From Chryseobacterium binzhouense (GTDB taxonomy: Bacteria > Bacteroidota > Bacteroidia > Flavobacteriales > Weeksellaceae): a stretch of DNA of 64,000 bases. The position numbers and the translations under genes are program-made. The stretch lies in contig NZ_VKOG01000002.1 of assembly GCF_007474545.1 (NCBI RefSeq), positions 372,001-436,000 of the forward strand, read 5' to 3'. Below the pieces are notes generated by a model. The model was not told the origin of the DNA and made no database searches. It worked only from the letters and a program-made list of their open reading frames with translations. Position 1 is the stretch's first letter, and every line of letters starts with the position of its first letter. Shown here piece by piece: positions 1-64,000 of this stretch.

Positions 1-1958
1 TCCAGCAAACCCTGTTCAGCAAATTTAGCCAAATGACCCAGAACTGTTTCTTTTACTAAACCTCTTTCTAAGGCAATTTCAGAAACTGTTTTTCCTTCTT
101 CAAATAATTGAAAAGTAAGAACCTGAGAAGGAACTTTAGCTATTTTCATGCTTACTTCTTTATTGTTTTTCTCATCAAGAAGTTTTACATCCAAAAGATG
201 GCTCTCTTTTAATCCATTCAGATAATCTTCAATATCTTCAAGCCAGCTTCTGATTTCCTCGTTGTATTGTTTAAGTCCTTTTACACCCTTAATTTCAGCA
301 TAAAAATCCTTTAACGGACTGAAAATTTTATTATTGATTTCACTGAAAAAGAAATTAACCGCACCTTTGGATTTATTCTCAATTTCGATCCATTCTTCTT
401 TTTCCTGAATAAACAGGCTGACTTTCTGAAAAATAATCCGCTCCAGTTTTTCAAAAATTTTGCTGAGGTTCTGAGTTTCATGCTTAAGCTGCAGGTAGAG
501 CTGATTCGCTTTTACCCGATCAATACTTTTGTTGACCAAAGACAAATTATTCCACTGCTCCACTTCTTTCATCAACCACTGACAATCTAATGTCCGAAGA
601 AGTTTTCTGATGGCATAATCGTATTTTTCCTGATTCAGTATTGTTTCCACATGATCATTGGCATGGGTATCACCTTGAAATTTTAAAATTCTGTTATCTT
701 TAAAAATAACTTCAGGAGTAATTTTTGATTTTAAAACAATTCCCTCCAAAGTTCGGCAGCGAGACAAAGCAACATACACCTGCCCTGCAGTAAAACTTTT
801 ACCAGCATCTATAATAACTTTATCGAAGGTAAGTCCCTGACTTTTATGAATCGTAACTGCCCAAGCCAATTTTATCGGAAACTGCTCAAAACTTCCCAAA
901 ACTTCCTCTCTGATCATTTTATCAGAATCAAGAGAGTATTTTTTTTGTTCCCAGACTTCACGCTTTACCGTAATTTCTCTTTCGCTGCCTTCCAGAATAA
1001 CTTTTATCTCGTTTTCTTCCAAAGCCGAAATTTCACCAAGCTTACCGTTGTAATATTTTTTATCGCCTGAAATATCATTTCGGATAAACATAATCTGAGC
1101 TCCGACTTTCAGCTCAAGAAACTGATCATTGGGAAACTGATTTTCTTTAAACTCACCAAAAAGCTTAGCTTCGTAAATTCCCGGTGTGAGATTGATCTCT
1201 TTCAGTTTTTCCTGATTGATATCGTCTGCCATTTTGTTGTGAGAACAAAGGTAAACGTAAGGTTCTTCACCTGATTCAAAATCAGGAGTGTATCTTTTGT
1301 TTAATTCTTCAAAATCAATATTAGCAACATCACCATCTCTAATTGCATTTAAAATTTCAAGGAAATGCTCGTCAGTCTGCCGATATACCTTCGTGAGCTC
1401 AATTGTAAGCAAAGGAATTTCTTTAATGGCGATACTATCGAAGAAAAAGGGAGAATTGTAAAACATTTTAAGCACATGCTCGTCTCTCACAACAGGTGGA
1501 AGCTGGTACAAATCTCCGATGAACAACATCTGAACCCCGCCAAATTGCTGATTATTTCTGCGGATAAACCTGAGAGAAAAGTCCATCATATCCAAAACAT
1601 CTGCCCGAAGCATAGAAACCTCATCAATAATGATCACTTCAACTTCTCTCAAAAGTTTAAGTTTATCTTTACGATATTTAAAATGCTGCTGAAGATCAAC
1701 AATATTATTGGCTATATTACTGTCTATGCGATCTGTAGTCGGTAAAAAAGTACGCAACGGAAGACCAAACATAGAATGAATGGTTACTCCGCCTGCATTG
1801 ATGGCAGCAATTCCGGTAGGAGCTACTACGATATGCTTTTTTTTCGTTTTTTTTACAAATTCGTTAAGAAATGTGGTCTTACCAGTTCCAGCTTTTCCAG
1901 TAAGAAAAACGCTTCTGCTGGTAAATTCTATTAATTCAAAAAAATGATTGTTCATCAT
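1..1958 (-). CDS. RecD/Pif1-like ATP-dependent DNA helicase with C-terminal HTH (partial)
   Basis: The gene starts at 1958 (or 1955, two adjacent ATGs) and runs off the left edge, so at least 652 codons are present and the C-terminus is missing. The N-terminus has a Walker A motif (GKAGTGKTT, near residue 20), then IIDEVSML (Walker B), FIGDLYQLPPV (motif III) and, near residue 390, AWAVTIHKSQGLTFD followed by YVALSRC. These are superfamily 1B (RecD2/Pif1) helicase motifs. The last residues before the edge (EEGKTVSEIALERGLVKETVLGHL, given here only as landmarks) resemble the HTH_40 domain appended to such helicases. The role is probably DNA unwinding in repair or recombination. Substrate specificity cannot be told. 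Confidence 0.85.
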   Translation of the reverse strand, partial: MMNNHFFELIEFTSRSVFLTGKAGTGKTTFLNEFVKKTKKKHIVVAPTGIAAINAGGVTIHSMFGLPLRTFLPTTDRIDSNIANNIVDLQQHFKYRKDKLKLLREVEVIIIDEVSMLRADVLDMMDFSLRFIRRNNQQFGGVQMLFIGDLYQLPPVVRDEHVLKMFYNSPFFFDSIAIKEIPLLTIELTKVYRQTDEHFLEILNAIRDGDVANIDFEELNKRYTPDFESGEEPYVYLCSHNKMADDINQEKLKEINLTPGIYEAKLFGEFKENQFPNDQFLELKVGAQIMFIRNDISGDKKYYNGKLGEISALEENEIKVILEGSEREITVKREVWEQKKYSLDSDKMIREEVLGSFEQFPIKLAWAVTIHKSQGLTFDKVIIDAGKSFTAGQVYVALSRCRTLEGIVLKSKITPEVIFKDNRILKFQGDTHANDHVETILNQEKYDYAIRKLLRTLDCQWLMKEVEQWNNLSLVNKSIDRVKANQLYLQLKHETQNLSKIFEKLERIIFQKVSLFIQEKEEWIEIENKSKGAVNFFFSEINNKIFSPLKDFYAEIKGVKGLKQYNEEIRSWLEDIEDYLNGLKESHLLDVKLLDEKNNKEVSMKIAKVPSQVLTFQLFEEGKTVSEIALERGLVKETVLGHLAKFAEQGLL

Positions 1959-2085
1959 CAGCAAAATTACGAAAAAGAGTTTAGGGAATAAATTTTGATT
2001 AAATTAAAAAATAATAATGAAATTTGCATGGTACTAAATCAGCATCAACAATGACATTATTAATAAACCGATAAACAACTGCATT

Positions 2086-2526
2086 ATGAGAAATTTCTTC
2101 AGCATTTTTTTAATCATTTTAGCCTTCGTAACAATGGCAAACTCCTGTAAATCGGCAAATTCACAGGACGACTCCACACTTCCTAAAGACATCTCCGAAA
2201 GACCAGCTGATGAAAACAGTGAAAAGTACGATCAAGCCTTATTGGACGAAATGCGGACAGAAATAGAATCAGCAATCGCTAAAGAAAAATGCAGCAAATC
2301 TTCAGAATGGACTTTTGCCCCAATGGGATCAAAAGCTTGCGGAGGTCCTGTACGCTATATTGCTTATCCTAAAAAAATTCAAGATGTAATAGCCCCAAAA
2401 ATCAGCGATTACACGCAAAAAATGTCTGACTTTAACAATAAATATAATATCGTTTCCGATTGTATGTTGGCAGCAGAGCCAACGGGAGTACGATGTGAAA
2501 ACGGTAACGCAGTATTTATTTATTAA
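2086..2526 (+). CDS. small lipoprotein of unknown function
   Basis: 146 aa. The N-terminus is a lipoprotein signal (hydrophobic stretch to residue 18, then ANSC at 18-21), so the mature protein should be lipid-anchored in the envelope. The remainder is charged and soluble, with Cys residues near 70, 85, 126 and 137 that could form disulfides. It includes the segment WTFAPMGSKACGGPVRYIAYP, a pattern I have seen in uncharacterised Bacteroidota lipoproteins. No function is assigned. It stands alone between the helicase (divergent) and the carbonic anhydrase (convergent) and ends just before a strong hairpin. Confidence 0.7.
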   Translation: MRNFFSIFLIILAFVTMANSCKSANSQDDSTLPKDISERPADENSEKYDQALLDEMRTEIESAIAKEKCSKSSEWTFAPMGSKACGGPVRYIAYPKKIQDVIAPKISDYTQKMSDFNNKYNIVSDCMLAAEPTGVRCENGNAVFIY

Positions 2527-2533
2527 ACTTAAA

Positions 2534-2557
2534 AAAGCTCTGACAAATCAGAGCTTT
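2534..2557. terminator. bidirectional intrinsic terminator
   Basis: A perfect 10-bp stem AAAGCTCTGA / TCAGAGCTTT with loop CAAA lies between two convergent genes. The minus-strand read-out has a run of six T, so it fits the carbonic anhydrase gene best. The plus-strand T tract is weaker. Confidence 0.85.
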
Positions 2558-2577
2558 AAGTTATTCTAAATAGATTT

Positions 2578-3093
2578 TTATCCTTCGTACCATGAAGAAT
2601 ATTTCACATAATTATCTGCAATTCTGTTAACTTCACCTTCCAGTAAAGCGGCAGAAATATCTTTAATTTTTTTCGCCGGAACTCCGCCCCAGACTTCACC
2701 TGATTTGATGTGTGTTCCCTGAGTTACCACAGAACCGGCTCCAACAATAGAATTTTCTTCTACCAGACAATTATCCATCACAATAGAACCCATCCCAATC
2801 AGCACGTTATCTTTGATGGTACAGCCATGAACAATAGCATTATGACCAATAGAAACGTTGTTTCCGATTTCCAAAGGATATTTTTCGTACGTGCAATGAA
2901 GCATTGCATTATCCTGCACATTCACTTTACTTCCCATTTTTATATAATGCACATCACCTCTTATTACCGCATTATACCAAATACTGCAGTTCTCTCCCAT
3001 TGTGACATCACCTATTACAGTTGCTGTTTCTGCTAAAAAAGTATTGTCACCAATTTGTGGTGTTTTTCCTAAAAGTTCTTTTATTAAAGCCAT
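2578..3093 (-). CDS. gamma-class carbonic anhydrase family protein (YrdA/PaaY-like)
   Basis: 171 aa, normal family length. It is built of left-handed beta-helix hexapeptide repeats from about residue 12 to 135. The zinc-binding histidines are visible: H66 in AMLHCTY and H84/H89 in IGHNAIVHGC, the HxxxxH spacing of gamma-carbonic anhydrases. Members form trimers with metal sites between subunits. Only some have measurable CO2 hydration, and others are acyl-CoA or ferripyochelin-type proteins. It is a single cytoplasmic gene with its own terminator. The exact substrate is not determined by sequence. Confidence 0.9.
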   Translation of the reverse strand: MALIKELLGKTPQIGDNTFLAETATVIGDVTMGENCSIWYNAVIRGDVHYIKMGSKVNVQDNAMLHCTYEKYPLEIGNNVSIGHNAIVHGCTIKDNVLIGMGSIVMDNCLVEENSIVGAGSVVTQGTHIKSGEVWGGVPAKKIKDISAALLEGEVNRIADNYVKYSSWYEG

Positions 3094-3225
3094 ATTTCAA
3101 TTTAACATTAGAAAAATTAAGTTATTCCGAAAACATAAATTATTGAATTTTACAAGCTCTGCCACTCAAATTACACCGATAGCAAAAATCTAAATTCAAT
3201 CCTCCCCGTTCTAACTTCTAATCCG

Positions 3226-3233
3226 TATTTTTG
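3226..3233 (+). promoter_or_regulatory. Bacteroidota -7 promoter element for the Nfu gene
   Basis: TATTTTTG matches TAnnTTTG and lies 22 nt upstream of the ATG at 3256. No good TTTG element is seen at the -33 position, so confidence is moderate. Confidence 0.5.
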
Positions 3234-3255
3234 TATTCTCAAATTTAACGAAAAA

Positions 3256-4134
3256 ATGCGTACAATCCTTATAGAACCAACAGAAAACCCAAAAGTGATG
3301 AAATTTGTAGCCGACTACAACTTGATTCCCGGATCATTGGAGTTGGACAGAGATTCAGATATATCCGAAATTCCTATTGCACAGGAACTTTTTAATTATC
3401 CTTTTGTAGAAAGAATCTTCATTACTGCTAATTTCGTAGCCGTTGCAAAACAGGATACCGTAGAATGGGAACATGTAGTAGAAAGTCTGAAAAACGTCAT
3501 TGAAGATGAACTATTGGCAAACCCAAGAATCTACCTGCAGAAGAAAAAAGAAATGTATCAGATTTATGCTGAAATGACACCGAATCCTAATGTAATGAAG
3601 TTCGTATCAAACAAACTTCTTCTGGACGGATTTGTTGAGATAAAATCCCGAGATGAAGCCAATGGAGTTCCTCTGGCTCAGGCTATTTTTAAGGAATTTG
3701 ATTTTGCGAATGAAGTTTTCATTTCAGATAATTTTGTTGCAGTTACCAAAGATAACAGTGTAGAATGGCATCAGGTAATGGTTACCGTTCGTGCACTTAT
3801 CGCAGATTATCTACAGAATGGAGGAGAAATTTCAAATATTGAAGCTCAAAAACATGAAAATCCTGTTGAAAAGATCATCAACAGAGATTATACGGATGAC
3901 GAGCAAAAAATTTCAGATATTCTAAATGAATATGTAGCTCCGGCGGTAGAGAATGATGGCGGTAAAATTTCTTTAATGGAATACGATGAAAGTACCAAAA
4001 CCGCTAAAATGCTTTTACAGGGTGCATGCTCCGGCTGTCCGAGCTCAACGGCAACTTTAAAAGGCGGAATTGAAAACATTTTAAAGCAATTCGTTCCGGA
4101 TCTTGTTGAAAAAGTAGAAGCTGTAAACGGATAA
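3256..4134 (+). CDS. NifU-family Fe-S scaffold protein with duplicated N-terminal domain
   Basis: 292 aa. The C-terminal NifU-like domain (about 213-290) contains the cluster-ligating CxxC (GACSGCPSS, C258 and C261). Upstream are two successive Nfu N-terminal domains, about 5-90 and 104-185. They align with each other over EPTENPKVMKFV versus EMTPNPNVMKFV, ANFVAVAKQD versus DNFVAVTKDN, and VEWEHV versus VEWHQV. Family knowledge: Nfu proteins carry [4Fe-4S] clusters to target apoproteins, and the N-domain mediates target contact. The gene precedes hemH on the same strand but a long repeat tract separates them. Confidence 0.92.
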   Translation: MRTILIEPTENPKVMKFVADYNLIPGSLELDRDSDISEIPIAQELFNYPFVERIFITANFVAVAKQDTVEWEHVVESLKNVIEDELLANPRIYLQKKKEMYQIYAEMTPNPNVMKFVSNKLLLDGFVEIKSRDEANGVPLAQAIFKEFDFANEVFISDNFVAVTKDNSVEWHQVMVTVRALIADYLQNGGEISNIEAQKHENPVEKIINRDYTDDEQKISDILNEYVAPAVENDGGKISLMEYDESTKTAKMLLQGACSGCPSSTATLKGGIENILKQFVPDLVEKVEAVNG

Positions 4135-4140
4135 AATGAA

Positions 4141-4182
4141 GTTAGAAGTTAGAAGTTAGAAGTTAGAAGTTAGAAGTTAGAA
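4141..4182. repeat. heptanucleotide tandem repeat GTTAGAA x6
   Basis: Six perfect head-to-tail copies of GTTAGAA begin 6 bases after the Nfu stop codon. They are followed after 8 bp by a second, different heptamer array. Confidence 0.97.
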
Positions 4183-4190
4183 GCAAAATT

Positions 4191-4281
4191 ACTTATTACT
4201 TATTACTTATTACTTATTACTTATTACTTATTACTTATTACTTATTACTTATTACTTATTACTTATTACTTATTACTTATT
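4191..4281. repeat. heptanucleotide tandem repeat ACTTATT x13
   Basis: Thirteen perfect copies (91 bp) end 27 bp before the hemH start. A degenerate copy follows (CATTACTTATAC). Slippage would change the length of the hemH upstream region in steps of 7 bp. No TAnnTTTG element is seen in or after the array. Confidence 0.97.
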
Positions 4282-4308
4282 AAATACCACTCATTACTTA
4301 TACATTAT

Positions 4309-5331
4309 ATGAAAGGAATATTATTAGTCAATCTCGGCTCACCAAGATCTACCGCTGTCCCAGATGTTAAAGAATATCTGGATGAGTTTTTAATGGATGA
4401 AAAAGTGATTGATTACCGCTGGTTTTTCCGTGCTTTACTCGTTCGCGGAATTATTCTCAATACAAGACCTGCAAAATCTGCCGAAGCTTATAAAACAGTC
4501 TGGACAGAGCAGGGCTCTCCTCTCATTGTAATTACAGAGAAAATCCAGAAAAAACTACAGAAACTGGTTGATATTCCTGTAGAGATCGGGATGCGCTATG
4601 CACAACCCAGCATTGAAACAGGAATTCAAAAACTCATAGATCGCGGCGTCTCGGAAATTATTCTTTTTCCGCTGTATCCTCAATATGCAATGAGTACCAC
4701 GGAAACAGTAATTGAAAAAGCTGAGGAAGTGAGAAAAGCAAAATTCCCGAATATAAAAATCAATTACATTCAGCCGTTTTACAACAGAGAAATTTACATC
4801 AATTGTTTGGCTGAAAGTATTAAGGAAAAACTGCCGGAGAACTTTGATGCGTTGCAATTTTCTTATCACGGAGTTCCTGAAAGACATATCTATAAAACAG
4901 ATCCTACCAAAACATGTAATCTTAACGACTGCTGTTCAAGAGAAAGCAATCCGAGTCATCAGTTTTGCTACAGACATCAATGCTTTAAAACAACCAACCT
5001 GGTAATAGAAAAACTGAATCTTCCAAAAGAAAAAACTATTGTTTCTTTTCAGTCGAGGTTAGGTAAAGATAAATGGATTGAGCCTTACACCGATGAAACA
5101 TTTGAGACGATTCCTAAAAAAGGAATAAAAAATCTGGCAGTAGTTTGTCCTGCTTTTGTATCTGATTGCCTGGAAACTCTTGAAGAAATCTCTGTAGAAG
5201 GAAAAGAACAGTTCACCCATGCAGGAGGAGAAAACTTCCATTATATTCCCTGCCTGAATGATGAAGACCGGTGGATTGAAGTGATTAAAACTTTGTGTGA
5301 AGAAAAACTCAACGAGTTTTATTTCGTTTAA
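4309..5331 (+). CDS. hemH: ferrochelatase
   Basis: 340 aa, full length. The N-terminus GILLVNLGSP is diagnostic. The catalytic histidine lies in FSYHGVPERH (about residue 187). Ferrochelatase inserts Fe2+ into protoporphyrin IX, the last step of protohaem synthesis, in the cytoplasm or at the membrane. A cysteine-rich stretch follows the catalytic His (TCNLNDCC, then CYRHQC, five Cys in about 25 residues). It may bind an Fe-S cluster or metal, but that is inference. The region upstream consists of heptamer repeats rather than an obvious promoter. Confidence 0.96.
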   Translation: MKGILLVNLGSPRSTAVPDVKEYLDEFLMDEKVIDYRWFFRALLVRGIILNTRPAKSAEAYKTVWTEQGSPLIVITEKIQKKLQKLVDIPVEIGMRYAQPSIETGIQKLIDRGVSEIILFPLYPQYAMSTTETVIEKAEEVRKAKFPNIKINYIQPFYNREIYINCLAESIKEKLPENFDALQFSYHGVPERHIYKTDPTKTCNLNDCCSRESNPSHQFCYRHQCFKTTNLVIEKLNLPKEKTIVSFQSRLGKDKWIEPYTDETFETIPKKGIKNLAVVCPAFVSDCLETLEEISVEGKEQFTHAGGENFHYIPCLNDEDRWIEVIKTLCEEKLNEFYFV

Positions 5332-5350
5332 ACAAAATTTACATCAAACT

Positions 5351-5380
5351 AAAAGACACTTAGGTTTCTAAGTGTCTTTT
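5351..5380. terminator. bidirectional intrinsic terminator
   Basis: A 13-bp perfect stem AAAAGACACTTAG / CTAAGTGTCTTTT with loop GTTT, with T runs on both strands. It lies between convergent hemH and the Plug gene. Confidence 0.92.
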
Positions 5381-5400
5381 TAATTATTTTATGAAGGACT

Positions 5401-6612
5401 TTACCTTACCGGCGTCCTGAATTCTCCGTAGCCAATTAAGCCATCATAATTCCTTCCGAAAGGTCTGTAATACAAAAATGCCTGATAAAGATTTTCGGTC
5501 TGCCAGAAATTACCGTTGATTTCGCCAAAATTCAAACTTCCATTTGCTTCTTTTGTTGCCAGAATATAATTATAAAAACCCTGTTTCAGATAAATTTTAG
5601 CTATATATTTTTGAGATGCCTCATCATACTGCATCTGAAATTCTTTTCTAGGCTGAAAATCATTGAATCCTCCTAGAATATACAGCTCTTTATTCATCGG
5701 TTCGGAATCTAATGAAAAATGCACCCAGGAATAATCTGCTTCACGTTCAGCATTTCTTTCCAATCCAAGATCGTTTCTTCGGTAATACCATGCTCCATTT
5801 ACATCAGGCTGATACTGATAATTCAGCGGATATGCCCAAACCGGATGTAGATAGGTTTGATTAACACCGTCTAAAACTTCCGTGGCTCTTACCATATCTG
5901 CTGCCATTCGCATATTTTTATTATCAAAATAATAAAATTCATTATTTCCAGGAAATATAAGATTAAGCTGCTGAAAAAGAAGTTTATTTCCCATCGTAGC
6001 ACTCGGCTTCTGACCAGAAATTACCATATGAGGATTATTGTTCTGCATCAAAGTGAGCGTCATTGAATTAACATTAGAAGTGAGATCTCCTGCTTTTGCT
6101 ACTGCCTGCACTTCTACTCTCTGGTTAAGACCCGGATTTTTTGCATCTGCAAAACGGGAAATATTTAACGCCAGATTTACCTGATCCTCAACTATAGAAA
6201 ATCTCCTTTTGATGATCGGCTGATCTGCAGATCTTTTATAAACGATCAGTTCAAAGTTTCCTGAAATTTTAGGCTGAATTTTTTCATTGGGAAACCTCAG
6301 TACGTAATGCGTGTAAGGCTGTAATGTGTTGAAGGAATACTGAAACTCATCCAGCATTGCATTCATTTGACCATTGGCAATTTCACTGAAAAACAAATTA
6401 TCATCCTGCCAGTTTCTGTCATAATGTTTTATAGTATAACGGTATACTTCACTGGAATTAGTAAGGTCATCAAATCTCAAAATCAATTGCTGTCCCATTG
6501 AAATTACGGGGGTTTCGTCATTTGTCTGAGGATTAAACAGCTGTATACTCTGAATATTCTGCCCGAACAAAAATCCACTTAAAGACAGTAAAAATAATTG
6601 TAATGTTTTCAT
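5401..6612 (-). CDS. type IX secretion system plug protein (DUF5103 family)
   Basis: 403 aa with a cleavable signal peptide (residues 1-17, ending FGQ). The sequence has the DUF5103 pattern, for example YTIKHYDRNWQ, the YSFNTLQPYTHYVLRFPN block near residue 93 (18 residues), and later SADQPIIKRRF and YYRRNDLGLE. From published work on the Flavobacterium johnsoniae T9SS translocon, the Plug protein caps the SprA channel on its periplasmic side in the absence of PorV. It therefore belongs to the outer-membrane protein export machinery, consistent with a PorV-family gene elsewhere in the window. It is monocistronic. Confidence 0.85.
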   Translation of the reverse strand: MKTLQLFLLSLSGFLFGQNIQSIQLFNPQTNDETPVISMGQQLILRFDDLTNSSEVYRYTIKHYDRNWQDDNLFFSEIANGQMNAMLDEFQYSFNTLQPYTHYVLRFPNEKIQPKISGNFELIVYKRSADQPIIKRRFSIVEDQVNLALNISRFADAKNPGLNQRVEVQAVAKAGDLTSNVNSMTLTLMQNNNPHMVISGQKPSATMGNKLLFQQLNLIFPGNNEFYYFDNKNMRMAADMVRATEVLDGVNQTYLHPVWAYPLNYQYQPDVNGAWYYRRNDLGLERNAEREADYSWVHFSLDSEPMNKELYILGGFNDFQPRKEFQMQYDEASQKYIAKIYLKQGFYNYILATKEANGSLNFGEINGNFWQTENLYQAFLYYRPFGRNYDGLIGYGEFRTPVR

Positions 6613-6701
6613 TATGACGAATATAATGATTATTTTGAACTAAAGAAAGATTTCCGTTTTCCATTTTTGAAAAAAACTTTATCTTTTACTTTAAAACAAA
6701 A

Positions 6702-6718
6702 CCCGGACTATTGCCGGG
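6702..6718 (-). terminator. intrinsic terminator after hutH
   Basis: A GC-rich CCCGG / CCGGG stem with 7-nt loop. On the minus strand it is followed by TTTTGTTTT and lies 33 bp downstream of the hutH stop. Confidence 0.8.
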
Positions 6719-6750
6719 CTTGATTTTTTATATCTAGTAATTCAAGGTAA

Positions 6751-8238
6751 TTAATTGACGATAAACTTTCTATCGTTAATTAGCTCCGCAATCGCCAACA
6801 TATCTTTCCCAATCAATCGGTCATCTTCAAGCTTTGCTACTTGAGAACGAAGAATAGCGTAATTTTCTTCAATAATATCGGAACATTTTGCCGGTCTTCT
6901 GAATTCCAGACCCTGCGCTGCAAACATCAATTCAACGGCAAGAATATTGACTAAATTGCCAAGAACCTGATTAAACTTCCTACCCGAAATACTTCCCATT
7001 GACACATGATCTTCCTGACCCAAACTCGTCGGAATAGAATCTGCTGAAGCTGGGAAGCAAAGTGTTTTATTTTCTGTGACCAAAGCTGCCGAAGTATATT
7101 GAGGAATCATAAATCCTGAATTCAACCCAGAGCTTTCCGTTAATAATCGTGGTAAACCATATTTGCCTTCCAGCAGCAAATAACTTCTGCGGTCTGAAAT
7201 ATTTCCCAGTTCTGCTGCCGCTAAAGTTGCGTAGTCTAAAGGTAAAGCCATTAATTGACCGTGAAAATTTCCGCCCGAAATAGATTCTTCAGCACTTAAT
7301 ATAATCGGATTATCCGTTACGGAATTCAGTTCTGTTTCCGCCATCATTTTTAGATGTTCAAAAGCATTTCTGCTTGCGCCGTGCACTTGCGGAACACATC
7401 TCATTGAATAAGGATCCTGAACTCTTTCACATCCTTCATGCGCTTTAAGATTGTCTGAATCTTTTAAGAAATTAAGCATTCTTGCGGCTACTTTTTTACT
7501 TCCTTCAAATGGTCTTATTTCGTGAAGCTCTTTTTTAAACGGGCTTGCTGAACCTCTGTAAGCTTCCAGACTCATTGCAGCGGCAAGATCCGCAAGATCC
7601 AGAAGATATTCAAACTTTTCTAAACCTTTTATAGCATGAGCCAAAATAAACTGAGTTCCGTTGATGAGTCCCAATCCTTCTTTTGGACCTAAAACTAAAG
7701 GCTTCAGATTATTTTTTTCAAGAATTTCTGCTGTTTCAAATATTTCGTTATCTACCCATACTTGTCCAAGTCCTAAAAGCGGCAAAACCAGATGTGAAAG
7801 CGGTGCTAAATCTCCTGATGCTCCAACAGAACCCTGCTCTGGAACAACTGGGATAATATCTTTTTCCAGCATCAAAATCATTCTTTCGATAACCTGAAGA
7901 GAAACTCCGGAAAATCCTTTAGACAACGCATGAACTTTTGCGATCATCATGATTTTGGAAAGTTCTTTATCAATAGGCTTTCCCACACCAACTGCGTGAG
8001 AAATAATCAGATTATATTGCAGCTGTGCAGTTTCATCGGCAGAAATTTTAGTATCGCAAAGCGGTCCGAAACCTGTATTAATACCATAAACACAGCGATC
8101 TGAATCTACAATTTTCTGAACATTTTTCTGAGAATTTAAAATCTGCTCTTTTGCAGCTTCATTTAGCTGGGCTTTATTAGGGTCTTTACATATTTCCAAA
8201 ACATCATGAAAACTGAAAGTATCAATACCGTATGTCAT
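6751..8238 (-). CDS. hutH: histidine ammonia-lyase
   Basis: 495 aa, full length. The MIO prosthetic-group tripeptide Ala-Ser-Gly is at 140-142 within GSVGASGDLAPLSH. The YGINTGFG motif near residue 51 and GGNFHGQ in the middle are also present. The enzyme deaminates L-histidine to trans-urocanate, the first step of histidine degradation. No other hut genes (hutU, hutI, hutG) are adjacent, so the pathway is not clustered here. It is divergent from uvrC. Confidence 0.96.
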   Translation of the reverse strand: MTYGIDTFSFHDVLEICKDPNKAQLNEAAKEQILNSQKNVQKIVDSDRCVYGINTGFGPLCDTKISADETAQLQYNLIISHAVGVGKPIDKELSKIMMIAKVHALSKGFSGVSLQVIERMILMLEKDIIPVVPEQGSVGASGDLAPLSHLVLPLLGLGQVWVDNEIFETAEILEKNNLKPLVLGPKEGLGLINGTQFILAHAIKGLEKFEYLLDLADLAAAMSLEAYRGSASPFKKELHEIRPFEGSKKVAARMLNFLKDSDNLKAHEGCERVQDPYSMRCVPQVHGASRNAFEHLKMMAETELNSVTDNPIILSAEESISGGNFHGQLMALPLDYATLAAAELGNISDRRSYLLLEGKYGLPRLLTESSGLNSGFMIPQYTSAALVTENKTLCFPASADSIPTSLGQEDHVSMGSISGRKFNQVLGNLVNILAVELMFAAQGLEFRRPAKCSDIIEENYAILRSQVAKLEDDRLIGKDMLAIAELINDRKFIVN

Positions 8239-8255
8239 TACTTAAAAAATTTGCC

Positions 8256-8263
8256 TAAAAATA
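8256..8263 (-). promoter_or_regulatory. probable -7 element for hutH
   Basis: Minus-strand TATTTTTA, one mismatch from TAnnTTTG, ends 18 nt from the hutH start codon. Confidence 0.4.
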
Positions 8264-8403
8264 CACATTTTAAAGCATACCGGAAAAGCCATCTGTTGAG
8301 GTTGAGATATTAATATCCTTAAATGCGTAACCATAAATTTAAATTTAACACATATTATAAGGCTGAAGGACTTTCTTTCACTTTTTTTCTGCTTCATAAT
8401 GCT

Positions 8404-8411
8404 TAAATTTG
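8404..8411 (+). promoter_or_regulatory. -7 promoter element abutting the uvrC start
   Basis: TAAATTTG matches the Bacteroidota -7 consensus exactly. Its last base is only 5 nt before the uvrC ATG, which implies a leaderless or almost leaderless mRNA. Confidence 0.6.
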
Positions 8412-8415
8412 CTAT

Positions 8416-10209
8416 ATGAATCCGTCTTTAGAATTACAGCTTAAAACCTTACCCTCCGAACCCGGTGTTTATCGGTATTATGATAAAAATGACAATCTTC
8501 TGTATGTAGGAAAGGCAAAAAATCTAAAGAAAAGAGTACTTTCATACTTCAACAAAACACTTTCAGGCTACCGCACAAGAATTATGGTTGGGAAAATCAA
8601 CCGTCTGGAAACAACTATTGTCAACAGCGAATACGATGCGCTTTTACTGGAAAACAATCTCATCAAAGAACATCAGCCGTTTTATAATGTAATGCTGAAA
8701 GATGACAAAACTTATCCGTGGATCTGCATTAAAAATGAAGAGTTCCCAAGAGTTTTTCTTACCCGAAACAAAATAAAAGACGGATCTGAATATTACGGAC
8801 CTTACGCAAAAGTACGTCCTGCCAAGATTTTACTGGATACGATCAAGCATATTTATAAACTTCGTACGTGCAATCTGAATTTGGCACCCGCTAAAATTGA
8901 TGAAGGAAAATATAAAGTTTGTCTGGAATTTCATATCAAAAACTGTGAAGGACCTTGTGAAGAGTTAGAAAGCAAAGAAGATTATGACGAAAAAATAGAT
9001 GCCATCCGCGGAATCATTAAAGGAGATTTCCGCAGAGCAAAAGAATATCTGATCAATCAAATGACAAAATATGCAGCTAATCTTCAATTTGAAAATGCTC
9101 AGATGATTAAAGAAAGACTGAATATTCTGGAAGATTATCAGTCTAAACATACGGTTGTAAATCCCAATATTGATGACGTAGATGTTTTTGGAATGACAAG
9201 CGATGAAACAGCTGCGTATGTAAATTATTTTAAAATCAGAAACGGAAATATTATACAGAGCTTTACCACCGAAATTAAAAAAATGCTGGAAGAAACAGAT
9301 GAGGAAATCATGGAGGAAGCCCTGATTGAAATCCGTCAGAAATTTGATTCAGATTCCAAAGAAGTCCTGCTTCCATTTCACCTGAGTGTCGAGATCCCAA
9401 ATGTAAAGTTAATTGTACCTAAAGTTGGTGATAAAAAAAGAATTGTAGAGCTTTCTGAAAAAAATGCAAAAGAATACCGCATTGAAAAACTGAAACAGGT
9501 ACAGATTGTAGATCCCGAAAGACATTCAAACAGGATTATGGCAGAAATGCAAAAGCTGTTGAGAATGCCTGTAGAACCAAGACATATTGAAGGATTTGAC
9601 AACTCAAATATTCAGGGAACCAATCCGGTTTCGGCTTGTGTGGTTTTTAAAGACGGAAAACCAAGCAAAGCAGATTATAGAATTTTTCATCCGAAAACGG
9701 TAGAAGGTCCGAACGATTTTGCCACCATGGAAGAAGTTATATACCGAAGATATAAAAGAATGCTTGATGAAGGGGAAAGCTTGCCACAATTAATCTTGAT
9801 TGACGGTGGGAAAGGTCAGCTTTCTTCCGCAGTAAAGAGCTTAAAAATACTTGGTTTATATGGGAAAATTACGATTGTAGGAATTGCTAAAAGACTGGAA
9901 GAAATTTTTTTCCCGGAAGATTCCATCCCTTTATACTTAGATAAAAAATCTGAAACTCTGAAAATTTTACAGCGTGTGAGAGACGAAGCGCACCGCTTCG
10001 GGGTAAAACATCACCGTACCAGAAGAAAAAACTCTACCATAAAATCTGAATTGGAAGAAATCCCGGGCGTAGGAAGCAAAACCATCGAACTGCTTTTATC
10101 AAAACTGAAATCAGTAAAAAGAATAAAAGAAGCCAATCTTGAAACTCTGGAAGAAATCTTAGGAAAATACAAAGCTAAAATTGTCTGGGACTTTTTTAAT
10201 GCAGAATAA
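8416..10209 (+). CDS. uvrC: excinuclease ABC subunit UvrC
   Basis: 597 aa, normal length. Domains in order: GIY-YIG nuclease (about 14-95; PGVYRYY and LLYVGKAKNLKKRV), a Cys-rich stretch (about 150-180), UVR motif (about 205-240), RNase H-like 5' nuclease (EGFDNSNIQG near 395 and LILIDGGKGQL near 460), and C-terminal helix-hairpin-helix (EEIPGVGSKT near 550). It makes both incisions around UvrB-bound lesions in nucleotide excision repair. The -7 element lies only 5 nt before the start codon. Confidence 0.97.
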   Translation: MNPSLELQLKTLPSEPGVYRYYDKNDNLLYVGKAKNLKKRVLSYFNKTLSGYRTRIMVGKINRLETTIVNSEYDALLLENNLIKEHQPFYNVMLKDDKTYPWICIKNEEFPRVFLTRNKIKDGSEYYGPYAKVRPAKILLDTIKHIYKLRTCNLNLAPAKIDEGKYKVCLEFHIKNCEGPCEELESKEDYDEKIDAIRGIIKGDFRRAKEYLINQMTKYAANLQFENAQMIKERLNILEDYQSKHTVVNPNIDDVDVFGMTSDETAAYVNYFKIRNGNIIQSFTTEIKKMLEETDEEIMEEALIEIRQKFDSDSKEVLLPFHLSVEIPNVKLIVPKVGDKKRIVELSEKNAKEYRIEKLKQVQIVDPERHSNRIMAEMQKLLRMPVEPRHIEGFDNSNIQGTNPVSACVVFKDGKPSKADYRIFHPKTVEGPNDFATMEEVIYRRYKRMLDEGESLPQLILIDGGKGQLSSAVKSLKILGLYGKITIVGIAKRLEEIFFPEDSIPLYLDKKSETLKILQRVRDEAHRFGVKHHRTRRKNSTIKSELEEIPGVGSKTIELLLSKLKSVKRIKEANLETLEEILGKYKAKIVWDFFNAE

Positions 10210-10212
10210 AAA

Positions 10213-10239
10213 AATCTTTCATCGTAATGGTGAAAGATT
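10213..10239. terminator. bidirectional intrinsic terminator
   Basis: Stem AATCTTTCATC / GGTGAAAGATT with loop GTAAT and T-rich flanks on both strands. It lies between convergent uvrC and the anti-sigma gene. Confidence 0.85.
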
Positions 10240-10266
10240 CTTTTATTCTATAAAATTGCTGATGAC

Positions 10267-11127
10267 CTAAACTCCGCCCATTACAAACATATTTTCCATT
10301 GTGGGCACATCACTTCCTCCTTCTTTTTCTAACGTAATTGCAAAGGCTTGTGCATTCGGAATATTTGAAAGAGAGATTTTTGAATCTTTATCCTCGCTGT
10401 ACATCCCTGCACTTACAGGTTTACCGTCAGAAATTGCCCACAACTGGTATTGCATTCCCTGTGGTACTTTTGGCAAAGTATTTGCTGACAAATAAACATC
10501 TTTGGTATTTTTATCCCAAAAAACTACAGCTTTAGAATCGGGGTGTTTATCAACACCTGCTAAAGCAATTTTAAGCATATCAGGATTGGAAGTTATTTTA
10601 AGTTTCTGTTCCATATCCTGCATCGCCAGCTTTTGAGATTGACCTGCAGATTTCAGATCCGCCAACTCTTTTTTGGTTTCAGCCTGACTATTTAACCAGT
10701 AAAGATTGATTCCTACACTGATTAAAAATAAAACCGAAGCTGCAATAGCAAAGTTTTTAAAATTACTTCTTGGCTGATCAAAACGTTCCATCTGCAAAGA
10801 ATGATTCATCCTTTTAGATTGATCTTGATCTTTCTGTTCAGATAGTTCAGAAATATTAATTTCTTCTTTTACAACAATATTTTCGTTATTTACAACAACG
10901 CTTTCCTGTTGAATTTTATCCCATATTTTTGCTTTCAAATCATGGGGTGGTGCAACTGCCTGCGAAGTTGCAAGCATCTCAAAAGTTATCTGCGCCTCTT
11001 CAAAGGCGGCTTTCACTTCAGCATTATTCTTCATCACACACTCCAGAATGCTCGCTTCCTCCTGAGAAGCAAGACCTAGAATATAAGATTCTAGAATTCC
11101 GGATGATATGTATTCCTTGATATCCAA
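10267..11127 (-). CDS. RskA-type anti-sigma factor
   Basis: 286 aa. The N-terminal cytoplasmic region (1-75, start MDIKEYISSGILESYILGLAS) resembles the sigma-binding domain of RskA/ZAS-like anti-sigma factors, but has no HxxxCxxC zinc motif. A single membrane helix lies at about 126-146 (FAIAASVLFLISVGINLYWL). The periplasmic C-terminus (about 195-286) has the RskA pattern: VFWDKNTKDVYLSANTLP, then MQYQLWAI and PVSAGMY. The gene follows the sigma gene by 5 bp, so the two are co-translated. It should hold the ECF sigma at the membrane until regulated proteolysis. Confidence 0.88.
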   Translation of the reverse strand: MDIKEYISSGILESYILGLASQEEASILECVMKNNAEVKAAFEEAQITFEMLATSQAVAPPHDLKAKIWDKIQQESVVVNNENIVVKEEINISELSEQKDQDQSKRMNHSLQMERFDQPRSNFKNFAIAASVLFLISVGINLYWLNSQAETKKELADLKSAGQSQKLAMQDMEQKLKITSNPDMLKIALAGVDKHPDSKAVVFWDKNTKDVYLSANTLPKVPQGMQYQLWAISDGKPVSAGMYSEDKDSKISLSNIPNAQAFAITLEKEGGSDVPTMENMFVMGGV

Positions 11128-11132
11128 TTTAT

Positions 11133-11606
11133 TTATTGATAATCTTTTAACAAATCTCTTAATTTCACCAATGCATTTCGCATTTTAGTCTTTACAGTAC
11201 CTAAAGGCATATTCAGTTTTTCTGATATTTCACTCTGCGTGTATCCTTGGTAATAAGCAAGGTTTATCAATTCCTGCTTATCAGATTCCAAACTTTCGAG
11301 CACTTTATTAAACCCAATAAAATCTGAGTTATTAGATGTTGAAAGCTCCGCATTTTCATATACGAAATCTGGTAAAGGTTGGTTTTTTAGCTGATTTTGG
11401 AAACTTTTTGATTTAAGATAATCTATCGCCGTATTTCTGGCAATGTTGATCATCCATGTATAAAATCTTCCTTTTGAGGAGTCATACTGCTGAATTGAAT
11501 TCCATATCTTAACAAAAACATCCTGAATAATCTCCTCGGTATATTCTTTAGACTGAACAATTCGCAGAATAACACCGTATAAAGCACCAGAATAGTTATC
11601 ATACAA
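11133..11606 (-). CDS. ECF-type RNA polymerase sigma-70 factor
   Basis: Sigma region 2 is present (DVFVKIWNSIQQYD, FYTWMINIARNTAIDYLK), and so is region 4 with its HTH (YTQSEISEKLNMPLGTVKTKM). The coordinates use the only canonical-type start, a TTG at 11606, giving 157 aa. The frame stays open and protein-like for 24 more codons to an ATC at 11678 (IKTKYSEEELVVLLRERN, then ETGFHH), so the real protein is probably about 181 aa. There is no in-frame ATG or GTG. The downstream RskA-type gene supports a sigma/anti-sigma module, and the fasciclin gene is divergent. Confidence 0.88.
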   Translation of the reverse strand: MYDNYSGALYGVILRIVQSKEYTEEIIQDVFVKIWNSIQQYDSSKGRFYTWMINIARNTAIDYLKSKSFQNQLKNQPLPDFVYENAELSTSNNSDFIGFNKVLESLESDKQELINLAYYQGYTQSEISEKLNMPLGTVKTKMRNALVKLRDLLKDYQ

Positions 11607-11696
11607 ATGATGAAAACCAGTCTCGTTTCGCTCTCTCAGTAAAACTACAAGCTCTTCTTCTGAATATTTTGTTTTGATTGTAAATAATTTTCATCC

Positions 11697-11704
11697 CAAA
11701 TTTA
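11697..11704 (-). promoter_or_regulatory. -7 promoter element for the sigma/anti-sigma operon
   Basis: Minus-strand TAAATTTG matches TAnnTTTG. Predicted transcription begins about 10-15 nt before the ATC codon at 11678. An ATG at 11694, in another frame, is the first start codon on such a transcript. Confidence 0.5.
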
Positions 11705-12033
11705 GTAAAATAAAACATACAATTTCAAAAAAATTAAAAAAATATAATATTAATGTGTTTGTTCTATAAAGCTGTAGAAAGTAATTACACAATAACTTTA
11801 ATTTTTATACAAACATCATAAGGTATTTAATTAAAACTAATTATTCCTTATTAATTTAATTGCCCAGCCAGATTAAGCATATCATATTTGATTCGGTTGG
11901 CATTTGACTACATTTCTTTCTTGAAAAGTTAATAACTGTTAAAATATTTTTTTTTAAATCTAAAAAAAAATACTCCTCGTAAATGAGTTTAGAAACAAAC
12001 AATACTCAAATAATAATTTTAAAAAATCAAGAA
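11705..12033. other. divergent regulatory region between the sigma operon and the fasciclin gene
   Basis: AT-rich, with no gene seen. Near 11930 the plus strand has two GTTAA-type half sites (AGTTAATAACTGTTAAAAT) in front of a T tract. They could be the target of the ECF sigma, but this is only suggestive. An in-frame upstream ATG at 11983 would add 17 polar residues before the fasciclin signal peptide and is not preferred. Confidence 0.4.
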
Positions 12034-12603
12034 ATGAACACAAGATCAAAAATCGCAGTATTCGGAATGGTAGCGTTATCATTTGCATTCAGCGGAAATG
12101 CAGCTGCACAGAAAATGAAAGAAAAAACAGTAATGGTAGGCGGAGCAGCGATGTATCCTTCTAAAAACATTGTAGAAAATGCAGTGAATTCTAAAGACCA
12201 CAAAACATTGGTAGCAGCAGTAAAAGCAGCAGGTCTTGTAGAAACACTTCAGAGCGACGGACCTTTTACAGTGTTTGCACCTACCGATGCAGCATTCGCT
12301 AAATTACCTGCAGGAACTGTTGAAAATCTTGTAAAACCTGAAAACAAGGAAATGCTTACAAAAATTCTCACCTATCACGTTTTACCGGGAAAATACAATT
12401 CTAAACAGGTTTGGGATGCTGTGAAAGCCGGTAACGGGAAAGCAATGATGGATACTGTACAAGGTGAACAGCTAACATTCTGGACAAAAGGAAAAGATCT
12501 GTATGTAACAGATGCTAAAGGCAACAAAGCCAAAGTTACTATTGCAGATGTAAATCAATCTAATGGCGTTATTCATGTAATAGATACTGTTCTATTACCG
12601 TAG
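12034..12603 (+). CDS. secreted fasciclin (FAS1) domain protein
   Basis: 189 aa from the chosen ATG at 12034, which begins a good signal peptide ([19 protein letters not shown], cleavage near AAAQ). One FAS1 domain spans about residues 45-188: H1 box [18 protein letters not shown], then YHVLPGKY and the C-terminal H2 box [16 protein letters not shown]1 proteins are exported adhesion or surface proteins. Its position beside an ECF sigma/RskA pair recalls the mycobacterial SigK-RskA regulon, whose targets MPT70 and MPT83 are FAS1 proteins. Confidence 0.92.
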
Positions 12604-12631
12604 TTTTAGTTTTTTATGGTTTATTTTAAGG

Positions 12632-12665
12632 AAGCCCTGTCTAAATTGATATTTAGGCAGGGTTT
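12632..12665. terminator. bidirectional intrinsic terminator
   Basis: A 15-bp stem (two G-T wobbles) around loop TGAT, with a T tract on the plus strand. It lies between convergent genes. Confidence 0.88.
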
Positions 12666-12668
12666 TTA

Positions 12669-13424
12669 TTATTTAACCAATGAAAATACTTCTTTAGAAT
12701 ATTCATCATTCCCTTTTGGAATTTCAATGATAACATTTCCATTTTCCAGATAACCGAATGTATTTTCCCCTGACCGTAATTTCGCCTTAAAGCTGTCTTT
12801 TTTTGTCGTAGCTTTAAAAGTAGCAAATGGAACACTGCTGTTATTTTCAACCAGAATAAACTGATTATCTTCAAGCTGTATTTTTTGAAGAACTATTTTT
12901 CCATTGCTGTACTTAACTGTTTTTTCTGCTGTAGTCACCATTTTTTGAACAGCAGCTTCGTTTACCGATTCTGTCTGTAATTCCTGAGTAAGATTTTCAG
13001 TTTTAATTTCTTTAGGATTTGCAGCAGGAACTGACATTAAAGCCTGCTTTAAAGCATCCTGAAAACCTTCTTCAAATTCTTTGATTGAAGAACTTCCCTT
13101 CTGTGAAGCAATCACATTATTATTACAATCTTTAAATTCAACCAATATTTTGTTTCTCAAAAAGCTGCTGTCATTTTTAATATCCGCATTGAGAATATGA
13201 CAGGGATTTGAGTTGGCTTCCGAAGACCATTCTCCTCTGTTGTCAGAAATAACAATATACTGTTTAGCTTTAAGGCTTTTTGCTAACGCATTACTGAGAC
13301 CGTAATTTTGTTTTTTGAAACTTTCAAATGAATTCGGAACTACAATGTATTTGTAATCTGACACTTTCTGTGCAAATGTCATTGTAAAACCTGCAGTAAG
13401 TATTGCCAAAGATAATTTTTTCAT
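12669..13424 (-). CDS. exported protein of unknown function
   Basis: 251 aa from the ATG at 13424, which begins a clear signal peptide (MKKLSLAILTAGFTMTFAQ). A longer reading from 13469 would overlap the upstream gene and hide the signal. The body has a mixed region (VSDYKYIVVPNSFESFK, LAKSLKAKQYIV) and a C-terminal part with a beta-rich pattern (NGKIVLQKIQLEDNQFILVE, FGYLENGNVIIEIP). I do not recognise the family. It follows the PorV-family gene by 16 bp and is probably co-transcribed with it and the EamA transporter. Confidence 0.75.
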   Translation of the reverse strand: MKKLSLAILTAGFTMTFAQKVSDYKYIVVPNSFESFKKQNYGLSNALAKSLKAKQYIVISDNRGEWSSEANSNPCHILNADIKNDSSFLRNKILVEFKDCNNNVIASQKGSSSIKEFEEGFQDALKQALMSVPAANPKEIKTENLTQELQTESVNEAAVQKMVTTAEKTVKYSNGKIVLQKIQLEDNQFILVENNSSVPFATFKATTKKDSFKAKLRSGENTFGYLENGNVIIEIPKGNDEYSKEVFSLVK

Positions 13425-13440
13425 GCTGAAATTAAAATAG

Positions 13441-14523
13441 TTAATCATTTCTAAACTCTCCCATATCAAGTTTTAAAGAGAAGAAATTAGAATAAAAATT
13501 AGAACCACCGATTCCTGAATTGCTGATGGCGTAATCCAACGTAAGACCTCTGTATCTTATTCCTATACCTGCGCTCGGCTGAAACGAAACTTTTCTTTTA
13601 AGATCCTCAATATCGGTAATGGACTGGAATCTATTGACTCCCAATCGAACAAAAATCATTTTCTGATACCCTAATTCGGCACCGGCATAAGGGGTAATAC
13701 TTGCAAAATCTGTAGAAAGAAGCGCTGCTGTTTTAGCAAAATCTACGTTAATTCCTGCCTCCGGTAACACATACAAACTGCTGTTGATTTCAAACAATTT
13801 GCTTGCTCCTGCATTAAGTTTTGGCATCGTAAGTTCCATTTTATCAGTTGGAGCAGGGTTAAACTCTTCGCCATTGACAACCGTTGATAATTCATTCTGA
13901 TTGATATTCCAGAAGTTCACTGTCGTAGTTGCATCACGAAGTATCCCTCCGAACTTCCAGCCGTTATCCAATTTATAAATAGCCCCGATATCAAATCCGA
14001 ATCCATAACCGTTTGCAAATTTACCTACATTTCGGTAAACAATTTTAGCATTGATCCCAACATCCAGATTAGGATTACCGCCCGGATTAAAAGCATAGGA
14101 AACAATACCTGCATAATCAGATTGAGAAAATCTTGTAATTTTATCGTAATCTATGTTTCCTTCTGTATCAATCAGCTGTGTTGTATTAAGAATATTATCT
14201 ACCCCAAGTCTTACAATCGAAACACCGAAAACACCGGTTTCCAGAACTTTGGCGTAGGCAAGGTAATCGTATTTTGCAATAGACTCGAAATATTCTGCGT
14301 GCATTGCTGCTCCCTGCCAGTCTTTCTGAATGCCCATTAATCCTGCGGGATTCCACATTGGAGAGTATACATCATCCTGATTGGTGATCACAGCTCCTCC
14401 CATACCAATTCCTCTTGCTCCGGCTCCGATATTGAGAAATTCGTTGGAATATTTTCTGATGATCTGCGACTGAAATGTCCCTGCAATCATTAAAGTCAAT
14501 AATAAAAAATATTTTTTCATCAT
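13441..14523 (-). CDS. PorV/PorQ family outer-membrane protein (PorV2-like)
   Basis: 360 aa with a signal peptide (residues 1-19, ending FQSQ). The N-terminal signature NIGAGARGIGMGGA, then DVYSPMWNPAGL, is typical of the FadL-like PorV/PorQ beta-barrel family. Family knowledge: PorV shuttles T9SS cargo from the SprA translocon to the sortase. Several PorV paralogues exist in Flavobacteriia and this one, outside a porUV operon, is best called PorV2-like. It sits 12 bp after the EamA gene in one operon. Confidence 0.82.
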   Translation of the reverse strand: MMKKYFLLLTLMIAGTFQSQIIRKYSNEFLNIGAGARGIGMGGAVITNQDDVYSPMWNPAGLMGIQKDWQGAAMHAEYFESIAKYDYLAYAKVLETGVFGVSIVRLGVDNILNTTQLIDTEGNIDYDKITRFSQSDYAGIVSYAFNPGGNPNLDVGINAKIVYRNVGKFANGYGFGFDIGAIYKLDNGWKFGGILRDATTTVNFWNINQNELSTVVNGEEFNPAPTDKMELTMPKLNAGASKLFEINSSLYVLPEAGINVDFAKTAALLSTDFASITPYAGAELGYQKMIFVRLGVNRFQSITDIEDLKRKVSFQPSAGIGIRYRGLTLDYAISNSGIGGSNFYSNFFSLKLDMGEFRND

Positions 14524-14535
14524 ATAAATTGATGC

Positions 14536-15414
14536 TTAATTAAGTTTTTTCTGTTTTCTGTTTTTAATTATGGCATTTACTACAATTGCCAGAATCATAA
14601 CCAATGAGGCGATATAAAATACGGAACTCATGTTTTCTGATTCTCCAAAGATAAAAAAAGCTAATATAATTCCGTAGACTGGTTCCAAATTTACTGTTAA
14701 AATTAATGTAAACGGCGAAATATATTTCATCAGTTTTACAGATTCAAACATCGGATAAGCCGTAAACACACTTGCCAATAAGCCTATTAACGCCAAATCT
14801 TTATAGTTTATTTCGTTGATATGAACAATTTGTCCGGTGATGAGATAAAAAAGCATTAAAATAAACCATCCGGAGAAAATTTCATAAAAAATAATATTCC
14901 CTGAGCTTGTCTTGCCAAAAAGCTTTCCGTTGAAAACAGAAAAAACAGTTCCGAAAACAGCACAGAGAATTCCGAAGAAAATCCCTTCTTTATATTGAAA
15001 TTCAGTTTTAAAAATAAGCAAAATACAGGTAACAATCACAATCCCCATAATTACTTCAGAAACATCTATTTTTCTTTTATAAACCAAAGGCTCCATAATA
15101 GAGGCAAACAGCGTAGAAAGAGAAAGACAGCTTAATGCTATGGAAACATTGGAAACTTTTATTGAATAAAAAAAACAGTACCAGTGAAGCGCCATGAAAA
15201 AACCTACGCCAGCCAGCTGAAAAAGGAGTTTCTTTGAGACTTTTATACTTTCTTTTTTATAAATTCTAATGAATATATAGAGAAATACAGAAGCAAAAAG
15301 CATCCGGTAAAAAACAAGAATCTGCGCATCAGCGGTAATCATTTTACCCAATATTGCGGTGAATCCCCATAGAAAAACAATAAAATGTAATCTGAAAAGT
15401 GCTAATTTCTGCAT
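14536..15414 (-). CDS. EamA/DMT-family transporter
   Basis: 292 aa with about ten hydrophobic helices in two EamA-type halves. The first begins LFRLHFIVFLWGFTAILGK and the second near FGILCAVFGTVFSVFNGKLFG. These are inner-membrane drug/metabolite transporters, and the substrate cannot be deduced. It is the first gene of a probable operon with the PorV-like and exported proteins, behind a consensus -7 element at 15439-15446. Confidence 0.9.
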   Translation of the reverse strand: MQKLALFRLHFIVFLWGFTAILGKMITADAQILVFYRMLFASVFLYIFIRIYKKESIKVSKKLLFQLAGVGFFMALHWYCFFYSIKVSNVSIALSCLSLSTLFASIMEPLVYKRKIDVSEVIMGIVIVTCILLIFKTEFQYKEGIFFGILCAVFGTVFSVFNGKLFGKTSSGNIIFYEIFSGWFILMLFYLITGQIVHINEINYKDLALIGLLASVFTAYPMFESVKLMKYISPFTLILTVNLEPVYGIILAFFIFGESENMSSVFYIASLVMILAIVVNAIIKNRKQKKLN

Positions 15415-15438
15415 GAATCATCTTAAAATACCAAACTG

Positions 15439-15446
15439 CAAATTTA
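15439..15446 (-). promoter_or_regulatory. -7 promoter element for the EamA operon
   Basis: Minus-strand TAAATTTG, an exact match to TAnnTTTG, lies 24 nt before the EamA start codon. Confidence 0.5.
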
Positions 15447-15524
15447 CTAATACCTTTTATATTTTTAACAATAATCTAAAGAAGCAATAATATATTTAAA
15501 CAAAAATCGTCTTCAAAACAAAAA

Positions 15525-15551
15525 CCCTGAAAGTCTATGAAACTTTCAGGG
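15525..15551 (-). terminator. orphan minus-strand terminator
   Basis: A 10-bp perfect stem CCCTGAAAGT / ACTTTCAGGG with a 7-nt loop, followed on the minus strand by TTTTTGTTTT. No annotated minus-strand gene lies upstream, because the next gene to the right is on the plus strand. It may end a short untranslated or tiny-peptide transcript. Confidence 0.7.
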
Positions 15552-15618
15552 CCTTCAAATAATAAACTATTAAAAAAATAAACTAGGAACTTAGAGTATA
15601 ACCAAAGTATAACCTTTG

Positions 15619-15684
15619 TTACTCTGCTGTAAAATTAGAAAATATTATGAACATAACAAAACATAAGTTTGTTAAACTTTTCAT
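15619..15684 (-). CDS. possible 21-codon hydrophobic peptide
   Basis: An ATG-started ORF encodes MKSLTNLCFVMFIIFSNFTA plus one Glu, then a stop. It is hydrophobic enough to insert in a membrane. It lies between the mmdA-type promoter region and the orphan terminator and is the only candidate coding sequence for a minus-strand transcript there. Evidence is weak: no ribosome-binding site and no homologue known to me. Confidence 0.2.
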   Translation of the reverse strand: MKSLTNLCFVMFIIFSNFTAE

Positions 15685-15724
15685 AAAATTCTGAAAACCA
15701 AAAACTTAAATATGATTACAATCA

Positions 15725-15758
15725 TTTTGCCATATTTTTACCAAAAATAGTATCTTTA
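15725..15758 (+). promoter_or_regulatory. promoter of the carboxylase beta gene
   Basis: TTTTG at 15725-15729 and TATCTTTA at 15751-15758 (one mismatch to TAnnTTTG) are 21 nt apart. The ATG is 21 nt further on. Confidence 0.55.
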
Positions 15759-15779
15759 GGCAGTTAAAATAAAGATTTC

Positions 15780-17408
15780 ATGGATATTGAATTTAATAAA
15801 AGAGAGGATCAGAATAAATTAAAATTGTCAGAAATCAACCGTCTTTTAAATGTAATAAAAAAAGGAGGCGGTGAAAAGAGACTTCAAAAACTTCGTGAAG
15901 AAGGGAAAATGACGGCAAGAGAAAGAATTGATTATCTTCTTGATAAAGATTCAGATTCTATTGAGATCGGAGCTTTTGCCGGATACGATATGTATGAAGA
16001 ACACGGCGGATGTCCAAGCGGAGGGGTTGTTGTTGTAATGGGATATATTTCCGGAAGACAATGTATTGTTGTAGCCAATGATGCATCGGTAAAAGCCGGG
16101 GCATGGTTTCCAATTACAGGCAAGAAAAACCTCAGAGCACAGGAAATTGCGATGGAAAATAGGCTTCCAATTATTTACCTTGTAGATTCAGCCGGAGTTT
16201 ATCTGCCAATGCAGGACGAAATTTTCCCGGATAAAGAAATGTTTGGCAGAATTTTCAGAAATAATGCAAAAATGAGTGCTGCAGGCATTATTCAGATTTC
16301 AGCAGTAATGGGAAGCTGTGTTGCAGGAGGTGCTTATCTTCCAATCATGAGTGATGAGGCGATGATTGTAGACAAAACAGGCTCAATCTTTCTTGCCGGA
16401 AGTTATCTGGTAAAAGCTGCAATCGGTGAGTCTATTGATAATGAAACTCTAGGCGGAGCCACAACACACTGTGCTATTTCGGGTGTTACAGATTATAAAG
16501 CTAAAGATGATAAGGACGCTTTAGATCGTATAAAAAACATCATGAAATCTGTCGGAAGCTATGAAAAAGCAGGATTTGACAGAATTGAAAGTTTCCCGCC
16601 AAAAGAGAAATCGGAAAATATATTTGGGATCATGCCGGTTTCCAGAGCAGATCAGTATGATACTTTAGATATTATCAAATGTCTTACAGATAATTCAGAA
16701 TACGAAGAATACAAGCCTGATTACGGCAAAAGCATCATTTGTGCAACTGCAAGAATTGATGGATGGTCTGTAGGAATTGTTGCCAACCAAAGAAAACTGG
16801 TAAAAAGCGGAAAAGGAGAAATGCAGTTTGGAGGAGTGATCTATTCCGACTCCGCAGATAAAGCAACAAGATTTATTGCCAATTGCAATCAGCGAAAAAT
16901 TCCTTTGGTATTTTTACAGGATGTAACGGGTTTTATGGTAGGTTCAAAATCTGAGCATGGCGGAATTATCAAAGACGGAGCTAAAATGGTGAACGCGGTT
17001 TCAAATTCAGTTGTTCCAAAATTCACTATTATTACCGGGAATTCTTATGGAGCAGGAAACTATGCAATGTGCGGAAAAGCGTATGACCCAAGATTGATCG
17101 TAGCCTGGCCATGGGCAGATCTTGCTGTAATGGGCGGAGCACAGGCTGCTAAAGTTTTAGCACAAATTCAGGAATCCACTTTAAAAAAGCAAGGAAAAGA
17201 AATTACTGAAGAAGAGCATAAAGAAATTTTAAATTCAATCTCAGAAAAATATAAAAAACAGACAGAGGCTACCTATGCTGCGGCAAGGTTGTGGACTGAT
17301 GCCATCATCAATCCTGTAGATACCAGAAAATGGATCTCAATGGGAATTGAAGCCGCCGACCACTCTCCTATCACAGAAAAATTTAACCTGGGAGTGATTC
17401 AGGTTTAA
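15780..17408 (+). CDS. acyl-CoA carboxylase, carboxyltransferase (beta) subunit
   Basis: 542 aa, full length for the propionyl-/methylmalonyl-CoA carboxyltransferase family (PccB/MmdA). N- and C-terminal crotonase-like halves are both present. The N half has GGCPSGGVVVVMGYISGR, DSAGVYLPMQDE and SCVAGGAYLP. The C half has IPLVFLQDVTGFMVG, NSYGAGNYAMCG and WPWADLAVMGG. It transfers CO2 from biotin to an acyl-CoA. No biotin carrier or biotin carboxylase gene is adjacent. The precise substrate (propionyl-, methylcrotonyl- or another CoA) cannot be fixed from context; some motifs resemble MccB. Confidence 0.9.
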   Translation: MDIEFNKREDQNKLKLSEINRLLNVIKKGGGEKRLQKLREEGKMTARERIDYLLDKDSDSIEIGAFAGYDMYEEHGGCPSGGVVVVMGYISGRQCIVVANDASVKAGAWFPITGKKNLRAQEIAMENRLPIIYLVDSAGVYLPMQDEIFPDKEMFGRIFRNNAKMSAAGIIQISAVMGSCVAGGAYLPIMSDEAMIVDKTGSIFLAGSYLVKAAIGESIDNETLGGATTHCAISGVTDYKAKDDKDALDRIKNIMKSVGSYEKAGFDRIESFPPKEKSENIFGIMPVSRADQYDTLDIIKCLTDNSEYEEYKPDYGKSIICATARIDGWSVGIVANQRKLVKSGKGEMQFGGVIYSDSADKATRFIANCNQRKIPLVFLQDVTGFMVGSKSEHGGIIKDGAKMVNAVSNSVVPKFTIITGNSYGAGNYAMCGKAYDPRLIVAWPWADLAVMGGAQAAKVLAQIQESTLKKQGKEITEEEHKEILNSISEKYKKQTEATYAAARLWTDAIINPVDTRKWISMGIEAADHSPITEKFNLGVIQV

Positions 17409-17430
17409 ATTTTTAACCAAAATACTTACA

Positions 17431-17455
17431 AGCCTTACTTTTATGAAGTAAGGTT
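17431..17455 (+). terminator. intrinsic terminator
   Basis: Stem AGCCTTACTT / AAGTAAGGTT with loop TTATG and a following T6 run, directly after the carboxylase gene. Confidence 0.88.
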
Positions 17456-17590
17456 TTTTATTATGTTAAATACTCGTAAAAAATAATAAACTTTTTTAAA
17501 GCATGAAATAAAGGTGAGATAATTGGTGTTAAGAACATCTGAACTAATAACTACAAACTTTTTTTATTACTAATCCTTAAAAGGAAACCT

Positions 17591-18061
17591 ATGAAAAGAT
17601 ACTTTGCAGTTTTTATTACCATTTATACGGCTGTTTTATTGTACATGATGTTTTATGCTTCCGGAAGAGAGCCTTCTGAGATTGCCTACTTTCAGCACAA
17701 ACCATTTCTCACAATTCAAAATTTCTTCACCAATAACGAAATTAAAAACCCAGATTTTATTGTAAATATTTTTGGAAATATATTTTTATTCAGTCCGTTT
17801 GGATGGCTGGGATTATGCATTAAAAAATTCAACCGGTTTCTTCCGATCACTATATTTTTTCTTATTTCAATAAGTTTGATAGAATCTGCCCAGTTTTTGT
17901 CAGGAAGAGGGGTGGCAGATGTAGATGATGTTTTTCTCAACACCTTCGGAATGCTGCTTGGTTTTACTCTTTTCAAATATGCAACCTGGAAAAATATTGC
18001 CAATATAAAATTTCACTTTGATCTTTTGGAAAAAGGCAAGACTTTATCATCAGTATCATAA
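17591..18061 (+). CDS. VanZ family membrane protein
   Basis: 156 aa with four hydrophobic helices. The VanZ pattern is visible: NIFGNIFLFSPFGWLG near residue 60, then SLIESAQFLSGRGVADVDDVFLNTFGMLLG (key residues E101, R109, D113-D115, N119). VanZ-like proteins are small inner-membrane proteins. The founding member gives low-level teicoplanin resistance, but the general function is unknown. AAAGGAAACCT precedes the ATG, one of the few SD-like leaders here. Confidence 0.85.
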   Translation: MKRYFAVFITIYTAVLLYMMFYASGREPSEIAYFQHKPFLTIQNFFTNNEIKNPDFIVNIFGNIFLFSPFGWLGLCIKKFNRFLPITIFFLISISLIESAQFLSGRGVADVDDVFLNTFGMLLGFTLFKYATWKNIANIKFHFDLLEKGKTLSSVS

Positions 18062-18070
18062 TGATAAAGT
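18041..18070 (+). terminator. hairpin at the end of the VanZ gene
   Basis: A perfect 10-bp stem ACTTTATCAT / ATGATAAAGT with a 10-nt loop overlaps the stop codon. It has no strong T tract, so termination may be partial and the esterase gene 71 nt later may be co-transcribed. Confidence 0.5.
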
Positions 18071-18131
18071 TTGTTGTGCGTGAAGCTGATCTTTGCATAA
18101 ATATTGCACTTGCATTTCATTTATCATCATT

Positions 18132-19130
18132 ATGAAATTAACCTCTTTACATAAAGCATTTTTACAGAAAATACTTGTATTACAATTTCTGATTTTCTCA
18201 GCTTTACTATTTTCTCAACGGCAAAAAACCACCCTTCTGTTTGAAAAGGCAAATGTCCAGGAAAATATAATTTATAAAACCGACGAAAGTGGAAGAGAAA
18301 TATTACTTGATTTGTATACACCACAAAAAAACGGGATAAAAAAATTTCCTGTCGTAATGTTTGTTCATGGAGGAGCTTGGGTAGAAGGAAGCAAAACAAT
18401 CTACGCTGATAATTATGTAGAAAATACCATTTCTAAACTTTTAGATAAAAACTTTGCGATAATCAGCATCAATTATCGTTTAGTCAGTGAAAACATTCAT
18501 TTCCCCGCTCCGATAGAAGACACTAAAGACGCAGTAAGATGGATCAGAAAAAATGCAGACAAGTATCAGTTAGACTCCGACAATATAGGAATGTGGGGTG
18601 TTTCTGCAGGAGCTCATCTTTCTTTGCTGAGCGCTTATACCGAAGACACACAATTTCCGGGTGATTCTATTCTTTCTCCCTACTCAGCAAAGGTAAATTA
18701 TGTTGTTGATAATTTCGGACCTACTGATATGAATAGGCTTCTTCATACCCGTGCTCCACAGCCTCTGCTTTTTGCTGTTGGGTTAATTTCACAAAAAATT
18801 ATTGATCTCCGTAGTAAACTCATTATGGGAATTACAGGAATGAATGCTAAAGAAAACAGAAAAGAGATTGCAGAATTCTGTGAAAATATTTCTCCCCTTT
18901 CCTATAACAAAAATACTGTGCCAACCCTTATTATTCATGGCAATAAAGATAAAATAGCTCCGGCAAGACATTCAAAAAGACTTTATAAAATGCTCAAAAA
19001 AGCCGATACTGAAAATAAGCTTATCATTATCAAAAAAGGAAATCACGGTTTCAGTACTACAGACAAAGCAGAACTTGAAGAGATCAGCAATCTCATGGTA
19101 AATTTTATCATTGACCAACAAAAAAAATAA
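18132..19130 (+). CDS. secreted alpha/beta hydrolase (esterase)
   Basis: 332 aa from the ATG at 18132, which starts a signal-like hydrophobic segment (ILVLQFLIFSALLFS). The earlier in-frame ATG at 18093 adds no sensible leader. Motifs of the BD-FAE/hormone-sensitive-lipase type are present: oxyanion HGGAW near residue 78, nucleophile GVSAG near 154, acid residue near NKDKIAP, and catalytic His in GNHGFS near 310. It likely hydrolyses ester bonds of carbohydrates or lipids in the periplasm. The substrate is unknown. Confidence 0.88.
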   Translation: MKLTSLHKAFLQKILVLQFLIFSALLFSQRQKTTLLFEKANVQENIIYKTDESGREILLDLYTPQKNGIKKFPVVMFVHGGAWVEGSKTIYADNYVENTISKLLDKNFAIISINYRLVSENIHFPAPIEDTKDAVRWIRKNADKYQLDSDNIGMWGVSAGAHLSLLSAYTEDTQFPGDSILSPYSAKVNYVVDNFGPTDMNRLLHTRAPQPLLFAVGLISQKIIDLRSKLIMGITGMNAKENRKEIAEFCENISPLSYNKNTVPTLIIHGNKDKIAPARHSKRLYKMLKKADTENKLIIIKKGNHGFSTTDKAELEEISNLMVNFIIDQQKK

Positions 19131-19304
19131 TATTTAACAGCTTTGCCTTGTGATTGTAGATTTTTATCAGTTAGCGATTTATTGAGATAAATTCTTTTGC
19201 AGTTTTCTTTCAAAATGTTTAATATTGTTGTCGGTTGAAAACCAGATTTCTAACGAATCTGCTTTAAGTAAATCCTCCAAAAAGAAACCTGATTTAGAAT
19301 GACT

Positions 19305-19312
19305 TATATTTT
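19305..19312 (+). promoter_or_regulatory. possible -7 element for the TlpA gene
   Basis: TATATTTT (one mismatch to TAnnTTTG) lies 9 nt before the start codon at 19322. Confidence 0.3.
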
Positions 19313-19321
19313 ACTATTATT

Positions 19322-19861
19322 ATGAAAAAAAACCTTATATATTTAGTTCTCATCATTATAATTGCTGCTATAGCCTTCATTCCGGGAGTTAAAAACTTTC
19401 TGAAAGATCAGTTTTTCCCGGTTGCTACCATTGAGAGTGCAGTTCACATAAGTGAAGTTGATTACGATATAGATTTACAGGGAATTAATGTTCCAAGTAC
19501 CAATCTTAAAAATTTCAAAAATAAACCTCTATTCCTGAATTTTTGGGGAACTTGGTGTCCTCCATGCATCAAAGAATGGCCGACTATCCAGAAGCTGTAT
19601 GATTCAAGAAAAGAAAACATCAATTTTGTATTAATTGCAATGAAAGATGACGAAGCCAAAGTGAGAAAATTTCTTCAGGAAAATAATTATACTGTTCCTG
19701 TATATATTGCCCAAAGCCCAATCTCAGAAAAGGTGCTTCCAAAAGCTTTTCCTACTACATTCCTTTTGGATCAGAACGGAAGAATTTTAATAAAAGAAGA
19801 TGCTTATACCGATTGGAATACAGAGTCTGTACATCAGTTTATAGACAATATTATCAAATAA
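19322..19861 (+). CDS. membrane-anchored TlpA-like thioredoxin
   Basis: 179 aa. An N-terminal helix (residues 4-21) acts as an uncleaved anchor or signal. A thioredoxin fold follows (about 55-178) with active site WGTWCPPC near residue 80 and cis-Pro loop AFPTTFLLD near 145. It should act as a periplasmic disulfide reductase, for example in cytochrome c maturation or protection of Cys proteins. No partner gene is adjacent, so its role is inferred from the family only. Confidence 0.9.
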   Translation: MKKNLIYLVLIIIIAAIAFIPGVKNFLKDQFFPVATIESAVHISEVDYDIDLQGINVPSTNLKNFKNKPLFLNFWGTWCPPCIKEWPTIQKLYDSRKENINFVLIAMKDDEAKVRKFLQENNYTVPVYIAQSPISEKVLPKAFPTTFLLDQNGRILIKEDAYTDWNTESVHQFIDNIIK

Positions 19862-19944
19862 TAACTTTAACGAAATTTTATATTGCATTGGTACGCAATT
19901 TGGAAATTATATGATGTTGAAGTTATAAAAAACAAACACAAAAA

Positions 19945-20286
19945 ATGAAGTATTCAAAAATCAGTTTAGCAAAAGAAGCAATCAGCCACAAGGGATTTGT
20001 CCGAAAAATACCAGATATTTTCAGAATGGTTAATCTTTGGAGAAAAGGATTGTATCCTGTAAAATCTATCAATATGATTTTGCCGCTAATGGGAATTTTA
20101 TATGTAATTTCTCCCATAGATCTGGTTCCTGATTTTATCATTCCTGTTGTAGGAGTTTTAGACGATCTCGCAGTTTTATCATTTACCATTCCCAAGCTTA
20201 TAAAAGAAGTAGACAAATTTCTTCTTTGGGAAACAGAACAGAAATTCAGCAAAACGAGAATCATTGACACAGATATTGTAAAATAA
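19945..20286 (+). CDS. YkvA family (DUF1232) membrane protein
   Basis: 113 aa. The DUF1232 core is clear: LMGILYVISPIDLVPDFIIP then VVGVLDDLAVL (about residues 48-78), a hydrophobic hairpin with the conserved SPIDLxPD motif. Function is unknown in general. It is transcribed alone and closed by a terminator. Confidence 0.88.
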   Translation: MKYSKISLAKEAISHKGFVRKIPDIFRMVNLWRKGLYPVKSINMILPLMGILYVISPIDLVPDFIIPVVGVLDDLAVLSFTIPKLIKEVDKFLLWETEQKFSKTRIIDTDIVK

Positions 20287-20287
20287 T

Positions 20288-20312
20288 AAAAACCATCGTA
20301 AAGATGGTTTTT
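20288..20312. terminator. bidirectional intrinsic terminator
   Basis: Stem AAAAACCATC / GATGGTTTTT with loop GTAAA and T runs both ways. It lies between convergent ykvA and pheS. Confidence 0.88.
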
Positions 20313-20349
20313 TACTATTTAAAAGCATAAAATATTAATACTATTGTTT

Positions 20350-21360
20350 TTATAAAGTTTTAAATTGCTCTAAAGTTCTTATATCATTTTCAAAGAACAT
20401 TCTGATATCACTCATTTGATACAATAACATCACAATTCTTTCAATTCCCATTCCGAAAGCATAACCAGAGTATTTTTCAGCATCTATATTAACGTTTTTC
20501 AGAACAGCAGGATCTACCATTCCGCAGCCCATAATTTCGAGCCATCCCGTTCCTTTTGTAATTCTGTAATCTGTCTCAGAGTTTAAACCCCAATACACAT
20601 CAATTTCTGCACTTGGTTCTGTGAAAGGAAAATATGATGGTCTCATTCTGATTTTAGACTTTCCAAAAAGTTCTGTCGTAAAAAACTGAATGGTCTGTTT
20701 AAGATCTGCAAAACTTACGTTTTCATCAATATACAATCCTTCAATCTGATGAAAGATACAGTGGGAACGAGAAGAAACCGCTTCATTTCTGAAAACTCTA
20801 CCGGGAGATAAAATTCTGATTGGCGGCTGATTTTCTTCCATATATCTTATCTGAACAGATGAGGTATGCGTTCTGAGTAAAATATCAGGATTCTGTTCGA
20901 TAAAAAAGGTATCCTGCATATCTCTTGCAGGGTGATACTCAGGAAGATTGAGTGCTGTAAAGTTGTGCCAGTCATCTTCAATTTCAGGACCGTCTGCAAC
21001 TGCAAAACCTATGGATCTGAAAATTTCTATAATCCTGCTTTTAACAAGATTGATGGGATGACGGGAACCTAAATCCAGAGGAAAAGCAGGTCGTGTAAGA
21101 TCTTCTTTTTCAACAACAACAGAAGATTCGGAAGCATTCTTTAAGTCTTCCAGCTTAGCATTAACAGCCTGCTTAAGAGTATTGATTTTCTGTCCGAATT
21201 CTTTTTTCTGGTCGTTAGGAATTTCTTTCAATGTTTCATAAAAATCATTCAGAATTCCTTTTTTACCGTTAAATCTGATCCGGAAGCTCTCTATTTCGTC
21301 TTTACCTGTAGTGCTGAAGTTTTTTACTTCTTCAAGTAAATCTTCTATCTTATCAATCAT
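20350..21360 (-). CDS. pheS: phenylalanine--tRNA ligase alpha subunit
   Basis: 336 aa from the ATG at 21360 (MIDKIEDLLEEVKNF). A second in-frame ATG at 21375 would add five residues. There is an N-terminal coiled coil (1-90) and a class II catalytic core: motif 2 region HTSSVQIRYMEE and GRVFRNEAVSSRSHCIFHQIEG, and motif 3 GYAFGMGIERIVMLLYQ. It charges tRNA-Phe as an alpha2beta2 enzyme with PheT, which is not adjacent, as is common in Bacteroidota. A consensus -7 element lies 28 nt upstream. Confidence 0.97.
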   Translation of the reverse strand: MIDKIEDLLEEVKNFSTTGKDEIESFRIRFNGKKGILNDFYETLKEIPNDQKKEFGQKINTLKQAVNAKLEDLKNASESSVVVEKEDLTRPAFPLDLGSRHPINLVKSRIIEIFRSIGFAVADGPEIEDDWHNFTALNLPEYHPARDMQDTFFIEQNPDILLRTHTSSVQIRYMEENQPPIRILSPGRVFRNEAVSSRSHCIFHQIEGLYIDENVSFADLKQTIQFFTTELFGKSKIRMRPSYFPFTEPSAEIDVYWGLNSETDYRITKGTGWLEIMGCGMVDPAVLKNVNIDAEKYSGYAFGMGIERIVMLLYQMSDIRMFFENDIRTLEQFKTL

Positions 21361-21388
21361 CGCTTTTACTTTCAAAAAAATGTATTTG

Positions 21389-21396
21389 CAAAAATA
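21389..21396 (-). promoter_or_regulatory. -7 promoter element for pheS
   Basis: Minus-strand TATTTTTG, an exact TAnnTTTG match, lies 28 nt upstream of the pheS ATG at 21360. Confidence 0.55.
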
Positions 21397-21477
21397 CGCT
21401 TTTCGGCTTAAAAACCTTTTCTAATATTATAAAAAAATCTGCTCCACTCAGAAACAGACTTTTCTTATTTGATATCA

Positions 21478-21744
21478 TTACTTTGGATCTATTATTGTAG
21501 TGACCGTAATTGTGAGAACCGTAAAAAAATTAATGGCAAAAATTAAATAATATTCTTTTTTCTTTCTCAATGAATTGATCAAACTAAAGAAAAACAGAAA
21601 AATTAACAATAATAACGAAGGTATTGTAAACATTTCTCCCAGAATACGGATAATCTGGTGATTTAGAGATAAGTAAAAGAATAACTGCAGACTTACTAAA
21701 AAAATCATGCAGATAATACTTAATATTAGAATTGCTTTACTCAT
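21478..21744 (-). CDS. small membrane protein of unknown function
   Basis: 88 aa with three predicted helices (about 3-27, 38-58, 66-84) and a short basic loop (SLRKKKEYY). It lies 12 bp downstream of the YceI gene on the same strand, so it is probably co-transcribed. I do not recognise the family. Confidence 0.6.
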   Translation of the reverse strand: MSKAILILSIICMIFLVSLQLFFYLSLNHQIIRILGEMFTIPSLLLLIFLFFFSLINSLRKKKEYYLIFAINFFTVLTITVTTIIDPK

Positions 21745-21756
21745 CAGAATCTACAA

Positions 21757-22416
21757 TTATTTTCTTTCTAGCGCCTTAACTTTCATTTGCAGCGTTATTT
21801 CGTTTTTAATCACTCCATTTTCAACCGGTGACTGAAATTTAACTCCAAATTCTTCTCTCATGATATCTTTTGGCTCTGTAGCAATACTTACTTCATTTCC
21901 TTTTACAGCCACATTTGCTTTAAACTGCACAGGCTTTGTAATTCCCTTTATCGTAAGATTTCCATCAAGAACTGTGTTATAATCACCTTCAGCAGTCGGA
22001 CTCACTTTAGTAATTTCATAGGAAGAGGTTGGAAATTTATCAACTTCAAAAAAATCTGCGCTTTTGAGATGACCGTTCAGCTTTTCAAGATCATCTTTTT
22101 TGTCTTTCAAATCTTCTGAGGTTAATGAAGACATATCAGCAACAAAATTTCCGCTTTCCAGTTTTCCATCTTTCACGGTAACTACTCCGCTTTCAAATTT
22201 TATGGTTCCAAAGTGGCTTGAACTTTCTGTTTTAAAAACTTTATATCCCTTCCATTCTATATTACTGTTTAAAGTATCTACTACAAACCTGGCACCCTCT
22301 TTAGTGGTGGAAACTTCATTAGAATCACTTGTAACAGGTTTTTCTTTAGAACATGAAACAATGATAATTGACAGAAAAAATGCAGTAACAGCAAAAGATA
22401 AGATATTTTTTTTCAT
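21757..22416 (-). CDS. YceI-family lipoprotein
   Basis: 219 aa from the ATG at 22416. An upstream in-frame ATG at 22446 would only add ten polar residues before the signal. Lipobox: IIIVSC near residue 22. The YceI lipocalin-like domain spans about 45-218, with FVVDTLNSNIEWKGYK, then SSHFGTIKFESG, and the C-terminal block EEFGVKFQSP. YceI proteins bind isoprenoid or other amphiphilic molecules in the periplasm. The membrane protein downstream is probably in the same operon. Confidence 0.9.
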   Translation of the reverse strand: MKKNILSFAVTAFFLSIIIVSCSKEKPVTSDSNEVSTTKEGARFVVDTLNSNIEWKGYKVFKTESSSHFGTIKFESGVVTVKDGKLESGNFVADMSSLTSEDLKDKKDDLEKLNGHLKSADFFEVDKFPTSSYEITKVSPTAEGDYNTVLDGNLTIKGITKPVQFKANVAVKGNEVSIATEPKDIMREEFGVKFQSPVENGVIKNEITLQMKVKALERK

Positions 22417-22531
22417 ATTTAAAAGTTTATTATTGTCAGATTTCATAAAAACTGATTGATTCTCAATTTAAATCTATATAAGTTTGCTGTTGCTAAATTA
22501 CTAAAAATATGCCAGCTTAACCTAAAAACCT

Positions 22532-22539
22532 TATTTTTG
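22532..22539 (+). promoter_or_regulatory. -7 promoter element abutting the ABC ATPase start
   Basis: TATTTTTG is an exact match and is only 4 nt before the ATG at 22544, so the mRNA should be leaderless. Confidence 0.6.
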
Positions 22540-22543
22540 CAAT

Positions 22544-23479
22544 ATGCTACTTGAGATAAAGAACCTTCATTTTTCCTATTCAAAAGATCAAAAACTTTTT
22601 GAAAACCTCAACCTTCAGTTTGAAAAAGGTAAAATTATTGCATTAGCCGGAGAAAGCGGATGTGGGAAATCCACCTTATTGAGTCTCATTTATGGATTAC
22701 ATGATTGGGAAAAAGGTGATATTGTTTTTGAAGGAAGAAAATTATTGGGTCCTAAAGGAAATCTTGTCCCGGGAGAATCTGAAATGAAGTTTGTAGCGCA
22801 GAGTTTCGATCTCATGCCTTATGCTACTGTAGCTGACAATGTTGGAAAATTTATTTCAAATATTAATCTGACCCGGAAAAAAGAAAAAATTGAAGAACTG
22901 CTTGATGTTGTAGGATTAACTGAATTTGCCAAAGTTTTACCTAAAAATCTGAGCGGAGGACAACAGCAGAGAGTTGCCATTGCAAGAGCACTTTCTGTTT
23001 TGCCCAAGTTACTCTTACTTGACGAACCATTCAGCAATCTTGATTTTGCCAGAAAAATTGAGCTTAGGGAGAAACTTTTCAGATATGTGAGAGAAAATAA
23101 TATCAGCCTTATTATTTCTACGCATGAACTTCAGGATATTATTGCATGGACTGACGAAATTGTTATTCTTAAAAATGGTGACTTAATTCAAAACAATAAT
23201 GCAGCAGCAACTTATCAAAATCCAAAAAATGAATATGTTGCAAAACTTTTTGGAGAAGTAAACCTGTTTTCACCCAATGAAATGGAAGAACTGGAAGTCG
23301 ACAGTTTTTTTTATTATCCGCACCAGATCAAAATCTCAGAAAATGGAAGTATTGCCGAAGTTCTCGAAAGCAGGTTTGCAGGAAACCATTACTGGAATAA
23401 AATCAGATACAAAAATAAAAAGCTTTTGATGTTTACTGATAAACAGATTGAAGGTACAGTAAAAATCATTTTCATCTAA
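22544..23479 (+). CDS. ABC transporter ATP-binding protein
   Basis: 311 aa. Walker A is GESGCGKST (about 35-43), the ABC signature LSGGQQQRVAIARA (about 137-150), Walker B LLLLDEPFSNLD, and H-loop STHE. After the ATPase core (to about 220) there is a C-terminal extension (about 225-311) that looks like a TOBE-type regulatory domain, as in MalK/PotA-class importers. No permease or binding protein gene is adjacent, so the transported substrate is unknown. Confidence 0.9.
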   Translation: MLLEIKNLHFSYSKDQKLFENLNLQFEKGKIIALAGESGCGKSTLLSLIYGLHDWEKGDIVFEGRKLLGPKGNLVPGESEMKFVAQSFDLMPYATVADNVGKFISNINLTRKKEKIEELLDVVGLTEFAKVLPKNLSGGQQQRVAIARALSVLPKLLLLDEPFSNLDFARKIELREKLFRYVRENNISLIISTHELQDIIAWTDEIVILKNGDLIQNNNAAATYQNPKNEYVAKLFGEVNLFSPNEMEELEVDSFFYYPHQIKISENGSIAEVLESRFAGNHYWNKIRYKNKKLLMFTDKQIEGTVKIIFI

Positions 23480-23542
23480 CTTTCACCTCAAATTCAGCCA
23501 GCACAGGAGACAATAGCTATTTGATATATAATAGCCTTGTGT

Positions 23543-23875
23543 TTATGCTTTCTTCACAAATTCTGATTTTAAAGCCATTGCTCCAAACCCATCAATCTTA
23601 CAGTCGATATTGTGATCAGATCCCGGTCTCAAACGTATATTCTTCACCTTAGTTCCTGCTTTTACGGGTTTCGGAGCCCCTTTTACAGGTAAATCTTTTA
23701 CTACAACCACAGAATCTCCGTTTTGTAGTTCATTTCCGTTAACATCAAAAATTTTATCTTCATCTGCTGCTTCAGAAGGATTCCACTCATGAAAGCACTG
23801 GGAACAAACCATCATTCCGTCTTGTTCATACGTATATTCTGACTGACATTTAGGACAAATGATAGTATCGCTCAT
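23543..23875 (-). CDS. yjdM: zinc-ribbon YjdM/PhnA family protein
   Basis: 110 aa, full length. The N-terminal zinc ribbon has two CxxC pairs (CPKCQSEY and CSQCFHEW). The C-terminal PhnA domain is recognisable: [16 protein letters not shown], then GTKVKNIRL and [20 protein letters not shown]. Once linked to alkylphosphonate use, the family's real role is unclear. It is the last chromosomal gene before the att site. Confidence 0.92.
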
Positions 23876-23913
23876 AATGATTTTTAATGCTATTTAAGGT
23901 TAATGAATAAAAA

Positions 23914-23937
23914 AATCCTGTAATATCTTACAGGATT
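23914..23937 (-). terminator. terminator of the disrupted tRNA gene
   Basis: A perfect 10-bp stem AATCCTGTAA / TTACAGGATT with loop TATC, followed on the minus strand by T7. It abuts the tRNA 3' end fragment at 23938 and has no other minus-strand gene to serve. Confidence 0.8.
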
Positions 23938-23955
23938 GCGATCCGGACGGGACTT
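23938..23955 (-). other. tRNA 3'-end fragment, probable ICE attachment site (attL)
   Basis: On the minus strand AGTCCCGTCCGGATCGC reads as the end of a T-loop, a T-stem 3' strand (CCCGT), an acceptor 3' strand (CCGGATC) and discriminator G. This suits tRNA-Asp. The 60 nt that should hold the rest of the tRNA do not fold as one. A tRNA terminator follows. I infer integration into the tRNA 3' end, with the intact tRNA restored at the far end of the element. Confidence 0.6.
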
Positions 23956-24008
23956 GTTCTTATTTGAAAAACTCCCTATCCATAAGCTTTATGTCGTTCT
24001 CTTATTTT

Positions 24009-24028
24009 TAGGTCACCGAATAGGTCAC
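24009..24028. repeat. direct repeat TAGGTCAC x2 near attL
   Basis: Two copies of TAGGTCAC, at 24009-24016 and 24021-24028, lie about 55-75 bp inside the element end. They could be arm-type sites for a tyrosine integrase or excisionase. This is inference from position only. Confidence 0.4.
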
Positions 24029-24067
24029 TTTAATAAACAAAAATAGAGTGCGTCGTTTTTACTGGTG

Positions 24068-24098
24068 CAAAGATATGTTTTTTTTTATTTTTCACAAA
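24068..24098 (-). promoter_or_regulatory. consensus promoter facing out of the ICE
   Basis: On the minus strand TTTG (24098-24095), a 19-nt spacer and TATCTTTG (24075-24068) match the full Bacteroidota housekeeping consensus. Transcription would run towards attL and stop at the tRNA terminator, giving an RNA of about 150 nt with no substantial ORF. Confidence 0.6.
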
Positions 24099-24534
24099 TA
24101 AATGTAGATCTTTTTTCTATCTCTTCCATAATCCACAGATTTTCAAATAACAAATATACCCTGCCCTAATCATTTTTCGCTTTTGATATAAATCCCCAAA
24201 CCAAAAATCATTAATGAACTATCATCCTTTTTATCTTTGGTAAGTTTAGATGGTAAAATTGTATAATTTACAAAAAATAATTACCTACTACTATTAAGAC
24301 GGTCAACCTTAGCACTTGGCAACCAACTGTTTCGTCTGGCTATTAAAATTTGTACACTAGGACTGTTCAATATCCACATTAATTTACTATGCGATAAAGG
24401 TTATTGTTTTTCAAGAAAAATATCCTAACAGCACATATCCTGAGATTAAATTCCGTTTCAAATTATCTAATCTTTATTTATAGTGTTTGCTATAAATGCA
24501 CAGCAGTCATAAAAATAATTAGACATAGCGAAAT
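24099..24534. other. non-coding left-end region of the ICE
   Basis: AT-rich and without ORFs of note on either strand. No integrase fragment or insertion sequence was recognised. It separates the outward promoter from the cytochrome operon. Confidence 0.5.
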
Positions 24535-24560
24535 AAAAAGTTAGATTAATCTAACTTTTT
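24535..24560. promoter_or_regulatory. 26-bp perfect palindrome, probable operator
   Basis: AAAAAGTTAGATT followed by its exact reverse complement, with no spacer. It ends 2 bp before a -7 element and covers where the -33 element should be, so a dimeric regulator bound here would control the cytochrome operon. A cruciform or terminator role is less likely because no gene precedes it. Confidence 0.55.
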
Positions 24561-24562
24561 AT

Positions 24563-24570
24563 TATATTTG
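24563..24570 (+). promoter_or_regulatory. -7 promoter element of the di-haem cytochrome operon
   Basis: TATATTTG matches TAnnTTTG exactly. The GTG start is 10 nt further. No TTTG lies at the -33 position, which is inside the palindrome. Confidence 0.6.
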
Positions 24571-24580
24571 AAAAAAAAAC

Positions 24581-25783
24581 GTGAGCAAGAGATATATACC
24601 TATTATTATAATTTTCTATCTTCTTTTTCTGATCGTACAAGCTTGTGATAAACTTCAGCCTGAAGCGATAGATGAGAGTGAATTACTTGATGGCTCCATT
24701 GTGGGGTTATCATATGCTGAAAACCAACAATTTTTGCGAGGGGATATCGCCTTTAACGATGAAACCTTCACGGTCGGGAAAGGTCTTGGTCCAACCTTCG
24801 TGGCAACAAGTTGTGGAAGCTGTCATGCTGGTGATGGAAAAGGGACTCCCTTTACTACTCTTATACGTTTTGGACAGACTGACGAAACAGGAAATTTATT
24901 TTTGCTTTTAGGTGGTCCTCAATTGCAAAATAGGGCGATACCAGGTTATACTCCGGAAGCAATTCCTCCCGGAGCAACATTTTCTAAATTTACTCCGCCT
25001 GCCAATACCGGATTAGGTTTTATTGAATTGGTTTCTGATATGGATATTTTGGCAATGGCTGACCCTTTTGATACAAATAATGATGGCATCTCAGGAGTCC
25101 CCAATTATATTGATCTTCCGGCATATCAAGCACCATTCTTCTTTGCTGTAACAAAAGGAGGGAAGTATATCGGAAGATTTGGTAAAAAGGCATCCACATA
25201 CAGTTTACTACAACAAACCGTTAATGCTTACAATCAAGATATGGGCATTACTTCAACTTTTAATCCTCACGATGTTTATTCAGGAATGAATGTTGATCCC
25301 GAAGTTTCTGATAAGACCATCGCAGATGTTGTATTTTATCTTCGTACATTGAAAACACCTATTCAGCGAGACGCAGAAAATAGTATCATTAAACAAGGTC
25401 AGACTATATTTTCTCAGATAAGTTGTAATAAATGTCATGTCCCGGAACTGAAAACTTCATCCTCCTCAATTTCACCATTATCCAATAAAAAGTTTTATCC
25501 GTACACAGACTTATTACTTCATGATATGGGTGCTTCTTTGGATGACAACTATACGGAAGGCACTGCGAAAACTTATGAATGGCGTACGCCTGCACTGTGG
25601 GGGTTAGGTTTATCTCCAAAATCACAAGGCGGTCAATACTTCTTAATGCATGATGGCAGGGCAAAAAGTATAGAAGAAGCAATACAGCTTCACGGGGGAG
25701 AGGCTGCAACCAGCAGAACCAATTACACTCAATTACCAGTCCAAGAAAAAGAAGCTATTATTAAATTTTTGAAATCCTTATAA
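24581..25783 (+). CDS. di-haem oxidoreductase lipoprotein (DUF1111/thiol oxidoreductase family)
   Basis: 400 aa, starting with GTG. No ATG fits the signal. Lipobox LIVQAC at 17-22. Two c-type haem sites are present: CGSCH near residue 82 and CNKCH near 285. Blocks common to the family are also seen, such as NTGLGFIELV, DTNNDGISGVPN and MHDGRAKSIEEAIQLHGGEA. Related proteins are periplasmic or surface electron carriers, sometimes annotated as putative peroxidases. The gene is 2 bp from the Rieske gene and heads a three-gene operon. Confidence 0.9.
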   Translation: MSKRYIPIIIIFYLLFLIVQACDKLQPEAIDESELLDGSIVGLSYAENQQFLRGDIAFNDETFTVGKGLGPTFVATSCGSCHAGDGKGTPFTTLIRFGQTDETGNLFLLLGGPQLQNRAIPGYTPEAIPPGATFSKFTPPANTGLGFIELVSDMDILAMADPFDTNNDGISGVPNYIDLPAYQAPFFFAVTKGGKYIGRFGKKASTYSLLQQTVNAYNQDMGITSTFNPHDVYSGMNVDPEVSDKTIADVVFYLRTLKTPIQRDAENSIIKQGQTIFSQISCNKCHVPELKTSSSSISPLSNKKFYPYTDLLLHDMGASLDDNYTEGTAKTYEWRTPALWGLGLSPKSQGGQYFLMHDGRAKSIEEAIQLHGGEAATSRTNYTQLPVQEKEAIIKFLKSL

Positions 25784-25785
25784 TT

Positions 25786-26232
25786 ATGGACAGACTTGAA
25801 TTTCTCAAAAAATGCAGTTTGGTCTGTTTAGGCTTTACTGCAATTCCTCCCATTCTTTCAGGGTGTATAAGCAATAAAATGATTTCAGGAGCGATTAAAG
25901 ACGATTATATCATATTGCCTTTGGAGGATTTTATGGATACAAAATATCCTGACAAAAAATTATCCTATGTAATTATTCAAAATGAATCTCTCAAATATCC
26001 CATTTGTGTATTTCGTTTTTCGGAAACTGAGTATGAAGCATTATGGATGCAATGTACCCATCAGGGTAGCCAGTTACAAGTATTTGGAGATAAGCTACAG
26101 TGTCCTGCACATGGTAGTGAATTTTCCAACCAAGGTTTAGTACAAAACGGTCCTGCTGATCAGACCTTAAGAAAATTTCCAGTATACATAGAATCGGATT
26201 TTTTGAAAATTTCTTTAAAAAAACCGGTATGA
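25786..26232 (+). CDS. Rieske [2Fe-2S] lipoprotein
   Basis: 148 aa. The N-terminal hydrophobic segment ends in a lipobox (ILSGC, residues 23-27). Cluster ligands are clear: CTHQGSQL (Cys-X-His) and CPAHGSEF (Cys-X2-His), about residues 87-110, with the Rieske spacing. No partner catalytic subunit is present. It is placed between the di-haem protein and the porin, and overlaps the porin start by 4 nt, so the three are translated together. Electron transfer between Rieske and haem protein is inferred. Confidence 0.9.
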   Translation: MDRLEFLKKCSLVCLGFTAIPPILSGCISNKMISGAIKDDYIILPLEDFMDTKYPDKKLSYVIIQNESLKYPICVFRFSETEYEALWMQCTHQGSQLQVFGDKLQCPAHGSEFSNQGLVQNGPADQTLRKFPVYIESDFLKISLKKPV

Positions 26233-27449
26233 AAAAAATTATCTATCTAATTATAATTTTAATTTTTCAGGAAGCCACAGCACAGATAGATTCTGAATTA
26301 CTAAAAAGAATACCTGTAGACAGTTCTCGCTCTTTGAACATGGATGCCGTTTACAAGCGTCCCTTCTTAGGATTAGGGAAAGTGCCTGTCTCTATTGGTG
26401 GCTATGCGGAAGCCAATTGGCAGCATATCAGCACTGATGGTATATCTGATGGACATCAATTTCAATTACGTAGGATGACACTTTTTGTATCTTCTACAAT
26501 TTCCTCAAAAATTAAATTTCTGAGTGAAATAGAATTAGAAGAAGGAGGTAAAGAGATTAATATTGAATTTGCTGCCATTGATGTAGAGTTTAATCCCTTG
26601 CTTAATTTGAGAGGAGGAATTATTATGAATCCAATTGGTGCTTTCAACCAAAATCATGACGGTCCGAAATGGGAGTTTACCGATCGTCCTATATCTGCTA
26701 CAGAAATGTTGCCTGCTACATTCAGTAATGCTGGTTTCGGATTTTATGGAAAAATGTATAAAGCCGAGTGGATGTTCGGATACGAGGTATATCTATCAGG
26801 AAATTTTGATAATTCAATTATTGACAATAATCAAAACAAAACGTACTTACCTGCTGCCAAAAGTAATCCTGAACGTTTTGAAGAAATTAACAGCGGTGTT
26901 CCTCTTTTAACAGCAAAAATTGCCACAAGACATGAAAAAGCAGGAGAATTTGGAGTCTCTTATATGGGAGGAATCTATAATAAATTTCAGGATGAAGGTC
27001 TTCAGGTTGACGATAAAAGAAGGGTTCGGGTATTTGCATTGGATTATAATAATACACTTCCAAACCTTGGAACTTTAATTACTGCAGAATGGGCTTGGGT
27101 TAAAGTAGATGTCCCGGAAACTTATACACAACAATATGGAGACAGGCAGCATGGAGGATTTATAGACATTGTTCAGCCAATAATTAAAAGAAAAATTTTG
27201 GATTGGGAAAGAGCAACCGTTAATCTTGCATGCCGTTTAGAGTATGTAGATTGGAACGTAGGTCATTTCAGAGAAGACAACAGCAAAATTGGAGAAGATT
27301 TATGGAGTATTATGCCTGCAATCAGTTTTAGACCCAATGCACAAACTGTTTTTAGACTTAATTATAGATTTCAGAAACAGAAAGACATTTTTGCGAACCC
27401 TGCGGCAAAAACTGTAGGCTTCAGCTTTGGTATTTCAACGTATTTCTAA
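26229..27449 (+). CDS. outer-membrane porin (phosphate-selective porin O/P-like)
   Basis: 406 aa with a signal peptide (to about residue 18, ending ATAQ). Alternating beta strands end in a terminal aromatic (GISTYF), as for outer-membrane barrels. The region VSIGGYAEANWQH, then FQLRRMTLFVSS and IKFLSEIELE, resembles O/P-type porins of Bacteroidota. It shares an operon with the two redox proteins, so it may admit their substrate. Which substrate is unknown. Confidence 0.78.
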   Translation: MKKIIYLIIILIFQEATAQIDSELLKRIPVDSSRSLNMDAVYKRPFLGLGKVPVSIGGYAEANWQHISTDGISDGHQFQLRRMTLFVSSTISSKIKFLSEIELEEGGKEINIEFAAIDVEFNPLLNLRGGIIMNPIGAFNQNHDGPKWEFTDRPISATEMLPATFSNAGFGFYGKMYKAEWMFGYEVYLSGNFDNSIIDNNQNKTYLPAAKSNPERFEEINSGVPLLTAKIATRHEKAGEFGVSYMGGIYNKFQDEGLQVDDKRRVRVFALDYNNTLPNLGTLITAEWAWVKVDVPETYTQQYGDRQHGGFIDIVQPIIKRKILDWERATVNLACRLEYVDWNVGHFREDNSKIGEDLWSIMPAISFRPNAQTVFRLNYRFQKQKDIFANPAAKTVGFSFGISTYF

Positions 27450-27686
27450 TAATTTGCCTCCGCAGATCTTAGGATTGAGCAAAAAGTCATTCTTGAGTTA
27501 ATACTCCGTGGATATTCTTTATGTTTTTGTTAAGGGACAAAAAGCAAGAAAGACTGTTTCGTAGGATTACTGGAATTAGCGAATTCAATCTAGATTTTAT
27601 ACATAACGACTCAATTAAATATTAATATTTGAAAATGCTCACTTATGAAGAAAGATTAAAATACGGTACATTATATTATTAAAAAT
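27450..27686. other. intergenic region after the porin operon
   Basis: No gene recognised. Only a 15-codon ORF (start 27634) is present, too short to support. Confidence 0.4.
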
Positions 27687-27716
27687 ATACTGAATTCCAG
27701 TATTGAAATTCAGTAT
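27687..27716 (-). terminator. intrinsic terminator at the end of the metal island
   Basis: Stem ATACTGAATT / AATTCAGTAT with a 10-nt loop. On the minus strand it is followed by a T-rich tail, 18 bp downstream of the His-rich gene. Confidence 0.7.
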
Positions 27717-27734
27717 TTATAAGAACTATGCTAT

Positions 27735-27929
27735 TTACTTCTTATTCTCATCATGATGTTCTTTCTCATCGTGATGTTCTTTTTCTTGATGATGCTCGGC
27801 CTCATCGTGATGCTCCGGCTCATCTGCATGTTCAGGACCCTCGTGATGTTCCTTGTGCGGATGATGTTCTTTGTGTTCGTGATGTTCTGGATGGTCGTGT
27901 GTCTCTTTTTTTTGATCTTCGCTGTTCAT
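27735..27929 (-). CDS. His-rich putative metal-binding protein
   Basis: 64 aa, of which 19 are His and about as many are acidic. No Cys, no signal peptide and no hydrophobic segment are present. Repeated short units of the form E-H-H-x-E/K (for example KEHHDEKEHHDE) run from residue 11 to 60. The composition resembles cytoplasmic metal-buffering proteins such as Hpn, and it sits at the end of a heavy-metal resistance island. Binding of Ni, Zn, Co or Cu is inference. The repeat also reads as a hydrophobic ORF on the opposite strand, which I judge a shadow. Confidence 0.75.
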   Translation of the reverse strand: MNSEDQKKETHDHPEHHEHKEHHPHKEHHEGPEHADEPEHHDEAEHHQEKEHHDEKEHHDENKK

Positions 27930-28177
27930 AACATTTTAATTTAAAGGTGAATATTAATTTATATATGTTGTTATTTGTGAAAGGCAAATAAGATGCCAAA
28001 ACAAAGCTATAATCTACTGATTTTAAATACTTTCCATTGTTTTAAACAATATTGCTTCAAACATCTAAATAATTTTAAATGTCCTTTAAAAACGTGATAT
28101 GTTAAAACATTACTCTAAAAAAATATTATTTCTATCTGTCCATAGTTAACTATTGATCGTTTTAGGAAGTAGATTGA
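27930..28177. other. AT-rich intergenic region
   Basis: About 250 bp upstream of the His-rich gene. No ORF, repeat or clear promoter consensus was found. Confidence 0.4.
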
Positions 28178-28363
28178 TTAGTTTTTACTTTGATGATATT
28201 TAAAATGATGGTCTTTGACAGGATGAAAATATTTCTTAAATCCATATGTTATAAGAGATAGTATCAGGATACTAAAAACTATCAAATAGAATATATCTTC
28301 TGACGCAAGCCGATGCTTTCCCCTCCTGATTATTCGTCTCCTAAATCGTCTTTTAAATCCCAT
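28178..28363 (-). CDS. small basic membrane protein
   Basis: 61 aa. An Arg-rich cytoplasmic N-terminus (MGFKRRFRRRIIRRGKHR) is followed by one helix (about 24-43) and a His-containing tail (FHPVKDHHFKYHQ). The charge bias supports an inner-membrane protein with its tail outside. It starts 10 bp after the PAP2 gene on the same strand, so it is probably its operon partner. I do not recognise a family. Confidence 0.5.
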   Translation of the reverse strand: MGFKRRFRRRIIRRGKHRLASEDIFYLIVFSILILSLITYGFKKYFHPVKDHHFKYHQSKN

Positions 28364-28373
28364 AATTTCTCAT

Positions 28374-29165
28374 TTAAAAAAATAGCTGGTAATTCAAACC
28401 CAAACTTTTCTGCTGATAACTCTTCTGGAAATAAGGAGAAATCATAGATAATGTTTTTTCATTCTTACTTTTAAATAAAGTTTTGATCTTTGGATATAAC
28501 CAATATGCTATCTCAGTAGAAAAAATTCCGATACCAGCACCAGACAGGACATCTGTAACCCAATGCTTATTATTGATGATTCTGTACACACTAGTAAAAA
28601 TGGCAAACGGATATCCTGACAGACTGATCCAATAATTGCTGTCCCTATATTCTCTGAACATAAACTGTGCAGTTGAAAATGCGATCGCTGCATGACCTGA
28701 GGGAAATGACATATAATTTGATTGATCAGGCCGCTCCCTGCCGATCAATGATTTTGAAGGAATAACTATTGCCAATAAGATAGCTTGTGATGTTGCTAAA
28801 ATGATCGTTCGATCTTTTAAGTTATGTTTCCCTCGAACACCCGCTATGTTTAAACCATAAACGAGCGCAGCTGGTACAAATAAGGTATAGTTGTCTAATT
28901 TTGAATTGTTTAATGTATGATCGTTTACCTCCCTTCTCACATCATAATCAAACTTTTTGATTTCAGGAATTGTAAAACCAATTGCACCTGCCGAAATCAA
29001 GCTAACCGGAACAATAAGTTTTTTATAATCCAAAGTATCATCTCTTATTATTAAAGAATCTTGTTGAGCAGTTTTTTGCAATGACAAACTATCCTGAGCA
29101 TAAATACTTAGAGAGAATTTCAGTAAAAGGATTAGTATTGAGTTTTTTTTTACATAAGTCCACAT
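28374..29165 (-). CDS. PAP2-family membrane phosphatase
   Basis: 263 aa with an N-terminal signal or anchor. The PAP2 active-site motifs are complete: KSLIGRERP (motif 1, about residue 130), PSGHAAIAF (motif 2) and SVYRIINNKHWVTDVLSG (motif 3, with Arg, His and Asp). It is a phosphatidic-acid, undecaprenyl-pyrophosphate or lipid A type phosphatase facing the periplasm. Its place in a metal island beside other envelope genes suggests envelope remodelling, which is inference. Confidence 0.88.
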   Translation of the reverse strand: MWTYVKKNSILILLLKFSLSIYAQDSLSLQKTAQQDSLIIRDDTLDYKKLIVPVSLISAGAIGFTIPEIKKFDYDVRREVNDHTLNNSKLDNYTLFVPAALVYGLNIAGVRGKHNLKDRTIILATSQAILLAIVIPSKSLIGRERPDQSNYMSFPSGHAAIAFSTAQFMFREYRDSNYWISLSGYPFAIFTSVYRIINNKHWVTDVLSGAGIGIFSTEIAYWLYPKIKTLFKSKNEKTLSMISPYFQKSYQQKSLGLNYQLFF

Positions 29166-29375
29166 AAAAATTATATTTCTGATTTTTATTGTTCGGATCT
29201 AACATTAATAGTATTCAATTTTATATCGTAAAATTGGATGTAACTTCCCTGTTCCCATCTTTTATGGGAACTCAATCTTAATAATATGAGTGGAGGCAAA
29301 TTTTCCTTAGAATTGTAATATCCTAAGGAAACAGGATACTAGAATTTGCTCTATTTTTATCTGTGATAATCTCTT

Positions 29376-31424
29376 TTAAAATTTCATTCTTTGAATCCTG
29401 ACTGCATTGAGTATTGCAATCAAAGCAACTCCCACATCAGCAAATACAGCTTCCCACATCGTAGCCAGTCCACCAGCTCCAAGTACGAGCACGATGGCTT
29501 TTACAACAAAGGCAAGAATGATATTCTGCCAGACGATCCTTTTGGTCTTCTTTCCAATATTGATCGCCATAGGTATTTTTGATGGTTTATCATCCTGGAT
29601 CACAACATCGGCAGTTTCGATGGTCGCATCGCTGCCAAGTCCACCCATTGCTATTCCAACATCACTTAATGCTACTACAGGCGCATCATTTACACCATCA
29701 CCAACAAAAGCCACACTTTCATTTCTTGCTTTGATTTCTTTGACCTTGTTGACCTTATCTTCCGGAAGCAGGTCTCCAAAAGCATTGTCAATACCGATCT
29801 GCTCAGCCACATATTTTACTACAGTTGTCTTGTCACCACTTAGCATAGTCGCTTTTACATTCAAGCTATGAAGTTTTTCAACTGCTTGCTTTGCATCGTC
29901 CTTGATTCGGTCGGCAATCGTAATGAATCCTGCAAATTTTCCATCATATGCGATAGCTATCACCGTATATACGATTTTGGATGGGTCTACATCATAACCG
30001 ATCTTAAATTTATCCAATAGTTTAAAATTACCCACCAGGATTTCCTTCCCATTAGCTCTCGCTTTAAGCCCATGCCCTGCAATTTCTTCAGTATCCTCTA
30101 AATTGATCGAATTGTTGATCTCTCCTACAAACTCGTGAACAGCAGTAGCCACAGGATGGGTACTTTTACTTTCAACAACATTGACCAATTGGAGAATCTC
30201 ATCTTTGTCAAATCCTTCTTTAATGGTAACGTCCTGAACTTTGAAAACACCTTCTGTCATAGTTCCGGTCTTATCCATTACCACATTCTGAATCTCAGCG
30301 ATCTTATCCAAAAAGTTGCTTCCTTTAAATAATATACCATTGCGGCTCGCTGCTCCGATACCTCCAAAATAGCCAAGCGGGATAGAGATCACCAATGCAC
30401 ACGGACAAGATATAACTAAGAAAATCAATGCTCTGTACAACCAATCTCTGAAAACATAATCATCAACAAAGAAATAAGGTACTAAGCAGATCAAAACAGC
30501 TAATGCAACCACAATTGGGGTGTAAATTCTTGCAAATTTTCTGATAAAAAGTTCAGTCGGAGCTTTTTGAGCTGTTGCATTTTGTACCAGTTCAAGGATC
30601 TTACTGAGTTTGCTATCCTCATAAGCTGTATTAACCTTAATCAAAGCTACGCTGTTCATATTGATCATTCCGGCTAAAACTGTTTCACCTTTATTTTTAG
30701 AATCAGGTTTGCTCTCTCCTGTTAACGCTGCGGTATTGAAAGACGCAGAATCGGAGATCAGTTCTCCGTCCAATGCCAGTTTTTCTCCTGATTTTAACTG
30801 AATCGTATCCCCGATTTTGGCTTCGGCAGCTTTGATTTTTTTAGGCTGATTATTTTCAATAATCGTTACCTCATCAGGACGTTGATCTAAAAGAGCCTTA
30901 ATATTGGTTTTAGCTCTCGACACAGCCAGAGTCTGAAAAACCTCTCCTACTGCATAGAACAACATAACCGCTACTCCTTCAGGAAATTCTCCGATAATGA
31001 AAGCCCCTATCGTTGCAATGCTCATAAGGAAAAATTCTGAAAACACATCACCTTGTTTGATACTTTCAAATGCCTCTTTTAAAACCGGTAGGCCTACCGG
31101 TAGATAAGCAACACCGTACCAGACAATACGTACCCAGTCTTTAAACCATTCAGGCTTAATGTAATTGTCCAATGCAATGCCTGCTAATAACAATACCAAA
31201 GAAATAATCGCAGGCAAGAACATCTGAAACGCTGTTTTATCAGTTTCTGCATGATCATGTCCATCATCATCTGTATGTTGATGATCTTCCGTTTTCTTCT
31301 TTGGAGCGCAGCATCCGTCTTCTTCAACTAATTTTTTGGCTCCAGCATCTTTATAGATTTTGCCTTCCTGTGGAGTACAGCAGAGCTGCTTTCCATTTTC
31401 GTCGTAGATGTGTTTATGTTCCAT
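29376..31424 (-). CDS. Zn/Cd/Pb-exporting P1B-type ATPase (ZntA/CadA-like)
   Basis: 682 aa. The ion-binding SCPCALVIS lies in a membrane helix near residue 340, phosphorylation site DKTGTMTEG near 386, HP motif STHPVA, and hinge GDGVNDAPV near 600. No ferredoxin-like HMA domain is present. Instead the N-terminus has CC pairs (LCCTPQ, GCCAPKK) and a His/Asp stretch (HQHTDDDGHDHAETDK) that could bind metal. The CPC type and overall features favour Zn2+/Cd2+/Pb2+ over Cu+. It follows mgtC by 27 bp and is probably in one operon with it. Confidence 0.9.
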   Translation of the reverse strand: MEHKHIYDENGKQLCCTPQEGKIYKDAGAKKLVEEDGCCAPKKKTEDHQHTDDDGHDHAETDKTAFQMFLPAIISLVLLLAGIALDNYIKPEWFKDWVRIVWYGVAYLPVGLPVLKEAFESIKQGDVFSEFFLMSIATIGAFIIGEFPEGVAVMLFYAVGEVFQTLAVSRAKTNIKALLDQRPDEVTIIENNQPKKIKAAEAKIGDTIQLKSGEKLALDGELISDSASFNTAALTGESKPDSKNKGETVLAGMINMNSVALIKVNTAYEDSKLSKILELVQNATAQKAPTELFIRKFARIYTPIVVALAVLICLVPYFFVDDYVFRDWLYRALIFLVISCPCALVISIPLGYFGGIGAASRNGILFKGSNFLDKIAEIQNVVMDKTGTMTEGVFKVQDVTIKEGFDKDEILQLVNVVESKSTHPVATAVHEFVGEINNSINLEDTEEIAGHGLKARANGKEILVGNFKLLDKFKIGYDVDPSKIVYTVIAIAYDGKFAGFITIADRIKDDAKQAVEKLHSLNVKATMLSGDKTTVVKYVAEQIGIDNAFGDLLPEDKVNKVKEIKARNESVAFVGDGVNDAPVVALSDVGIAMGGLGSDATIETADVVIQDDKPSKIPMAINIGKKTKRIVWQNIILAFVVKAIVLVLGAGGLATMWEAVFADVGVALIAILNAVRIQRMKF

Positions 31425-31451
31425 AATAATATTATTTTTATGATTTTTAGG

Positions 31452-31913
31452 TTACTTTATATATATATCCTGGTCTGATTGTCTTCCGGTTTTTAGAATT
31501 TTTTTATACCAGCCAAATTTGTTAATACTTAAGATGAACAAGGTAAGAACAGTTGCTAAAAAAGATAACAAAAACATGTTCAGTGCAAGGGCAGATCCTA
31601 TTGCCGATGCAGCCCATAAAGCAGTGGATGTTGTAAGCCCCTGCATGCTTTTGGAACTATCTTTAAATGCCAGTCCAGCTCCGATAAATCCTAAACCGGC
31701 AGGTATCGCCGCCAACATTCTCGCTATTGCAGATTTATCATCTGTAAGATGCGAGGCAACTGCCACAAATAAGCAAGAAGCCATACAGAGAACGCCAAAA
31801 GTGCGAACCCCTGCATCTTTATGGGCAGTTTCTCTTTCGAAACCTATTATCGCGCCAAAAAACAGTGCTAATAATAATTTTCCGGCAAGTAAAAGTTCAA
31901 ATTTTAGATCCAT
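31452..31913 (-). CDS. MgtC/SapB family membrane protein
   Basis: 153 aa with four to five helices. The family signature GAIIGFERETAHKDAGVRTF (residues 20-39) and IPAGLGFIGAGLAF (about 70) are both present. It lacks the C-terminal soluble domain of Salmonella MgtC. MgtC proteins affect membrane ATP synthase and Mg2+ starvation responses. Its function in a metal island is unclear. It is 11 bp after the phosphoglycerol transferase gene. Confidence 0.88.
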   Translation of the reverse strand: MDLKFELLLAGKLLLALFFGAIIGFERETAHKDAGVRTFGVLCMASCLFVAVASHLTDDKSAIARMLAAIPAGLGFIGAGLAFKDSSKSMQGLTTSTALWAASAIGSALALNMFLLSFLATVLTLFILSINKFGWYKKILKTGRQSDQDIYIK

Positions 31914-31924
31914 TTTATATCACT

Positions 31925-33919
31925 TTATCTAGTTGTGGTTATATTTCCCTTTTTAATCCGCTTCTGTTTTAATCCTTCATTCTTGAAAAGATAGTAGGCC
32001 GACTGATAATTTGCTATCGCTTTTTTTACATACTGTTCAGACAGCATCTCTGGATTTTGTTTATTTTTCTCCTTGTCATACAAATACGTCTCTGTTTTTT
32101 GCTGTGGACCTAGAATAACCAATTTGTTGTTTTCCATATATCCAAGTTTCTGATAGGTACTTACAAATATTCTTGGAATATAGCTTTCGCCTAAAACATT
32201 TTTACCATAAAGATTACTCTGATATGTCCAACCTAAAAGTGCGAAAAGTGTTGGATACAAATCGATCTGAGAGCACATTTTTTCAATTCTGAATGGTTCG
32301 TTGTCGTTCAGGTTGACAATCATTGCAGGGATATGGTATTTTGCGACATCGATATCGTTCTTGCCCGCACTGCTGGCACAATGATCTGCAACAATTATAA
32401 CAATGGTATTTTTGTACCAGGATTTATTCTTTATCTTTTTAAAAAACTGACCGATCGCATAATCTGTGTATTTCACGGCGCCTTCCCTTCCCGATCCCGA
32501 GGGAATATCAATCTTTCCTTCAGGATATGTATAAGGACGATGATTGGAAGTGTTCATTACAAAATCGTAAAAAGGTTTCCCCGCTGCAAATTTTTGATCT
32601 GCTTGCTTTATCACCTGATCATAAAGATTTTCATCACTAATACCCCAGGCATTTTCAAAAGTGACCTCATTGTCTTCTATTGGTATTCTTGGAGACTGAT
32701 AATCTTCCCCTACAAAAGAATTTCTTTTCCTGTCAACAATTGTGTATCCATTATTACCGAAATAATTATTCATATTATCAAAATATCCATCACCACCATA
32801 TAAGAATGAAGTATCATATCCCTTTTGACCGAAGATAGATCCTACAGTGGTCAGATTATCGTTGTCTTTCCTACGAACAATACTATTCCCCGGTGTAGGC
32901 GGAACGGCAAGTGAAAGTGCCTCCATTCCTCGCACGGTTCTTGTTCCGGTAGCATACATATTGGTAAATAAAATGCTTCGATTCGCCAATGAGTCCAACG
33001 TAGGTGTCAGATTCTGATTGTTGCCAAATGTTTTCATAAAGTCTGCACTGAAACTTTCCAATGTGATCATAATAACATTGGGCTTCTCAGAGGAGTCATC
33101 TCCCTTAATGTTACGTACAATTGAGAAATCTTTTGATACATAATGTGAGTCAGTTTCCTGCAGATCAGTTCTCACAATATTAAACGCCTCTCTATTATCG
33201 ATGAGTGTGTAGAAGTGCTCATAATTGATCTCGTTATTTTTATAAGCTGAAAAAAAAGAATAGATTCCTGATTTTGACAACTCATTCCTATACCTGTTCT
33301 CACTGCTCTCTGCTAAACTGTTGTCAATAAAAAATGTGTAGAAGACTGAAATAAAAAGCAATCCTAAAAAAATAGTGAATCGCTGTATAAAAGGTGTACT
33401 GCCTTCAAAATTATCTGTGAAATAATGCCTCTTATAGAAAAGTAAAAATACCAAAGAGGTCATTAGTAACATGGCTGTAATGAGCAATGGCAAAGGATAT
33501 GATTCATTAATATTATTGATTACTTCATAGGTATAAACCAAATAATCAACTGCAATAAAATTAAACCGACTTTCAAATTCCTGCCAGAATGTTACTTCAG
33601 CAAAAAATGAAAACAACAATATAAGCACAGCTACAGTAAAACAAAAAAAAGTCATAGCTCTATTGAAAAGCGAATTATTATATTTCTGGGGAAACAAAAG
33701 CAGATATAGGCTGTATGGTAGCACAAAAAATACCCCTACACCAATATCAAACAAAAATCCCATAGCAAATACTTTCAACAATGAAATAAAACTAAGATCA
33801 GCTTTTTGAATGCTGGCCACAGAAAGCCCTATCCTAAGAAAAAAGGACAAGATCATGTATAATAAGAAAAAATTAGTGAGCAGGCTATAAGTGCTTCTCT
33901 TAATTTTAATTAGTCTCAT
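31925..33919 (-). CDS. LtaS-like membrane sulfatase/phosphoglycerol transferase
   Basis: 664 aa from the ATG at 33919; a TTG two codons earlier is possible. Five N-terminal helices (about 1-190) precede a sulfatase-fold domain. It starts at NVIMITLESFSADFMKTFG, with catalytic Thr probably in ATGTRTVRGMEAL and metal ligands in VADHCASSAG near 520. The organism is Gram-negative, so this is not lipoteichoic acid synthesis. Transfer of phosphoglycerol or phosphoethanolamine to an envelope glycan or lipid is the likely activity. It heads the mgtC and zntA-like operon. Confidence 0.85.
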   Translation of the reverse strand: MRLIKIKRSTYSLLTNFFLLYMILSFFLRIGLSVASIQKADLSFISLLKVFAMGFLFDIGVGVFFVLPYSLYLLLFPQKYNNSLFNRAMTFFCFTVAVLILLFSFFAEVTFWQEFESRFNFIAVDYLVYTYEVINNINESYPLPLLITAMLLMTSLVFLLFYKRHYFTDNFEGSTPFIQRFTIFLGLLFISVFYTFFIDNSLAESSENRYRNELSKSGIYSFFSAYKNNEINYEHFYTLIDNREAFNIVRTDLQETDSHYVSKDFSIVRNIKGDDSSEKPNVIMITLESFSADFMKTFGNNQNLTPTLDSLANRSILFTNMYATGTRTVRGMEALSLAVPPTPGNSIVRRKDNDNLTTVGSIFGQKGYDTSFLYGGDGYFDNMNNYFGNNGYTIVDRKRNSFVGEDYQSPRIPIEDNEVTFENAWGISDENLYDQVIKQADQKFAAGKPFYDFVMNTSNHRPYTYPEGKIDIPSGSGREGAVKYTDYAIGQFFKKIKNKSWYKNTIVIIVADHCASSAGKNDIDVAKYHIPAMIVNLNDNEPFRIEKMCSQIDLYPTLFALLGWTYQSNLYGKNVLGESYIPRIFVSTYQKLGYMENNKLVILGPQQKTETYLYDKEKNKQNPEMLSEQYVKKAIANYQSAYYLFKNEGLKQKRIKKGNITTTR

Positions 33920-34029
33920 AAACAAGTTTTATAAGTGATTAAAACATTATTATCCTTTGAAATCAATTTTATGTGATAGAGAACTAACCATTAGATTTTA
34001 TTTATTATCAATCTATTTTTACCGTTCAT

Positions 34030-34926
34030 CTATAAGTGTATTACACTTTCATCATAGCCTTCATATTCGATTTGAAAAGTGGTGTGGGTTATTTTAAAAT
34101 CTGTTGTCACTTTGTCTGTTAATATTTTCAGGATTTCGTTGCGATTTTTATTTTCATCTGCAATCACATGAGCACTCATGGCATTAACGCCTGACGTAAG
34201 AGACCAAACATGAAGATCGTGGAGTCCCTTGATTTCCGGGAGTTCTTCCAGTGATGCTCTAAGCTTGCTGATATCTACATCTTTCGGTGTACCTTCCAAT
34301 AAGACATTAACCGCTTCCATAAGCAACTTTAAGGTTCTGGGAATGATTAATAGACCTATTGCCGCAGAAATGATCGGATCTGCGTAATACCATTGTGTTG
34401 TCAGCATTATCACACCTGCGATCATTACTCCTACGGATGTCAGCATATCCGACAAGACCTCAAAATAAGCACCTTTCATATTAAGACTTTCATTGGAGTC
34501 CTTTCTTATGATAAGGATACCGATGATATTGACCACAAAACCAATTCCTGCAACGATCATCATGGAGCCACTTTGCACTTCAGGAGGATTTTTAAATCTT
34601 TGAAATGCCTCATATAAAACAAATAATGAGATACCCAATAGCACAACAGCATTAATCACAGCAGCCAAAATCTCTGTGCGATAGTACCCAAATGTTTTTT
34701 CAGGACTAGCCTTTCTCTCACCAATTTTGATTGCAATAAATGCTAGGAGTAAACCGACAACATCTGTTAGCATGTGAGCAGCATCCGCAAGCAATGCAAG
34801 ACTTTTTGTTGCAATTCCTCCAATGACTTCAGCAATAAGATAAGTACCACTTAGTGCTAGGACGATGAGTAAATTTTTCTTATGTCTGCTTGATGCAGAT
34901 CCAGTCTGTTTATTTGTGTCGCTCAT
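34030..34926 (-). CDS. cation diffusion facilitator (CzcD-like)
   Basis: 298 aa with six helices. The metal site is ADAAHMLTD in helix 2 (HxxxD) and its counterpart VLSDMLTS in helix 5 (here S/D rather than H). The cytoplasmic C-terminal domain includes HDLHVWSLTSG. CDF proteins exchange Zn2+, Cd2+ or Co2+ for H+ at the inner membrane. It lies 26 bp after the bestrophin gene and belongs to the same metal regulon by position. Confidence 0.92.
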   Translation of the reverse strand: MSDTNKQTGSASSRHKKNLLIVLALSGTYLIAEVIGGIATKSLALLADAAHMLTDVVGLLLAFIAIKIGERKASPEKTFGYYRTEILAAVINAVVLLGISLFVLYEAFQRFKNPPEVQSGSMMIVAGIGFVVNIIGILIIRKDSNESLNMKGAYFEVLSDMLTSVGVMIAGVIMLTTQWYYADPIISAAIGLLIIPRTLKLLMEAVNVLLEGTPKDVDISKLRASLEELPEIKGLHDLHVWSLTSGVNAMSAHVIADENKNRNEILKILTDKVTTDFKITHTTFQIEYEGYDESVIHL

Positions 34927-34952
34927 AATTTTATGTATTTACTAGATTGACT

Positions 34953-35831
34953 CTACATTTCGAAGTAAGTATTATTTTCTTTTTTAACAGGAATATCATT
35001 TTCTTTGATCATCTGTAAAATATTGATTTCTATAGTTTGTGCAATAGATGTCATTGGCGTATCCACAGGAGTATTCTCGAAAGGATCCTGCATGATGATT
35101 GCTGTTTTCTCAATGGCTATAAATAGCAGAGGAATAGTGATCGTTGTAATAATTTCCAAGGTGAGCTGGGAATCTTCCAATCCGAAAGGGAGTATAAAAG
35201 CAAAAACATATATAAGAGTATGCAGTAAAATACTATAGGCACGTGGAAATACCGTATTTTTCAATCTTTCACATTTTCCCATATTGTCACACAGCCTCAT
35301 GAGAACTTCGTTAAGCTGAACCTCCTTGAAATCTGATACCAATCCTTTTTCGGCTATTTGTCTTAAGTGATAAGAATGTTCATCCAAAATTGCATTGGGT
35401 ATATTAACAGCGTTAATCTGATGCATATTCAAATACTCCCCTACTTTACCGGAAAAAGGCTGTTTTCTTAATGCTTCGCCTAACGCATAGACCCATACGA
35501 TTTGTCTTTCTGCAAATATTTTAACGTCCGCACTATCCTGAGGAATGAACTGAATAATTAATCGGATAAGAGACCTGGAATCATTAACAATAGCACCCCA
35601 AACGGTTCTTGCTTCCCACCATCTCTCGTATGACTGCGCCGTCCTAAATGCAAGTAGCAGTGATACAGCAGTTCCTAAAATTGCGGGAATGCTTAATGGA
35701 ATTGATATTTTTTTGAAAATAGGATGCAGATCCAACAAACCTATACCTACAGCAAGTATAACAATCAGTAATATTTGGCTTTTAATTTGATCAATAAAAT
35801 ACCAGATTGAAATTTTCTTGTTTAGTAACAT
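34953..35831 (-). CDS. bestrophin family ion channel
   Basis: 292 aa. The bestrophin/UPF0187 pattern is present: RTAQSYERWWEARTVWGAIVNDSRSL around residues 63-88 (key residues R63, Y67, W70-W71, W77) and LPFGLEDSQ with later QDPFENTPVDTPM. Family members form pentameric anion or cation channels in the inner membrane. Its role next to metal exporters is not established and charge balance is one guess. Confidence 0.88.
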   Translation of the reverse strand: MLLNKKISIWYFIDQIKSQILLIVILAVGIGLLDLHPIFKKISIPLSIPAILGTAVSLLLAFRTAQSYERWWEARTVWGAIVNDSRSLIRLIIQFIPQDSADVKIFAERQIVWVYALGEALRKQPFSGKVGEYLNMHQINAVNIPNAILDEHSYHLRQIAEKGLVSDFKEVQLNEVLMRLCDNMGKCERLKNTVFPRAYSILLHTLIYVFAFILPFGLEDSQLTLEIITTITIPLLFIAIEKTAIIMQDPFENTPVDTPMTSIAQTIEINILQMIKENDIPVKKENNTYFEM

Positions 35832-35956
35832 AACTTTTGTTTATAGATTTGATATAACATTATGATACGTAGTTCACGATTTAATTCGATTCGTAGCATA
35901 ATGTTATTTTTTATTACAGCTGAAACTTTTATATAAAGGCTTTCGTAATAATAAAT

Positions 35957-37231
35957 CTAATCTTCATGCCCTCCTGAATTAGATAATTTAGCATTGACGA
36001 AGAATGCACCTTTTACCACAATGTTTGTATCAGGTGCAATTTTGGTCACTGGAGTGATTGCAGTATAACCTAGATCTGAAGAACCTTTAACAATTTCTAT
36101 TTTCTCAAAATTCAATGTTTTTCCTTGATTCTTGGTATGCGCTGCCTCTTTTGTACCTTCCTCTTTCTCACCCCCTTCTTCCTCTTCAGCATGTTCTTCA
36201 GGCTTTTTAGAAGTCTGTATGAAAACATAGAATTTACCGTCAGCTTCCACGATTGCTTCATCAGGAACGGCAGCGGTGCTTGAGTTTCCAAGGCTTACCA
36301 TTCCGGTAACATTCATCCCATCGATCAACCCCACTTTATTTCCTGTAACACTCGCATGTACAGAGATCGTTTTACTCTCATTTTCGAATGACGACCCGAT
36401 ACTAAATACGGTAGCGTTATACAAAGTTTCCGGATTATTGGTCAGCTTAAACTGTACAGTTTGTCCAACTTTCATTTTAGGTAGATCCTTTTCAAAAACC
36501 TGAAGATCTAAATGGATAGAACTATTATCAATAATATCAAGAACTGGTGATGCCACATCAACATAACTTCCAATCTGCGCATTGATACTGCTTACGGTTC
36601 CACTGATCGGTGAAGTTATAACCAACCCAGATCGTAGATTACCATTGCTTACTTTACCCGGGCTGATCCCCATAAGCTGGAGCTGTCTCTGTAGTGATGA
36701 TCTTTGGGTTCTTAAACTTTTTAATTCAGCATCAGAGCTTTGCAGATTCTTTTTTGCTCCGGCATCATTATCAAATAGTTCACGTTGCCTTCTATATTCC
36801 TGTTCAGCAAACGCGATCCTGCTGTTCACTGTAAGATATTGCTCCTGAAGCTGAATATACTCGGGATTATTGATTGATGCAATTACCTGCCCTTTCCTCA
36901 CATGATCTCCTATCTGTACATTTAATGTCTTAATCACCCCACCATACAGAGAGGTAACGGTAGCTTTTCTATTGTTGGGAACACTCAATACACCATTGGC
37001 TTTAACAAGTGAGGTCAGATCTTTCATCTCAATTTTACCTAAGGAGATTCCGACTGCTTTCATTTGTTCTTCTGTTAATGCCGCGATCGTTTGCGGTGCC
37101 TCTTCATGAGCCTCCTCTACCTGTTCGGTTTTTGCTTTTACTTCCGTTTCCTCAGAGGCTTCTTTTTTTCCACAGCTTAAGACTAAAAAAGAAATTAACA
37201 GCGTAGATACTATATTATATTTAATTTTCAT
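35957..37231 (-). CDS. czcB: RND efflux periplasmic adaptor (CzcB/CusB family)
   Basis: 424 aa. Lipobox LVLSC (residue 20) anchors it to the inner membrane. Lipoyl and hairpin regions follow (TVTSLYGGVIKTLNVQIGDHVRKGQVIA, key motif GDHVRKG), then a coiled coil and beta-barrel domain. Near 355 there is an acidic/His-rich loop (KKPEEHAEEEEGGEKEEG), which could sample metal. It joins the RND pump to the outer-membrane factor. The stop of the pump gene lies 1 bp upstream of its start, so the two are co-translated. Confidence 0.92.
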   Translation of the reverse strand: MKIKYNIVSTLLISFLVLSCGKKEASEETEVKAKTEQVEEAHEEAPQTIAALTEEQMKAVGISLGKIEMKDLTSLVKANGVLSVPNNRKATVTSLYGGVIKTLNVQIGDHVRKGQVIASINNPEYIQLQEQYLTVNSRIAFAEQEYRRQRELFDNDAGAKKNLQSSDAELKSLRTQRSSLQRQLQLMGISPGKVSNGNLRSGLVITSPISGTVSSINAQIGSYVDVASPVLDIIDNSSIHLDLQVFEKDLPKMKVGQTVQFKLTNNPETLYNATVFSIGSSFENESKTISVHASVTGNKVGLIDGMNVTGMVSLGNSSTAAVPDEAIVEADGKFYVFIQTSKKPEEHAEEEEGGEKEEGTKEAAHTKNQGKTLNFEKIEIVKGSSDLGYTAITPVTKIAPDTNIVVKGAFFVNAKLSNSGGHED

Positions 37232-37232
37232 T

Positions 37233-40200
37233 TTATTTGTTTATGATAGAATTAATGGTAATAACAGATTGATTAACCTGTTGAATCGATTCGAGATACT
37301 TTAATTGAATATTGGTAGAAGTCTGAAGCGCAAAAAGATATTCAACGTAGGAAATTTCTCCTGTTTTATATCCCAATTGTCCGGCTTTAGCTATTTTCTC
37401 AGCATTGGGTATAGCCTGATTAATATAATAATTATATTGCTCTACATCCTGCTGATATTGATTCAAAGCGTTTTCCAGTTGCGCTTCCAGCTGTTTTTGC
37501 TGTAATTTTGCATTAGATTCCGCTACTTGCTTTTGGAACTCCCAAGATTGCATTCTCGCTTTTGTAGCACCGAAAGTCAGGGGAATCGTAACGCCAATAG
37601 TTGCTGCGTGAAATCTATTTCCCGCATTAAAATTCCGATCCATACCATTGATCGTCTGGGTACCGATTAAAGACTGATTGGTGTAACCTATACTGAAATC
37701 AGGTAGGCCCAGAGACCTTTCAACGTTTTTATTTTTTTCTGCTATGGTCATCTCCTGATAGTAAGACCTTACTGTTGGATGATTCGCTATTGACGCGCTG
37801 TCAAATACATAATTAGCTTTCAGGGGCTCATAATTTGTGTTATAAGGAACCGAGATGTCTCCCGAAGTATTCAATAAGGTTTTTAAGTTTTTGTATGCAT
37901 TATTCAAATAAACTTCATTTTGCTTCAACAACAAATTGATCTCCCCTTTCTGAGTTTCTGCAGTATTGATCTCTATCTTTTTAATATCTCCTGATTTAAA
38001 TCTGACCGTAGCAATTCTTATAAAATCCTGATATAAACTATCCAGATTTTTTAATTTTGACTGGTTAAATTGCAGATATTCGATCTGATAGTAATAGGTC
38101 CTAACCTGTCTTGCAAGTTCGTTGACCGAAATCTCCTTATTGATCTGCTTTCCTTTGATCTGTTCAGCGATAAGTTCTCTTCTTGCTTTAAACAATGTTG
38201 GAAACGGAATACTTTGAGATATAGAAAAAGATTGATCGAATTTTTTACTGTTGTATTGGCCTAACTGAGCATCTAAACTCATTTTTGGAAGTTCTTTAGC
38301 AGTAGGTTTCAGTGCCTCTGTTACTTTAATATCCAAATCTTTCGACCGCATTAAATTATTGTTGGTCAATGCGATGCTCGTAGCTTCCTCAACTGTAACA
38401 GGGGTACCTTGTTGTGCGTTAAAGGTCTGTCCAATGAATAAAAAACCTAAAACTAAAACCGCTGTCAGTGGCTTATTACCTGAAGGCTTTTTGATTTTTA
38501 GTTTAGTACTGAAGATAATGTATAACATCGGTAAAACAAAAAGAGTCAAGAAAGTTGCTGTAACCAGTCCCCCGATTACAACGGTCGCCAAAGGTTTCTG
38601 AACTTCTGCCCCGGCTCCGGTTGAAATTGCCATAGGTAAAAATCCTAATGATGCGACTGTGGCTGTCATTAAAACAGGTCTCAGACGAGTTTTAGTTCCT
38701 TCCATCACACGTTTTAAAATATTGGTTTCACCTTCCTTCTCTAACTCGTTAAATGTTCCGATCAACACAATACCATTAAGTACCGCTACACCAAATAATG
38801 CAATAAACCCAATTCCCGCGCTGATACTAAAAGGCATACCGCGAAGCATTAACGCGAATATACCGCCGATAGCACTCATTGGAATTGCCGTAAAGATCAA
38901 GGCAGCCTGCTTTAGCGAACCAAAAGTAAAATATAACAGCATAAAGATCAAAAATAATGATACAGGTACAGCAATGGTCAGTCGTTTACTGGCAGCTTTA
39001 AGATTCTCAAATTGTCCGCCATATGTATAATAATATCCTGATGGTAATTTTTCTTTATTAAGCTTCTGCTGGATTTCTTCTACTACACTTTCTACATCTC
39101 GGCCTTTTACGTTAAAACCAATGACGATTCTCCTTTTACCTGCCTCACGACTAATCTGTGCGGGGCCAAGTTTATAATTGATATTGGACACCTGTGAAAG
39201 CGGGATCTGTATTCCTGTCTTCGTAGACACCATCAGATTGTTGACATCATCAATACTGGTTCTATGTAAACTATCCAAACGAACCACCAGATCAAACCTT
39301 CTTTCATTCTCAAATACCTGACCTGCAGCCTGACCTGCAAAAGCAGTACTTACAGCAGTATTTACGTCTTCAATATTCAGCCCGTAATTAGCCATTCTTG
39401 TGCGGTCATATTCAACATTAATTTGCGGAAGACCACTAACACGTTCGATCTGTGGAGCACTCGCACCATTAACAGACTGAATAATTTTTGCTGTTTTATC
39501 CGCATATATCGCTAAAGAATCTAAATTTTCACCGAAAATTTTAACCGCTACATCTTGTCTGATTCCTGTCATCAACTCATTGAAACGCATCTGGATCGGT
39601 TGATTTTTTTCGAAAAATACCCCGGGAATAGCTTCAAGCTTTTCAGAGATCTCATCTGCTAATTCATCATATGATTTTTTTGTTTTCCATTCACTTTGCG
39701 GTTTTAAGATCACCATCATATCAGTAGCTTCAGGAGGCATTGGATCAGTAGGCACTTCAGCAGCACCGGTCTTCCCTACAACCATTTTAACTTCGTCAAA
39801 CTGCTTGATCAGCCTGGAGGCCTGCATAGAGGTTTCAATACTCTGACTTAATGAACTTCCCTGTGGAAGAATACAGTGAAAAGCAAAATCACCTTCTTGG
39901 AGTTGAGGGATAAACTCGCCCCCCATTCTTCCAAATATAAATAATGAAACTGCAAATAATGCAACAGTAACACTTACTAACCAATATTTTACTTTTAAAG
40001 CTTTCTCTAGTAGAGGTTGATAGATTTTTTGGAGTCGGTTCATCATTTTATCTGAGAAATTTTCTTTATGCGAGATTTTCTTCGATAAAAAAAGTGCACT
40101 CATCATTGGAATATAGGTCAATGATAATATCAATGCACCAAAGATTGCAAAACCTACAGTTTTAGCCATCGGAGTAAACATCTTACCCTCAACACCTACT

Positions 40201-41597
40201 AACGTTAAAATAGGAATGTAGACAATCAAAATAATAATCTCCCCAAATGCTGCGCTGCTTCTGATTTTAGAAGCTGAAAGAAATACCTCTTCATCCATCT
40301 CAGACTGGGTAAGAAGACGTGTTGTTTTCCGCAATCCTAAGTGATGAAGAGTCGCTTCAACAATAATAACAGCTCCGTCGACAATTAATCCAAAATCAAT
40401 CGCCCCTAAACTCATTAAGTTGGCACTTACTCCGAAAACGTTCATCATTCCCAAAGCAAAGAGTAAGGACAACGGAATGGCAGATGCCACAATAAGACCG
40501 GCTCGTAAATTACCGAGAAATACTACCAGCACAAAAATCACTATCAACGCTCCTTCGATAAGATTTTTCTCGACAGTATCAATAGCTCTGCCAACTAGAT
40601 TAGTTCTGTCTAAATAAGGCTCAATAATCACATCAGTAGGTAAAGATTTTTGAATAGTTGGTATTTTTTCTTTGATTAATTGCACTACCTCATTACTATT
40701 AGCACCTTTAAGCATCATCACCACTCCACCTACAGCATCCACCTCACCATTAAATGTCATGGCACCATATCGAACCGCACTTCCCAAACGAACCTCAGCA
40801 ACATCTTTAATGAATATAGGCACACTCCCTGTTTCATTTTTAACTACAACATTCCCAACATCTTCAAGAGAGGTCACAAGTCCAATTCCACGGATAAAAT
40901 AAGCATTAGGCTTTTTGTCAATGTAGGCTCCGCCTGTGTTCTGATTATTTTTTTCAAGAGCTGCAAAAATATCAGAAATACTAACTCCCATCGCTCGTAG
41001 ACGATCAGGGTTAACAGCGACCTCATATTGTTTTAGCTGTCCTCCGAAGCTGTTAATCTCTGCAACTCCGGGAGTACCATTAAGCTGTCTTCGAACGATC
41101 CAGTCCTGCATTGTACGAAGTTCTTTGGAATCGTATTTTTTCTCACTTCCTTTCTTTGGATGAAGGATGTATTGATATACTTCCCCAAGTCCTGTACTTA
41201 CCGGAGCCAACTCTGGTGTGCCAATTCCTTTTGGAATTTCTTCAGCAGCCTGCTTCAGCTTTTCACTGATCAATTGGCGGGCAAAATAAACGTCAACCTC
41301 TTCTTTAAATACAACAGTGATTACAGACAAACCGAATCGTGAAATACTTCTGGTCTCCTCAATATCAGGAACATTAGCAATACTCTGTTCTATAGGGAAT
41401 GTCACCAACTGTTCAACTTCCTGACCGGCCAAAGTAGGACATACCGTGATTATTTGAACCTGATTGTTGGTGATGTCGGGTGTGGCATCGATCGGAAGTT
41501 TGGTTGCGCTCCAAACTCCCCAAATAATCAACAACAAGGTCATTATACCAATGACAATCTTGTTCTTGATGCTAAATCTTATGATTTTATCTAACAT
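37233..41597 (-). CDS. czcA: CzcA/CusA heavy-metal RND pump fused to a TolC-type outer-membrane factor
   Basis: 1454 aa from the ATG at 41597; an in-frame upstream start would add 15 residues unlike the family. Residues 1 to about 1040 are a complete RND pump (DITNNQVQ, IDFGLIVDGAVIIVEA, large periplasmic loops and the second six-helix bundle). From about 1050 a hydrophobic stretch ending NAQQ looks like a signal peptide. The last 395 residues are an outer-membrane factor (VTVEEATSIALTNNN onwards, long coiled-coil hairpins). It exports Zn/Co/Cd or Cu. A 13-bp inverted repeat at 41689-41701 (GCAAT, GCT, ATTGC) lies in its upstream region. Confidence 0.92.
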   Translation of the reverse strand: MLDKIIRFSIKNKIVIGIMTLLLIIWGVWSATKLPIDATPDITNNQVQIITVCPTLAGQEVEQLVTFPIEQSIANVPDIEETRSISRFGLSVITVVFKEEVDVYFARQLISEKLKQAAEEIPKGIGTPELAPVSTGLGEVYQYILHPKKGSEKKYDSKELRTMQDWIVRRQLNGTPGVAEINSFGGQLKQYEVAVNPDRLRAMGVSISDIFAALEKNNQNTGGAYIDKKPNAYFIRGIGLVTSLEDVGNVVVKNETGSVPIFIKDVAEVRLGSAVRYGAMTFNGEVDAVGGVVMMLKGANSNEVVQLIKEKIPTIQKSLPTDVIIEPYLDRTNLVGRAIDTVEKNLIEGALIVIFVLVVFLGNLRAGLIVASAIPLSLLFALGMMNVFGVSANLMSLGAIDFGLIVDGAVIIVEATLHHLGLRKTTRLLTQSEMDEEVFLSASKIRSSAAFGEIIILIVYIPILTLVGVEGKMFTPMAKTVGFAIFGALILSLTYIPMMSALFLSKKISHKENFSDKMMNRLQKIYQPLLEKALKVKYWLVSVTVALFAVSLFIFGRMGGEFIPQLQEGDFAFHCILPQGSSLSQSIETSMQASRLIKQFDEVKMVVGKTGAAEVPTDPMPPEATDMMVILKPQSEWKTKKSYDELADEISEKLEAIPGVFFEKNQPIQMRFNELMTGIRQDVAVKIFGENLDSLAIYADKTAKIIQSVNGASAPQIERVSGLPQINVEYDRTRMANYGLNIEDVNTAVSTAFAGQAAGQVFENERRFDLVVRLDSLHRTSIDDVNNLMVSTKTGIQIPLSQVSNINYKLGPAQISREAGKRRIVIGFNVKGRDVESVVEEIQQKLNKEKLPSGYYYTYGGQFENLKAASKRLTIAVPVSLFLIFMLLYFTFGSLKQAALIFTAIPMSAIGGIFALMLRGMPFSISAGIGFIALFGVAVLNGIVLIGTFNELEKEGETNILKRVMEGTKTRLRPVLMTATVASLGFLPMAISTGAGAEVQKPLATVVIGGLVTATFLTLFVLPMLYIIFSTKLKIKKPSGNKPLTAVLVLGFLFIGQTFNAQQGTPVTVEEATSIALTNNNLMRSKDLDIKVTEALKPTAKELPKMSLDAQLGQYNSKKFDQSFSISQSIPFPTLFKARRELIAEQIKGKQINKEISVNELARQVRTYYYQIEYLQFNQSKLKNLDSLYQDFIRIATVRFKSGDIKKIEINTAETQKGEINLLLKQNEVYLNNAYKNLKTLLNTSGDISVPYNTNYEPLKANYVFDSASIANHPTVRSYYQEMTIAEKNKNVERSLGLPDFSIGYTNQSLIGTQTINGMDRNFNAGNRFHAATIGVTIPLTFGATKARMQSWEFQKQVAESNAKLQQKQLEAQLENALNQYQQDVEQYNYYINQAIPNAEKIAKAGQLGYKTGEISYVEYLFALQTSTNIQLKYLESIQQVNQSVITINSIINK

Positions 41598-41756
41598 GAG
41601 AATATAATTTTTATTGAATGTCACAACTACCTTTTGGAACAACTATTTGTTCTAAAAATCGAGCGACAAAAATGAGTAAGAATACAACGCAATGCTATTG
41701 CAATGTTTCCATAACTGTTTTGACGAAAGACAATTCTTCCGTCTGATTAACAAAAA

Positions 41757-42086
41757 TTATATTTTAGGAGGTTGCCATATCTGATCGTACACCAAATATG
41801 CAAAGTCATTCTTTATGAAAAGAATTTTTTTAGAATAGTACTCTTTTATCTGTTTACGATATTCTAAAACAGGATTTATTTTGAGCGAAGTAACGCTGAT
41901 TCTGCAGCAATTACAATAACAAAAAGGAGAACAAGAATCTGTTTTTGAATGAGCATCGTTTTGCTCAGATTTTATATAGGAATATGATACATTTTCATTT
42001 TTTGATTGCGCTTTTGCAACATCCATGCATGGCATTAATGATAATGCCATGAAGTAGACTGTAAAAAGCAATCTTAGAAAATTCAT
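41757..42086 (-). CDS. Cys-rich exported protein (DUF6660-type)
   Basis: 109 aa. A signal peptide (1-26, ending AKAQ) is followed by a short acidic region and the cluster DSCSPFCYCNCC (five Cys in about ten residues), with further aromatic and basic residues. Small proteins with this architecture precede CusA-type operons in Bacteroidota. Metal binding in the periplasm is inferred. It is the first gene of the metal island in transcription order, 160 bp before czcA. Confidence 0.75.
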   Translation of the reverse strand: MNFLRLLFTVYFMALSLMPCMDVAKAQSKNENVSYSYIKSEQNDAHSKTDSCSPFCYCNCCRISVTSLKINPVLEYRKQIKEYYSKKILFIKNDFAYLVYDQIWQPPKI

Positions 42087-42279
42087 GCGACAAAGTTAAT
42101 TATTTTACATTTATAAATATATATTAAATTTTATCTATTTTTTTAAAATTTATTACTAACAAGACTTTTAAAAAAAATTATTTATACTACAGTATCTTAC
42201 AAAGCACAAATCTCTTTTAATAATCCGTACTAAACAATCAATATAAATATATCTTACTAAGCTATATACAAATAAATAA

Positions 42280-45200
42280 CTACCTTCTTCGGACAACATT
42301 CTGAAAATTATCTAAGTAAATATTCTCTTTTTGGTTTAATACTTTATCTATAAAATCTACTGTTGTTAAATTGTTATATAAAACTGTATTTTCCCTCGCT
42401 CTTTCTCTCACATAATTTCTATTTTCATTCGCTTTAAGCTGTTCCTCTTTTTCTATTCTGTATTGAACTACTAAATTTTCTCTAACTGCTGGAAGCTCTT
42501 CCAGCTTTTTATCCAGTTCCGCAATTTTATCTTCAGTCATTTTGGTTTGATATTCAATTTGAGTAACATCTATTCCTTTCTGAGCTAAATTTTCAATTAC
42601 TTCTTGTACTTGAACTTTATGAAGTTCAATTGTTTTTTGATATGATGGTAATTGGGTTGCCCAATATTCAGCATTTGCATCGCCATTTTTCGAATAGCCT
42701 TCAATTCTATTATATGAATGCTCGGCTTGGGTTACCAATTCTTTTACTTTCAAAACATCTTCATATTTTCTCAGAACAAATGCACTATCGGCCAAATGTT
42801 TATTTTTTTCACTTTCAATCTTCTTTTTAATGAGTTCGATTTCGATATTGGCTCTGGTTTCGGGATTGGTAATGATGGAGGTTTTTAATTCTTGAGTCCT
42901 GATGTCTGAAATATCCAAAACATCGGCTCCTTTTTTCATTGCTTCTAAATATCTTGCCTGTTTGGATTGCAGTTTTTGAAGCATAAACACATCAATACTG
43001 TCATTGGTCAGCATAAAATTAACCCGCACATTTTCGTTCTTGTTTCCTTGCCTCCAGGCTCGTCCTTCCACTTGTCGGAGTGACGTAAAATTATATGGCA
43101 ACGTAAGCATATAAACATCGGTTGTGTTTTCCTGAAGGTTCATTCCTTCCTGAATGGCTTCACTTCCAATAACTACTTTTATTTTTCCTTCATTAAAATC
43201 ATTTTGAATAGAAATTCTTTGGTTTTTATTGGTCGCCCCGGTAATGATTCCGATTTCTTCGGGTTTGTAACCAATTTCTGTTATGAGATATTCTTTTATT
43301 TTTGGAAACTGAGCAACTGCTAATTCAGAATACACAATTTGTCCTGAGTCAGGAAGATCTTTTTTGTTCTGCCTTATCAAATCCATCGTGTCTTTTAACT
43401 TCGGAGAATTTTCTATGAATTTTTTTATTGAAGGTTCTTCGCCATCATAAAATGGCGATAAATACGGTGAAATAGCAATCAATCTGGCATTGAGAATATG
43501 TGTTAAAATTGCTCCTTTTTCAGTCTCACTGAAATTTTCATTGAGCAGCTCATACTGTTCTCTTGTGAGATCATTCTGTTCAATTTTATATTCTTTGTTA
43601 ATTTTGTTGGGACGAATTAATTCAGGATTGTCTTCTTCTCCTTTTATATCAATGAATTCCGAAAGTAATTGTTGAAACAGCGAATTATTTTTAAATCTCC
43701 GAACGTTGGCTTTAAATTTCACATCACCCTTTGCATCAATTTCCATATCATTATCCGCTTCCATAAAGGTCTCGAAGAAAGTATTGACGTTGAAATATCC
43801 CGATTCTTCTAATCTTTTATTTGCTATTAAAGAAAGAATGGAATAATATTCCAAAGGCTTGTTGGTAAAAGGCGTTGCGGAAAGCAAGGTCACATTTCTT
43901 CCGTCGTTTTTGTCTTGAATGTACTGAGCTGCCATCCAGGTATTGATTCCCAGTTTGGAAGTCTGTTGGTTTTGACTTCTAAAATCGGACGCAAATCTTC
44001 GGTCCTCAATTTTTACTTTTCCTACAATATGATTGGCATTGTGAACTTCGTCGTAAGTCAAATGGTCGAATCCAAAATCTTCCCAGTCATAGATTTTACC
44101 ACGCTTCATTTTTCCCTCAATCTCCTTTTCTTTCTGAAACTCAATTTGGAGGTCTCTTTCGGTATTGGTAACGCCCTTCATTTCACTTGCAGAGATGTAA
44201 CTGAATTTTGACGAAAGTTCTTCGGTTATTTCTGATGAAAATCCAATATTGTTAAAACCTTCATAAGTAACGATGGTTATTTCTCCGTCTTTATTATCAA
44301 ATTTTGAAAGGTCATAATCTTTCCCCAAATTCCCTAAAACATTAACTTTCGCGTTGGGAATCGTTTCAAAAATCGTTTCCACCCATTGTTTCATAATGCT
44401 GTCATTCGGAACTACGATGATTGGTCTTTTCGCATTTCCTCTTTCCATTGCTTCGTGCATTGAAAGGATTCCGGACAATGTTTTTCCATAACCCACTTCG
44501 TGCGCTAAAAGTCCTACGCCTTTTGTGGTCTGTCTTCCGATTCCCGCCTTCTGAACCTCTGCTAATCTAAATTCCTTTCCTTTGAAATTCTTATGAATCT
44601 TTGAAAACAATGGGAATTTAGAATAATCCGGAACGTGGATGTTATTGTAATTGCGGTTAAAATCTTTTACAAAACGAGTTCTAATGTCATCTGATAATTC
44701 TTCACGTACAAATTTGTAAAACAAATCATTCGCAGCAGCTTTTCGTCTTTCTCTGACTAACGCATTTCGCTCTTTATCGCTTCCTGTAACCGTTTCATTA
44801 TCTACAAAGCTTCGCACTTCCCAAGCTGAAGAACCCGCAAAGGCTTCACTTGACAAAGTGCCTACAAAGTCTTTGAATCTTTCCGCAAGATTGTAATCTA
44901 CAATGACTGATTCGGTACGTTTTGTAATATGATTATATTGGTCTTTTTCTATTTGGCCTAACTCAAATTTGTGCACGAACTCGTGGTTCGGACTGATATA
45001 AATTTCATCTAAAGATTTCGCTTTTGGTAGAACATTTTCTAATAATGCTTTTTGTTTTTCGTACTGATTTTCCGTTCCACCAACAGCATTTTTATCTGCA
45101 AAATCTTTTTCGAGCTGCTCTAACTTCGCATAAATATTTCCTTCTGCATAATAAAAATCGTGAATCCAAACTCCATCAGAATAATTTGAAAATTTGGAAT

Positions 45201-47439
45201 GTTTTTCGTGATTGTTGAGCGTTCCATCGTAAGATGTATCTCTGAATGCTTCAATTTGTTCTTTCGTAATGTTTGAACTATTTTGCAAGGAAGTATTTAC
45301 AATTTCATCCTGTTTGGAGAATTGATATTTTAAAATTCCTTTCTTTATGGAAGGCTCCGTTTGGACTTTATATTCATTCTCAGTTCTCGTATTGTGAATA
45401 GAAATTATTCTATCACTTTTTTCTATCAATTCTTTTAATTTTTCTTCTGAAAACGATGCTGGTTTTGTGATTAAATCTTCGCGCAGTTTTTCATACTTTC
45501 TTATTTCAGTCGTAATGGTGGGAGATTTAAACTTGATGTTATTGAGTTTAGAAAGTACCAATTCAATTTTTTCTTGAGTTTCTGTTAAATTCAACTCATC
45601 TATTTTCTCCGCAATAATTTCTTTTTTTACAGGAACTTTTGTAACAGAATTGGACTCAGTATTTTCTAAAAACAAATCTTCAAAAAGATTTCCGATTCTC
45701 TCGGTTTCTTTTTTATTTTTAAATTGTTCAATCTTAAAGAGAGCTTCATCCAAATTTCCGTGGATATAATTTTCCAAACGCCCAAAACGATTGGTTTTCT
45801 CACGGTTTTCCCCGAGAACTCTTGTGTGATTATTTTCAAAATATTTGGAAATATCCGCAGAAATCTGGTGATTGTTTTTTTTGAGAATGATAATATCCGT
45901 TCCGATTTGTGTTCCTGCAAAAGCGCCATTGGGTAAACGGAAACCTTCCAAAACACTAGCATTCTGTAAATTCTTTTGTCGGTTGAGCCAACCTGATGGA
46001 AGAACCATCGCCAAAACGCCGTTGGGTTTCAAAGAATCTAATGACCGTTTAACAAAATAATCTTCGTATTTTGAAATTTTAGGTTCTTCGCCTAATCCTT
46101 TGTAAAGCCCACGATGTTCGCCATAAGGCGGATTTCCGATGACCAAATCATATCTTTCTGAAAAATCTTTTGAGTCTTTTTTATTACCTCTGTCATCAAT
46201 AAATTCAGTTTCAAACGAACGAAGGTTGATCTCGACTTCGGGATGTAGAATTTTTGCAATTTTCGCCGTGGTTTCGTTGATTTCAAAGCCTGTAATTTTA
46301 GAATTTACAGATAATTCGCGAGTGGCATAGATAAAATTTCCTGTACCAACGCTGGGTTCTAAAACAGAAATTCCTTTTTGAGTTTTGAAATGGTCTTTGA
46401 TTAAATTGCGGACTGCATCGACAATTTTATCTTGTGTGTAATATTCATCTAAAATCCCTCTGCCTTCTTTTGCGGTTCCGCCACTTTGGAATTGATTGCA
46501 GATTTCTTTTAAATCATCCGTGACTTTCAGATTTTCTTTGAGAAGAATTCTGTTGTCATTAGAAACAAAACAAGCTGCAGAAACTACTTCCGCAACTTGT
46601 TCATTATTAAGTTTTCGCCCTTTATATTTTGAAATGAGAACATCTAGCTCTACCTTATTTGTTGAATTTTCACTTACCTCGGAAGGTCTTCTATCGGATC
46701 TTCTTCTATCGGATATAGCTCTCCCGGATACGATTCCGCCCAAGGAATATTCTCTTCCCTCATTTTTTTCATCATTTTGCGGTTGTGTTCCTCCATTGGA
46801 TCCTCTTCCTCGGTTTCGGTTTCCCAAATCGCTCCGTTCTGTGCCTGCAAGTCCATTTCCAGCATTGTTGCTGCCCACTGCTTGTCCGCTTTCGTAACTT
46901 CCGTTTTGCTCGGATTGGATTTTTGAGCCAAGTTCTCCAGTGTTTTGTTCAGGTGTTCCGTTTCCCACTTGCTGAGGATCGGATGTTGTTCCGGATTCAA
47001 TTGCATTGCTTTCATTTTCAGAAATTTTTGGTTCAACTAAATTAGTATTTTTATCTTGAAAATTGAGTTTATTCTCTAAATATTCGGTCAGGTCTTGATT
47101 CCCATTTTCAGAAATTTCATACAACGGACGAACGTCTTTGATATTTTTGCCATTAAATTCTGTAAGAATTTTTCTGGTTATTGCATTTCCTGTTCTGTCC
47201 CCGCTCAGACATAAAAACATTTTGCCATCATAATTCTGGTATCTATTGAGGAACTTTTTGCTATTGGAACCGGAATTTAAGGTAATAATTGTTCTATTAT
47301 TGACTTGCTTGTTCAATTGAAGAAGCTCCAAGAATGAAAGCATATCCTTACTGTTTGTGAAAACAATAAGTTCCTTTTTATTTCCTTCAACTACAGAAAT
47401 GTCATCATTTATCTCATTAAAAAAATCTTCATCTTTCAC
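42280..47439 (-). CDS. Toprim / N6-adenine methylase / SNF2-like helicase fusion (DarB-like)
   Basis: 1719 aa. Domains in order: Toprim-like fold (about 22-122, FLCLSGDRTGN in place of DxD); a low-complexity Gly/Asn/Arg/Glu linker (about 140-260); adenine methylase with motif I LEPSVGTGNF (about 360) and motif IV NPPY (436-439). A long middle region follows, then a superfamily 2 helicase (VGYGKTLSG near 983, DEVH near 1130, RAWRQG near 1465) and a coiled-coil tail. No nuclease motif is visible. The methylase plus helicase layout recalls phage P1 DarB antirestriction proteins. It overlaps the lipoprotein gene by 4 nt. Confidence 0.88.
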   Translation of the reverse strand: MKDEDFFNEINDDISVVEGNKKELIVFTNSKDMLSFLELLQLNKQVNNRTIITLNSGSNSKKFLNRYQNYDGKMFLCLSGDRTGNAITRKILTEFNGKNIKDVRPLYEISENGNQDLTEYLENKLNFQDKNTNLVEPKISENESNAIESGTTSDPQQVGNGTPEQNTGELGSKIQSEQNGSYESGQAVGSNNAGNGLAGTERSDLGNRNRGRGSNGGTQPQNDEKNEGREYSLGGIVSGRAISDRRRSDRRPSEVSENSTNKVELDVLISKYKGRKLNNEQVAEVVSAACFVSNDNRILLKENLKVTDDLKEICNQFQSGGTAKEGRGILDEYYTQDKIVDAVRNLIKDHFKTQKGISVLEPSVGTGNFIYATRELSVNSKITGFEINETTAKIAKILHPEVEINLRSFETEFIDDRGNKKDSKDFSERYDLVIGNPPYGEHRGLYKGLGEEPKISKYEDYFVKRSLDSLKPNGVLAMVLPSGWLNRQKNLQNASVLEGFRLPNGAFAGTQIGTDIIILKKNNHQISADISKYFENNHTRVLGENREKTNRFGRLENYIHGNLDEALFKIEQFKNKKETERIGNLFEDLFLENTESNSVTKVPVKKEIIAEKIDELNLTETQEKIELVLSKLNNIKFKSPTITTEIRKYEKLREDLITKPASFSEEKLKELIEKSDRIISIHNTRTENEYKVQTEPSIKKGILKYQFSKQDEIVNTSLQNSSNITKEQIEAFRDTSYDGTLNNHEKHSKFSNYSDGVWIHDFYYAEGNIYAKLEQLEKDFADKNAVGGTENQYEKQKALLENVLPKAKSLDEIYISPNHEFVHKFELGQIEKDQYNHITKRTESVIVDYNLAERFKDFVGTLSSEAFAGSSAWEVRSFVDNETVTGSDKERNALVRERRKAAANDLFYKFVREELSDDIRTRFVKDFNRNYNNIHVPDYSKFPLFSKIHKNFKGKEFRLAEVQKAGIGRQTTKGVGLLAHEVGYGKTLSGILSMHEAMERGNAKRPIIVVPNDSIMKQWVETIFETIPNAKVNVLGNLGKDYDLSKFDNKDGEITIVTYEGFNNIGFSSEITEELSSKFSYISASEMKGVTNTERDLQIEFQKEKEIEGKMKRGKIYDWEDFGFDHLTYDEVHNANHIVGKVKIEDRRFASDFRSQNQQTSKLGINTWMAAQYIQDKNDGRNVTLLSATPFTNKPLEYYSILSLIANKRLEESGYFNVNTFFETFMEADNDMEIDAKGDVKFKANVRRFKNNSLFQQLLSEFIDIKGEEDNPELIRPNKINKEYKIEQNDLTREQYELLNENFSETEKGAILTHILNARLIAISPYLSPFYDGEEPSIKKFIENSPKLKDTMDLIRQNKKDLPDSGQIVYSELAVAQFPKIKEYLITEIGYKPEEIGIITGATNKNQRISIQNDFNEGKIKVVIGSEAIQEGMNLQENTTDVYMLTLPYNFTSLRQVEGRAWRQGNKNENVRVNFMLTNDSIDVFMLQKLQSKQARYLEAMKKGADVLDISDIRTQELKTSIITNPETRANIEIELIKKKIESEKNKHLADSAFVLRKYEDVLKVKELVTQAEHSYNRIEGYSKNGDANAEYWATQLPSYQKTIELHKVQVQEVIENLAQKGIDVTQIEYQTKMTEDKIAELDKKLEELPAVRENLVVQYRIEKEEQLKANENRNYVRERARENTVLYNNLTTVDFIDKVLNQKENIYLDNFQNVVRRR

Positions 47440-48116
47440 TTTTTTCTGTTTTTTATGAAGTGGTTAAATTCAAAAATTTCTTTGGCTTCACTGTCCCAGT
47501 TTTTTCTTGATATTAATTGAAGCGTCACGAATATGTCCGTCTTTTTATTGTAAGAATCAATCCTTTCGAGCCTTCCGTGGTAGTCCTTTTCCGCGTGTTT
47601 GTAAATAGAGTACGGTAAAATAGTATCCGTTGGATAAATGTAAAACCGGGTGTACATCCAAGGTGAGTTGATTTCAAATCGTTTGTATTTTTTCTTAAAC
47701 AAAACCGTATCATTCAGATTTTTTCTGTTTCTGTAATTGGGGATTTTTTCCTGAGAAAACAATGTTCCTCCTTTTTTCTTTTCAACCGAAAGCGGCTTTT
47801 GTTTCTTTATGATGTCTGACAGAATAATTTTGCCGGGATTTTCATTTTCAATAGTATAGCACAATGAATCTTTAATGAAATAAATCTGTTGGGTTATTTC
47901 GGGAGCATCAACATCCGGAATCCTTTCTATTATGGAATCTCCTGAATAATTAAGGCTTGACAAATGAAAACTTTGGATATTGTTCAGATTTTTGGAAACA
48001 TCAAAATATACATTGGAGACAACATCGATTCCTCCTTTTTCGGATTTGATTTCTTTGTGGCAGGAAGTGCTTACAAAAAGAAAAAACAAGCTGGGTAGTA
48101 TTAAAAGTTTTTTCAT
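47436..48116 (-). CDS. ICE-encoded lipoprotein of unknown function
   Basis: 226 aa with a lipobox FVSTSC near residue 19. The rest is a soluble domain with beta-rich sequence and several aromatic residues (YKRFEINSPWMYTRFYIYP). No family was recognised. It lies between the 663-aa protein and the methylase-helicase and overlaps the latter by 4 nt, so it is translated as part of the conjugative operon. It could be a surface-exclusion or entry-type lipoprotein, which is speculation. Confidence 0.65.
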   Translation of the reverse strand: MKKLLILPSLFFLFVSTSCHKEIKSEKGGIDVVSNVYFDVSKNLNNIQSFHLSSLNYSGDSIIERIPDVDAPEITQQIYFIKDSLCYTIENENPGKIILSDIIKKQKPLSVEKKKGGTLFSQEKIPNYRNRKNLNDTVLFKKKYKRFEINSPWMYTRFYIYPTDTILPYSIYKHAEKDYHGRLERIDSYNKKTDIFVTLQLISRKNWDSEAKEIFEFNHFIKNRKK

Positions 48117-48195
48117 AGATATAGGGTTTAAAAAAGCGGCAGCCTAATTAATTTGACTTACCGCTGGGAAATAAATGATTGGTTGTAAGTGTTAT

Positions 48196-50178
48196 CTATC
48201 GTTTAATACTTTGTTCTTTCACGTTATTTTTTTCGTGCTTGTTGTCTTGTTCCAAACCTTCTAAAGGCTTGTTGGTATTGATTCTGTTCATATCAGAATC
48301 ATACAGATTCAGATTTTTGTATTGCGGATTCAGCACCGCTTTGCCTTCTATTACTTTATCATCCAATTCAAATTTTACCTTCACGATATTTCCTTTTTCC
48401 AAAGATTTTATGGTACTTTCCTTCCATTCCGGCTTATCGAAGATCAGTTTGGATTTTTCTACGATCTGAGCCGTATCAACTCCATAATTTTTGTAAAAAT
48501 TCTGGAAATTGTAATTTCCTTTTTCGGTTTTGGGTTCGTTAAAATTCAGTTTGGCAAATGCAGGTTCTATTTTTTCTGTTTTCGGATTGTGAAATTGTAT
48601 TTTTACCGTACGCCCTTCCAAAAGGTTGACTGCTTCTTTAGCAGTAAATGTATTCACCCTGTTAACAGGAAAATTGTGGGAGATAACGTCGCCATTTGCT
48701 TTAGTGAGTTTAGCATTATAAAAATTCATAAAGACACTTCCATTTTCTATCTTATTGAATTTTAACGTGAATTCCATTTCATTTCCGGGCATCGTTTTGT
48801 CGGAAGTGGTTTTAATTTCGAACTCTTTTTCGGGAGCATTAATTCCGTTTTCTAAATCTTTGTGCAGTTGTTCTCCTTCTCCGAAACCAAGATATTTTAA
48901 TTGAAATTTCGGATACTGAGATGGTTCATATTCGTTCTGTGTTTCCATAATGTTTGGGGTTTGATTGTTAAATTTTATATCATTCATTGTTAATATTCTG
49001 TTTCTTGAAAAAACATTTTCATCCAGATAATTTTTTAGAATTTCACCGCTATCCAATAATTCGTAGGATTCCCCATATAGCTGTTTTTCCAATAGGCCGA
49101 AAGCCAATTCGTATTTGTCATTTTTTGACAACGTATGACCATCAATAACATTTGGGATTGTGTCCATTTGTGCCTTTGTAAGAGAATAATCTCCATCTGT
49201 TGTTCCGAATTCCATTTTCTCTGAATAAGCTTTTCTTTGGCTCGCTGTGATCTGCAAGTTCTCCAGTATGAATTCGTTTTCTTTCATAAAGATCCTGTAT
49301 TTGAGAATATCATTTTTTTCCTCTTCGGAAAGTTTCGGATAAAGATTATTTTGCACCGCTTTTGCTTTTAAGTCGTTTTCGACATAGCTTTTGAATTCGT
49401 TCAAACTTTTTGGAGCATCATAAAAATCTCTCATACCTGTCCATTCTCGCCGACCGTACGGTAATGTATATTCCTGAGTTTGCAGATCATAGCTGTAATA
49501 CCTATGACCGCTTGGACTCTTCAGCGAGCCACTCCCATCATCGTAATCGTTCCAGGTCCAGCCGTCCGGAAGGTCAGATGCAGGGGTTAAATTTTCTTCA
49601 AAGCCTTCATCTGAAAAAAAGTCTGCATTTTCTTCCAGATCAGTCATTTCAATTTGATGAACCCCTTCTAATGATAACTTTACAGCTTCAACTTCATAAT
49701 TTCGATAATGATGAGCTTGCTTTTCATCAATTTGCGTATAGGTCAATCCGGAACTTAAATCAGTTTTTTTCTCCAATTCCTGAGCCCAGAGATCAGAGAG
49801 AAATTTCTGTTTTATGGACTCATTACTTATAGCAATTTCAGTAGACTCCCTGTTATTTTGCAAAATCAAATGTTTATTGGCTAGTTGCTGCTTTTCAATA
49901 AATCTGACTAATTCAGCGGTAGTATTAAATTTATCCTCAATAGGGAAACCCTGATTTGAATTGAAAAATGTTTTCAATGTAAAATTTGAACCTTGAATAA
50001 ATTCTTTTCCCTTAGATTGATGAATTGCCATAAACTTTTTCTCTCTATCGGTAAACAGCCTCTCTCCGTCCCGAAAAAACTGTTCAGGTGAAGTGTTTTC
50101 AATTTCCTTCACAAAATTTTTATAAGCCTTCGTTCTGGGAACTATATTCTTATCAAACCAGGTTAGATTGTCTTCCAT
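48196..50178 (-). CDS. large ICE protein of unknown function (DUF3945/4099-like tail)
   Basis: 660 aa from the ATG at 50178; a GTG three codons earlier is possible. There is no signal peptide or membrane helix. The C-terminal 230 residues (KFQLKYLGFGEGEQLHKDLE, then NFPVNRVNTFTAKEAVNLLEGRTV) have the style of DUF3945/DUF4099-type proteins carried by Bacteroidota conjugative elements. A segment near residue 215 is WW-domain-like (see findings). Cytoplasmic location and a role in DNA processing or establishment are guesses. Confidence 0.6.
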   Translation of the reverse strand: MEDNLTWFDKNIVPRTKAYKNFVKEIENTSPEQFFRDGERLFTDREKKFMAIHQSKGKEFIQGSNFTLKTFFNSNQGFPIEDKFNTTAELVRFIEKQQLANKHLILQNNRESTEIAISNESIKQKFLSDLWAQELEKKTDLSSGLTYTQIDEKQAHHYRNYEVEAVKLSLEGVHQIEMTDLEENADFFSDEGFEENLTPASDLPDGWTWNDYDDGSGSLKSPSGHRYYSYDLQTQEYTLPYGRREWTGMRDFYDAPKSLNEFKSYVENDLKAKAVQNNLYPKLSEEEKNDILKYRIFMKENEFILENLQITASQRKAYSEKMEFGTTDGDYSLTKAQMDTIPNVIDGHTLSKNDKYELAFGLLEKQLYGESYELLDSGEILKNYLDENVFSRNRILTMNDIKFNNQTPNIMETQNEYEPSQYPKFQLKYLGFGEGEQLHKDLENGINAPEKEFEIKTTSDKTMPGNEMEFTLKFNKIENGSVFMNFYNAKLTKANGDVISHNFPVNRVNTFTAKEAVNLLEGRTVKIQFHNPKTEKIEPAFAKLNFNEPKTEKGNYNFQNFYKNYGVDTAQIVEKSKLIFDKPEWKESTIKSLEKGNIVKVKFELDDKVIEGKAVLNPQYKNLNLYDSDMNRINTNKPLEGLEQDNKHEKNNVKEQSIKR

Positions 50179-50195
50179 TTTTTCCACCTATTAAG

Positions 50196-50903
50196 CTATC
50201 TTCTAAAACCTCTTGACTTTGGTATTTCCTCGTCCTGCTCTTGGCTTTCCTCATCTCTCATTCGATTGGCATCCTGATAGACATCAGGGTCGTTCACATT
50301 TAGTTGTAAATCTGATTTTTCCTGCTTTTGAGAGTGATTTTGCTTTTCAGAGATTCCAGCAACTGTATTAAATTCTTTGGATACAATATTCAAATCATTC
50401 GTAATTTCTTTTGCCATTTCTGGGAACTGAACAATTTTATCTTGCAGAAAAGATTTAAGTTTTAGAAGTTCTGCTATGTAACGGTTAAGTTCTTCTGTAT
50501 TTTTTTTATCTGCAATAATTGCGGTCAATTCTCTTGCATTTTTAATGAAATCAAATTCAACTACTTTTTCGGTCTCTTTGTCAAAAATGAAAGCTTTTTT
50601 TTCGAAACTCAGTTCATTTTCAGATTTAGAAACATTCTTGACATCAGTATATTGAATATTATTTTTACTGTTTTCGAGGATGTCAGAAATACTTTTATCT
50701 CTTTCCAAAAAGATGACCTTCAGTTTAGTATTATTATCAGTCAGCTGAAAAGTCGCCCTGTTTTTGTCGTGGTCTGCAACGATGGTATATCCTTGCAGAA
50801 ATTTCTGAACATCCTCTATATTTAGCTTTTTAGAGAAAGAATTATCCTCATTAATAATTCCGTATTTTTTCAGTTCATCGGTAGGTAAGGTTATGTTATT
50901 CAT
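50196..50903 (-). CDS. ICE protein of unknown function (DUF4099-like)
   Basis: 235 aa, soluble and highly charged. The N-terminus NNITLPTDELKKYGIIN, then FLQGYTIVADHDKNRATFQL, resembles the start of DUF4099-type proteins of Bacteroidota mobile elements. The C-terminus is low-complexity (DANRMRDEESQEQDEEIP then KSRGFRR). Its first bases overlap the end of the M23 peptidase gene by 8 nt. Confidence 0.6.
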   Translation of the reverse strand: MNNITLPTDELKKYGIINEDNSFSKKLNIEDVQKFLQGYTIVADHDKNRATFQLTDNNTKLKVIFLERDKSISDILENSKNNIQYTDVKNVSKSENELSFEKKAFIFDKETEKVVEFDFIKNARELTAIIADKKNTEELNRYIAELLKLKSFLQDKIVQFPEMAKEITNDLNIVSKEFNTVAGISEKQNHSQKQEKSDLQLNVNDPDVYQDANRMRDEESQEQDEEIPKSRGFRR

Positions 50904-51768
50904 TGTATGTTGCTATTAAATTGTTTACTTTTATGAGGTCATTTAAAAAATGAGAAGGATTGATGTTTTGTCCGAATTCTTTCACCGAAAAATGCAGATG
51001 TGGTCCTGTGGAGTTTCCGGTATTCCCGCTTTTTCCGATGACAAATCCAGCTTTTACTATTTCTCCAGCTCGATAATACATTTCTGAAAGATGTAGATAG
51101 GAAGTTTCGAAACGGTTAAAATGTTTTACCTTTATGAAATTCCCTCCGCCTTTAGAATCCCAACCGGTTGCTGCAACAATTCCATCCATTACAGAATAGA
51201 CATTCTCATAACTGGCTTTAAGGTCGATGCCGTTGTGCGTTTTTTTTGTTCCGAAAATAGGATGAGTTCTTGTCCCATAAGAAGATGTAATGGTGATCTT
51301 GTTTTTAAGAGGCATTACAATTTTTGAAAAAGATGCTGCAGGTTCGTCTACAAAATCATACGTTGTAAAAAAGTTTTGTTTTTTTGATGCTTTCTTTGTT
51401 TCTTCTACTCTATTTTGTGCTTGCAGCATCAAAGAATCTTTCAGTTTTTCAAACTCATTTTTTCGTATTTCTTTTACACTGCTATACTCTTTAATCAGTG
51501 TTTTCAGTGAATCTATTTGACTCGTTAACCACTTCGTCGAACCTTTGGTTTCATTTTTTAAATCTGATTTTGTGGTGATATTTAAAACTTGCTTCCAAGA
51601 TTTCTTAGCCTTCTTTTGTTTTACCTTATCTTCAATATTAGATTTTTCGGATACCTTTGGATTTTCAGATTTTTTCGGTATTGTTGGTGTAATCGTATTG
51701 AATTGGGCAAAGCATAAGCAGCTGTAAAACAGCGCCATCAATGTAAATGTGTATTTTAGTTTTTTCAT
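50896..51768 (-). CDS. M23 family metallopeptidase (LytM-type)
   Basis: 290 aa from the ATG at 51768, which begins a signal peptide (MKKLKYTFTLMALFYSCLCF). An N-terminal coiled coil (about 45-130) is followed by the peptidase domain: SSYGTRTHPIFGTKKTHNGI, then D of the HxxxD pair, and GPHLHFSV with the second HxH. These are the zinc ligands of lysostaphin-like peptidases. In a conjugative operon it should open peptidoglycan for the mating channel. It begins 1 bp after the coupling-protein stop. Confidence 0.88.
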   Translation of the reverse strand: MKKLKYTFTLMALFYSCLCFAQFNTITPTIPKKSENPKVSEKSNIEDKVKQKKAKKSWKQVLNITTKSDLKNETKGSTKWLTSQIDSLKTLIKEYSSVKEIRKNEFEKLKDSLMLQAQNRVEETKKASKKQNFFTTYDFVDEPAASFSKIVMPLKNKITITSSYGTRTHPIFGTKKTHNGIDLKASYENVYSVMDGIVAATGWDSKGGGNFIKVKHFNRFETSYLHLSEMYYRAGEIVKAGFVIGKSGNTGNSTGPHLHFSVKEFGQNINPSHFLNDLIKVNNLIATYNE

Positions 51769-51769
51769 T

Positions 51770-53761
51770 TTACGCAGCTTTAATATTTTCATTCACAATG
51801 AGTTCCACTTCTTTGTTGATCTTTCTAAAGTTGGTCATCAGCACTTCTTCTTTGCGGTTAACCCCTTTTTTATCTACAAAAGAGTAATAAGATGGCATTT
51901 TAACATAGTTTTTTTCTTCTTCTTGAATCGCTTTCATATCCAGGTTAATTTTACCACTAATTGCAGACGTTTTATATTCCTCAGCATCATTTTCTTCTCC
52001 CTGTGCGATCATTCCAACCATTTCTCCGGTTTTCAGAGCCGCAATTTTTCCGGCAGGAATCATATTGTCCATCTTTTCATTAATACTGGTGGTCGTCCCT
52101 TGCTGTGAAATTGATTGTGAGTATGATTTCTGTTTAATTTTCCCAAATAGTTTTTCCAACCAATCCAATGTATTTTTGTCTCTGGCAGAACCGGAAATAA
52201 TATTTCCAACAATCGCAGAAATAGTATCTGCAACTTCTTTTTTGTAGAACTGTCTGAGCTGCGGAATTTCTTGTAATCCAAGCATTACAGCAACTTTATT
52301 GCTTCTTGCAGTGGCCACGATGTTATCAATTTTATGAATATAAATCGTCGGAAATTCGTCTGCGATAATTCCTCCCGGTAAATTGTGCTTGGAATTGATC
52401 AATCTTAAAGTCCTGTTTAACACCGAGGAATAAAGGGCTGAGTTAATATCCTGTGTTCCCGGATCTGATGCTAATATGATAATGGATGGATTTTCACGAT
52501 CAGTAATCTTCAATTCCACTTCATCTCCCGAAAACACCCAAAAGCTTTCTTTAGTTGCCAATCGGGAAAGGAATATTTTCAAAGTTCCAATTTGTCCTTC
52601 CAGCTGATCAAACGCTTTGTTGTCATACGCCGTTTTGAAAGGCGAAAGCAAAGAGAAAATTTCTTCGTTGGTAAAAAGTGTGTCAAAAATTTCTTTATAA
52701 CTGCGGTTCATAAAGGAAAGAATATGAGGCAGATCAGAATATTTTCCATTTTCAAATGTTGCAAAAAAATAAATACAGGAAGACAGAAAATTGATGGCGG
52801 ATTGGGTAAAGAAAGCTTCAGAACCACCTCCGGAACTCGAACCTCCCTTCTGTAGAGATGAAACCATTGATTCTGCCATTTCCTGGGCTTCTGCTAAAGT
52901 TTGGATGTACTTTTTGTGAAATGGATTGACTCGTTTTGATTTTTCAACCTCTTTCAGATTAATGACGTGGAAATTGTAATCGTAGTCTGCTTCCTTACTT
53001 TTTTTCAACAAATAATGGTAGTATGCAATCTGTGCTAGATCAGGAAATTTAAAATCGTAGATGCAGAGACAGAAACCTTTTGCAATCATTTGTCTTATGG
53101 CAGGATTGATCACACCAAAAGATTTACCAGAACCTGGTGTTCCAATGACCATCGTTCCTCTAAAAGGATTGATGTTCATCCAACCTTTATTGCTTTTGTT
53201 TTTGTAACGGAACAAGTATGGAATATTGATTGTGACATCCGATGTTACCAATTCCTGATTTTGGTCGAAAGATTCTTCTTCAACATTCCATCGGTCTTTT
53301 CCCATTTTCTGCTGCATCAGTTTTGAAATACTATCTGCACCCATTTGAAGAATAACTGCCCCTAAAAAAGAAAGAACTGCATAGATTCCCTGATAGAGAT
53401 TAAATCCGGGAAACACTCTTGGAAGTTTTTCATTTCCTGCCTCATTCTGCCAAACCAGTGAAGAAAAAATCATCAGCAATCCCAAAATCATAGGAGCAAT
53501 AATCTCTTTACTAATATTAAGGTCTTTCTTTTTCTTGGCTTTTGTTCCGACAGCCACTAATCCAATCAGAATCAATGTTGCAAATTTGGCATTGATAGGA
53601 GGGTAGATAAAACTCAACTTTGAAAAATTTTTCAACAAGTTTGATACTACCGGAACATTGGCATTAAGGTAGAAAAGCGAAGCACAATCGAGTGCTACGA
53701 CTGCGTACACCGCTTTTTGTAGAAAGCCATAGATCTTTATTTGGTGTTGTTGCTCTTGCAT
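51770..53761 (-). CDS. type IV coupling protein (VirD4/TraG-type, MobC)
   Basis: 663 aa. N-terminal membrane helices (about 13-30, 60-75, 85-105, 120-142) precede the ATPase. Walker A is GTPGSGKSFGV (207-217), and Walker B is GGIIADEFPTIYI near 460. The C-terminal half matches the TraM-recognition region. This hexameric ATPase brings the relaxase-DNA complex to the secretion channel. The stop lies just before the M23 gene and the start overlaps the previous stop by 1 nt. Confidence 0.9.
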   Translation of the reverse strand: MQEQQHQIKIYGFLQKAVYAVVALDCASLFYLNANVPVVSNLLKNFSKLSFIYPPINAKFATLILIGLVAVGTKAKKKKDLNISKEIIAPMILGLLMIFSSLVWQNEAGNEKLPRVFPGFNLYQGIYAVLSFLGAVILQMGADSISKLMQQKMGKDRWNVEEESFDQNQELVTSDVTINIPYLFRYKNKSNKGWMNINPFRGTMVIGTPGSGKSFGVINPAIRQMIAKGFCLCIYDFKFPDLAQIAYYHYLLKKSKEADYDYNFHVINLKEVEKSKRVNPFHKKYIQTLAEAQEMAESMVSSLQKGGSSSGGGSEAFFTQSAINFLSSCIYFFATFENGKYSDLPHILSFMNRSYKEIFDTLFTNEEIFSLLSPFKTAYDNKAFDQLEGQIGTLKIFLSRLATKESFWVFSGDEVELKITDRENPSIIILASDPGTQDINSALYSSVLNRTLRLINSKHNLPGGIIADEFPTIYIHKIDNIVATARSNKVAVMLGLQEIPQLRQFYKKEVADTISAIVGNIISGSARDKNTLDWLEKLFGKIKQKSYSQSISQQGTTTSINEKMDNMIPAGKIAALKTGEMVGMIAQGEENDAEEYKTSAISGKINLDMKAIQEEEKNYVKMPSYYSFVDKKGVNRKEEVLMTNFRKINKEVELIVNENIKAA

Positions 53762-54117
53762 TAAGAATAATTTTCGAAATATTGATTCAGTAATTTGTGT
53801 TCTTCCAGTAAACTATCGTGTAGCTTCTGTTGCCGTTCCTGCAAATTTTTATGATGTTCCTGTATTTTAACAAGTTTGGCATTCAACAGATTCAATTTAT
53901 TTATTAATTCATTTCCTCTTTTTTCGACACTCTCGATAATGTATGAGTGACCTGGCTCTTCAGATATTTTATCACACCAATCTTTAAGGTTTAACACCCT
54001 TTTATAGGCAATGATAAATTCTTTTCGTTTTTTATAAATAATAATTATAGCAACAGAATGGTAGGTAAATAGTAATATCACCAGTGCAAAACACAGCATA
54101 ACTGTAAAATTTTCCAT
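53761..54117 (-). CDS. small membrane coiled-coil protein in the tra operon
   Basis: 118 aa with one N-terminal helix (about 6-28) and a long charged coiled coil (70-115, NKLNLLNAKLVKIQEHHKN, then LQERQQKLHD). It is packed between traN and the coupling protein with a 1-nt overlap. Not recognised as a named Tra protein. By position it could be a TraO/TraP equivalent, but similarity was not seen. Confidence 0.6.
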   Translation of the reverse strand: MENFTVMLCFALVILLFTYHSVAIIIIYKKRKEFIIAYKRVLNLKDWCDKISEEPGHSYIIESVEKRGNELINKLNLLNAKLVKIQEHHKNLQERQQKLHDSLLEEHKLLNQYFENYS

Positions 54118-54127
54118 AGTCTTAATA

Positions 54128-54997
54128 TTAAAAGGTATCTGCTTTCAGAATATCTGAATAGTTGACTTTCATTTCTATGGTGCGCCCCGAGAGCTGTTCT
54201 TCAATCAAGCGAATCATCATCACTTTACTGTTTGGGTAAGTGAATTTTTTGAAAACATAAATATTCCTGAAATTTTTTCTGAAGTGTTTCTGCGGATTGA
54301 GCTGTAAAATGGGTGTTAGATCTACACTTTGGTTATTGGTGGCTTTGTGTATTTTTTTGTCTTCCAAGGAGAATTTCAAATCCTCAATATCATAGTTCAG
54401 ATTAGAATTATTCTTGATGGTCATATCTAAAAAAATATAAGCACTCATCACATAGACATTATTGAGCTGGAAGCTGAGTTTTAGATTTTTTTCTTCTCTA
54501 ATCGGATTTTTTTCAGATTTTTTTCGAATAATATCCATCGAAAATTTTCTCAGTTCAAGATTAGAGAACACCATTTTATCAAATTCTACAGGCTGCATCG
54601 CTTCGGGCTGTATATGAATATTGGTAATCGTATTGAGGTTATCCTGATTTCTATGCACCACTTTATACTGTGCAATGAAAGATTGTGCGACAACGGTAAT
54701 GATCCCAATAGTATTTCCATTAACAAAAACGGAAGGTATATTGATTTTTCCTTTCTCGTCAGAATCAGGATGGTCTGTGATCTTTATTCTGGCAATGTTT
54801 GTAGAAGGCAAATCTCCAGTCAGTTTTTCTGTTGACAAATCCACGTACTGAATGGGCTCAGGCGAGATAATATGCAGGTTGATGCCTTCGGTAATTTCAA
54901 TCTCAGGTAAATCGGAAACAATCTGTTCTTTGGTTGCAGTTTGAGCCGTGAAAAATTGAGCTGTGAATATTAAAAGGGTGTATAATAAAGTTCTCAT
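54128..54997 (-). CDS. traN: conjugative transposon protein TraN (DUF4138)
   Basis: 289 aa with a signal peptide (ending FTAQ). It begins with the beta-rich TraN pattern (LPEIEITEGINLHIISPEPIQ, key TEGINLHIISP) and ends with VMMIRLIEEQLSGRTIEMKV. TraN of Bacteroides-type elements is thought to be the VirB9-like outer component of the mating core. It is followed 4 bp upstream by traM. Confidence 0.85.
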   Translation of the reverse strand: MRTLLYTLLIFTAQFFTAQTATKEQIVSDLPEIEITEGINLHIISPEPIQYVDLSTEKLTGDLPSTNIARIKITDHPDSDEKGKINIPSVFVNGNTIGIITVVAQSFIAQYKVVHRNQDNLNTITNIHIQPEAMQPVEFDKMVFSNLELRKFSMDIIRKKSEKNPIREEKNLKLSFQLNNVYVMSAYIFLDMTIKNNSNLNYDIEDLKFSLEDKKIHKATNNQSVDLTPILQLNPQKHFRKNFRNIYVFKKFTYPNSKVMMIRLIEEQLSGRTIEMKVNYSDILKADTF

Positions 54998-55001
54998 TGT
55001 T

Positions 55002-56216
55002 TTATTTTTTTTGTTGGTTTTGTGAATCTTTCAATTGATTTTCGTCGATCAAAAAGACATATGAGTTGTATTTCAGTTTTGCTTTATTTTCTTTGATCAG
55101 GTTGGCAATAGATTTAGATGTTGATGTAAACAGGCTGGATCCAATGCTTGAGAAAAATCCTTTTCCGCCCATATCCATCTGAGTTCCTTGTACTGAGTTA
55201 CTTCCCATTTCCCGCATCATATCTCTGAAAACGCTTTGCGGAACGTACAATCCCTTCATCCCGTCAACATCATAAATCGAAAGATTGACAGGATAGATTT
55301 CTCCTTTTGTGAATACAGATACAATGTTGAGATTGACTCTCTGCATTGAAAATCCTGAGATTTGTCCGTATAATATCGAACCTTTGATTATTTTTTTGTT
55401 CCCGACAAAGATGTCTTCCAACAATCGGAACCTAATCCTGCTTCCAAGAAAGCCTTTGTTATTTTCGTCAATGACCGCTTTGATAAAGCTGTTTTCTTTC
55501 TCCTTATAGAAAGCATTGAAACCACTGTTGATTCCGGATTTGCTCACATTGAAAGTTGAATTAAGAAAATCTTCCATTTTCTCTTTATTGGACTTCAGTT
55601 TTTGTTCTGCTGCGAGTTTACTTTGGTACTCAGGATCACGGGATTTTTCTAAAGAATCCATCACGAGCATTTGTTCTTTCAGATATTTTACAGGGTCTGG
55701 TTGGACACTTTGTGTCTTTTCTTTTGGTGTATCTGCGTATTTATCTTCTTGGTTCCCGTAAGATTTGTCATTCAGCATTTTAATGATTTCTGAAGACCTG
55801 TTGTAATCTTTGTCATCCCTCTGTGATTGATTTGGTTTGTAATACGAGGATTGATTTTCTTTTGCCTGGTATCTGTTTTGTCTTCCGTTTTCTGCTTTTA
55901 AGGAGTCAATTTTTCTTTTTTGGTCCAGTGACAATTGGTCATCATAGTTCAATAAACTATCTTCTTCTTTATCCAAACCACCAAGCATCGTTCTGTTATC
56001 CTCTTTTTTGAAAAAAGCATCATACGCATCATTTTTGGTCATAATGGAATCTTGCGTATCGCCGAGTGATAGTGACAATTCTTTTGGTTTATTTTTTTCA
56101 GAAGTATCTTCTTTGAGAAACTGTGCTCCTACGTAGCCGAAAAGAAAAAGAAATGGCAGAGCCAAAAGAGGCAGAACATATTTTTTTTCTTTAAAATTTA
56201 TTTTTTTAATGTCCAT
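55002..56216 (-). CDS. traM: conjugative transposon protein TraM
   Basis: 404 aa. A cytoplasmic tail and a helix (about 13-33, YVLPLLALPFLFLFGYVGAQ) precede a long Glu/Lys/Gln-rich spacer (40-190). The C-terminal domain has GSILYGQISGFSMQRVNLNI and MKGLYVPQSVF, as in the TraM family (VirB10-like). The element's central spacer is rich in DDK/QKK blocks. It overlaps the preceding 117-aa gene by 11 nt. Confidence 0.85.
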   Translation of the reverse strand: MDIKKINFKEKKYVLPLLALPFLFLFGYVGAQFLKEDTSEKNKPKELSLSLGDTQDSIMTKNDAYDAFFKKEDNRTMLGGLDKEEDSLLNYDDQLSLDQKRKIDSLKAENGRQNRYQAKENQSSYYKPNQSQRDDKDYNRSSEIIKMLNDKSYGNQEDKYADTPKEKTQSVQPDPVKYLKEQMLVMDSLEKSRDPEYQSKLAAEQKLKSNKEKMEDFLNSTFNVSKSGINSGFNAFYKEKENSFIKAVIDENNKGFLGSRIRFRLLEDIFVGNKKIIKGSILYGQISGFSMQRVNLNIVSVFTKGEIYPVNLSIYDVDGMKGLYVPQSVFRDMMREMGSNSVQGTQMDMGGKGFFSSIGSSLFTSTSKSIANLIKENKAKLKYNSYVFLIDENQLKDSQNQQKK

Positions 56217-56559
56217 TTTTTAATTTTTGGTATTGGTTGAACAAGTAGTCAATTCGTAAACTGTCTTCTTTTTTCAGTGCGTTTTTGTCTCTTTTCACTT
56301 TTAAAGTTTTCAGTTCTTGTACTATTTTTTCCATCTCTTTATCATTGTTGACAGATAGATTTTGACTCGACTTATTTTTAGAATAGAGAACCGGAGGTCT
56401 TATTTTAAATGCTGTTTCGGAAGGGAAAAAGATACCTTGAATTAGAGACCCTATAAATGAAACCGACAGTAGAATCATTGAATACGTGAAGAATTTCTTT
56501 GGATTTTGAACTGCCCACTGCAGCCATTTCTGACCCTTTTGTTTTAATGTAGTTTCCAT
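56206..56559 (-). CDS. TraL-like small membrane protein
   Basis: 117 aa with one membrane helix (about 23-44, FTYSMILLSVSFIGSLIQGI) and a charged coiled C-terminus. In Bacteroidota elements traL lies between traK and traM and encodes a short single-helix protein. This gene has the same position and size. The name is by position and architecture only. Confidence 0.6.
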   Translation of the reverse strand: METTLKQKGQKWLQWAVQNPKKFFTYSMILLSVSFIGSLIQGIFFPSETAFKIRPPVLYSKNKSSQNLSVNNDKEMEKIVQELKTLKVKRDKNALKKEDSLRIDYLFNQYQKLKNGH

Positions 56560-56560
56560 T

Positions 56561-57175
56561 TTAGTAAGAATTTTTATTTTGATTGGACAGTTCCTCGTTA
56601 TTGATGATTCGCCAGTTTTTAAGAATCACACCGTGAGGATTATTGGGACTTCTGATGATGTCTTCAAAGAAACCTTCGGTGATGAGCTTCCTCGTAATGA
56701 CAGAAGATTTTCTTGTGATCATCTGCTTACCGAAAAAGCTAAATTTCTTTTGTTCCATACTAAGCGTAATCGAATCGGTATGGATACTGACCATCGAACT
56801 GGAAGCTATTATTTGATTGTAAAATCCTTTTTCCCTTAGGTTCGTATATTCCTTTTTTCCGCTGTCATCAATAAGATACAATGACTTTTGAATATTATCC
56901 TTGATATAGGTATCATCGGGAGCGAGTGTGAAAAACAATCTGTGGAATAATTCAATTTGAGCTTTATATTCAACAGGTCGGTTCAGCAGGACATCAGTCT
57001 GCTTGGCAAGAACCGGAACGCCATTGTCTAAAATGTAAATTGATTTTCTGGAATCCTCGATCATTCTGTATGCAAAGAAAAATCCGGCAATGACAATGAA
57101 AACAGCAAAAGCAATGGTGGATAAAGAAATGACCTTGTTGATCTTGATTCTTTGTTCTATATTTTTGATAAGCAT
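56561..57175 (-). CDS. traK: conjugative transposon protein TraK
   Basis: 204 aa. A helix at about 14-38 is followed by a beta-rich periplasmic domain with ILDNGVPVLAKQTDVLLNRPVEYK and LFHRLFFTLAPDDTYI, the TraK pattern (VirB8-like assembly factor). It directly follows traJ on the transcript and precedes the TraL-like gene by 1 bp. Confidence 0.88.
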   Translation of the reverse strand: MLIKNIEQRIKINKVISLSTIAFAVFIVIAGFFFAYRMIEDSRKSIYILDNGVPVLAKQTDVLLNRPVEYKAQIELFHRLFFTLAPDDTYIKDNIQKSLYLIDDSGKKEYTNLREKGFYNQIIASSSMVSIHTDSITLSMEQKKFSFFGKQMITRKSSVITRKLITEGFFEDIIRSPNNPHGVILKNWRIINNEELSNQNKNSY

Positions 57176-57229
57176 CTTTATTTTAGTTGTTGGTTGATAA
57201 TGTTTGGTTGTTGGTCATTCGTACAACAT

Positions 57230-58465
57230 TTATTTTCCTTTTTTCATCGCTCTTTGAACTCTGCCTGATGCTGAACCTGCTGCTGCACTTGCTGCTACAG
57301 AAGCTCCTCCTGTTTTGGCAGCCAATATTGCTGTTTTAGCACTGCTTGCCATTTTTCCTGCTGCACTTTTCATTTTCGTCATTGCTCCCGCCCCTCCTGC
57401 AGAAACAATACTGTCTGCAATGGTTGGGGTCATTAGTACTCCGATTCCCGTAACAACATAGGCAACACAGGTGAAAAGCTGATTGTAGATCATTCCGGAG
57501 TTGCTCACATAGACCATCAAAGCGTCTAAGTTGGTAATGGTTCCATTGGATAATAAGGTATCATACCTTTCGATCTCCATTGTATAACCGGAAGCGATCA
57601 ATTGCTGACCGATGTTGATGATCGTATAGGCAACAAAAGTGTAAAGATTAATGTTGATGAATTTTGATACCCAACTGTATAATGAATTTTCAAATCCGGG
57701 AATAAGAGCCATTCCAACAGCTATCGGTCCTAAAATGATTAAAATGTAAGACCATATATTTTGAATGAAGAAAATGAGATATACACAAATCCTAAGAATG
57801 GAAAGGCAACAAAACTCAATGAGTTCTGCGACTAATTTTTGCATTTGGAATTCCATTCGTATTGACCATTCTTTGATAGGCTGAATCAATTTATCCAATC
57901 CCTCACTGATATCAAACCACGAATCATCAGCATCTTCAGTGGTATTCTCAATGACTTCCTGCTTCGCATCTTCTTCCGCTTTCAGTTTTATAACAGCATC
58001 CAATAATTGTTGCTGTTTTTTAAATCTTTCAACCCGTAGATCATTGACTTCCGATTCGATTTCGCTGAAAATTGAGATTCCGGGTTCGGCAATGGCCTCA
58101 AATGGCGCTTGAATCATACTGACAAATCCACTCCAATAAACAAGCGTAAATCCGATAAGAATTGGTTTCAGCATTGGAGTGATTTCCCATTCTCTATCTC
58201 CGGCCGCCATTTGCCAACCCATATATCCAAGGTACATGAGAGCGCCTAAGCCGCCTATTGCTTTTCCTACCAAAGCAGATCCGGCGGCGCTATCTTGTAC
58301 ACTATTGTCTAATTTGGTAAAAACCTCCATAAACCATTTTTCAAAAGCGCCATCTCCTTTTAAAAATTGGAGTAGATTACTGTAATCGCCGTCTGTCTGG
58401 GCGAAACCCATTACAGGTAAAAGAATTGCTAATAGGCAAAAAGTTAATGTTATCGTTTTATTCAT
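57230..58465 (-). CDS. traJ: conjugative transposon protein TraJ
   Basis: 411 aa from the ATG that begins a signal peptide (MNKTITLTFCLLAILLPVMG). The reading frame is open for 59 more codons upstream but overlaps the previous gene and is not protein-like. Several membrane helices (about 68-85, 130-155, 230-290, 340-370) are present. A Gly/Ala/Ser-rich C-terminus (KTGGASVAASAAAGSASGRV) fits a VirB6-like channel subunit. It lies between the fourth motif-bearing protein and traK. Confidence 0.85.
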   Translation of the reverse strand: MNKTITLTFCLLAILLPVMGFAQTDGDYSNLLQFLKGDGAFEKWFMEVFTKLDNSVQDSAAGSALVGKAIGGLGALMYLGYMGWQMAAGDREWEITPMLKPILIGFTLVYWSGFVSMIQAPFEAIAEPGISIFSEIESEVNDLRVERFKKQQQLLDAVIKLKAEEDAKQEVIENTTEDADDSWFDISEGLDKLIQPIKEWSIRMEFQMQKLVAELIEFCCLSILRICVYLIFFIQNIWSYILIILGPIAVGMALIPGFENSLYSWVSKFININLYTFVAYTIINIGQQLIASGYTMEIERYDTLLSNGTITNLDALMVYVSNSGMIYNQLFTCVAYVVTGIGVLMTPTIADSIVSAGGAGAMTKMKSAAGKMASSAKTAILAAKTGGASVAASAAAGSASGRVQRAMKKGK

Positions 58466-58467
58466 TT

Positions 58468-59298
58468 TTAATATCGGTGTTTGTAGTGGTTCATTATATT
58501 TTGAACAATCTGCCCGTCTGATGAAGGTGTCCACGCAGGTGGCAAAGCAAAATTTGAATGGTTTTTCAGAATATTCTTGTAATCTGTAAGAAGTGTTGTC
58601 TTGTTGTTGTGCTTCCTTAATTCCTGAACAAATTTTCGCCATTTGATAAGGGTTTCGTGGTACATAATGAACCTTTTTCCCCTTGGCATATCCATACTTC
58701 TGGACATTGAATATTTTTCTTTGATGAGATCCAGTTCTTCCTGAAGTCTTTTTAATGCTCCTGTTGAGCTGAGTGTTTCAAACGTTTGCAGGTCTTTCAG
58801 TCGCCACTCGATAAAATTTTGAGGTGTATCGGGAAATTCAGTAATAGGTTTTAGCATTCGTTTGTAATACAATAGCCAAAGAGGATCGGCATCGACAGTA
58901 GCGGACGTCCAATGGGCAAAATCCTGAACGCTCCTTTTATGAATGGTATCTGAAGCTGCTTTTATCTTTTTTGCTTCTTCCTCTTGAAACTTTAGCTGGG
59001 CAAACCTTTGATTTTGAACTCCTGTCGGTTTTAATGGACGAATGTCTTCCCCATCCTTATAATCCCTGTTGATTTTTGGAGCCCAAATTCCCCACACCGT
59101 TGCGTAGGCAAAATTGGTTTGGATTCCTAAAAAGTATTTTGGATATGGTCTCCAATCTCCCCAATCTTGAAAGACCATTCTTTTATGCTGGGCAACAATG
59201 GAAGGATCATTTAATCTCTTGACGCTGACTTGTCCAAACACACTGCCTGTAATCAAGATGAACTGAAATAGGCTGATTTTTTTTAGTAGATTTTCCAT
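58468..59298 (-). CDS. exported conjugation-operon protein, C-terminal IVxxIM motif (copy 4)
   Basis: 276 aa with a signal peptide (to about residue 22, ending VFGQ). The body has aromatic-rich segments (FQDWGDWRPYPKYFLGIQTN, then YATVWGIWAPK) and helices. It ends with SSDGQIVQNIMNHYKHRY, sharing the D-x-x-IV-x-x-IM-x-x-YK motif of the three preceding gene products. Its body is otherwise unlike theirs. Not assigned to a named Tra family. Confidence 0.65.
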   Translation of the reverse strand: MENLLKKISLFQFILITGSVFGQVSVKRLNDPSIVAQHKRMVFQDWGDWRPYPKYFLGIQTNFAYATVWGIWAPKINRDYKDGEDIRPLKPTGVQNQRFAQLKFQEEEAKKIKAASDTIHKRSVQDFAHWTSATVDADPLWLLYYKRMLKPITEFPDTPQNFIEWRLKDLQTFETLSSTGALKRLQEELDLIKEKYSMSRSMDMPRGKRFIMYHETLIKWRKFVQELRKHNNKTTLLTDYKNILKNHSNFALPPAWTPSSDGQIVQNIMNHYKHRY

Positions 59299-59304
59299 AA
59301 TTTT

Positions 59305-59970
59305 TTAATTAAAGAGGTAATGGTATTTGGTGATGATGTCGCCAACAATGGCTTTGTCTATATTGATGTAATTACGAAGCACCGGAACCTGATACAGATA
59401 AGGGATTTTCTTGGCATTCTCTAATCGTAAATTGATGTACAGAATATTTCCGTTGATATTTCTGACCCTTGTAAAAATCTTTTCAATCAGCATTTCCCTA
59501 TCCATTGCGTCCATTAGAAAATCTTTTTCCTCATTTAGAATGTCCTGCGTAACTTCCTGCTGAAGTTTCGTCGTCTGCTTCCCGATTTCAACATAATATT
59601 TTGAAATGAGTACCGAATATTCAGGATGCTGTGCTGATAGATCCAGCATTTTATTGGAGTTCGTTACTATTTTACCCAAATATTGATAGAGATAAATGAG
59701 TTTTTTGCTCTGGGTCAAGGCTGAATTCACATTTTTCAGTTGTTGATAGATGTATTCCTGAATCGCAATGATCTGCGTGATTTTATTGTTGATATCATCA
59801 TACAATTCTTTTTGCTTTTCATAGGAATCCAGAAAAGCCTGTTCGCTTCCTAATCGAACACCGTGGTTTACGGTGATCTGTGACAGAAGTTTGTCGTTAA
59901 TCACTATTTGCTGGCTTTTTACAGATGCAACAGAGAAGAAAAAAACTCCGGAAAAAAATATTTTTTTCAT
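59305..59970 (-). CDS. exported conjugation-operon protein, C-terminal IVxxIM motif (copy 3)
   Basis: 221 aa from the ATG at 59970, which begins a signal peptide (MKKIFFSGVFFFSVASVKS). It is mostly helical with coiled-coil potential (DINNKITQIIAIQEYIYQQL). A segment LSAQHPEYSVLISKYY matches LASEHPEYAIFGVKAS in copy 1, and the C-terminus NIDKAIVGDIITKYHYLFN matches the other copies. It is paralogous to copy 1 in this sense. Confidence 0.7.
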   Translation of the reverse strand: MKKIFFSGVFFFSVASVKSQQIVINDKLLSQITVNHGVRLGSEQAFLDSYEKQKELYDDINNKITQIIAIQEYIYQQLKNVNSALTQSKKLIYLYQYLGKIVTNSNKMLDLSAQHPEYSVLISKYYVEIGKQTTKLQQEVTQDILNEEKDFLMDAMDREMLIEKIFTRVRNINGNILYINLRLENAKKIPYLYQVPVLRNYINIDKAIVGDIITKYHYLFN

Positions 59971-59971
59971 T

Positions 59972-60697
59972 TTAGAAAGATTTAATGTTATCCATGATGC
60001 TTTCAACTACTTGCTTATCCCTGTTGACATAATATTGAAAGGCTCTTTTGTTACGTTTTACCTTGGCTTTAATATCCCTTATCTTTAAAAGCATATGGGT
60101 AGAATTTCTGCTTATCGCCTTTACTTCACCCAAAGCATAGTCTAATAATACTTTACGTTCTGATTTTTCCATTTGGTTGATGGCTCCGTAAGACAAAATG
60201 ATCCCGGTTACCAGCCGTGTTACCATTTGCAGATCATCAACAAACTGAACCTGAGAAGGCAAAACAGCGATAATGGAATAGGGAGCATCGTTTATTTCAT
60301 TGATAATAGCAGTCTGATTGTTTGTTATTTTGGTTATTTCCCTGCTCATTGCTATTCCGGTGGGTATCGCTTGAATGGCAAATGAAACAATTCGCAATCT
60401 GTCCTGAACTTTGGTGATTTTTTCTTTAAAATTGTTCCATTGGTTTCTGTTGGCCGTTTCTACGGTGGCATTCGCAATTTGTTTTTGTCGCATTTCTTTT
60501 TGCCTGTCGTGTTCTTTCATCGTGGCATTGATTTCTATATCCATCATCGGAAATGAAACATTTTCCTGTTGCCATGCAGGGGTAGACCCACCACCGGAGG
60601 ATCTCAATACCAAATAAACTAGAGGAATAAGCAAACTGACAACAATTTTATTTTTGCCACCGTAAGGTCGGCGAATCTCATTTTTCGATTTCATCAT
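59972..60697 (-). CDS. membrane-anchored conjugation-operon protein, C-terminal IVxxIM motif (copy 2)
   Basis: 241 aa. The N-terminus is basic with a hydrophobic segment (about 17-32, IVVSLLIPLVYLVLRS), then SSGGGSTPAWQQE and a helical region. It ends with NRDKQVVESIMDNIKSF, a weaker copy of the shared motif. One base separates its stop from the next gene's start, so translation is coupled. Confidence 0.65.
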   Translation of the reverse strand: MMKSKNEIRRPYGGKNKIVVSLLIPLVYLVLRSSGGGSTPAWQQENVSFPMMDIEINATMKEHDRQKEMRQKQIANATVETANRNQWNNFKEKITKVQDRLRIVSFAIQAIPTGIAMSREITKITNNQTAIINEINDAPYSIIAVLPSQVQFVDDLQMVTRLVTGIILSYGAINQMEKSERKVLLDYALGEVKAISRNSTHMLLKIRDIKAKVKRNKRAFQYYVNRDKQVVESIMDNIKSF

Positions 60698-60705
60698 AGA
60701 AAAAT

Positions 60706-61431
60706 TTAAAAATTCCGTTTATACCGGTTCATTATATTTTCAACAATAGCTTTGTCTGTATTGATATATCCGGCAAATGGATTAATAGAATTCCAGAATC
60801 CCAATCGGTTTGCTTTTTCTAATCGCAGTTTGATTGCTAAAAGCCAAAGCTTCAGATTTTTCACATTACCGGAAATATTATGAAGAATTTTGTAGCGGTC
60901 TCCTGCTGTTGCAAGATTCAGCTCTCCGGAAGCGAGAATATCAGAAACGTCGGTAACAATCTTTAGACTTTGCTCATACGTTTTTTGTGAAGCTTTCACC
61001 CCAAAAATGGCATACTCAGGATGTTCTGATGCTAGTTGTACCACTTGTGATGAATAAGCATAACATTTATTGAGCTCAGAGTAGATTTCCTGTGCTTGGA
61101 TTCCATTTTGTAAAGTGCCGGAAACCTCTTTTAAACCCTTCAGAATTTTATTCTGAATGTCATTAGCCGCTACCATCTGTGTTCCCACCCAGGTCTGTGC
61201 GTCCTTTAATTTTGAAGTTTCCTCAATGACTTCGTTCTGCTTGGCTTTTAGATTTTCAGAATAAAGAATCATTGCCGCTGTTACCGTAGGGTCGATGTAG
61301 GTGTTTTGGGCGAATCCCATTGTCCCCCAGAGGGAGAAAATTAGTAGAAAAACCTTCAATATAATATGGTTCGCCAGAGATGAAACGTGACGAAATCCTC
61401 TTGGGAAATTTATAGGTTTAAACGTTTTCAT
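60706..61431 (-). CDS. exported conjugation-operon protein, C-terminal IVxxIM motif (copy 1)
   Basis: 241 aa with an N-terminal hydrophobic signal (about 23-41, ending MGFAQ). The mature part is helical (NLKAKQNEVIEETSKLKDAQ) and contains LASEHPEYAIFGVKAS and C-terminal NTDKAIVENIMNRYKRNF. It occupies the slot of TraI in Bacteroides-type tra operons, directly after traG with a 14-nt overlap, but does not look like the DUF4141 TraI sequence. The role is probably in the periplasmic part of the channel or pilus. Confidence 0.7.
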   Translation of the reverse strand: MKTFKPINFPRGFRHVSSLANHIILKVFLLIFSLWGTMGFAQNTYIDPTVTAAMILYSENLKAKQNEVIEETSKLKDAQTWVGTQMVAANDIQNKILKGLKEVSGTLQNGIQAQEIYSELNKCYAYSSQVVQLASEHPEYAIFGVKASQKTYEQSLKIVTDVSDILASGELNLATAGDRYKILHNISGNVKNLKLWLLAIKLRLEKANRLGFWNSINPFAGYINTDKAIVENIMNRYKRNF

Positions 61432-64000
61432 AAGCGTAATTTTGTTTACTGATTAATTCTGAAAAACTGATATTACGGTCTTCCAGTTGCTGTGAAATGA
61501 TTTTAAAAACATTCTTTCCTTTGTTCTCTTTTTTCATCATTCTATAAAAGGAATTGATTTTTTGATCTAAAGGATTTTGGTATAAATTCACGAGTGACAC
61601 TAAGTTTTCCAGACTGTCTCCGAAGGTTTTTAAATCACCAACTATTCTGCGCAATGCTTCATCATAGTCTCCGTATTGGTGCACATAATATTCAACTGCC
61701 GATTTTTCCGGTTTTTCTGTAGTGTAGGTGAGATATTGTTCAAGCGAAACTTCATTTCCATAGACCTCTCCTTTTGAACCTCTTTTTAAGTAAAATTCTT
61801 TGAATCGGCTTCTCCCGAATTTGTTGTTGAGATTGTTGATGGTAAAAATCTTGTTTTGCTCTACTTTATTGAGCGATAGCAATGAAGCGATTTTATCAAA
61901 GTTGTCTTTGAACTTCGTCTGGTCAAGCAAAATAAATGTATCCGAATTATTGATGATGGAATCTTTAACCACTGCATTTCCAATAATGTCATCCAGTTCC
62001 TGCGTTACCACCACCGCTTCTCCCCAAAATTTCCTCACCGTTTTATATAAATAAAGAATGTATCCACCCATCAATTTACTAGCAATGGCCTTCCATGCTT
62101 CTTCGATTATTAAGGCTTTTCTGCGGTCTTTTCTGAGTCTCATTTTCTGAATGAAAGTGTCCATAATAATGAGCGTTACTATCGGAAAGAGCTTGGGATT
62201 ATCTTTTACATTATCAATTTCAAAAACGATGAAAGATTCATCGAACAGCGTATTATCTGCACTTTCATTGAGCGTTGTTCCGTACCTTCCGCCTTTGTAA
62301 AAATCTTTCAGTACAAATAAAAAGGTGCGCAGATTAAACTCTTTCTCTATAATATTATGTTTTTTATTATTCAGGTAAATAGGAAGAAATTGATCGCAAT
62401 AATCATAAAACCCATTGAACGAAAGTTCTGTTACAACCAGCTTTTCTTCCAGTTCTTTTATTTTCCTGATGATGGCTTTTCTAAAGGATTCATTCCATTC
62501 TTCTGCTGATCGGGGTTGCCTGATGATGTCATTCGACTTGATTAAAATCAACTGCGTTTCATTGTATATTTTCCTTCTTTCTTCATCGTTCAGCGTGTCA
62601 TACGCTTCATACACTTTATAGAAATTTTCGCTTTCATATTCCGGGTTATTGATGTTCTTATCAGGATGATAGAATTTCAATAATTTTCTTCCCGCTTCCT
62701 TTATTTCATCGGAACTGGCATCGAAAGTAATTCCCAAAATGTCATAGTAAGTATGCTGTCCTTTTGCTTCATTCTCATATTCCGTGAATAGATCATCTTC
62801 GTGAATGTTGTATTTTCCGAGATATAGAATCAGTTCTTCAGAAGTTTTATTTTCATACCATCGAGTTCCAGCATTGAAATACCCGTGGTAAAACGACATC
62901 AACACATTGTCTAAAATGGATTTTTGTGCGGAAGACATTGAAGAATCCGGACCTTGCCAAATCAAGAAGATCAGGTTGGTTAAAAATTCTATTTTTTCGA
63001 TATTAAATTCTTTTTGATCCATAAGAAAAGGATTCATCGTGATTGGTTTTTCTTCAGTGTATTGGATGTATCTGCCTCCCTTATATTTGCACGTTCCCGA
63101 ATACGAATCTCCTGTATCAACAATGACCACGTCATAATTGTAGGTCAAATACTGCTCAATAATATTGTTCATCAGGAATGATTTCCCCGAACCTGACGGT
63201 CCTAATACAAACTTGTTCCTGTTGTTTATTCTTCCTGTTTTCATCGGTAGATCCGATGGGTCAACTTTTAGCGGAACACCTTGTCTGTCGGTGAATCTCA
63301 GGTAGAAATTGGACTCTTCATTGACGGGGTAACTTTCCTTAAAAAAAAAACACAAGGCCGCTTCGCTTGTCGTCATAAATAAATCATACTCCCTAAGTTC
63401 TGTTCCATTGCCCGGAATAGCTGACCGAAAGAGTTCCAATTGGTTATAAGCGTTTTTAGAAACAATGATTCCTTTCGTAAAAAGCTTGTTTTCAATCATT
63501 GACTGAATATTTTCCATTTTCTCCAGTGTCTGTGCTGAAAAAAGGATTGAAAAATGAGCATTGACAACGAGCTGTCCGTCAATGGCTATGTTATGAAGCA
63601 GGGTCTGGATTTCATCTGCTATAATGGCGTTGGACGGAGAATTGTTGGCTGCTCCTTCGTGCTTTTTCTTTTTTTTGTCGAGTTCCCTCTGCTGTTGTGC
63701 CTGAAGCGGAATCGTAATGATCTGATTGTAGACAATGGTCTCATAATCTTCTAGTTCATTGATAAAACTAAAATTATCAACTGCTGTTTCTGCTGCTGCA
63801 CCGTTACCGCCGAGAACAGAGTAAGGCTCAATTTCTGAAGGAAGATCAATATTTTCTACATCCACGTAGGAAATATTTTTTACAAACCTGTTTCCGATCT
63901 GCAAAAATTCGTTGGTGCTTTTGATATTATCAAATATGGGAGAATCGGAAAATTGCATCGACAAAACACCTGATATATAATATTCAAAATCTTTCTCAAA
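61418..64000 (-). CDS. traG: TraG conjugative ATPase (VirB4-type) with internal J-domain, partial
   Basis: At least 861 codons are open to the right edge, and the true start lies beyond it. A TTG at 63964 is in frame but has coding sequence before it. Positions below count from that codon. VirB4/TraG N-domain (1-245) is followed by Walker A GPSGSGKSF (255-263; 63179-63202) and Walker B RKALIIEEAWK near 620. Residues about 403-470 (62555-62758) are a DnaJ J-domain: YYDILGI, EIKEAGRKLLKFYHPDKN with HPD at 433-435, and FYKVYEAYDTLNDEERRKIYNE (key EAYxxLxDxxxR). The ATPase powers conjugative transfer and pilus assembly. Confidence 0.93.
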   Translation of the reverse strand, partial: FEKDFEYYISGVLSMQFSDSPIFDNIKSTNEFLQIGNRFVKNISYVDVENIDLPSEIEPYSVLGGNGAAAETAVDNFSFINELEDYETIVYNQIITIPLQAQQQRELDKKKKKHEGAANNSPSNAIIADEIQTLLHNIAIDGQLVVNAHFSILFSAQTLEKMENIQSMIENKLFTKGIIVSKNAYNQLELFRSAIPGNGTELREYDLFMTTSEAALCFFFKESYPVNEESNFYLRFTDRQGVPLKVDPSDLPMKTGRINNRNKFVLGPSGSGKSFLMNNIIEQYLTYNYDVVIVDTGDSYSGTCKYKGGRYIQYTEEKPITMNPFLMDQKEFNIEKIEFLTNLIFLIWQGPDSSMSSAQKSILDNVLMSFYHGYFNAGTRWYENKTSEELILYLGKYNIHEDDLFTEYENEAKGQHTYYDILGITFDASSDEIKEAGRKLLKFYHPDKNINNPEYESENFYKVYEAYDTLNDEERRKIYNETQLILIKSNDIIRQPRSAEEWNESFRKAIIRKIKELEEKLVVTELSFNGFYDYCDQFLPIYLNNKKHNIIEKEFNLRTFLFVLKDFYKGGRYGTTLNESADNTLFDESFIVFEIDNVKDNPKLFPIVTLIIMDTFIQKMRLRKDRRKALIIEEAWKAIASKLMGGYILYLYKTVRKFWGEAVVVTQELDDIIGNAVVKDSIINNSDTFILLDQTKFKDNFDKIASLLSLNKVEQNKIFTINNLNNKFGRSRFKEFYLKRGSKGEVYGNEVSLEQYLTYTTEKPEKSAVEYYVHQYGDYDEALRRIVGDLKTFGDSLENLVSLVNLYQNPLDQKINSFYRMMKKENKGKNVFKIISQQLEDRNISFSELISKQNYAYENV

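Follow-up and report, generated by a model that had tools for sequence, protein, structure and literature searches.

In type IV secretion systems, VirB4 and VirB11 together extract pilin from the membrane, with VirB11 docking beneath the central ring (PMC9259494 and PMC12857230). The closest described relatives of the protein studied here are the TraG ATPases of Bacteroidota defined by TIGR03783. Our TraG resembles them in its whole backbone and Walker motifs, and its gene has the same kinds of neighbors, namely DUF4134/DUF4133, TraM, DUF4138 (TraN), coupling-protein, and relaxase genes. It differs in carrying a J-domain, which the 17 relatives aligned as a comparison set lack; in the stretch from Walker A to Walker B, proteins of the J-domain clade (J-TraG) exceed 11 of these J-less TraGs by about 140 residues. 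Within the aligned ranges, no J-domain is present in VirB4/TrwK of R388 or in Thermoanaerobacter VirB4 (4ag5/4ag6). R388 also has VirB11, whereas no VirB11-like Pfam match was found among the 20 element proteins scanned here.

From the chaperone side, the J-domain of TraG is like that of DnaJ/Hsp40 in its overall form, its HPD motif, and its basic helix II, but it sits inside an ATPase, and profile search matched no second DnaJ-type domain in TraG. A comparison of working, with no claim of common ancestry, can be made to Sec63 and Pam18, in which a J-domain fixed to a translocation machine loads Hsp70 at the channel, as may also hold for TraG. Sec63 and Pam18 act by pulling on the trans side, whereas the TraG ATPase domain lies on the cis, cytoplasmic side. 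By this analogy, J-TraG would be a cis-side counterpart of the translocon-bound J-proteins Sec63 or Pam18; Sec63 is among the sequence matches of the TraG J segment.

In the open-access literature (mostly titles and the beginnings of abstracts), we found no description of a VirB4 or TraG with a J-domain and no chaperone step for type IV secretion ATPases. The main text of a 2025 review of type IV secretion (PMC12857230) contains no occurrence of DnaK, DnaJ, or J-domain. In PMC10434189, a DnaJ domain and TraG are in separate genes, and PMC6491836 names TraG and mentions neither DnaJ nor a chaperone.

A complete J-domain lies within the TraG ATPase

The window, a stretch of 64,000 nucleotides from Chryseobacterium binzhouense, ends inside traG, a gene for a VirB4-like conjugation ATPase (61418..64000, minus strand, as are all traG features below). 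The window edge cuts off the 5' end, leaving the C-terminal 860 of 1024 codons; the full-length protein, read at locus L006, has 1024 aa. On the translated frame, the Walker A motif GPSGSGKS is at 63179..63202, and RKALIIEEAWKA, which we take to be the Walker B region, is at 62087..62122. Between two helical flanks lies an insert region of 162 aa (62426..62911; residues 528-689), running from DNVLMSFYHG to just before LSFNGFYDY. Within it, the Pfam profile and fold models delimit a complete J-domain with helices I-IV (62561..62752; residues 581-646 of 1024), including the motif YYDILGI (62729-62749), the segments EIKEAGRKLLKFYHPDKN (62654-62707) and EAYDTLNDEERRKIY (62564-62608), and the HPD motif, which was located by motif and alignment (62660..62668).

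A preliminary description of this DNA had placed a J-domain between Walker A and the Walker B region, and every motif and coordinate it gave proved exact; the segment it delimited, 62555-62758, contains the domain with two spare codons at either end, an immaterial excess. It had named a profile score as a test. On the TraG frame of the window, Pfam PF00226 (DnaJ) scored 66.4 bits (gathering cut-off 27.8, E 2.4e-18), with the match spanning residues 417-480 of the 860 window codons and profile positions 1-63 of 63. The same protein scored 456 bits against TIGR03783 (TraG; cut-off 261.55) and 436 bits against PF19044 (cut-off 25.8), and the J segments of relatives matched the DnaJ profile at E<=0.001 in 64 of 64 cases.

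Structure models gave a compatible picture at moderate overall confidence (pTM 0.42 and 0.62), with fold searches matching structures of VirB4 as well as DnaJ. The ATPase half of the full-length model includes stretches of low confidence (pLDDT <50 over 383-486 and 726-862); a second model, of residues 394-933, has strands and helices matching the VirB4 ATPase domain. For the part of TraG preceding the J-domain, a sequence search against solved structures returned no match. Against a viral library, two fold matches reached E<=0.001, including a conjugation ATPase fragment, with phage and giant-virus DnaJ domains further down (E 0.003 and above).

The J segment thus has the whole-domain profile score, the HPD, and the J fold of an Hsp40, and the protein has the TraG profile, the P-loop, and the VirB4 fold in both halves. 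We conclude that TraG of this integrative and conjugative element (ICE) lineage is, as judged by profiles and models, a VirB4 ATPase and a J-domain protein together. A chance match of the HPD and helix motifs was considered and is excluded by the profile score, the fold match, and the presence of HPD in all 82 distinct J-domain sequences aligned.

The gene lies in a conjugation module

A Pfam scan of 20 element proteins, read together with gene order, places traG in a conjugation module. Upstream are MobC-like, relaxase, ParA-like, DUF4134, and DUF4133-like genes, and downstream are TrbL/VirB6-like, TraM, DUF4138 (TraN), coupling-protein, and M23 peptidase genes; the MobC, TrbL, and DUF4133 matches fall below their own Pfam cut-offs, and these names rely partly on gene order. 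We also looked for an Hsp70 partner encoded on the element and rejected that candidate, as none of the 20 scanned proteins matched HSP70 in Pfam and the genome's three HSP70 matches sit on another contig. Another TraG of this genome (C9:257245-258831) is of the ordinary kind, with no J-domain; near it, a minus-strand frame (L007:4875-6770) reads by eye as a group II intron-like reverse transcriptase.

Other genes in the window deserve mention in their own right. Directly after traG (59305-61431) are three consecutive genes of 233-241 aa that look mutually alike by eye and have no Pfam match above cut-off. A 1719-aa protein (42280-47439) has Eco57I-type methylase and helicase domains and a weak Toprim match. 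A single 1469-aa frame (37233-41642) appears by eye to join an RND metal pump to an outer-membrane-factor-like protein, and apparent cation transporter genes, again read by eye, lie near it (29376-37231).

J-TraG is widespread in one family

With a query of 208 aa (the J-domain plus flanks), we surveyed 321 genomes of the window genome's family and found J-TraG in 103 of them, across 16 of 33 genera; a TraG match of any kind at 1e-50 was present in 188. None of the 130 J-TraG matches has an internal stop. The window copy is 100% identical over 860 aa to those of C. limigenitum and C. taichungense. The preliminary description had allowed that close relatives might carry the domain, and a whole clade of TraG proteins does. 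In broader samples, J-TraG was found in 20 of 395 genomes of the order and 3 of 395 of the phylum, all from the window's family and with the window genome counted. A sample of the class had a TraG match at 1e-80 in 10 of 395 genomes, two from the window's own genus and eight from others; seven of these eight were aligned and all are J-less, the remaining one being a 526-aa frame (G657).

Additional J-TraGs were found in Capnocytophaga (4 loci), on one Chryseobacterium plasmid, and on one Sphingobacterium plasmid. Because the Capnocytophaga and Sphingobacterium cases came from other searches, the order and phylum samples evidently miss rare cases. TraG matches occur in 2,940 plasmid records, of which 10 were aligned and two (L117, L118) have the J-domain; both are annotated "TraG ATPase", with the J-domain unmentioned. 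Among 80 loci scanned with a regular expression for J signatures, 74 had a hit in a TraG-sized frame, and a hit in a smaller frame was seen in L073. Searches for more distant TraGs in viral contigs returned 2 loci and 0 loci.

The J-domain was gained once, at a site that accepts other inserts

From 141 TraG-like frames, we aligned 99, each 800 aa or longer and distinct from the others over the last 700 residues; 82 have the J-domain and 17 do not. The insert region measures 155-163 aa in the 82 J rows. Of the 17 J-less rows, 11 have 17-22 aa there, one has 70 aa, and five have 121-126 aa. These five (L119, L121, L123, L124, and L126, from Mucilaginibacter and Bacteroidaceae plasmids) have about 100 extra residues at the J site, helical-looking and unrelated to a J-domain, with no Pfam DnaJ match in four of the five. 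Since the same site holds other inserts or none, the helical-lobe loop of the ATPase can take up domains, the J-domain being one filling of several.

A tree of 27 J and 17 J-less rows, built with the insert columns removed, requires one change (branch support 100, from a short search), and so shows a single acquisition of the J-domain, within the helical lobe of the ATPase. We also considered that the insertion might be recent, neutral, and peculiar to one genome; this is excluded by its spread over 103 of 321 genomes, by the codon variation, and by the tree, which puts the one gain at the root of a diverse clade.

One relative departs from this pattern. A TraG of 48% identity (L165:2105-5104) has a worn J-like insert in which helix I and the domain end are recognizable and helix II and the HPD are gone; the insert scores 13.3 bits against Pfam DnaJ (cut-off 27.8). 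On the tree, this protein joins the J rows (100/100) on a long branch and is the sister of the remaining 19 (88/84). A J-shaped insert is thus able to persist after loss of the HPD.

The HPD is held constant

Conservation of the HPD in homologs had also been named as a test. Of the 83 rows whose insert is of J type, 82 have the motif, L165 being the exception. The codons of the HPD vary, with the proline encoded by all four. Alignment entropy is 1.06 in the J-domain, compared with 1.42 and 1.60 in the linkers before and after it, 1.57 in the C-terminal tail, and 0.17-0.36 in the ATPase core. Values of dN/dS come from 627 pairs more than 86% identical and are rough because synonymous sites are near saturation. 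The ATPase core has 0.017-0.024 and the N-terminal part 0.037, while the J-domain reaches 0.068 and the two linkers 0.157 and 0.079. At the sequence level, then, constraint on the J-domain is clear, yet weaker than that on the ATPase motor, and the codon and residue patterns show an HPD maintained by purifying selection within linkers that have drifted.

The basic residues of helix II are also retained. In helix III, the counterparts of the E. coli DnaJ contact residues K48 and K51 are tyrosine in 25/32 and 21/32 sequences. These tyrosines could mean a weaker or differently tuned contact with DnaK.

A conserved T10 tract lies at the border of the two halves of traG

A second feature of traG is a tract of ten consecutive T in its coding strand (63341..63350, minus strand; A10 on the plus strand), in the codons TGT TTT TTT TTT for C381-F384. 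It sits at the boundary of the VirB4 N-terminal and ATPase domains; the modeled N-terminal domain ends nearby, with four of five TrwK fold matches ending at 393-405. These four codons are the same in 40 of 40 non-redundant J-TraGs (<93% identity). Just 15 of 1024 columns have a single codon, and apart from the four of the tract the other 11 encode Met or Trp. On a tree of 64 coding sequences, the median number of third-position changes across 207 conserved two-fold columns is 11; codons 381-384 are the sole columns with zero. The choice of intact genes cannot explain this invariance, since TTC or TGC would preserve the frame.

Across 137 loci, counted with redundancy, the tract is T10 in 119, T11 in 6, T9 in 6, C+T10 in 5, and T8 in 1. 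Three T9 copies (L051, L106, L107) remain in frame, with Leu replacing the last Phe; most copies with other run lengths are split in two at the tract. Among the 130 J-TraG matches, 10, from ten genomes (L166-L174, L109), have shortened open frames of 637-678 aa, compared with 1018-1089 aa. Nine of these consist of two overlapping frames that part at the tract, each otherwise open, and in the tenth (L109) the tract ends in a stop with the frame unchanged. Some genomes with a split copy have an intact second J-TraG (for example G031, G059, G083, G176, and G220).

The off-frame C+T10 form occurs in four genomes that represent two independent sequences, because L171 and L174 are identical to L170; where a single genome is off frame, a sequencing error in the run has to be kept in mind. 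L169 and L170, both off-frame, differ at 427 synonymous positions, with dN/dS of about 0.03 in both parts of the gene, which excludes simple decay of this form. Judged by these substitutions, the C+T10 lineage is one that preserved ten T rather than the frame. Among J-less relatives with Phe-Phe-Phe, the run is broken by TTC in five of nine (L123, L129, L130, L131, L132); four (L119, L121, L122, L128) have T9 or T10. L165 has no T run at the corresponding site.

One added T, or a -1 ribosomal slip, at the tract leads to an immediate TAA and a predicted product comprising the N-terminal domain only. These patterns point to a programmed slippage site that would yield an N-terminal-only VirB4. 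Phase variation at the tract, or another constraint acting on the DNA itself, is also possible. We found no report of slippage in VirB4, transcriptional slippage included, in the open-access literature.

Discussion

The profile, the model, and the conservation together support an Hsp70-recruiting role, and the J-domain is very probably Hsp70-active. The preliminary description had proposed recruitment of donor or recipient DnaK to the mating machine; recruitment is likely on the same three grounds, but recipient DnaK is without support because VirB4 belongs to the donor's inner-membrane complex (PMC9259494). Our preferred reading, to which we give a probability of about 0.55, is that the J-domain loads host DnaK at the cytoplasmic face of VirB4, at the mouth of the channel, in support of substrate handling. 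The domain would project from the cytoplasmic side of the VirB4 ring, bind DnaK, and trigger ATP hydrolysis by DnaK there, so placing it at the mouth of the conjugation channel. With no Hsp70 among the 20 scanned element proteins, the chaperone used would be the host's. DnaK would most likely keep incoming protein substrates transferable and pass them to VirB4, the candidates being a pilin in the course of extraction from the membrane or a relaxase that needs unfolding. It would then stand where VirB11 stands elsewhere, and a replacement of VirB11 is offered as a suggestion; to our knowledge, J-less TraG systems of Bacteroidota also seem to be without VirB11.

Unfolding of relaxase or pilin by DnaK may be what the J-domain provides, although roles in pilin handling, relaxase handling, and assembly are equally compatible with the present data. 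As the many J-less TraGs show, TraG function in general does not require the domain. Conservation of the HPD would equally be expected if the J-domain acted on TraG itself, with DnaK folding, assembling, or disassembling the large VirB4 oligomer and moving no substrate, and J-proteins often bring Hsp70 to their own complex. Two points make this alternative doubtful: the insert belongs to the ATPase's helical lobe, and otherwise similar J-less TraGs evidently fold without it.

The J-like insert that L165 retains after losing its HPD, like the unrelated residues at the same site in five other relatives, would suit a spacer or a docking module for another transfer protein, with no Hsp70 step. The HPD lies in a surface loop and is no fold determinant, but it is unchanged in 82 of 82 J copies despite synonymous variation, and we consider such a passive role unlikely. 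The J-domain and its HPD, together with the drop of free DnaK under stress, would also fit a module that directs TraG to DnaK-dependent turnover or regulation and so tunes conjugation to host stress; we regard this as very improbable.

The T10 tract may bear on a separate problem. The R388 VirB4 dimer is held together solely by N-terminal domains (PMC9259494), and the purpose of the six extra, outside VirB4 subunits is termed unclear in PMC12857230. An N-terminal-only VirB4, which would lack the ATPase domain, could dimerize with full-length VirB4 and occupy the outer ring, and slippage might supply the outer subunits or set the ratio of the two forms. Tentatively, then, this VirB4 lineage may have been rebuilt twofold, with a J-domain that loads host Hsp70 at the channel mouth on each subunit and a slippage tract that makes an N-terminal-only VirB4 for the outer ring. 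We hold this combined scheme possible rather than probable.

If the DnaK-loading reading is true, a J-domain embedded in the motor would make conjugation directly dependent on host DnaK in a large group of Bacteroidota, and a single HPD replacement could test which component unfolds or extracts the transferred substrates at the machine's cytoplasmic face. If the twofold rebuild is also true, it would suggest a reason for the six outside subunits of VirB4 assemblies. The slippage tract would then give a handle on these unexplained subunits, and may matter as much as the J-domain.
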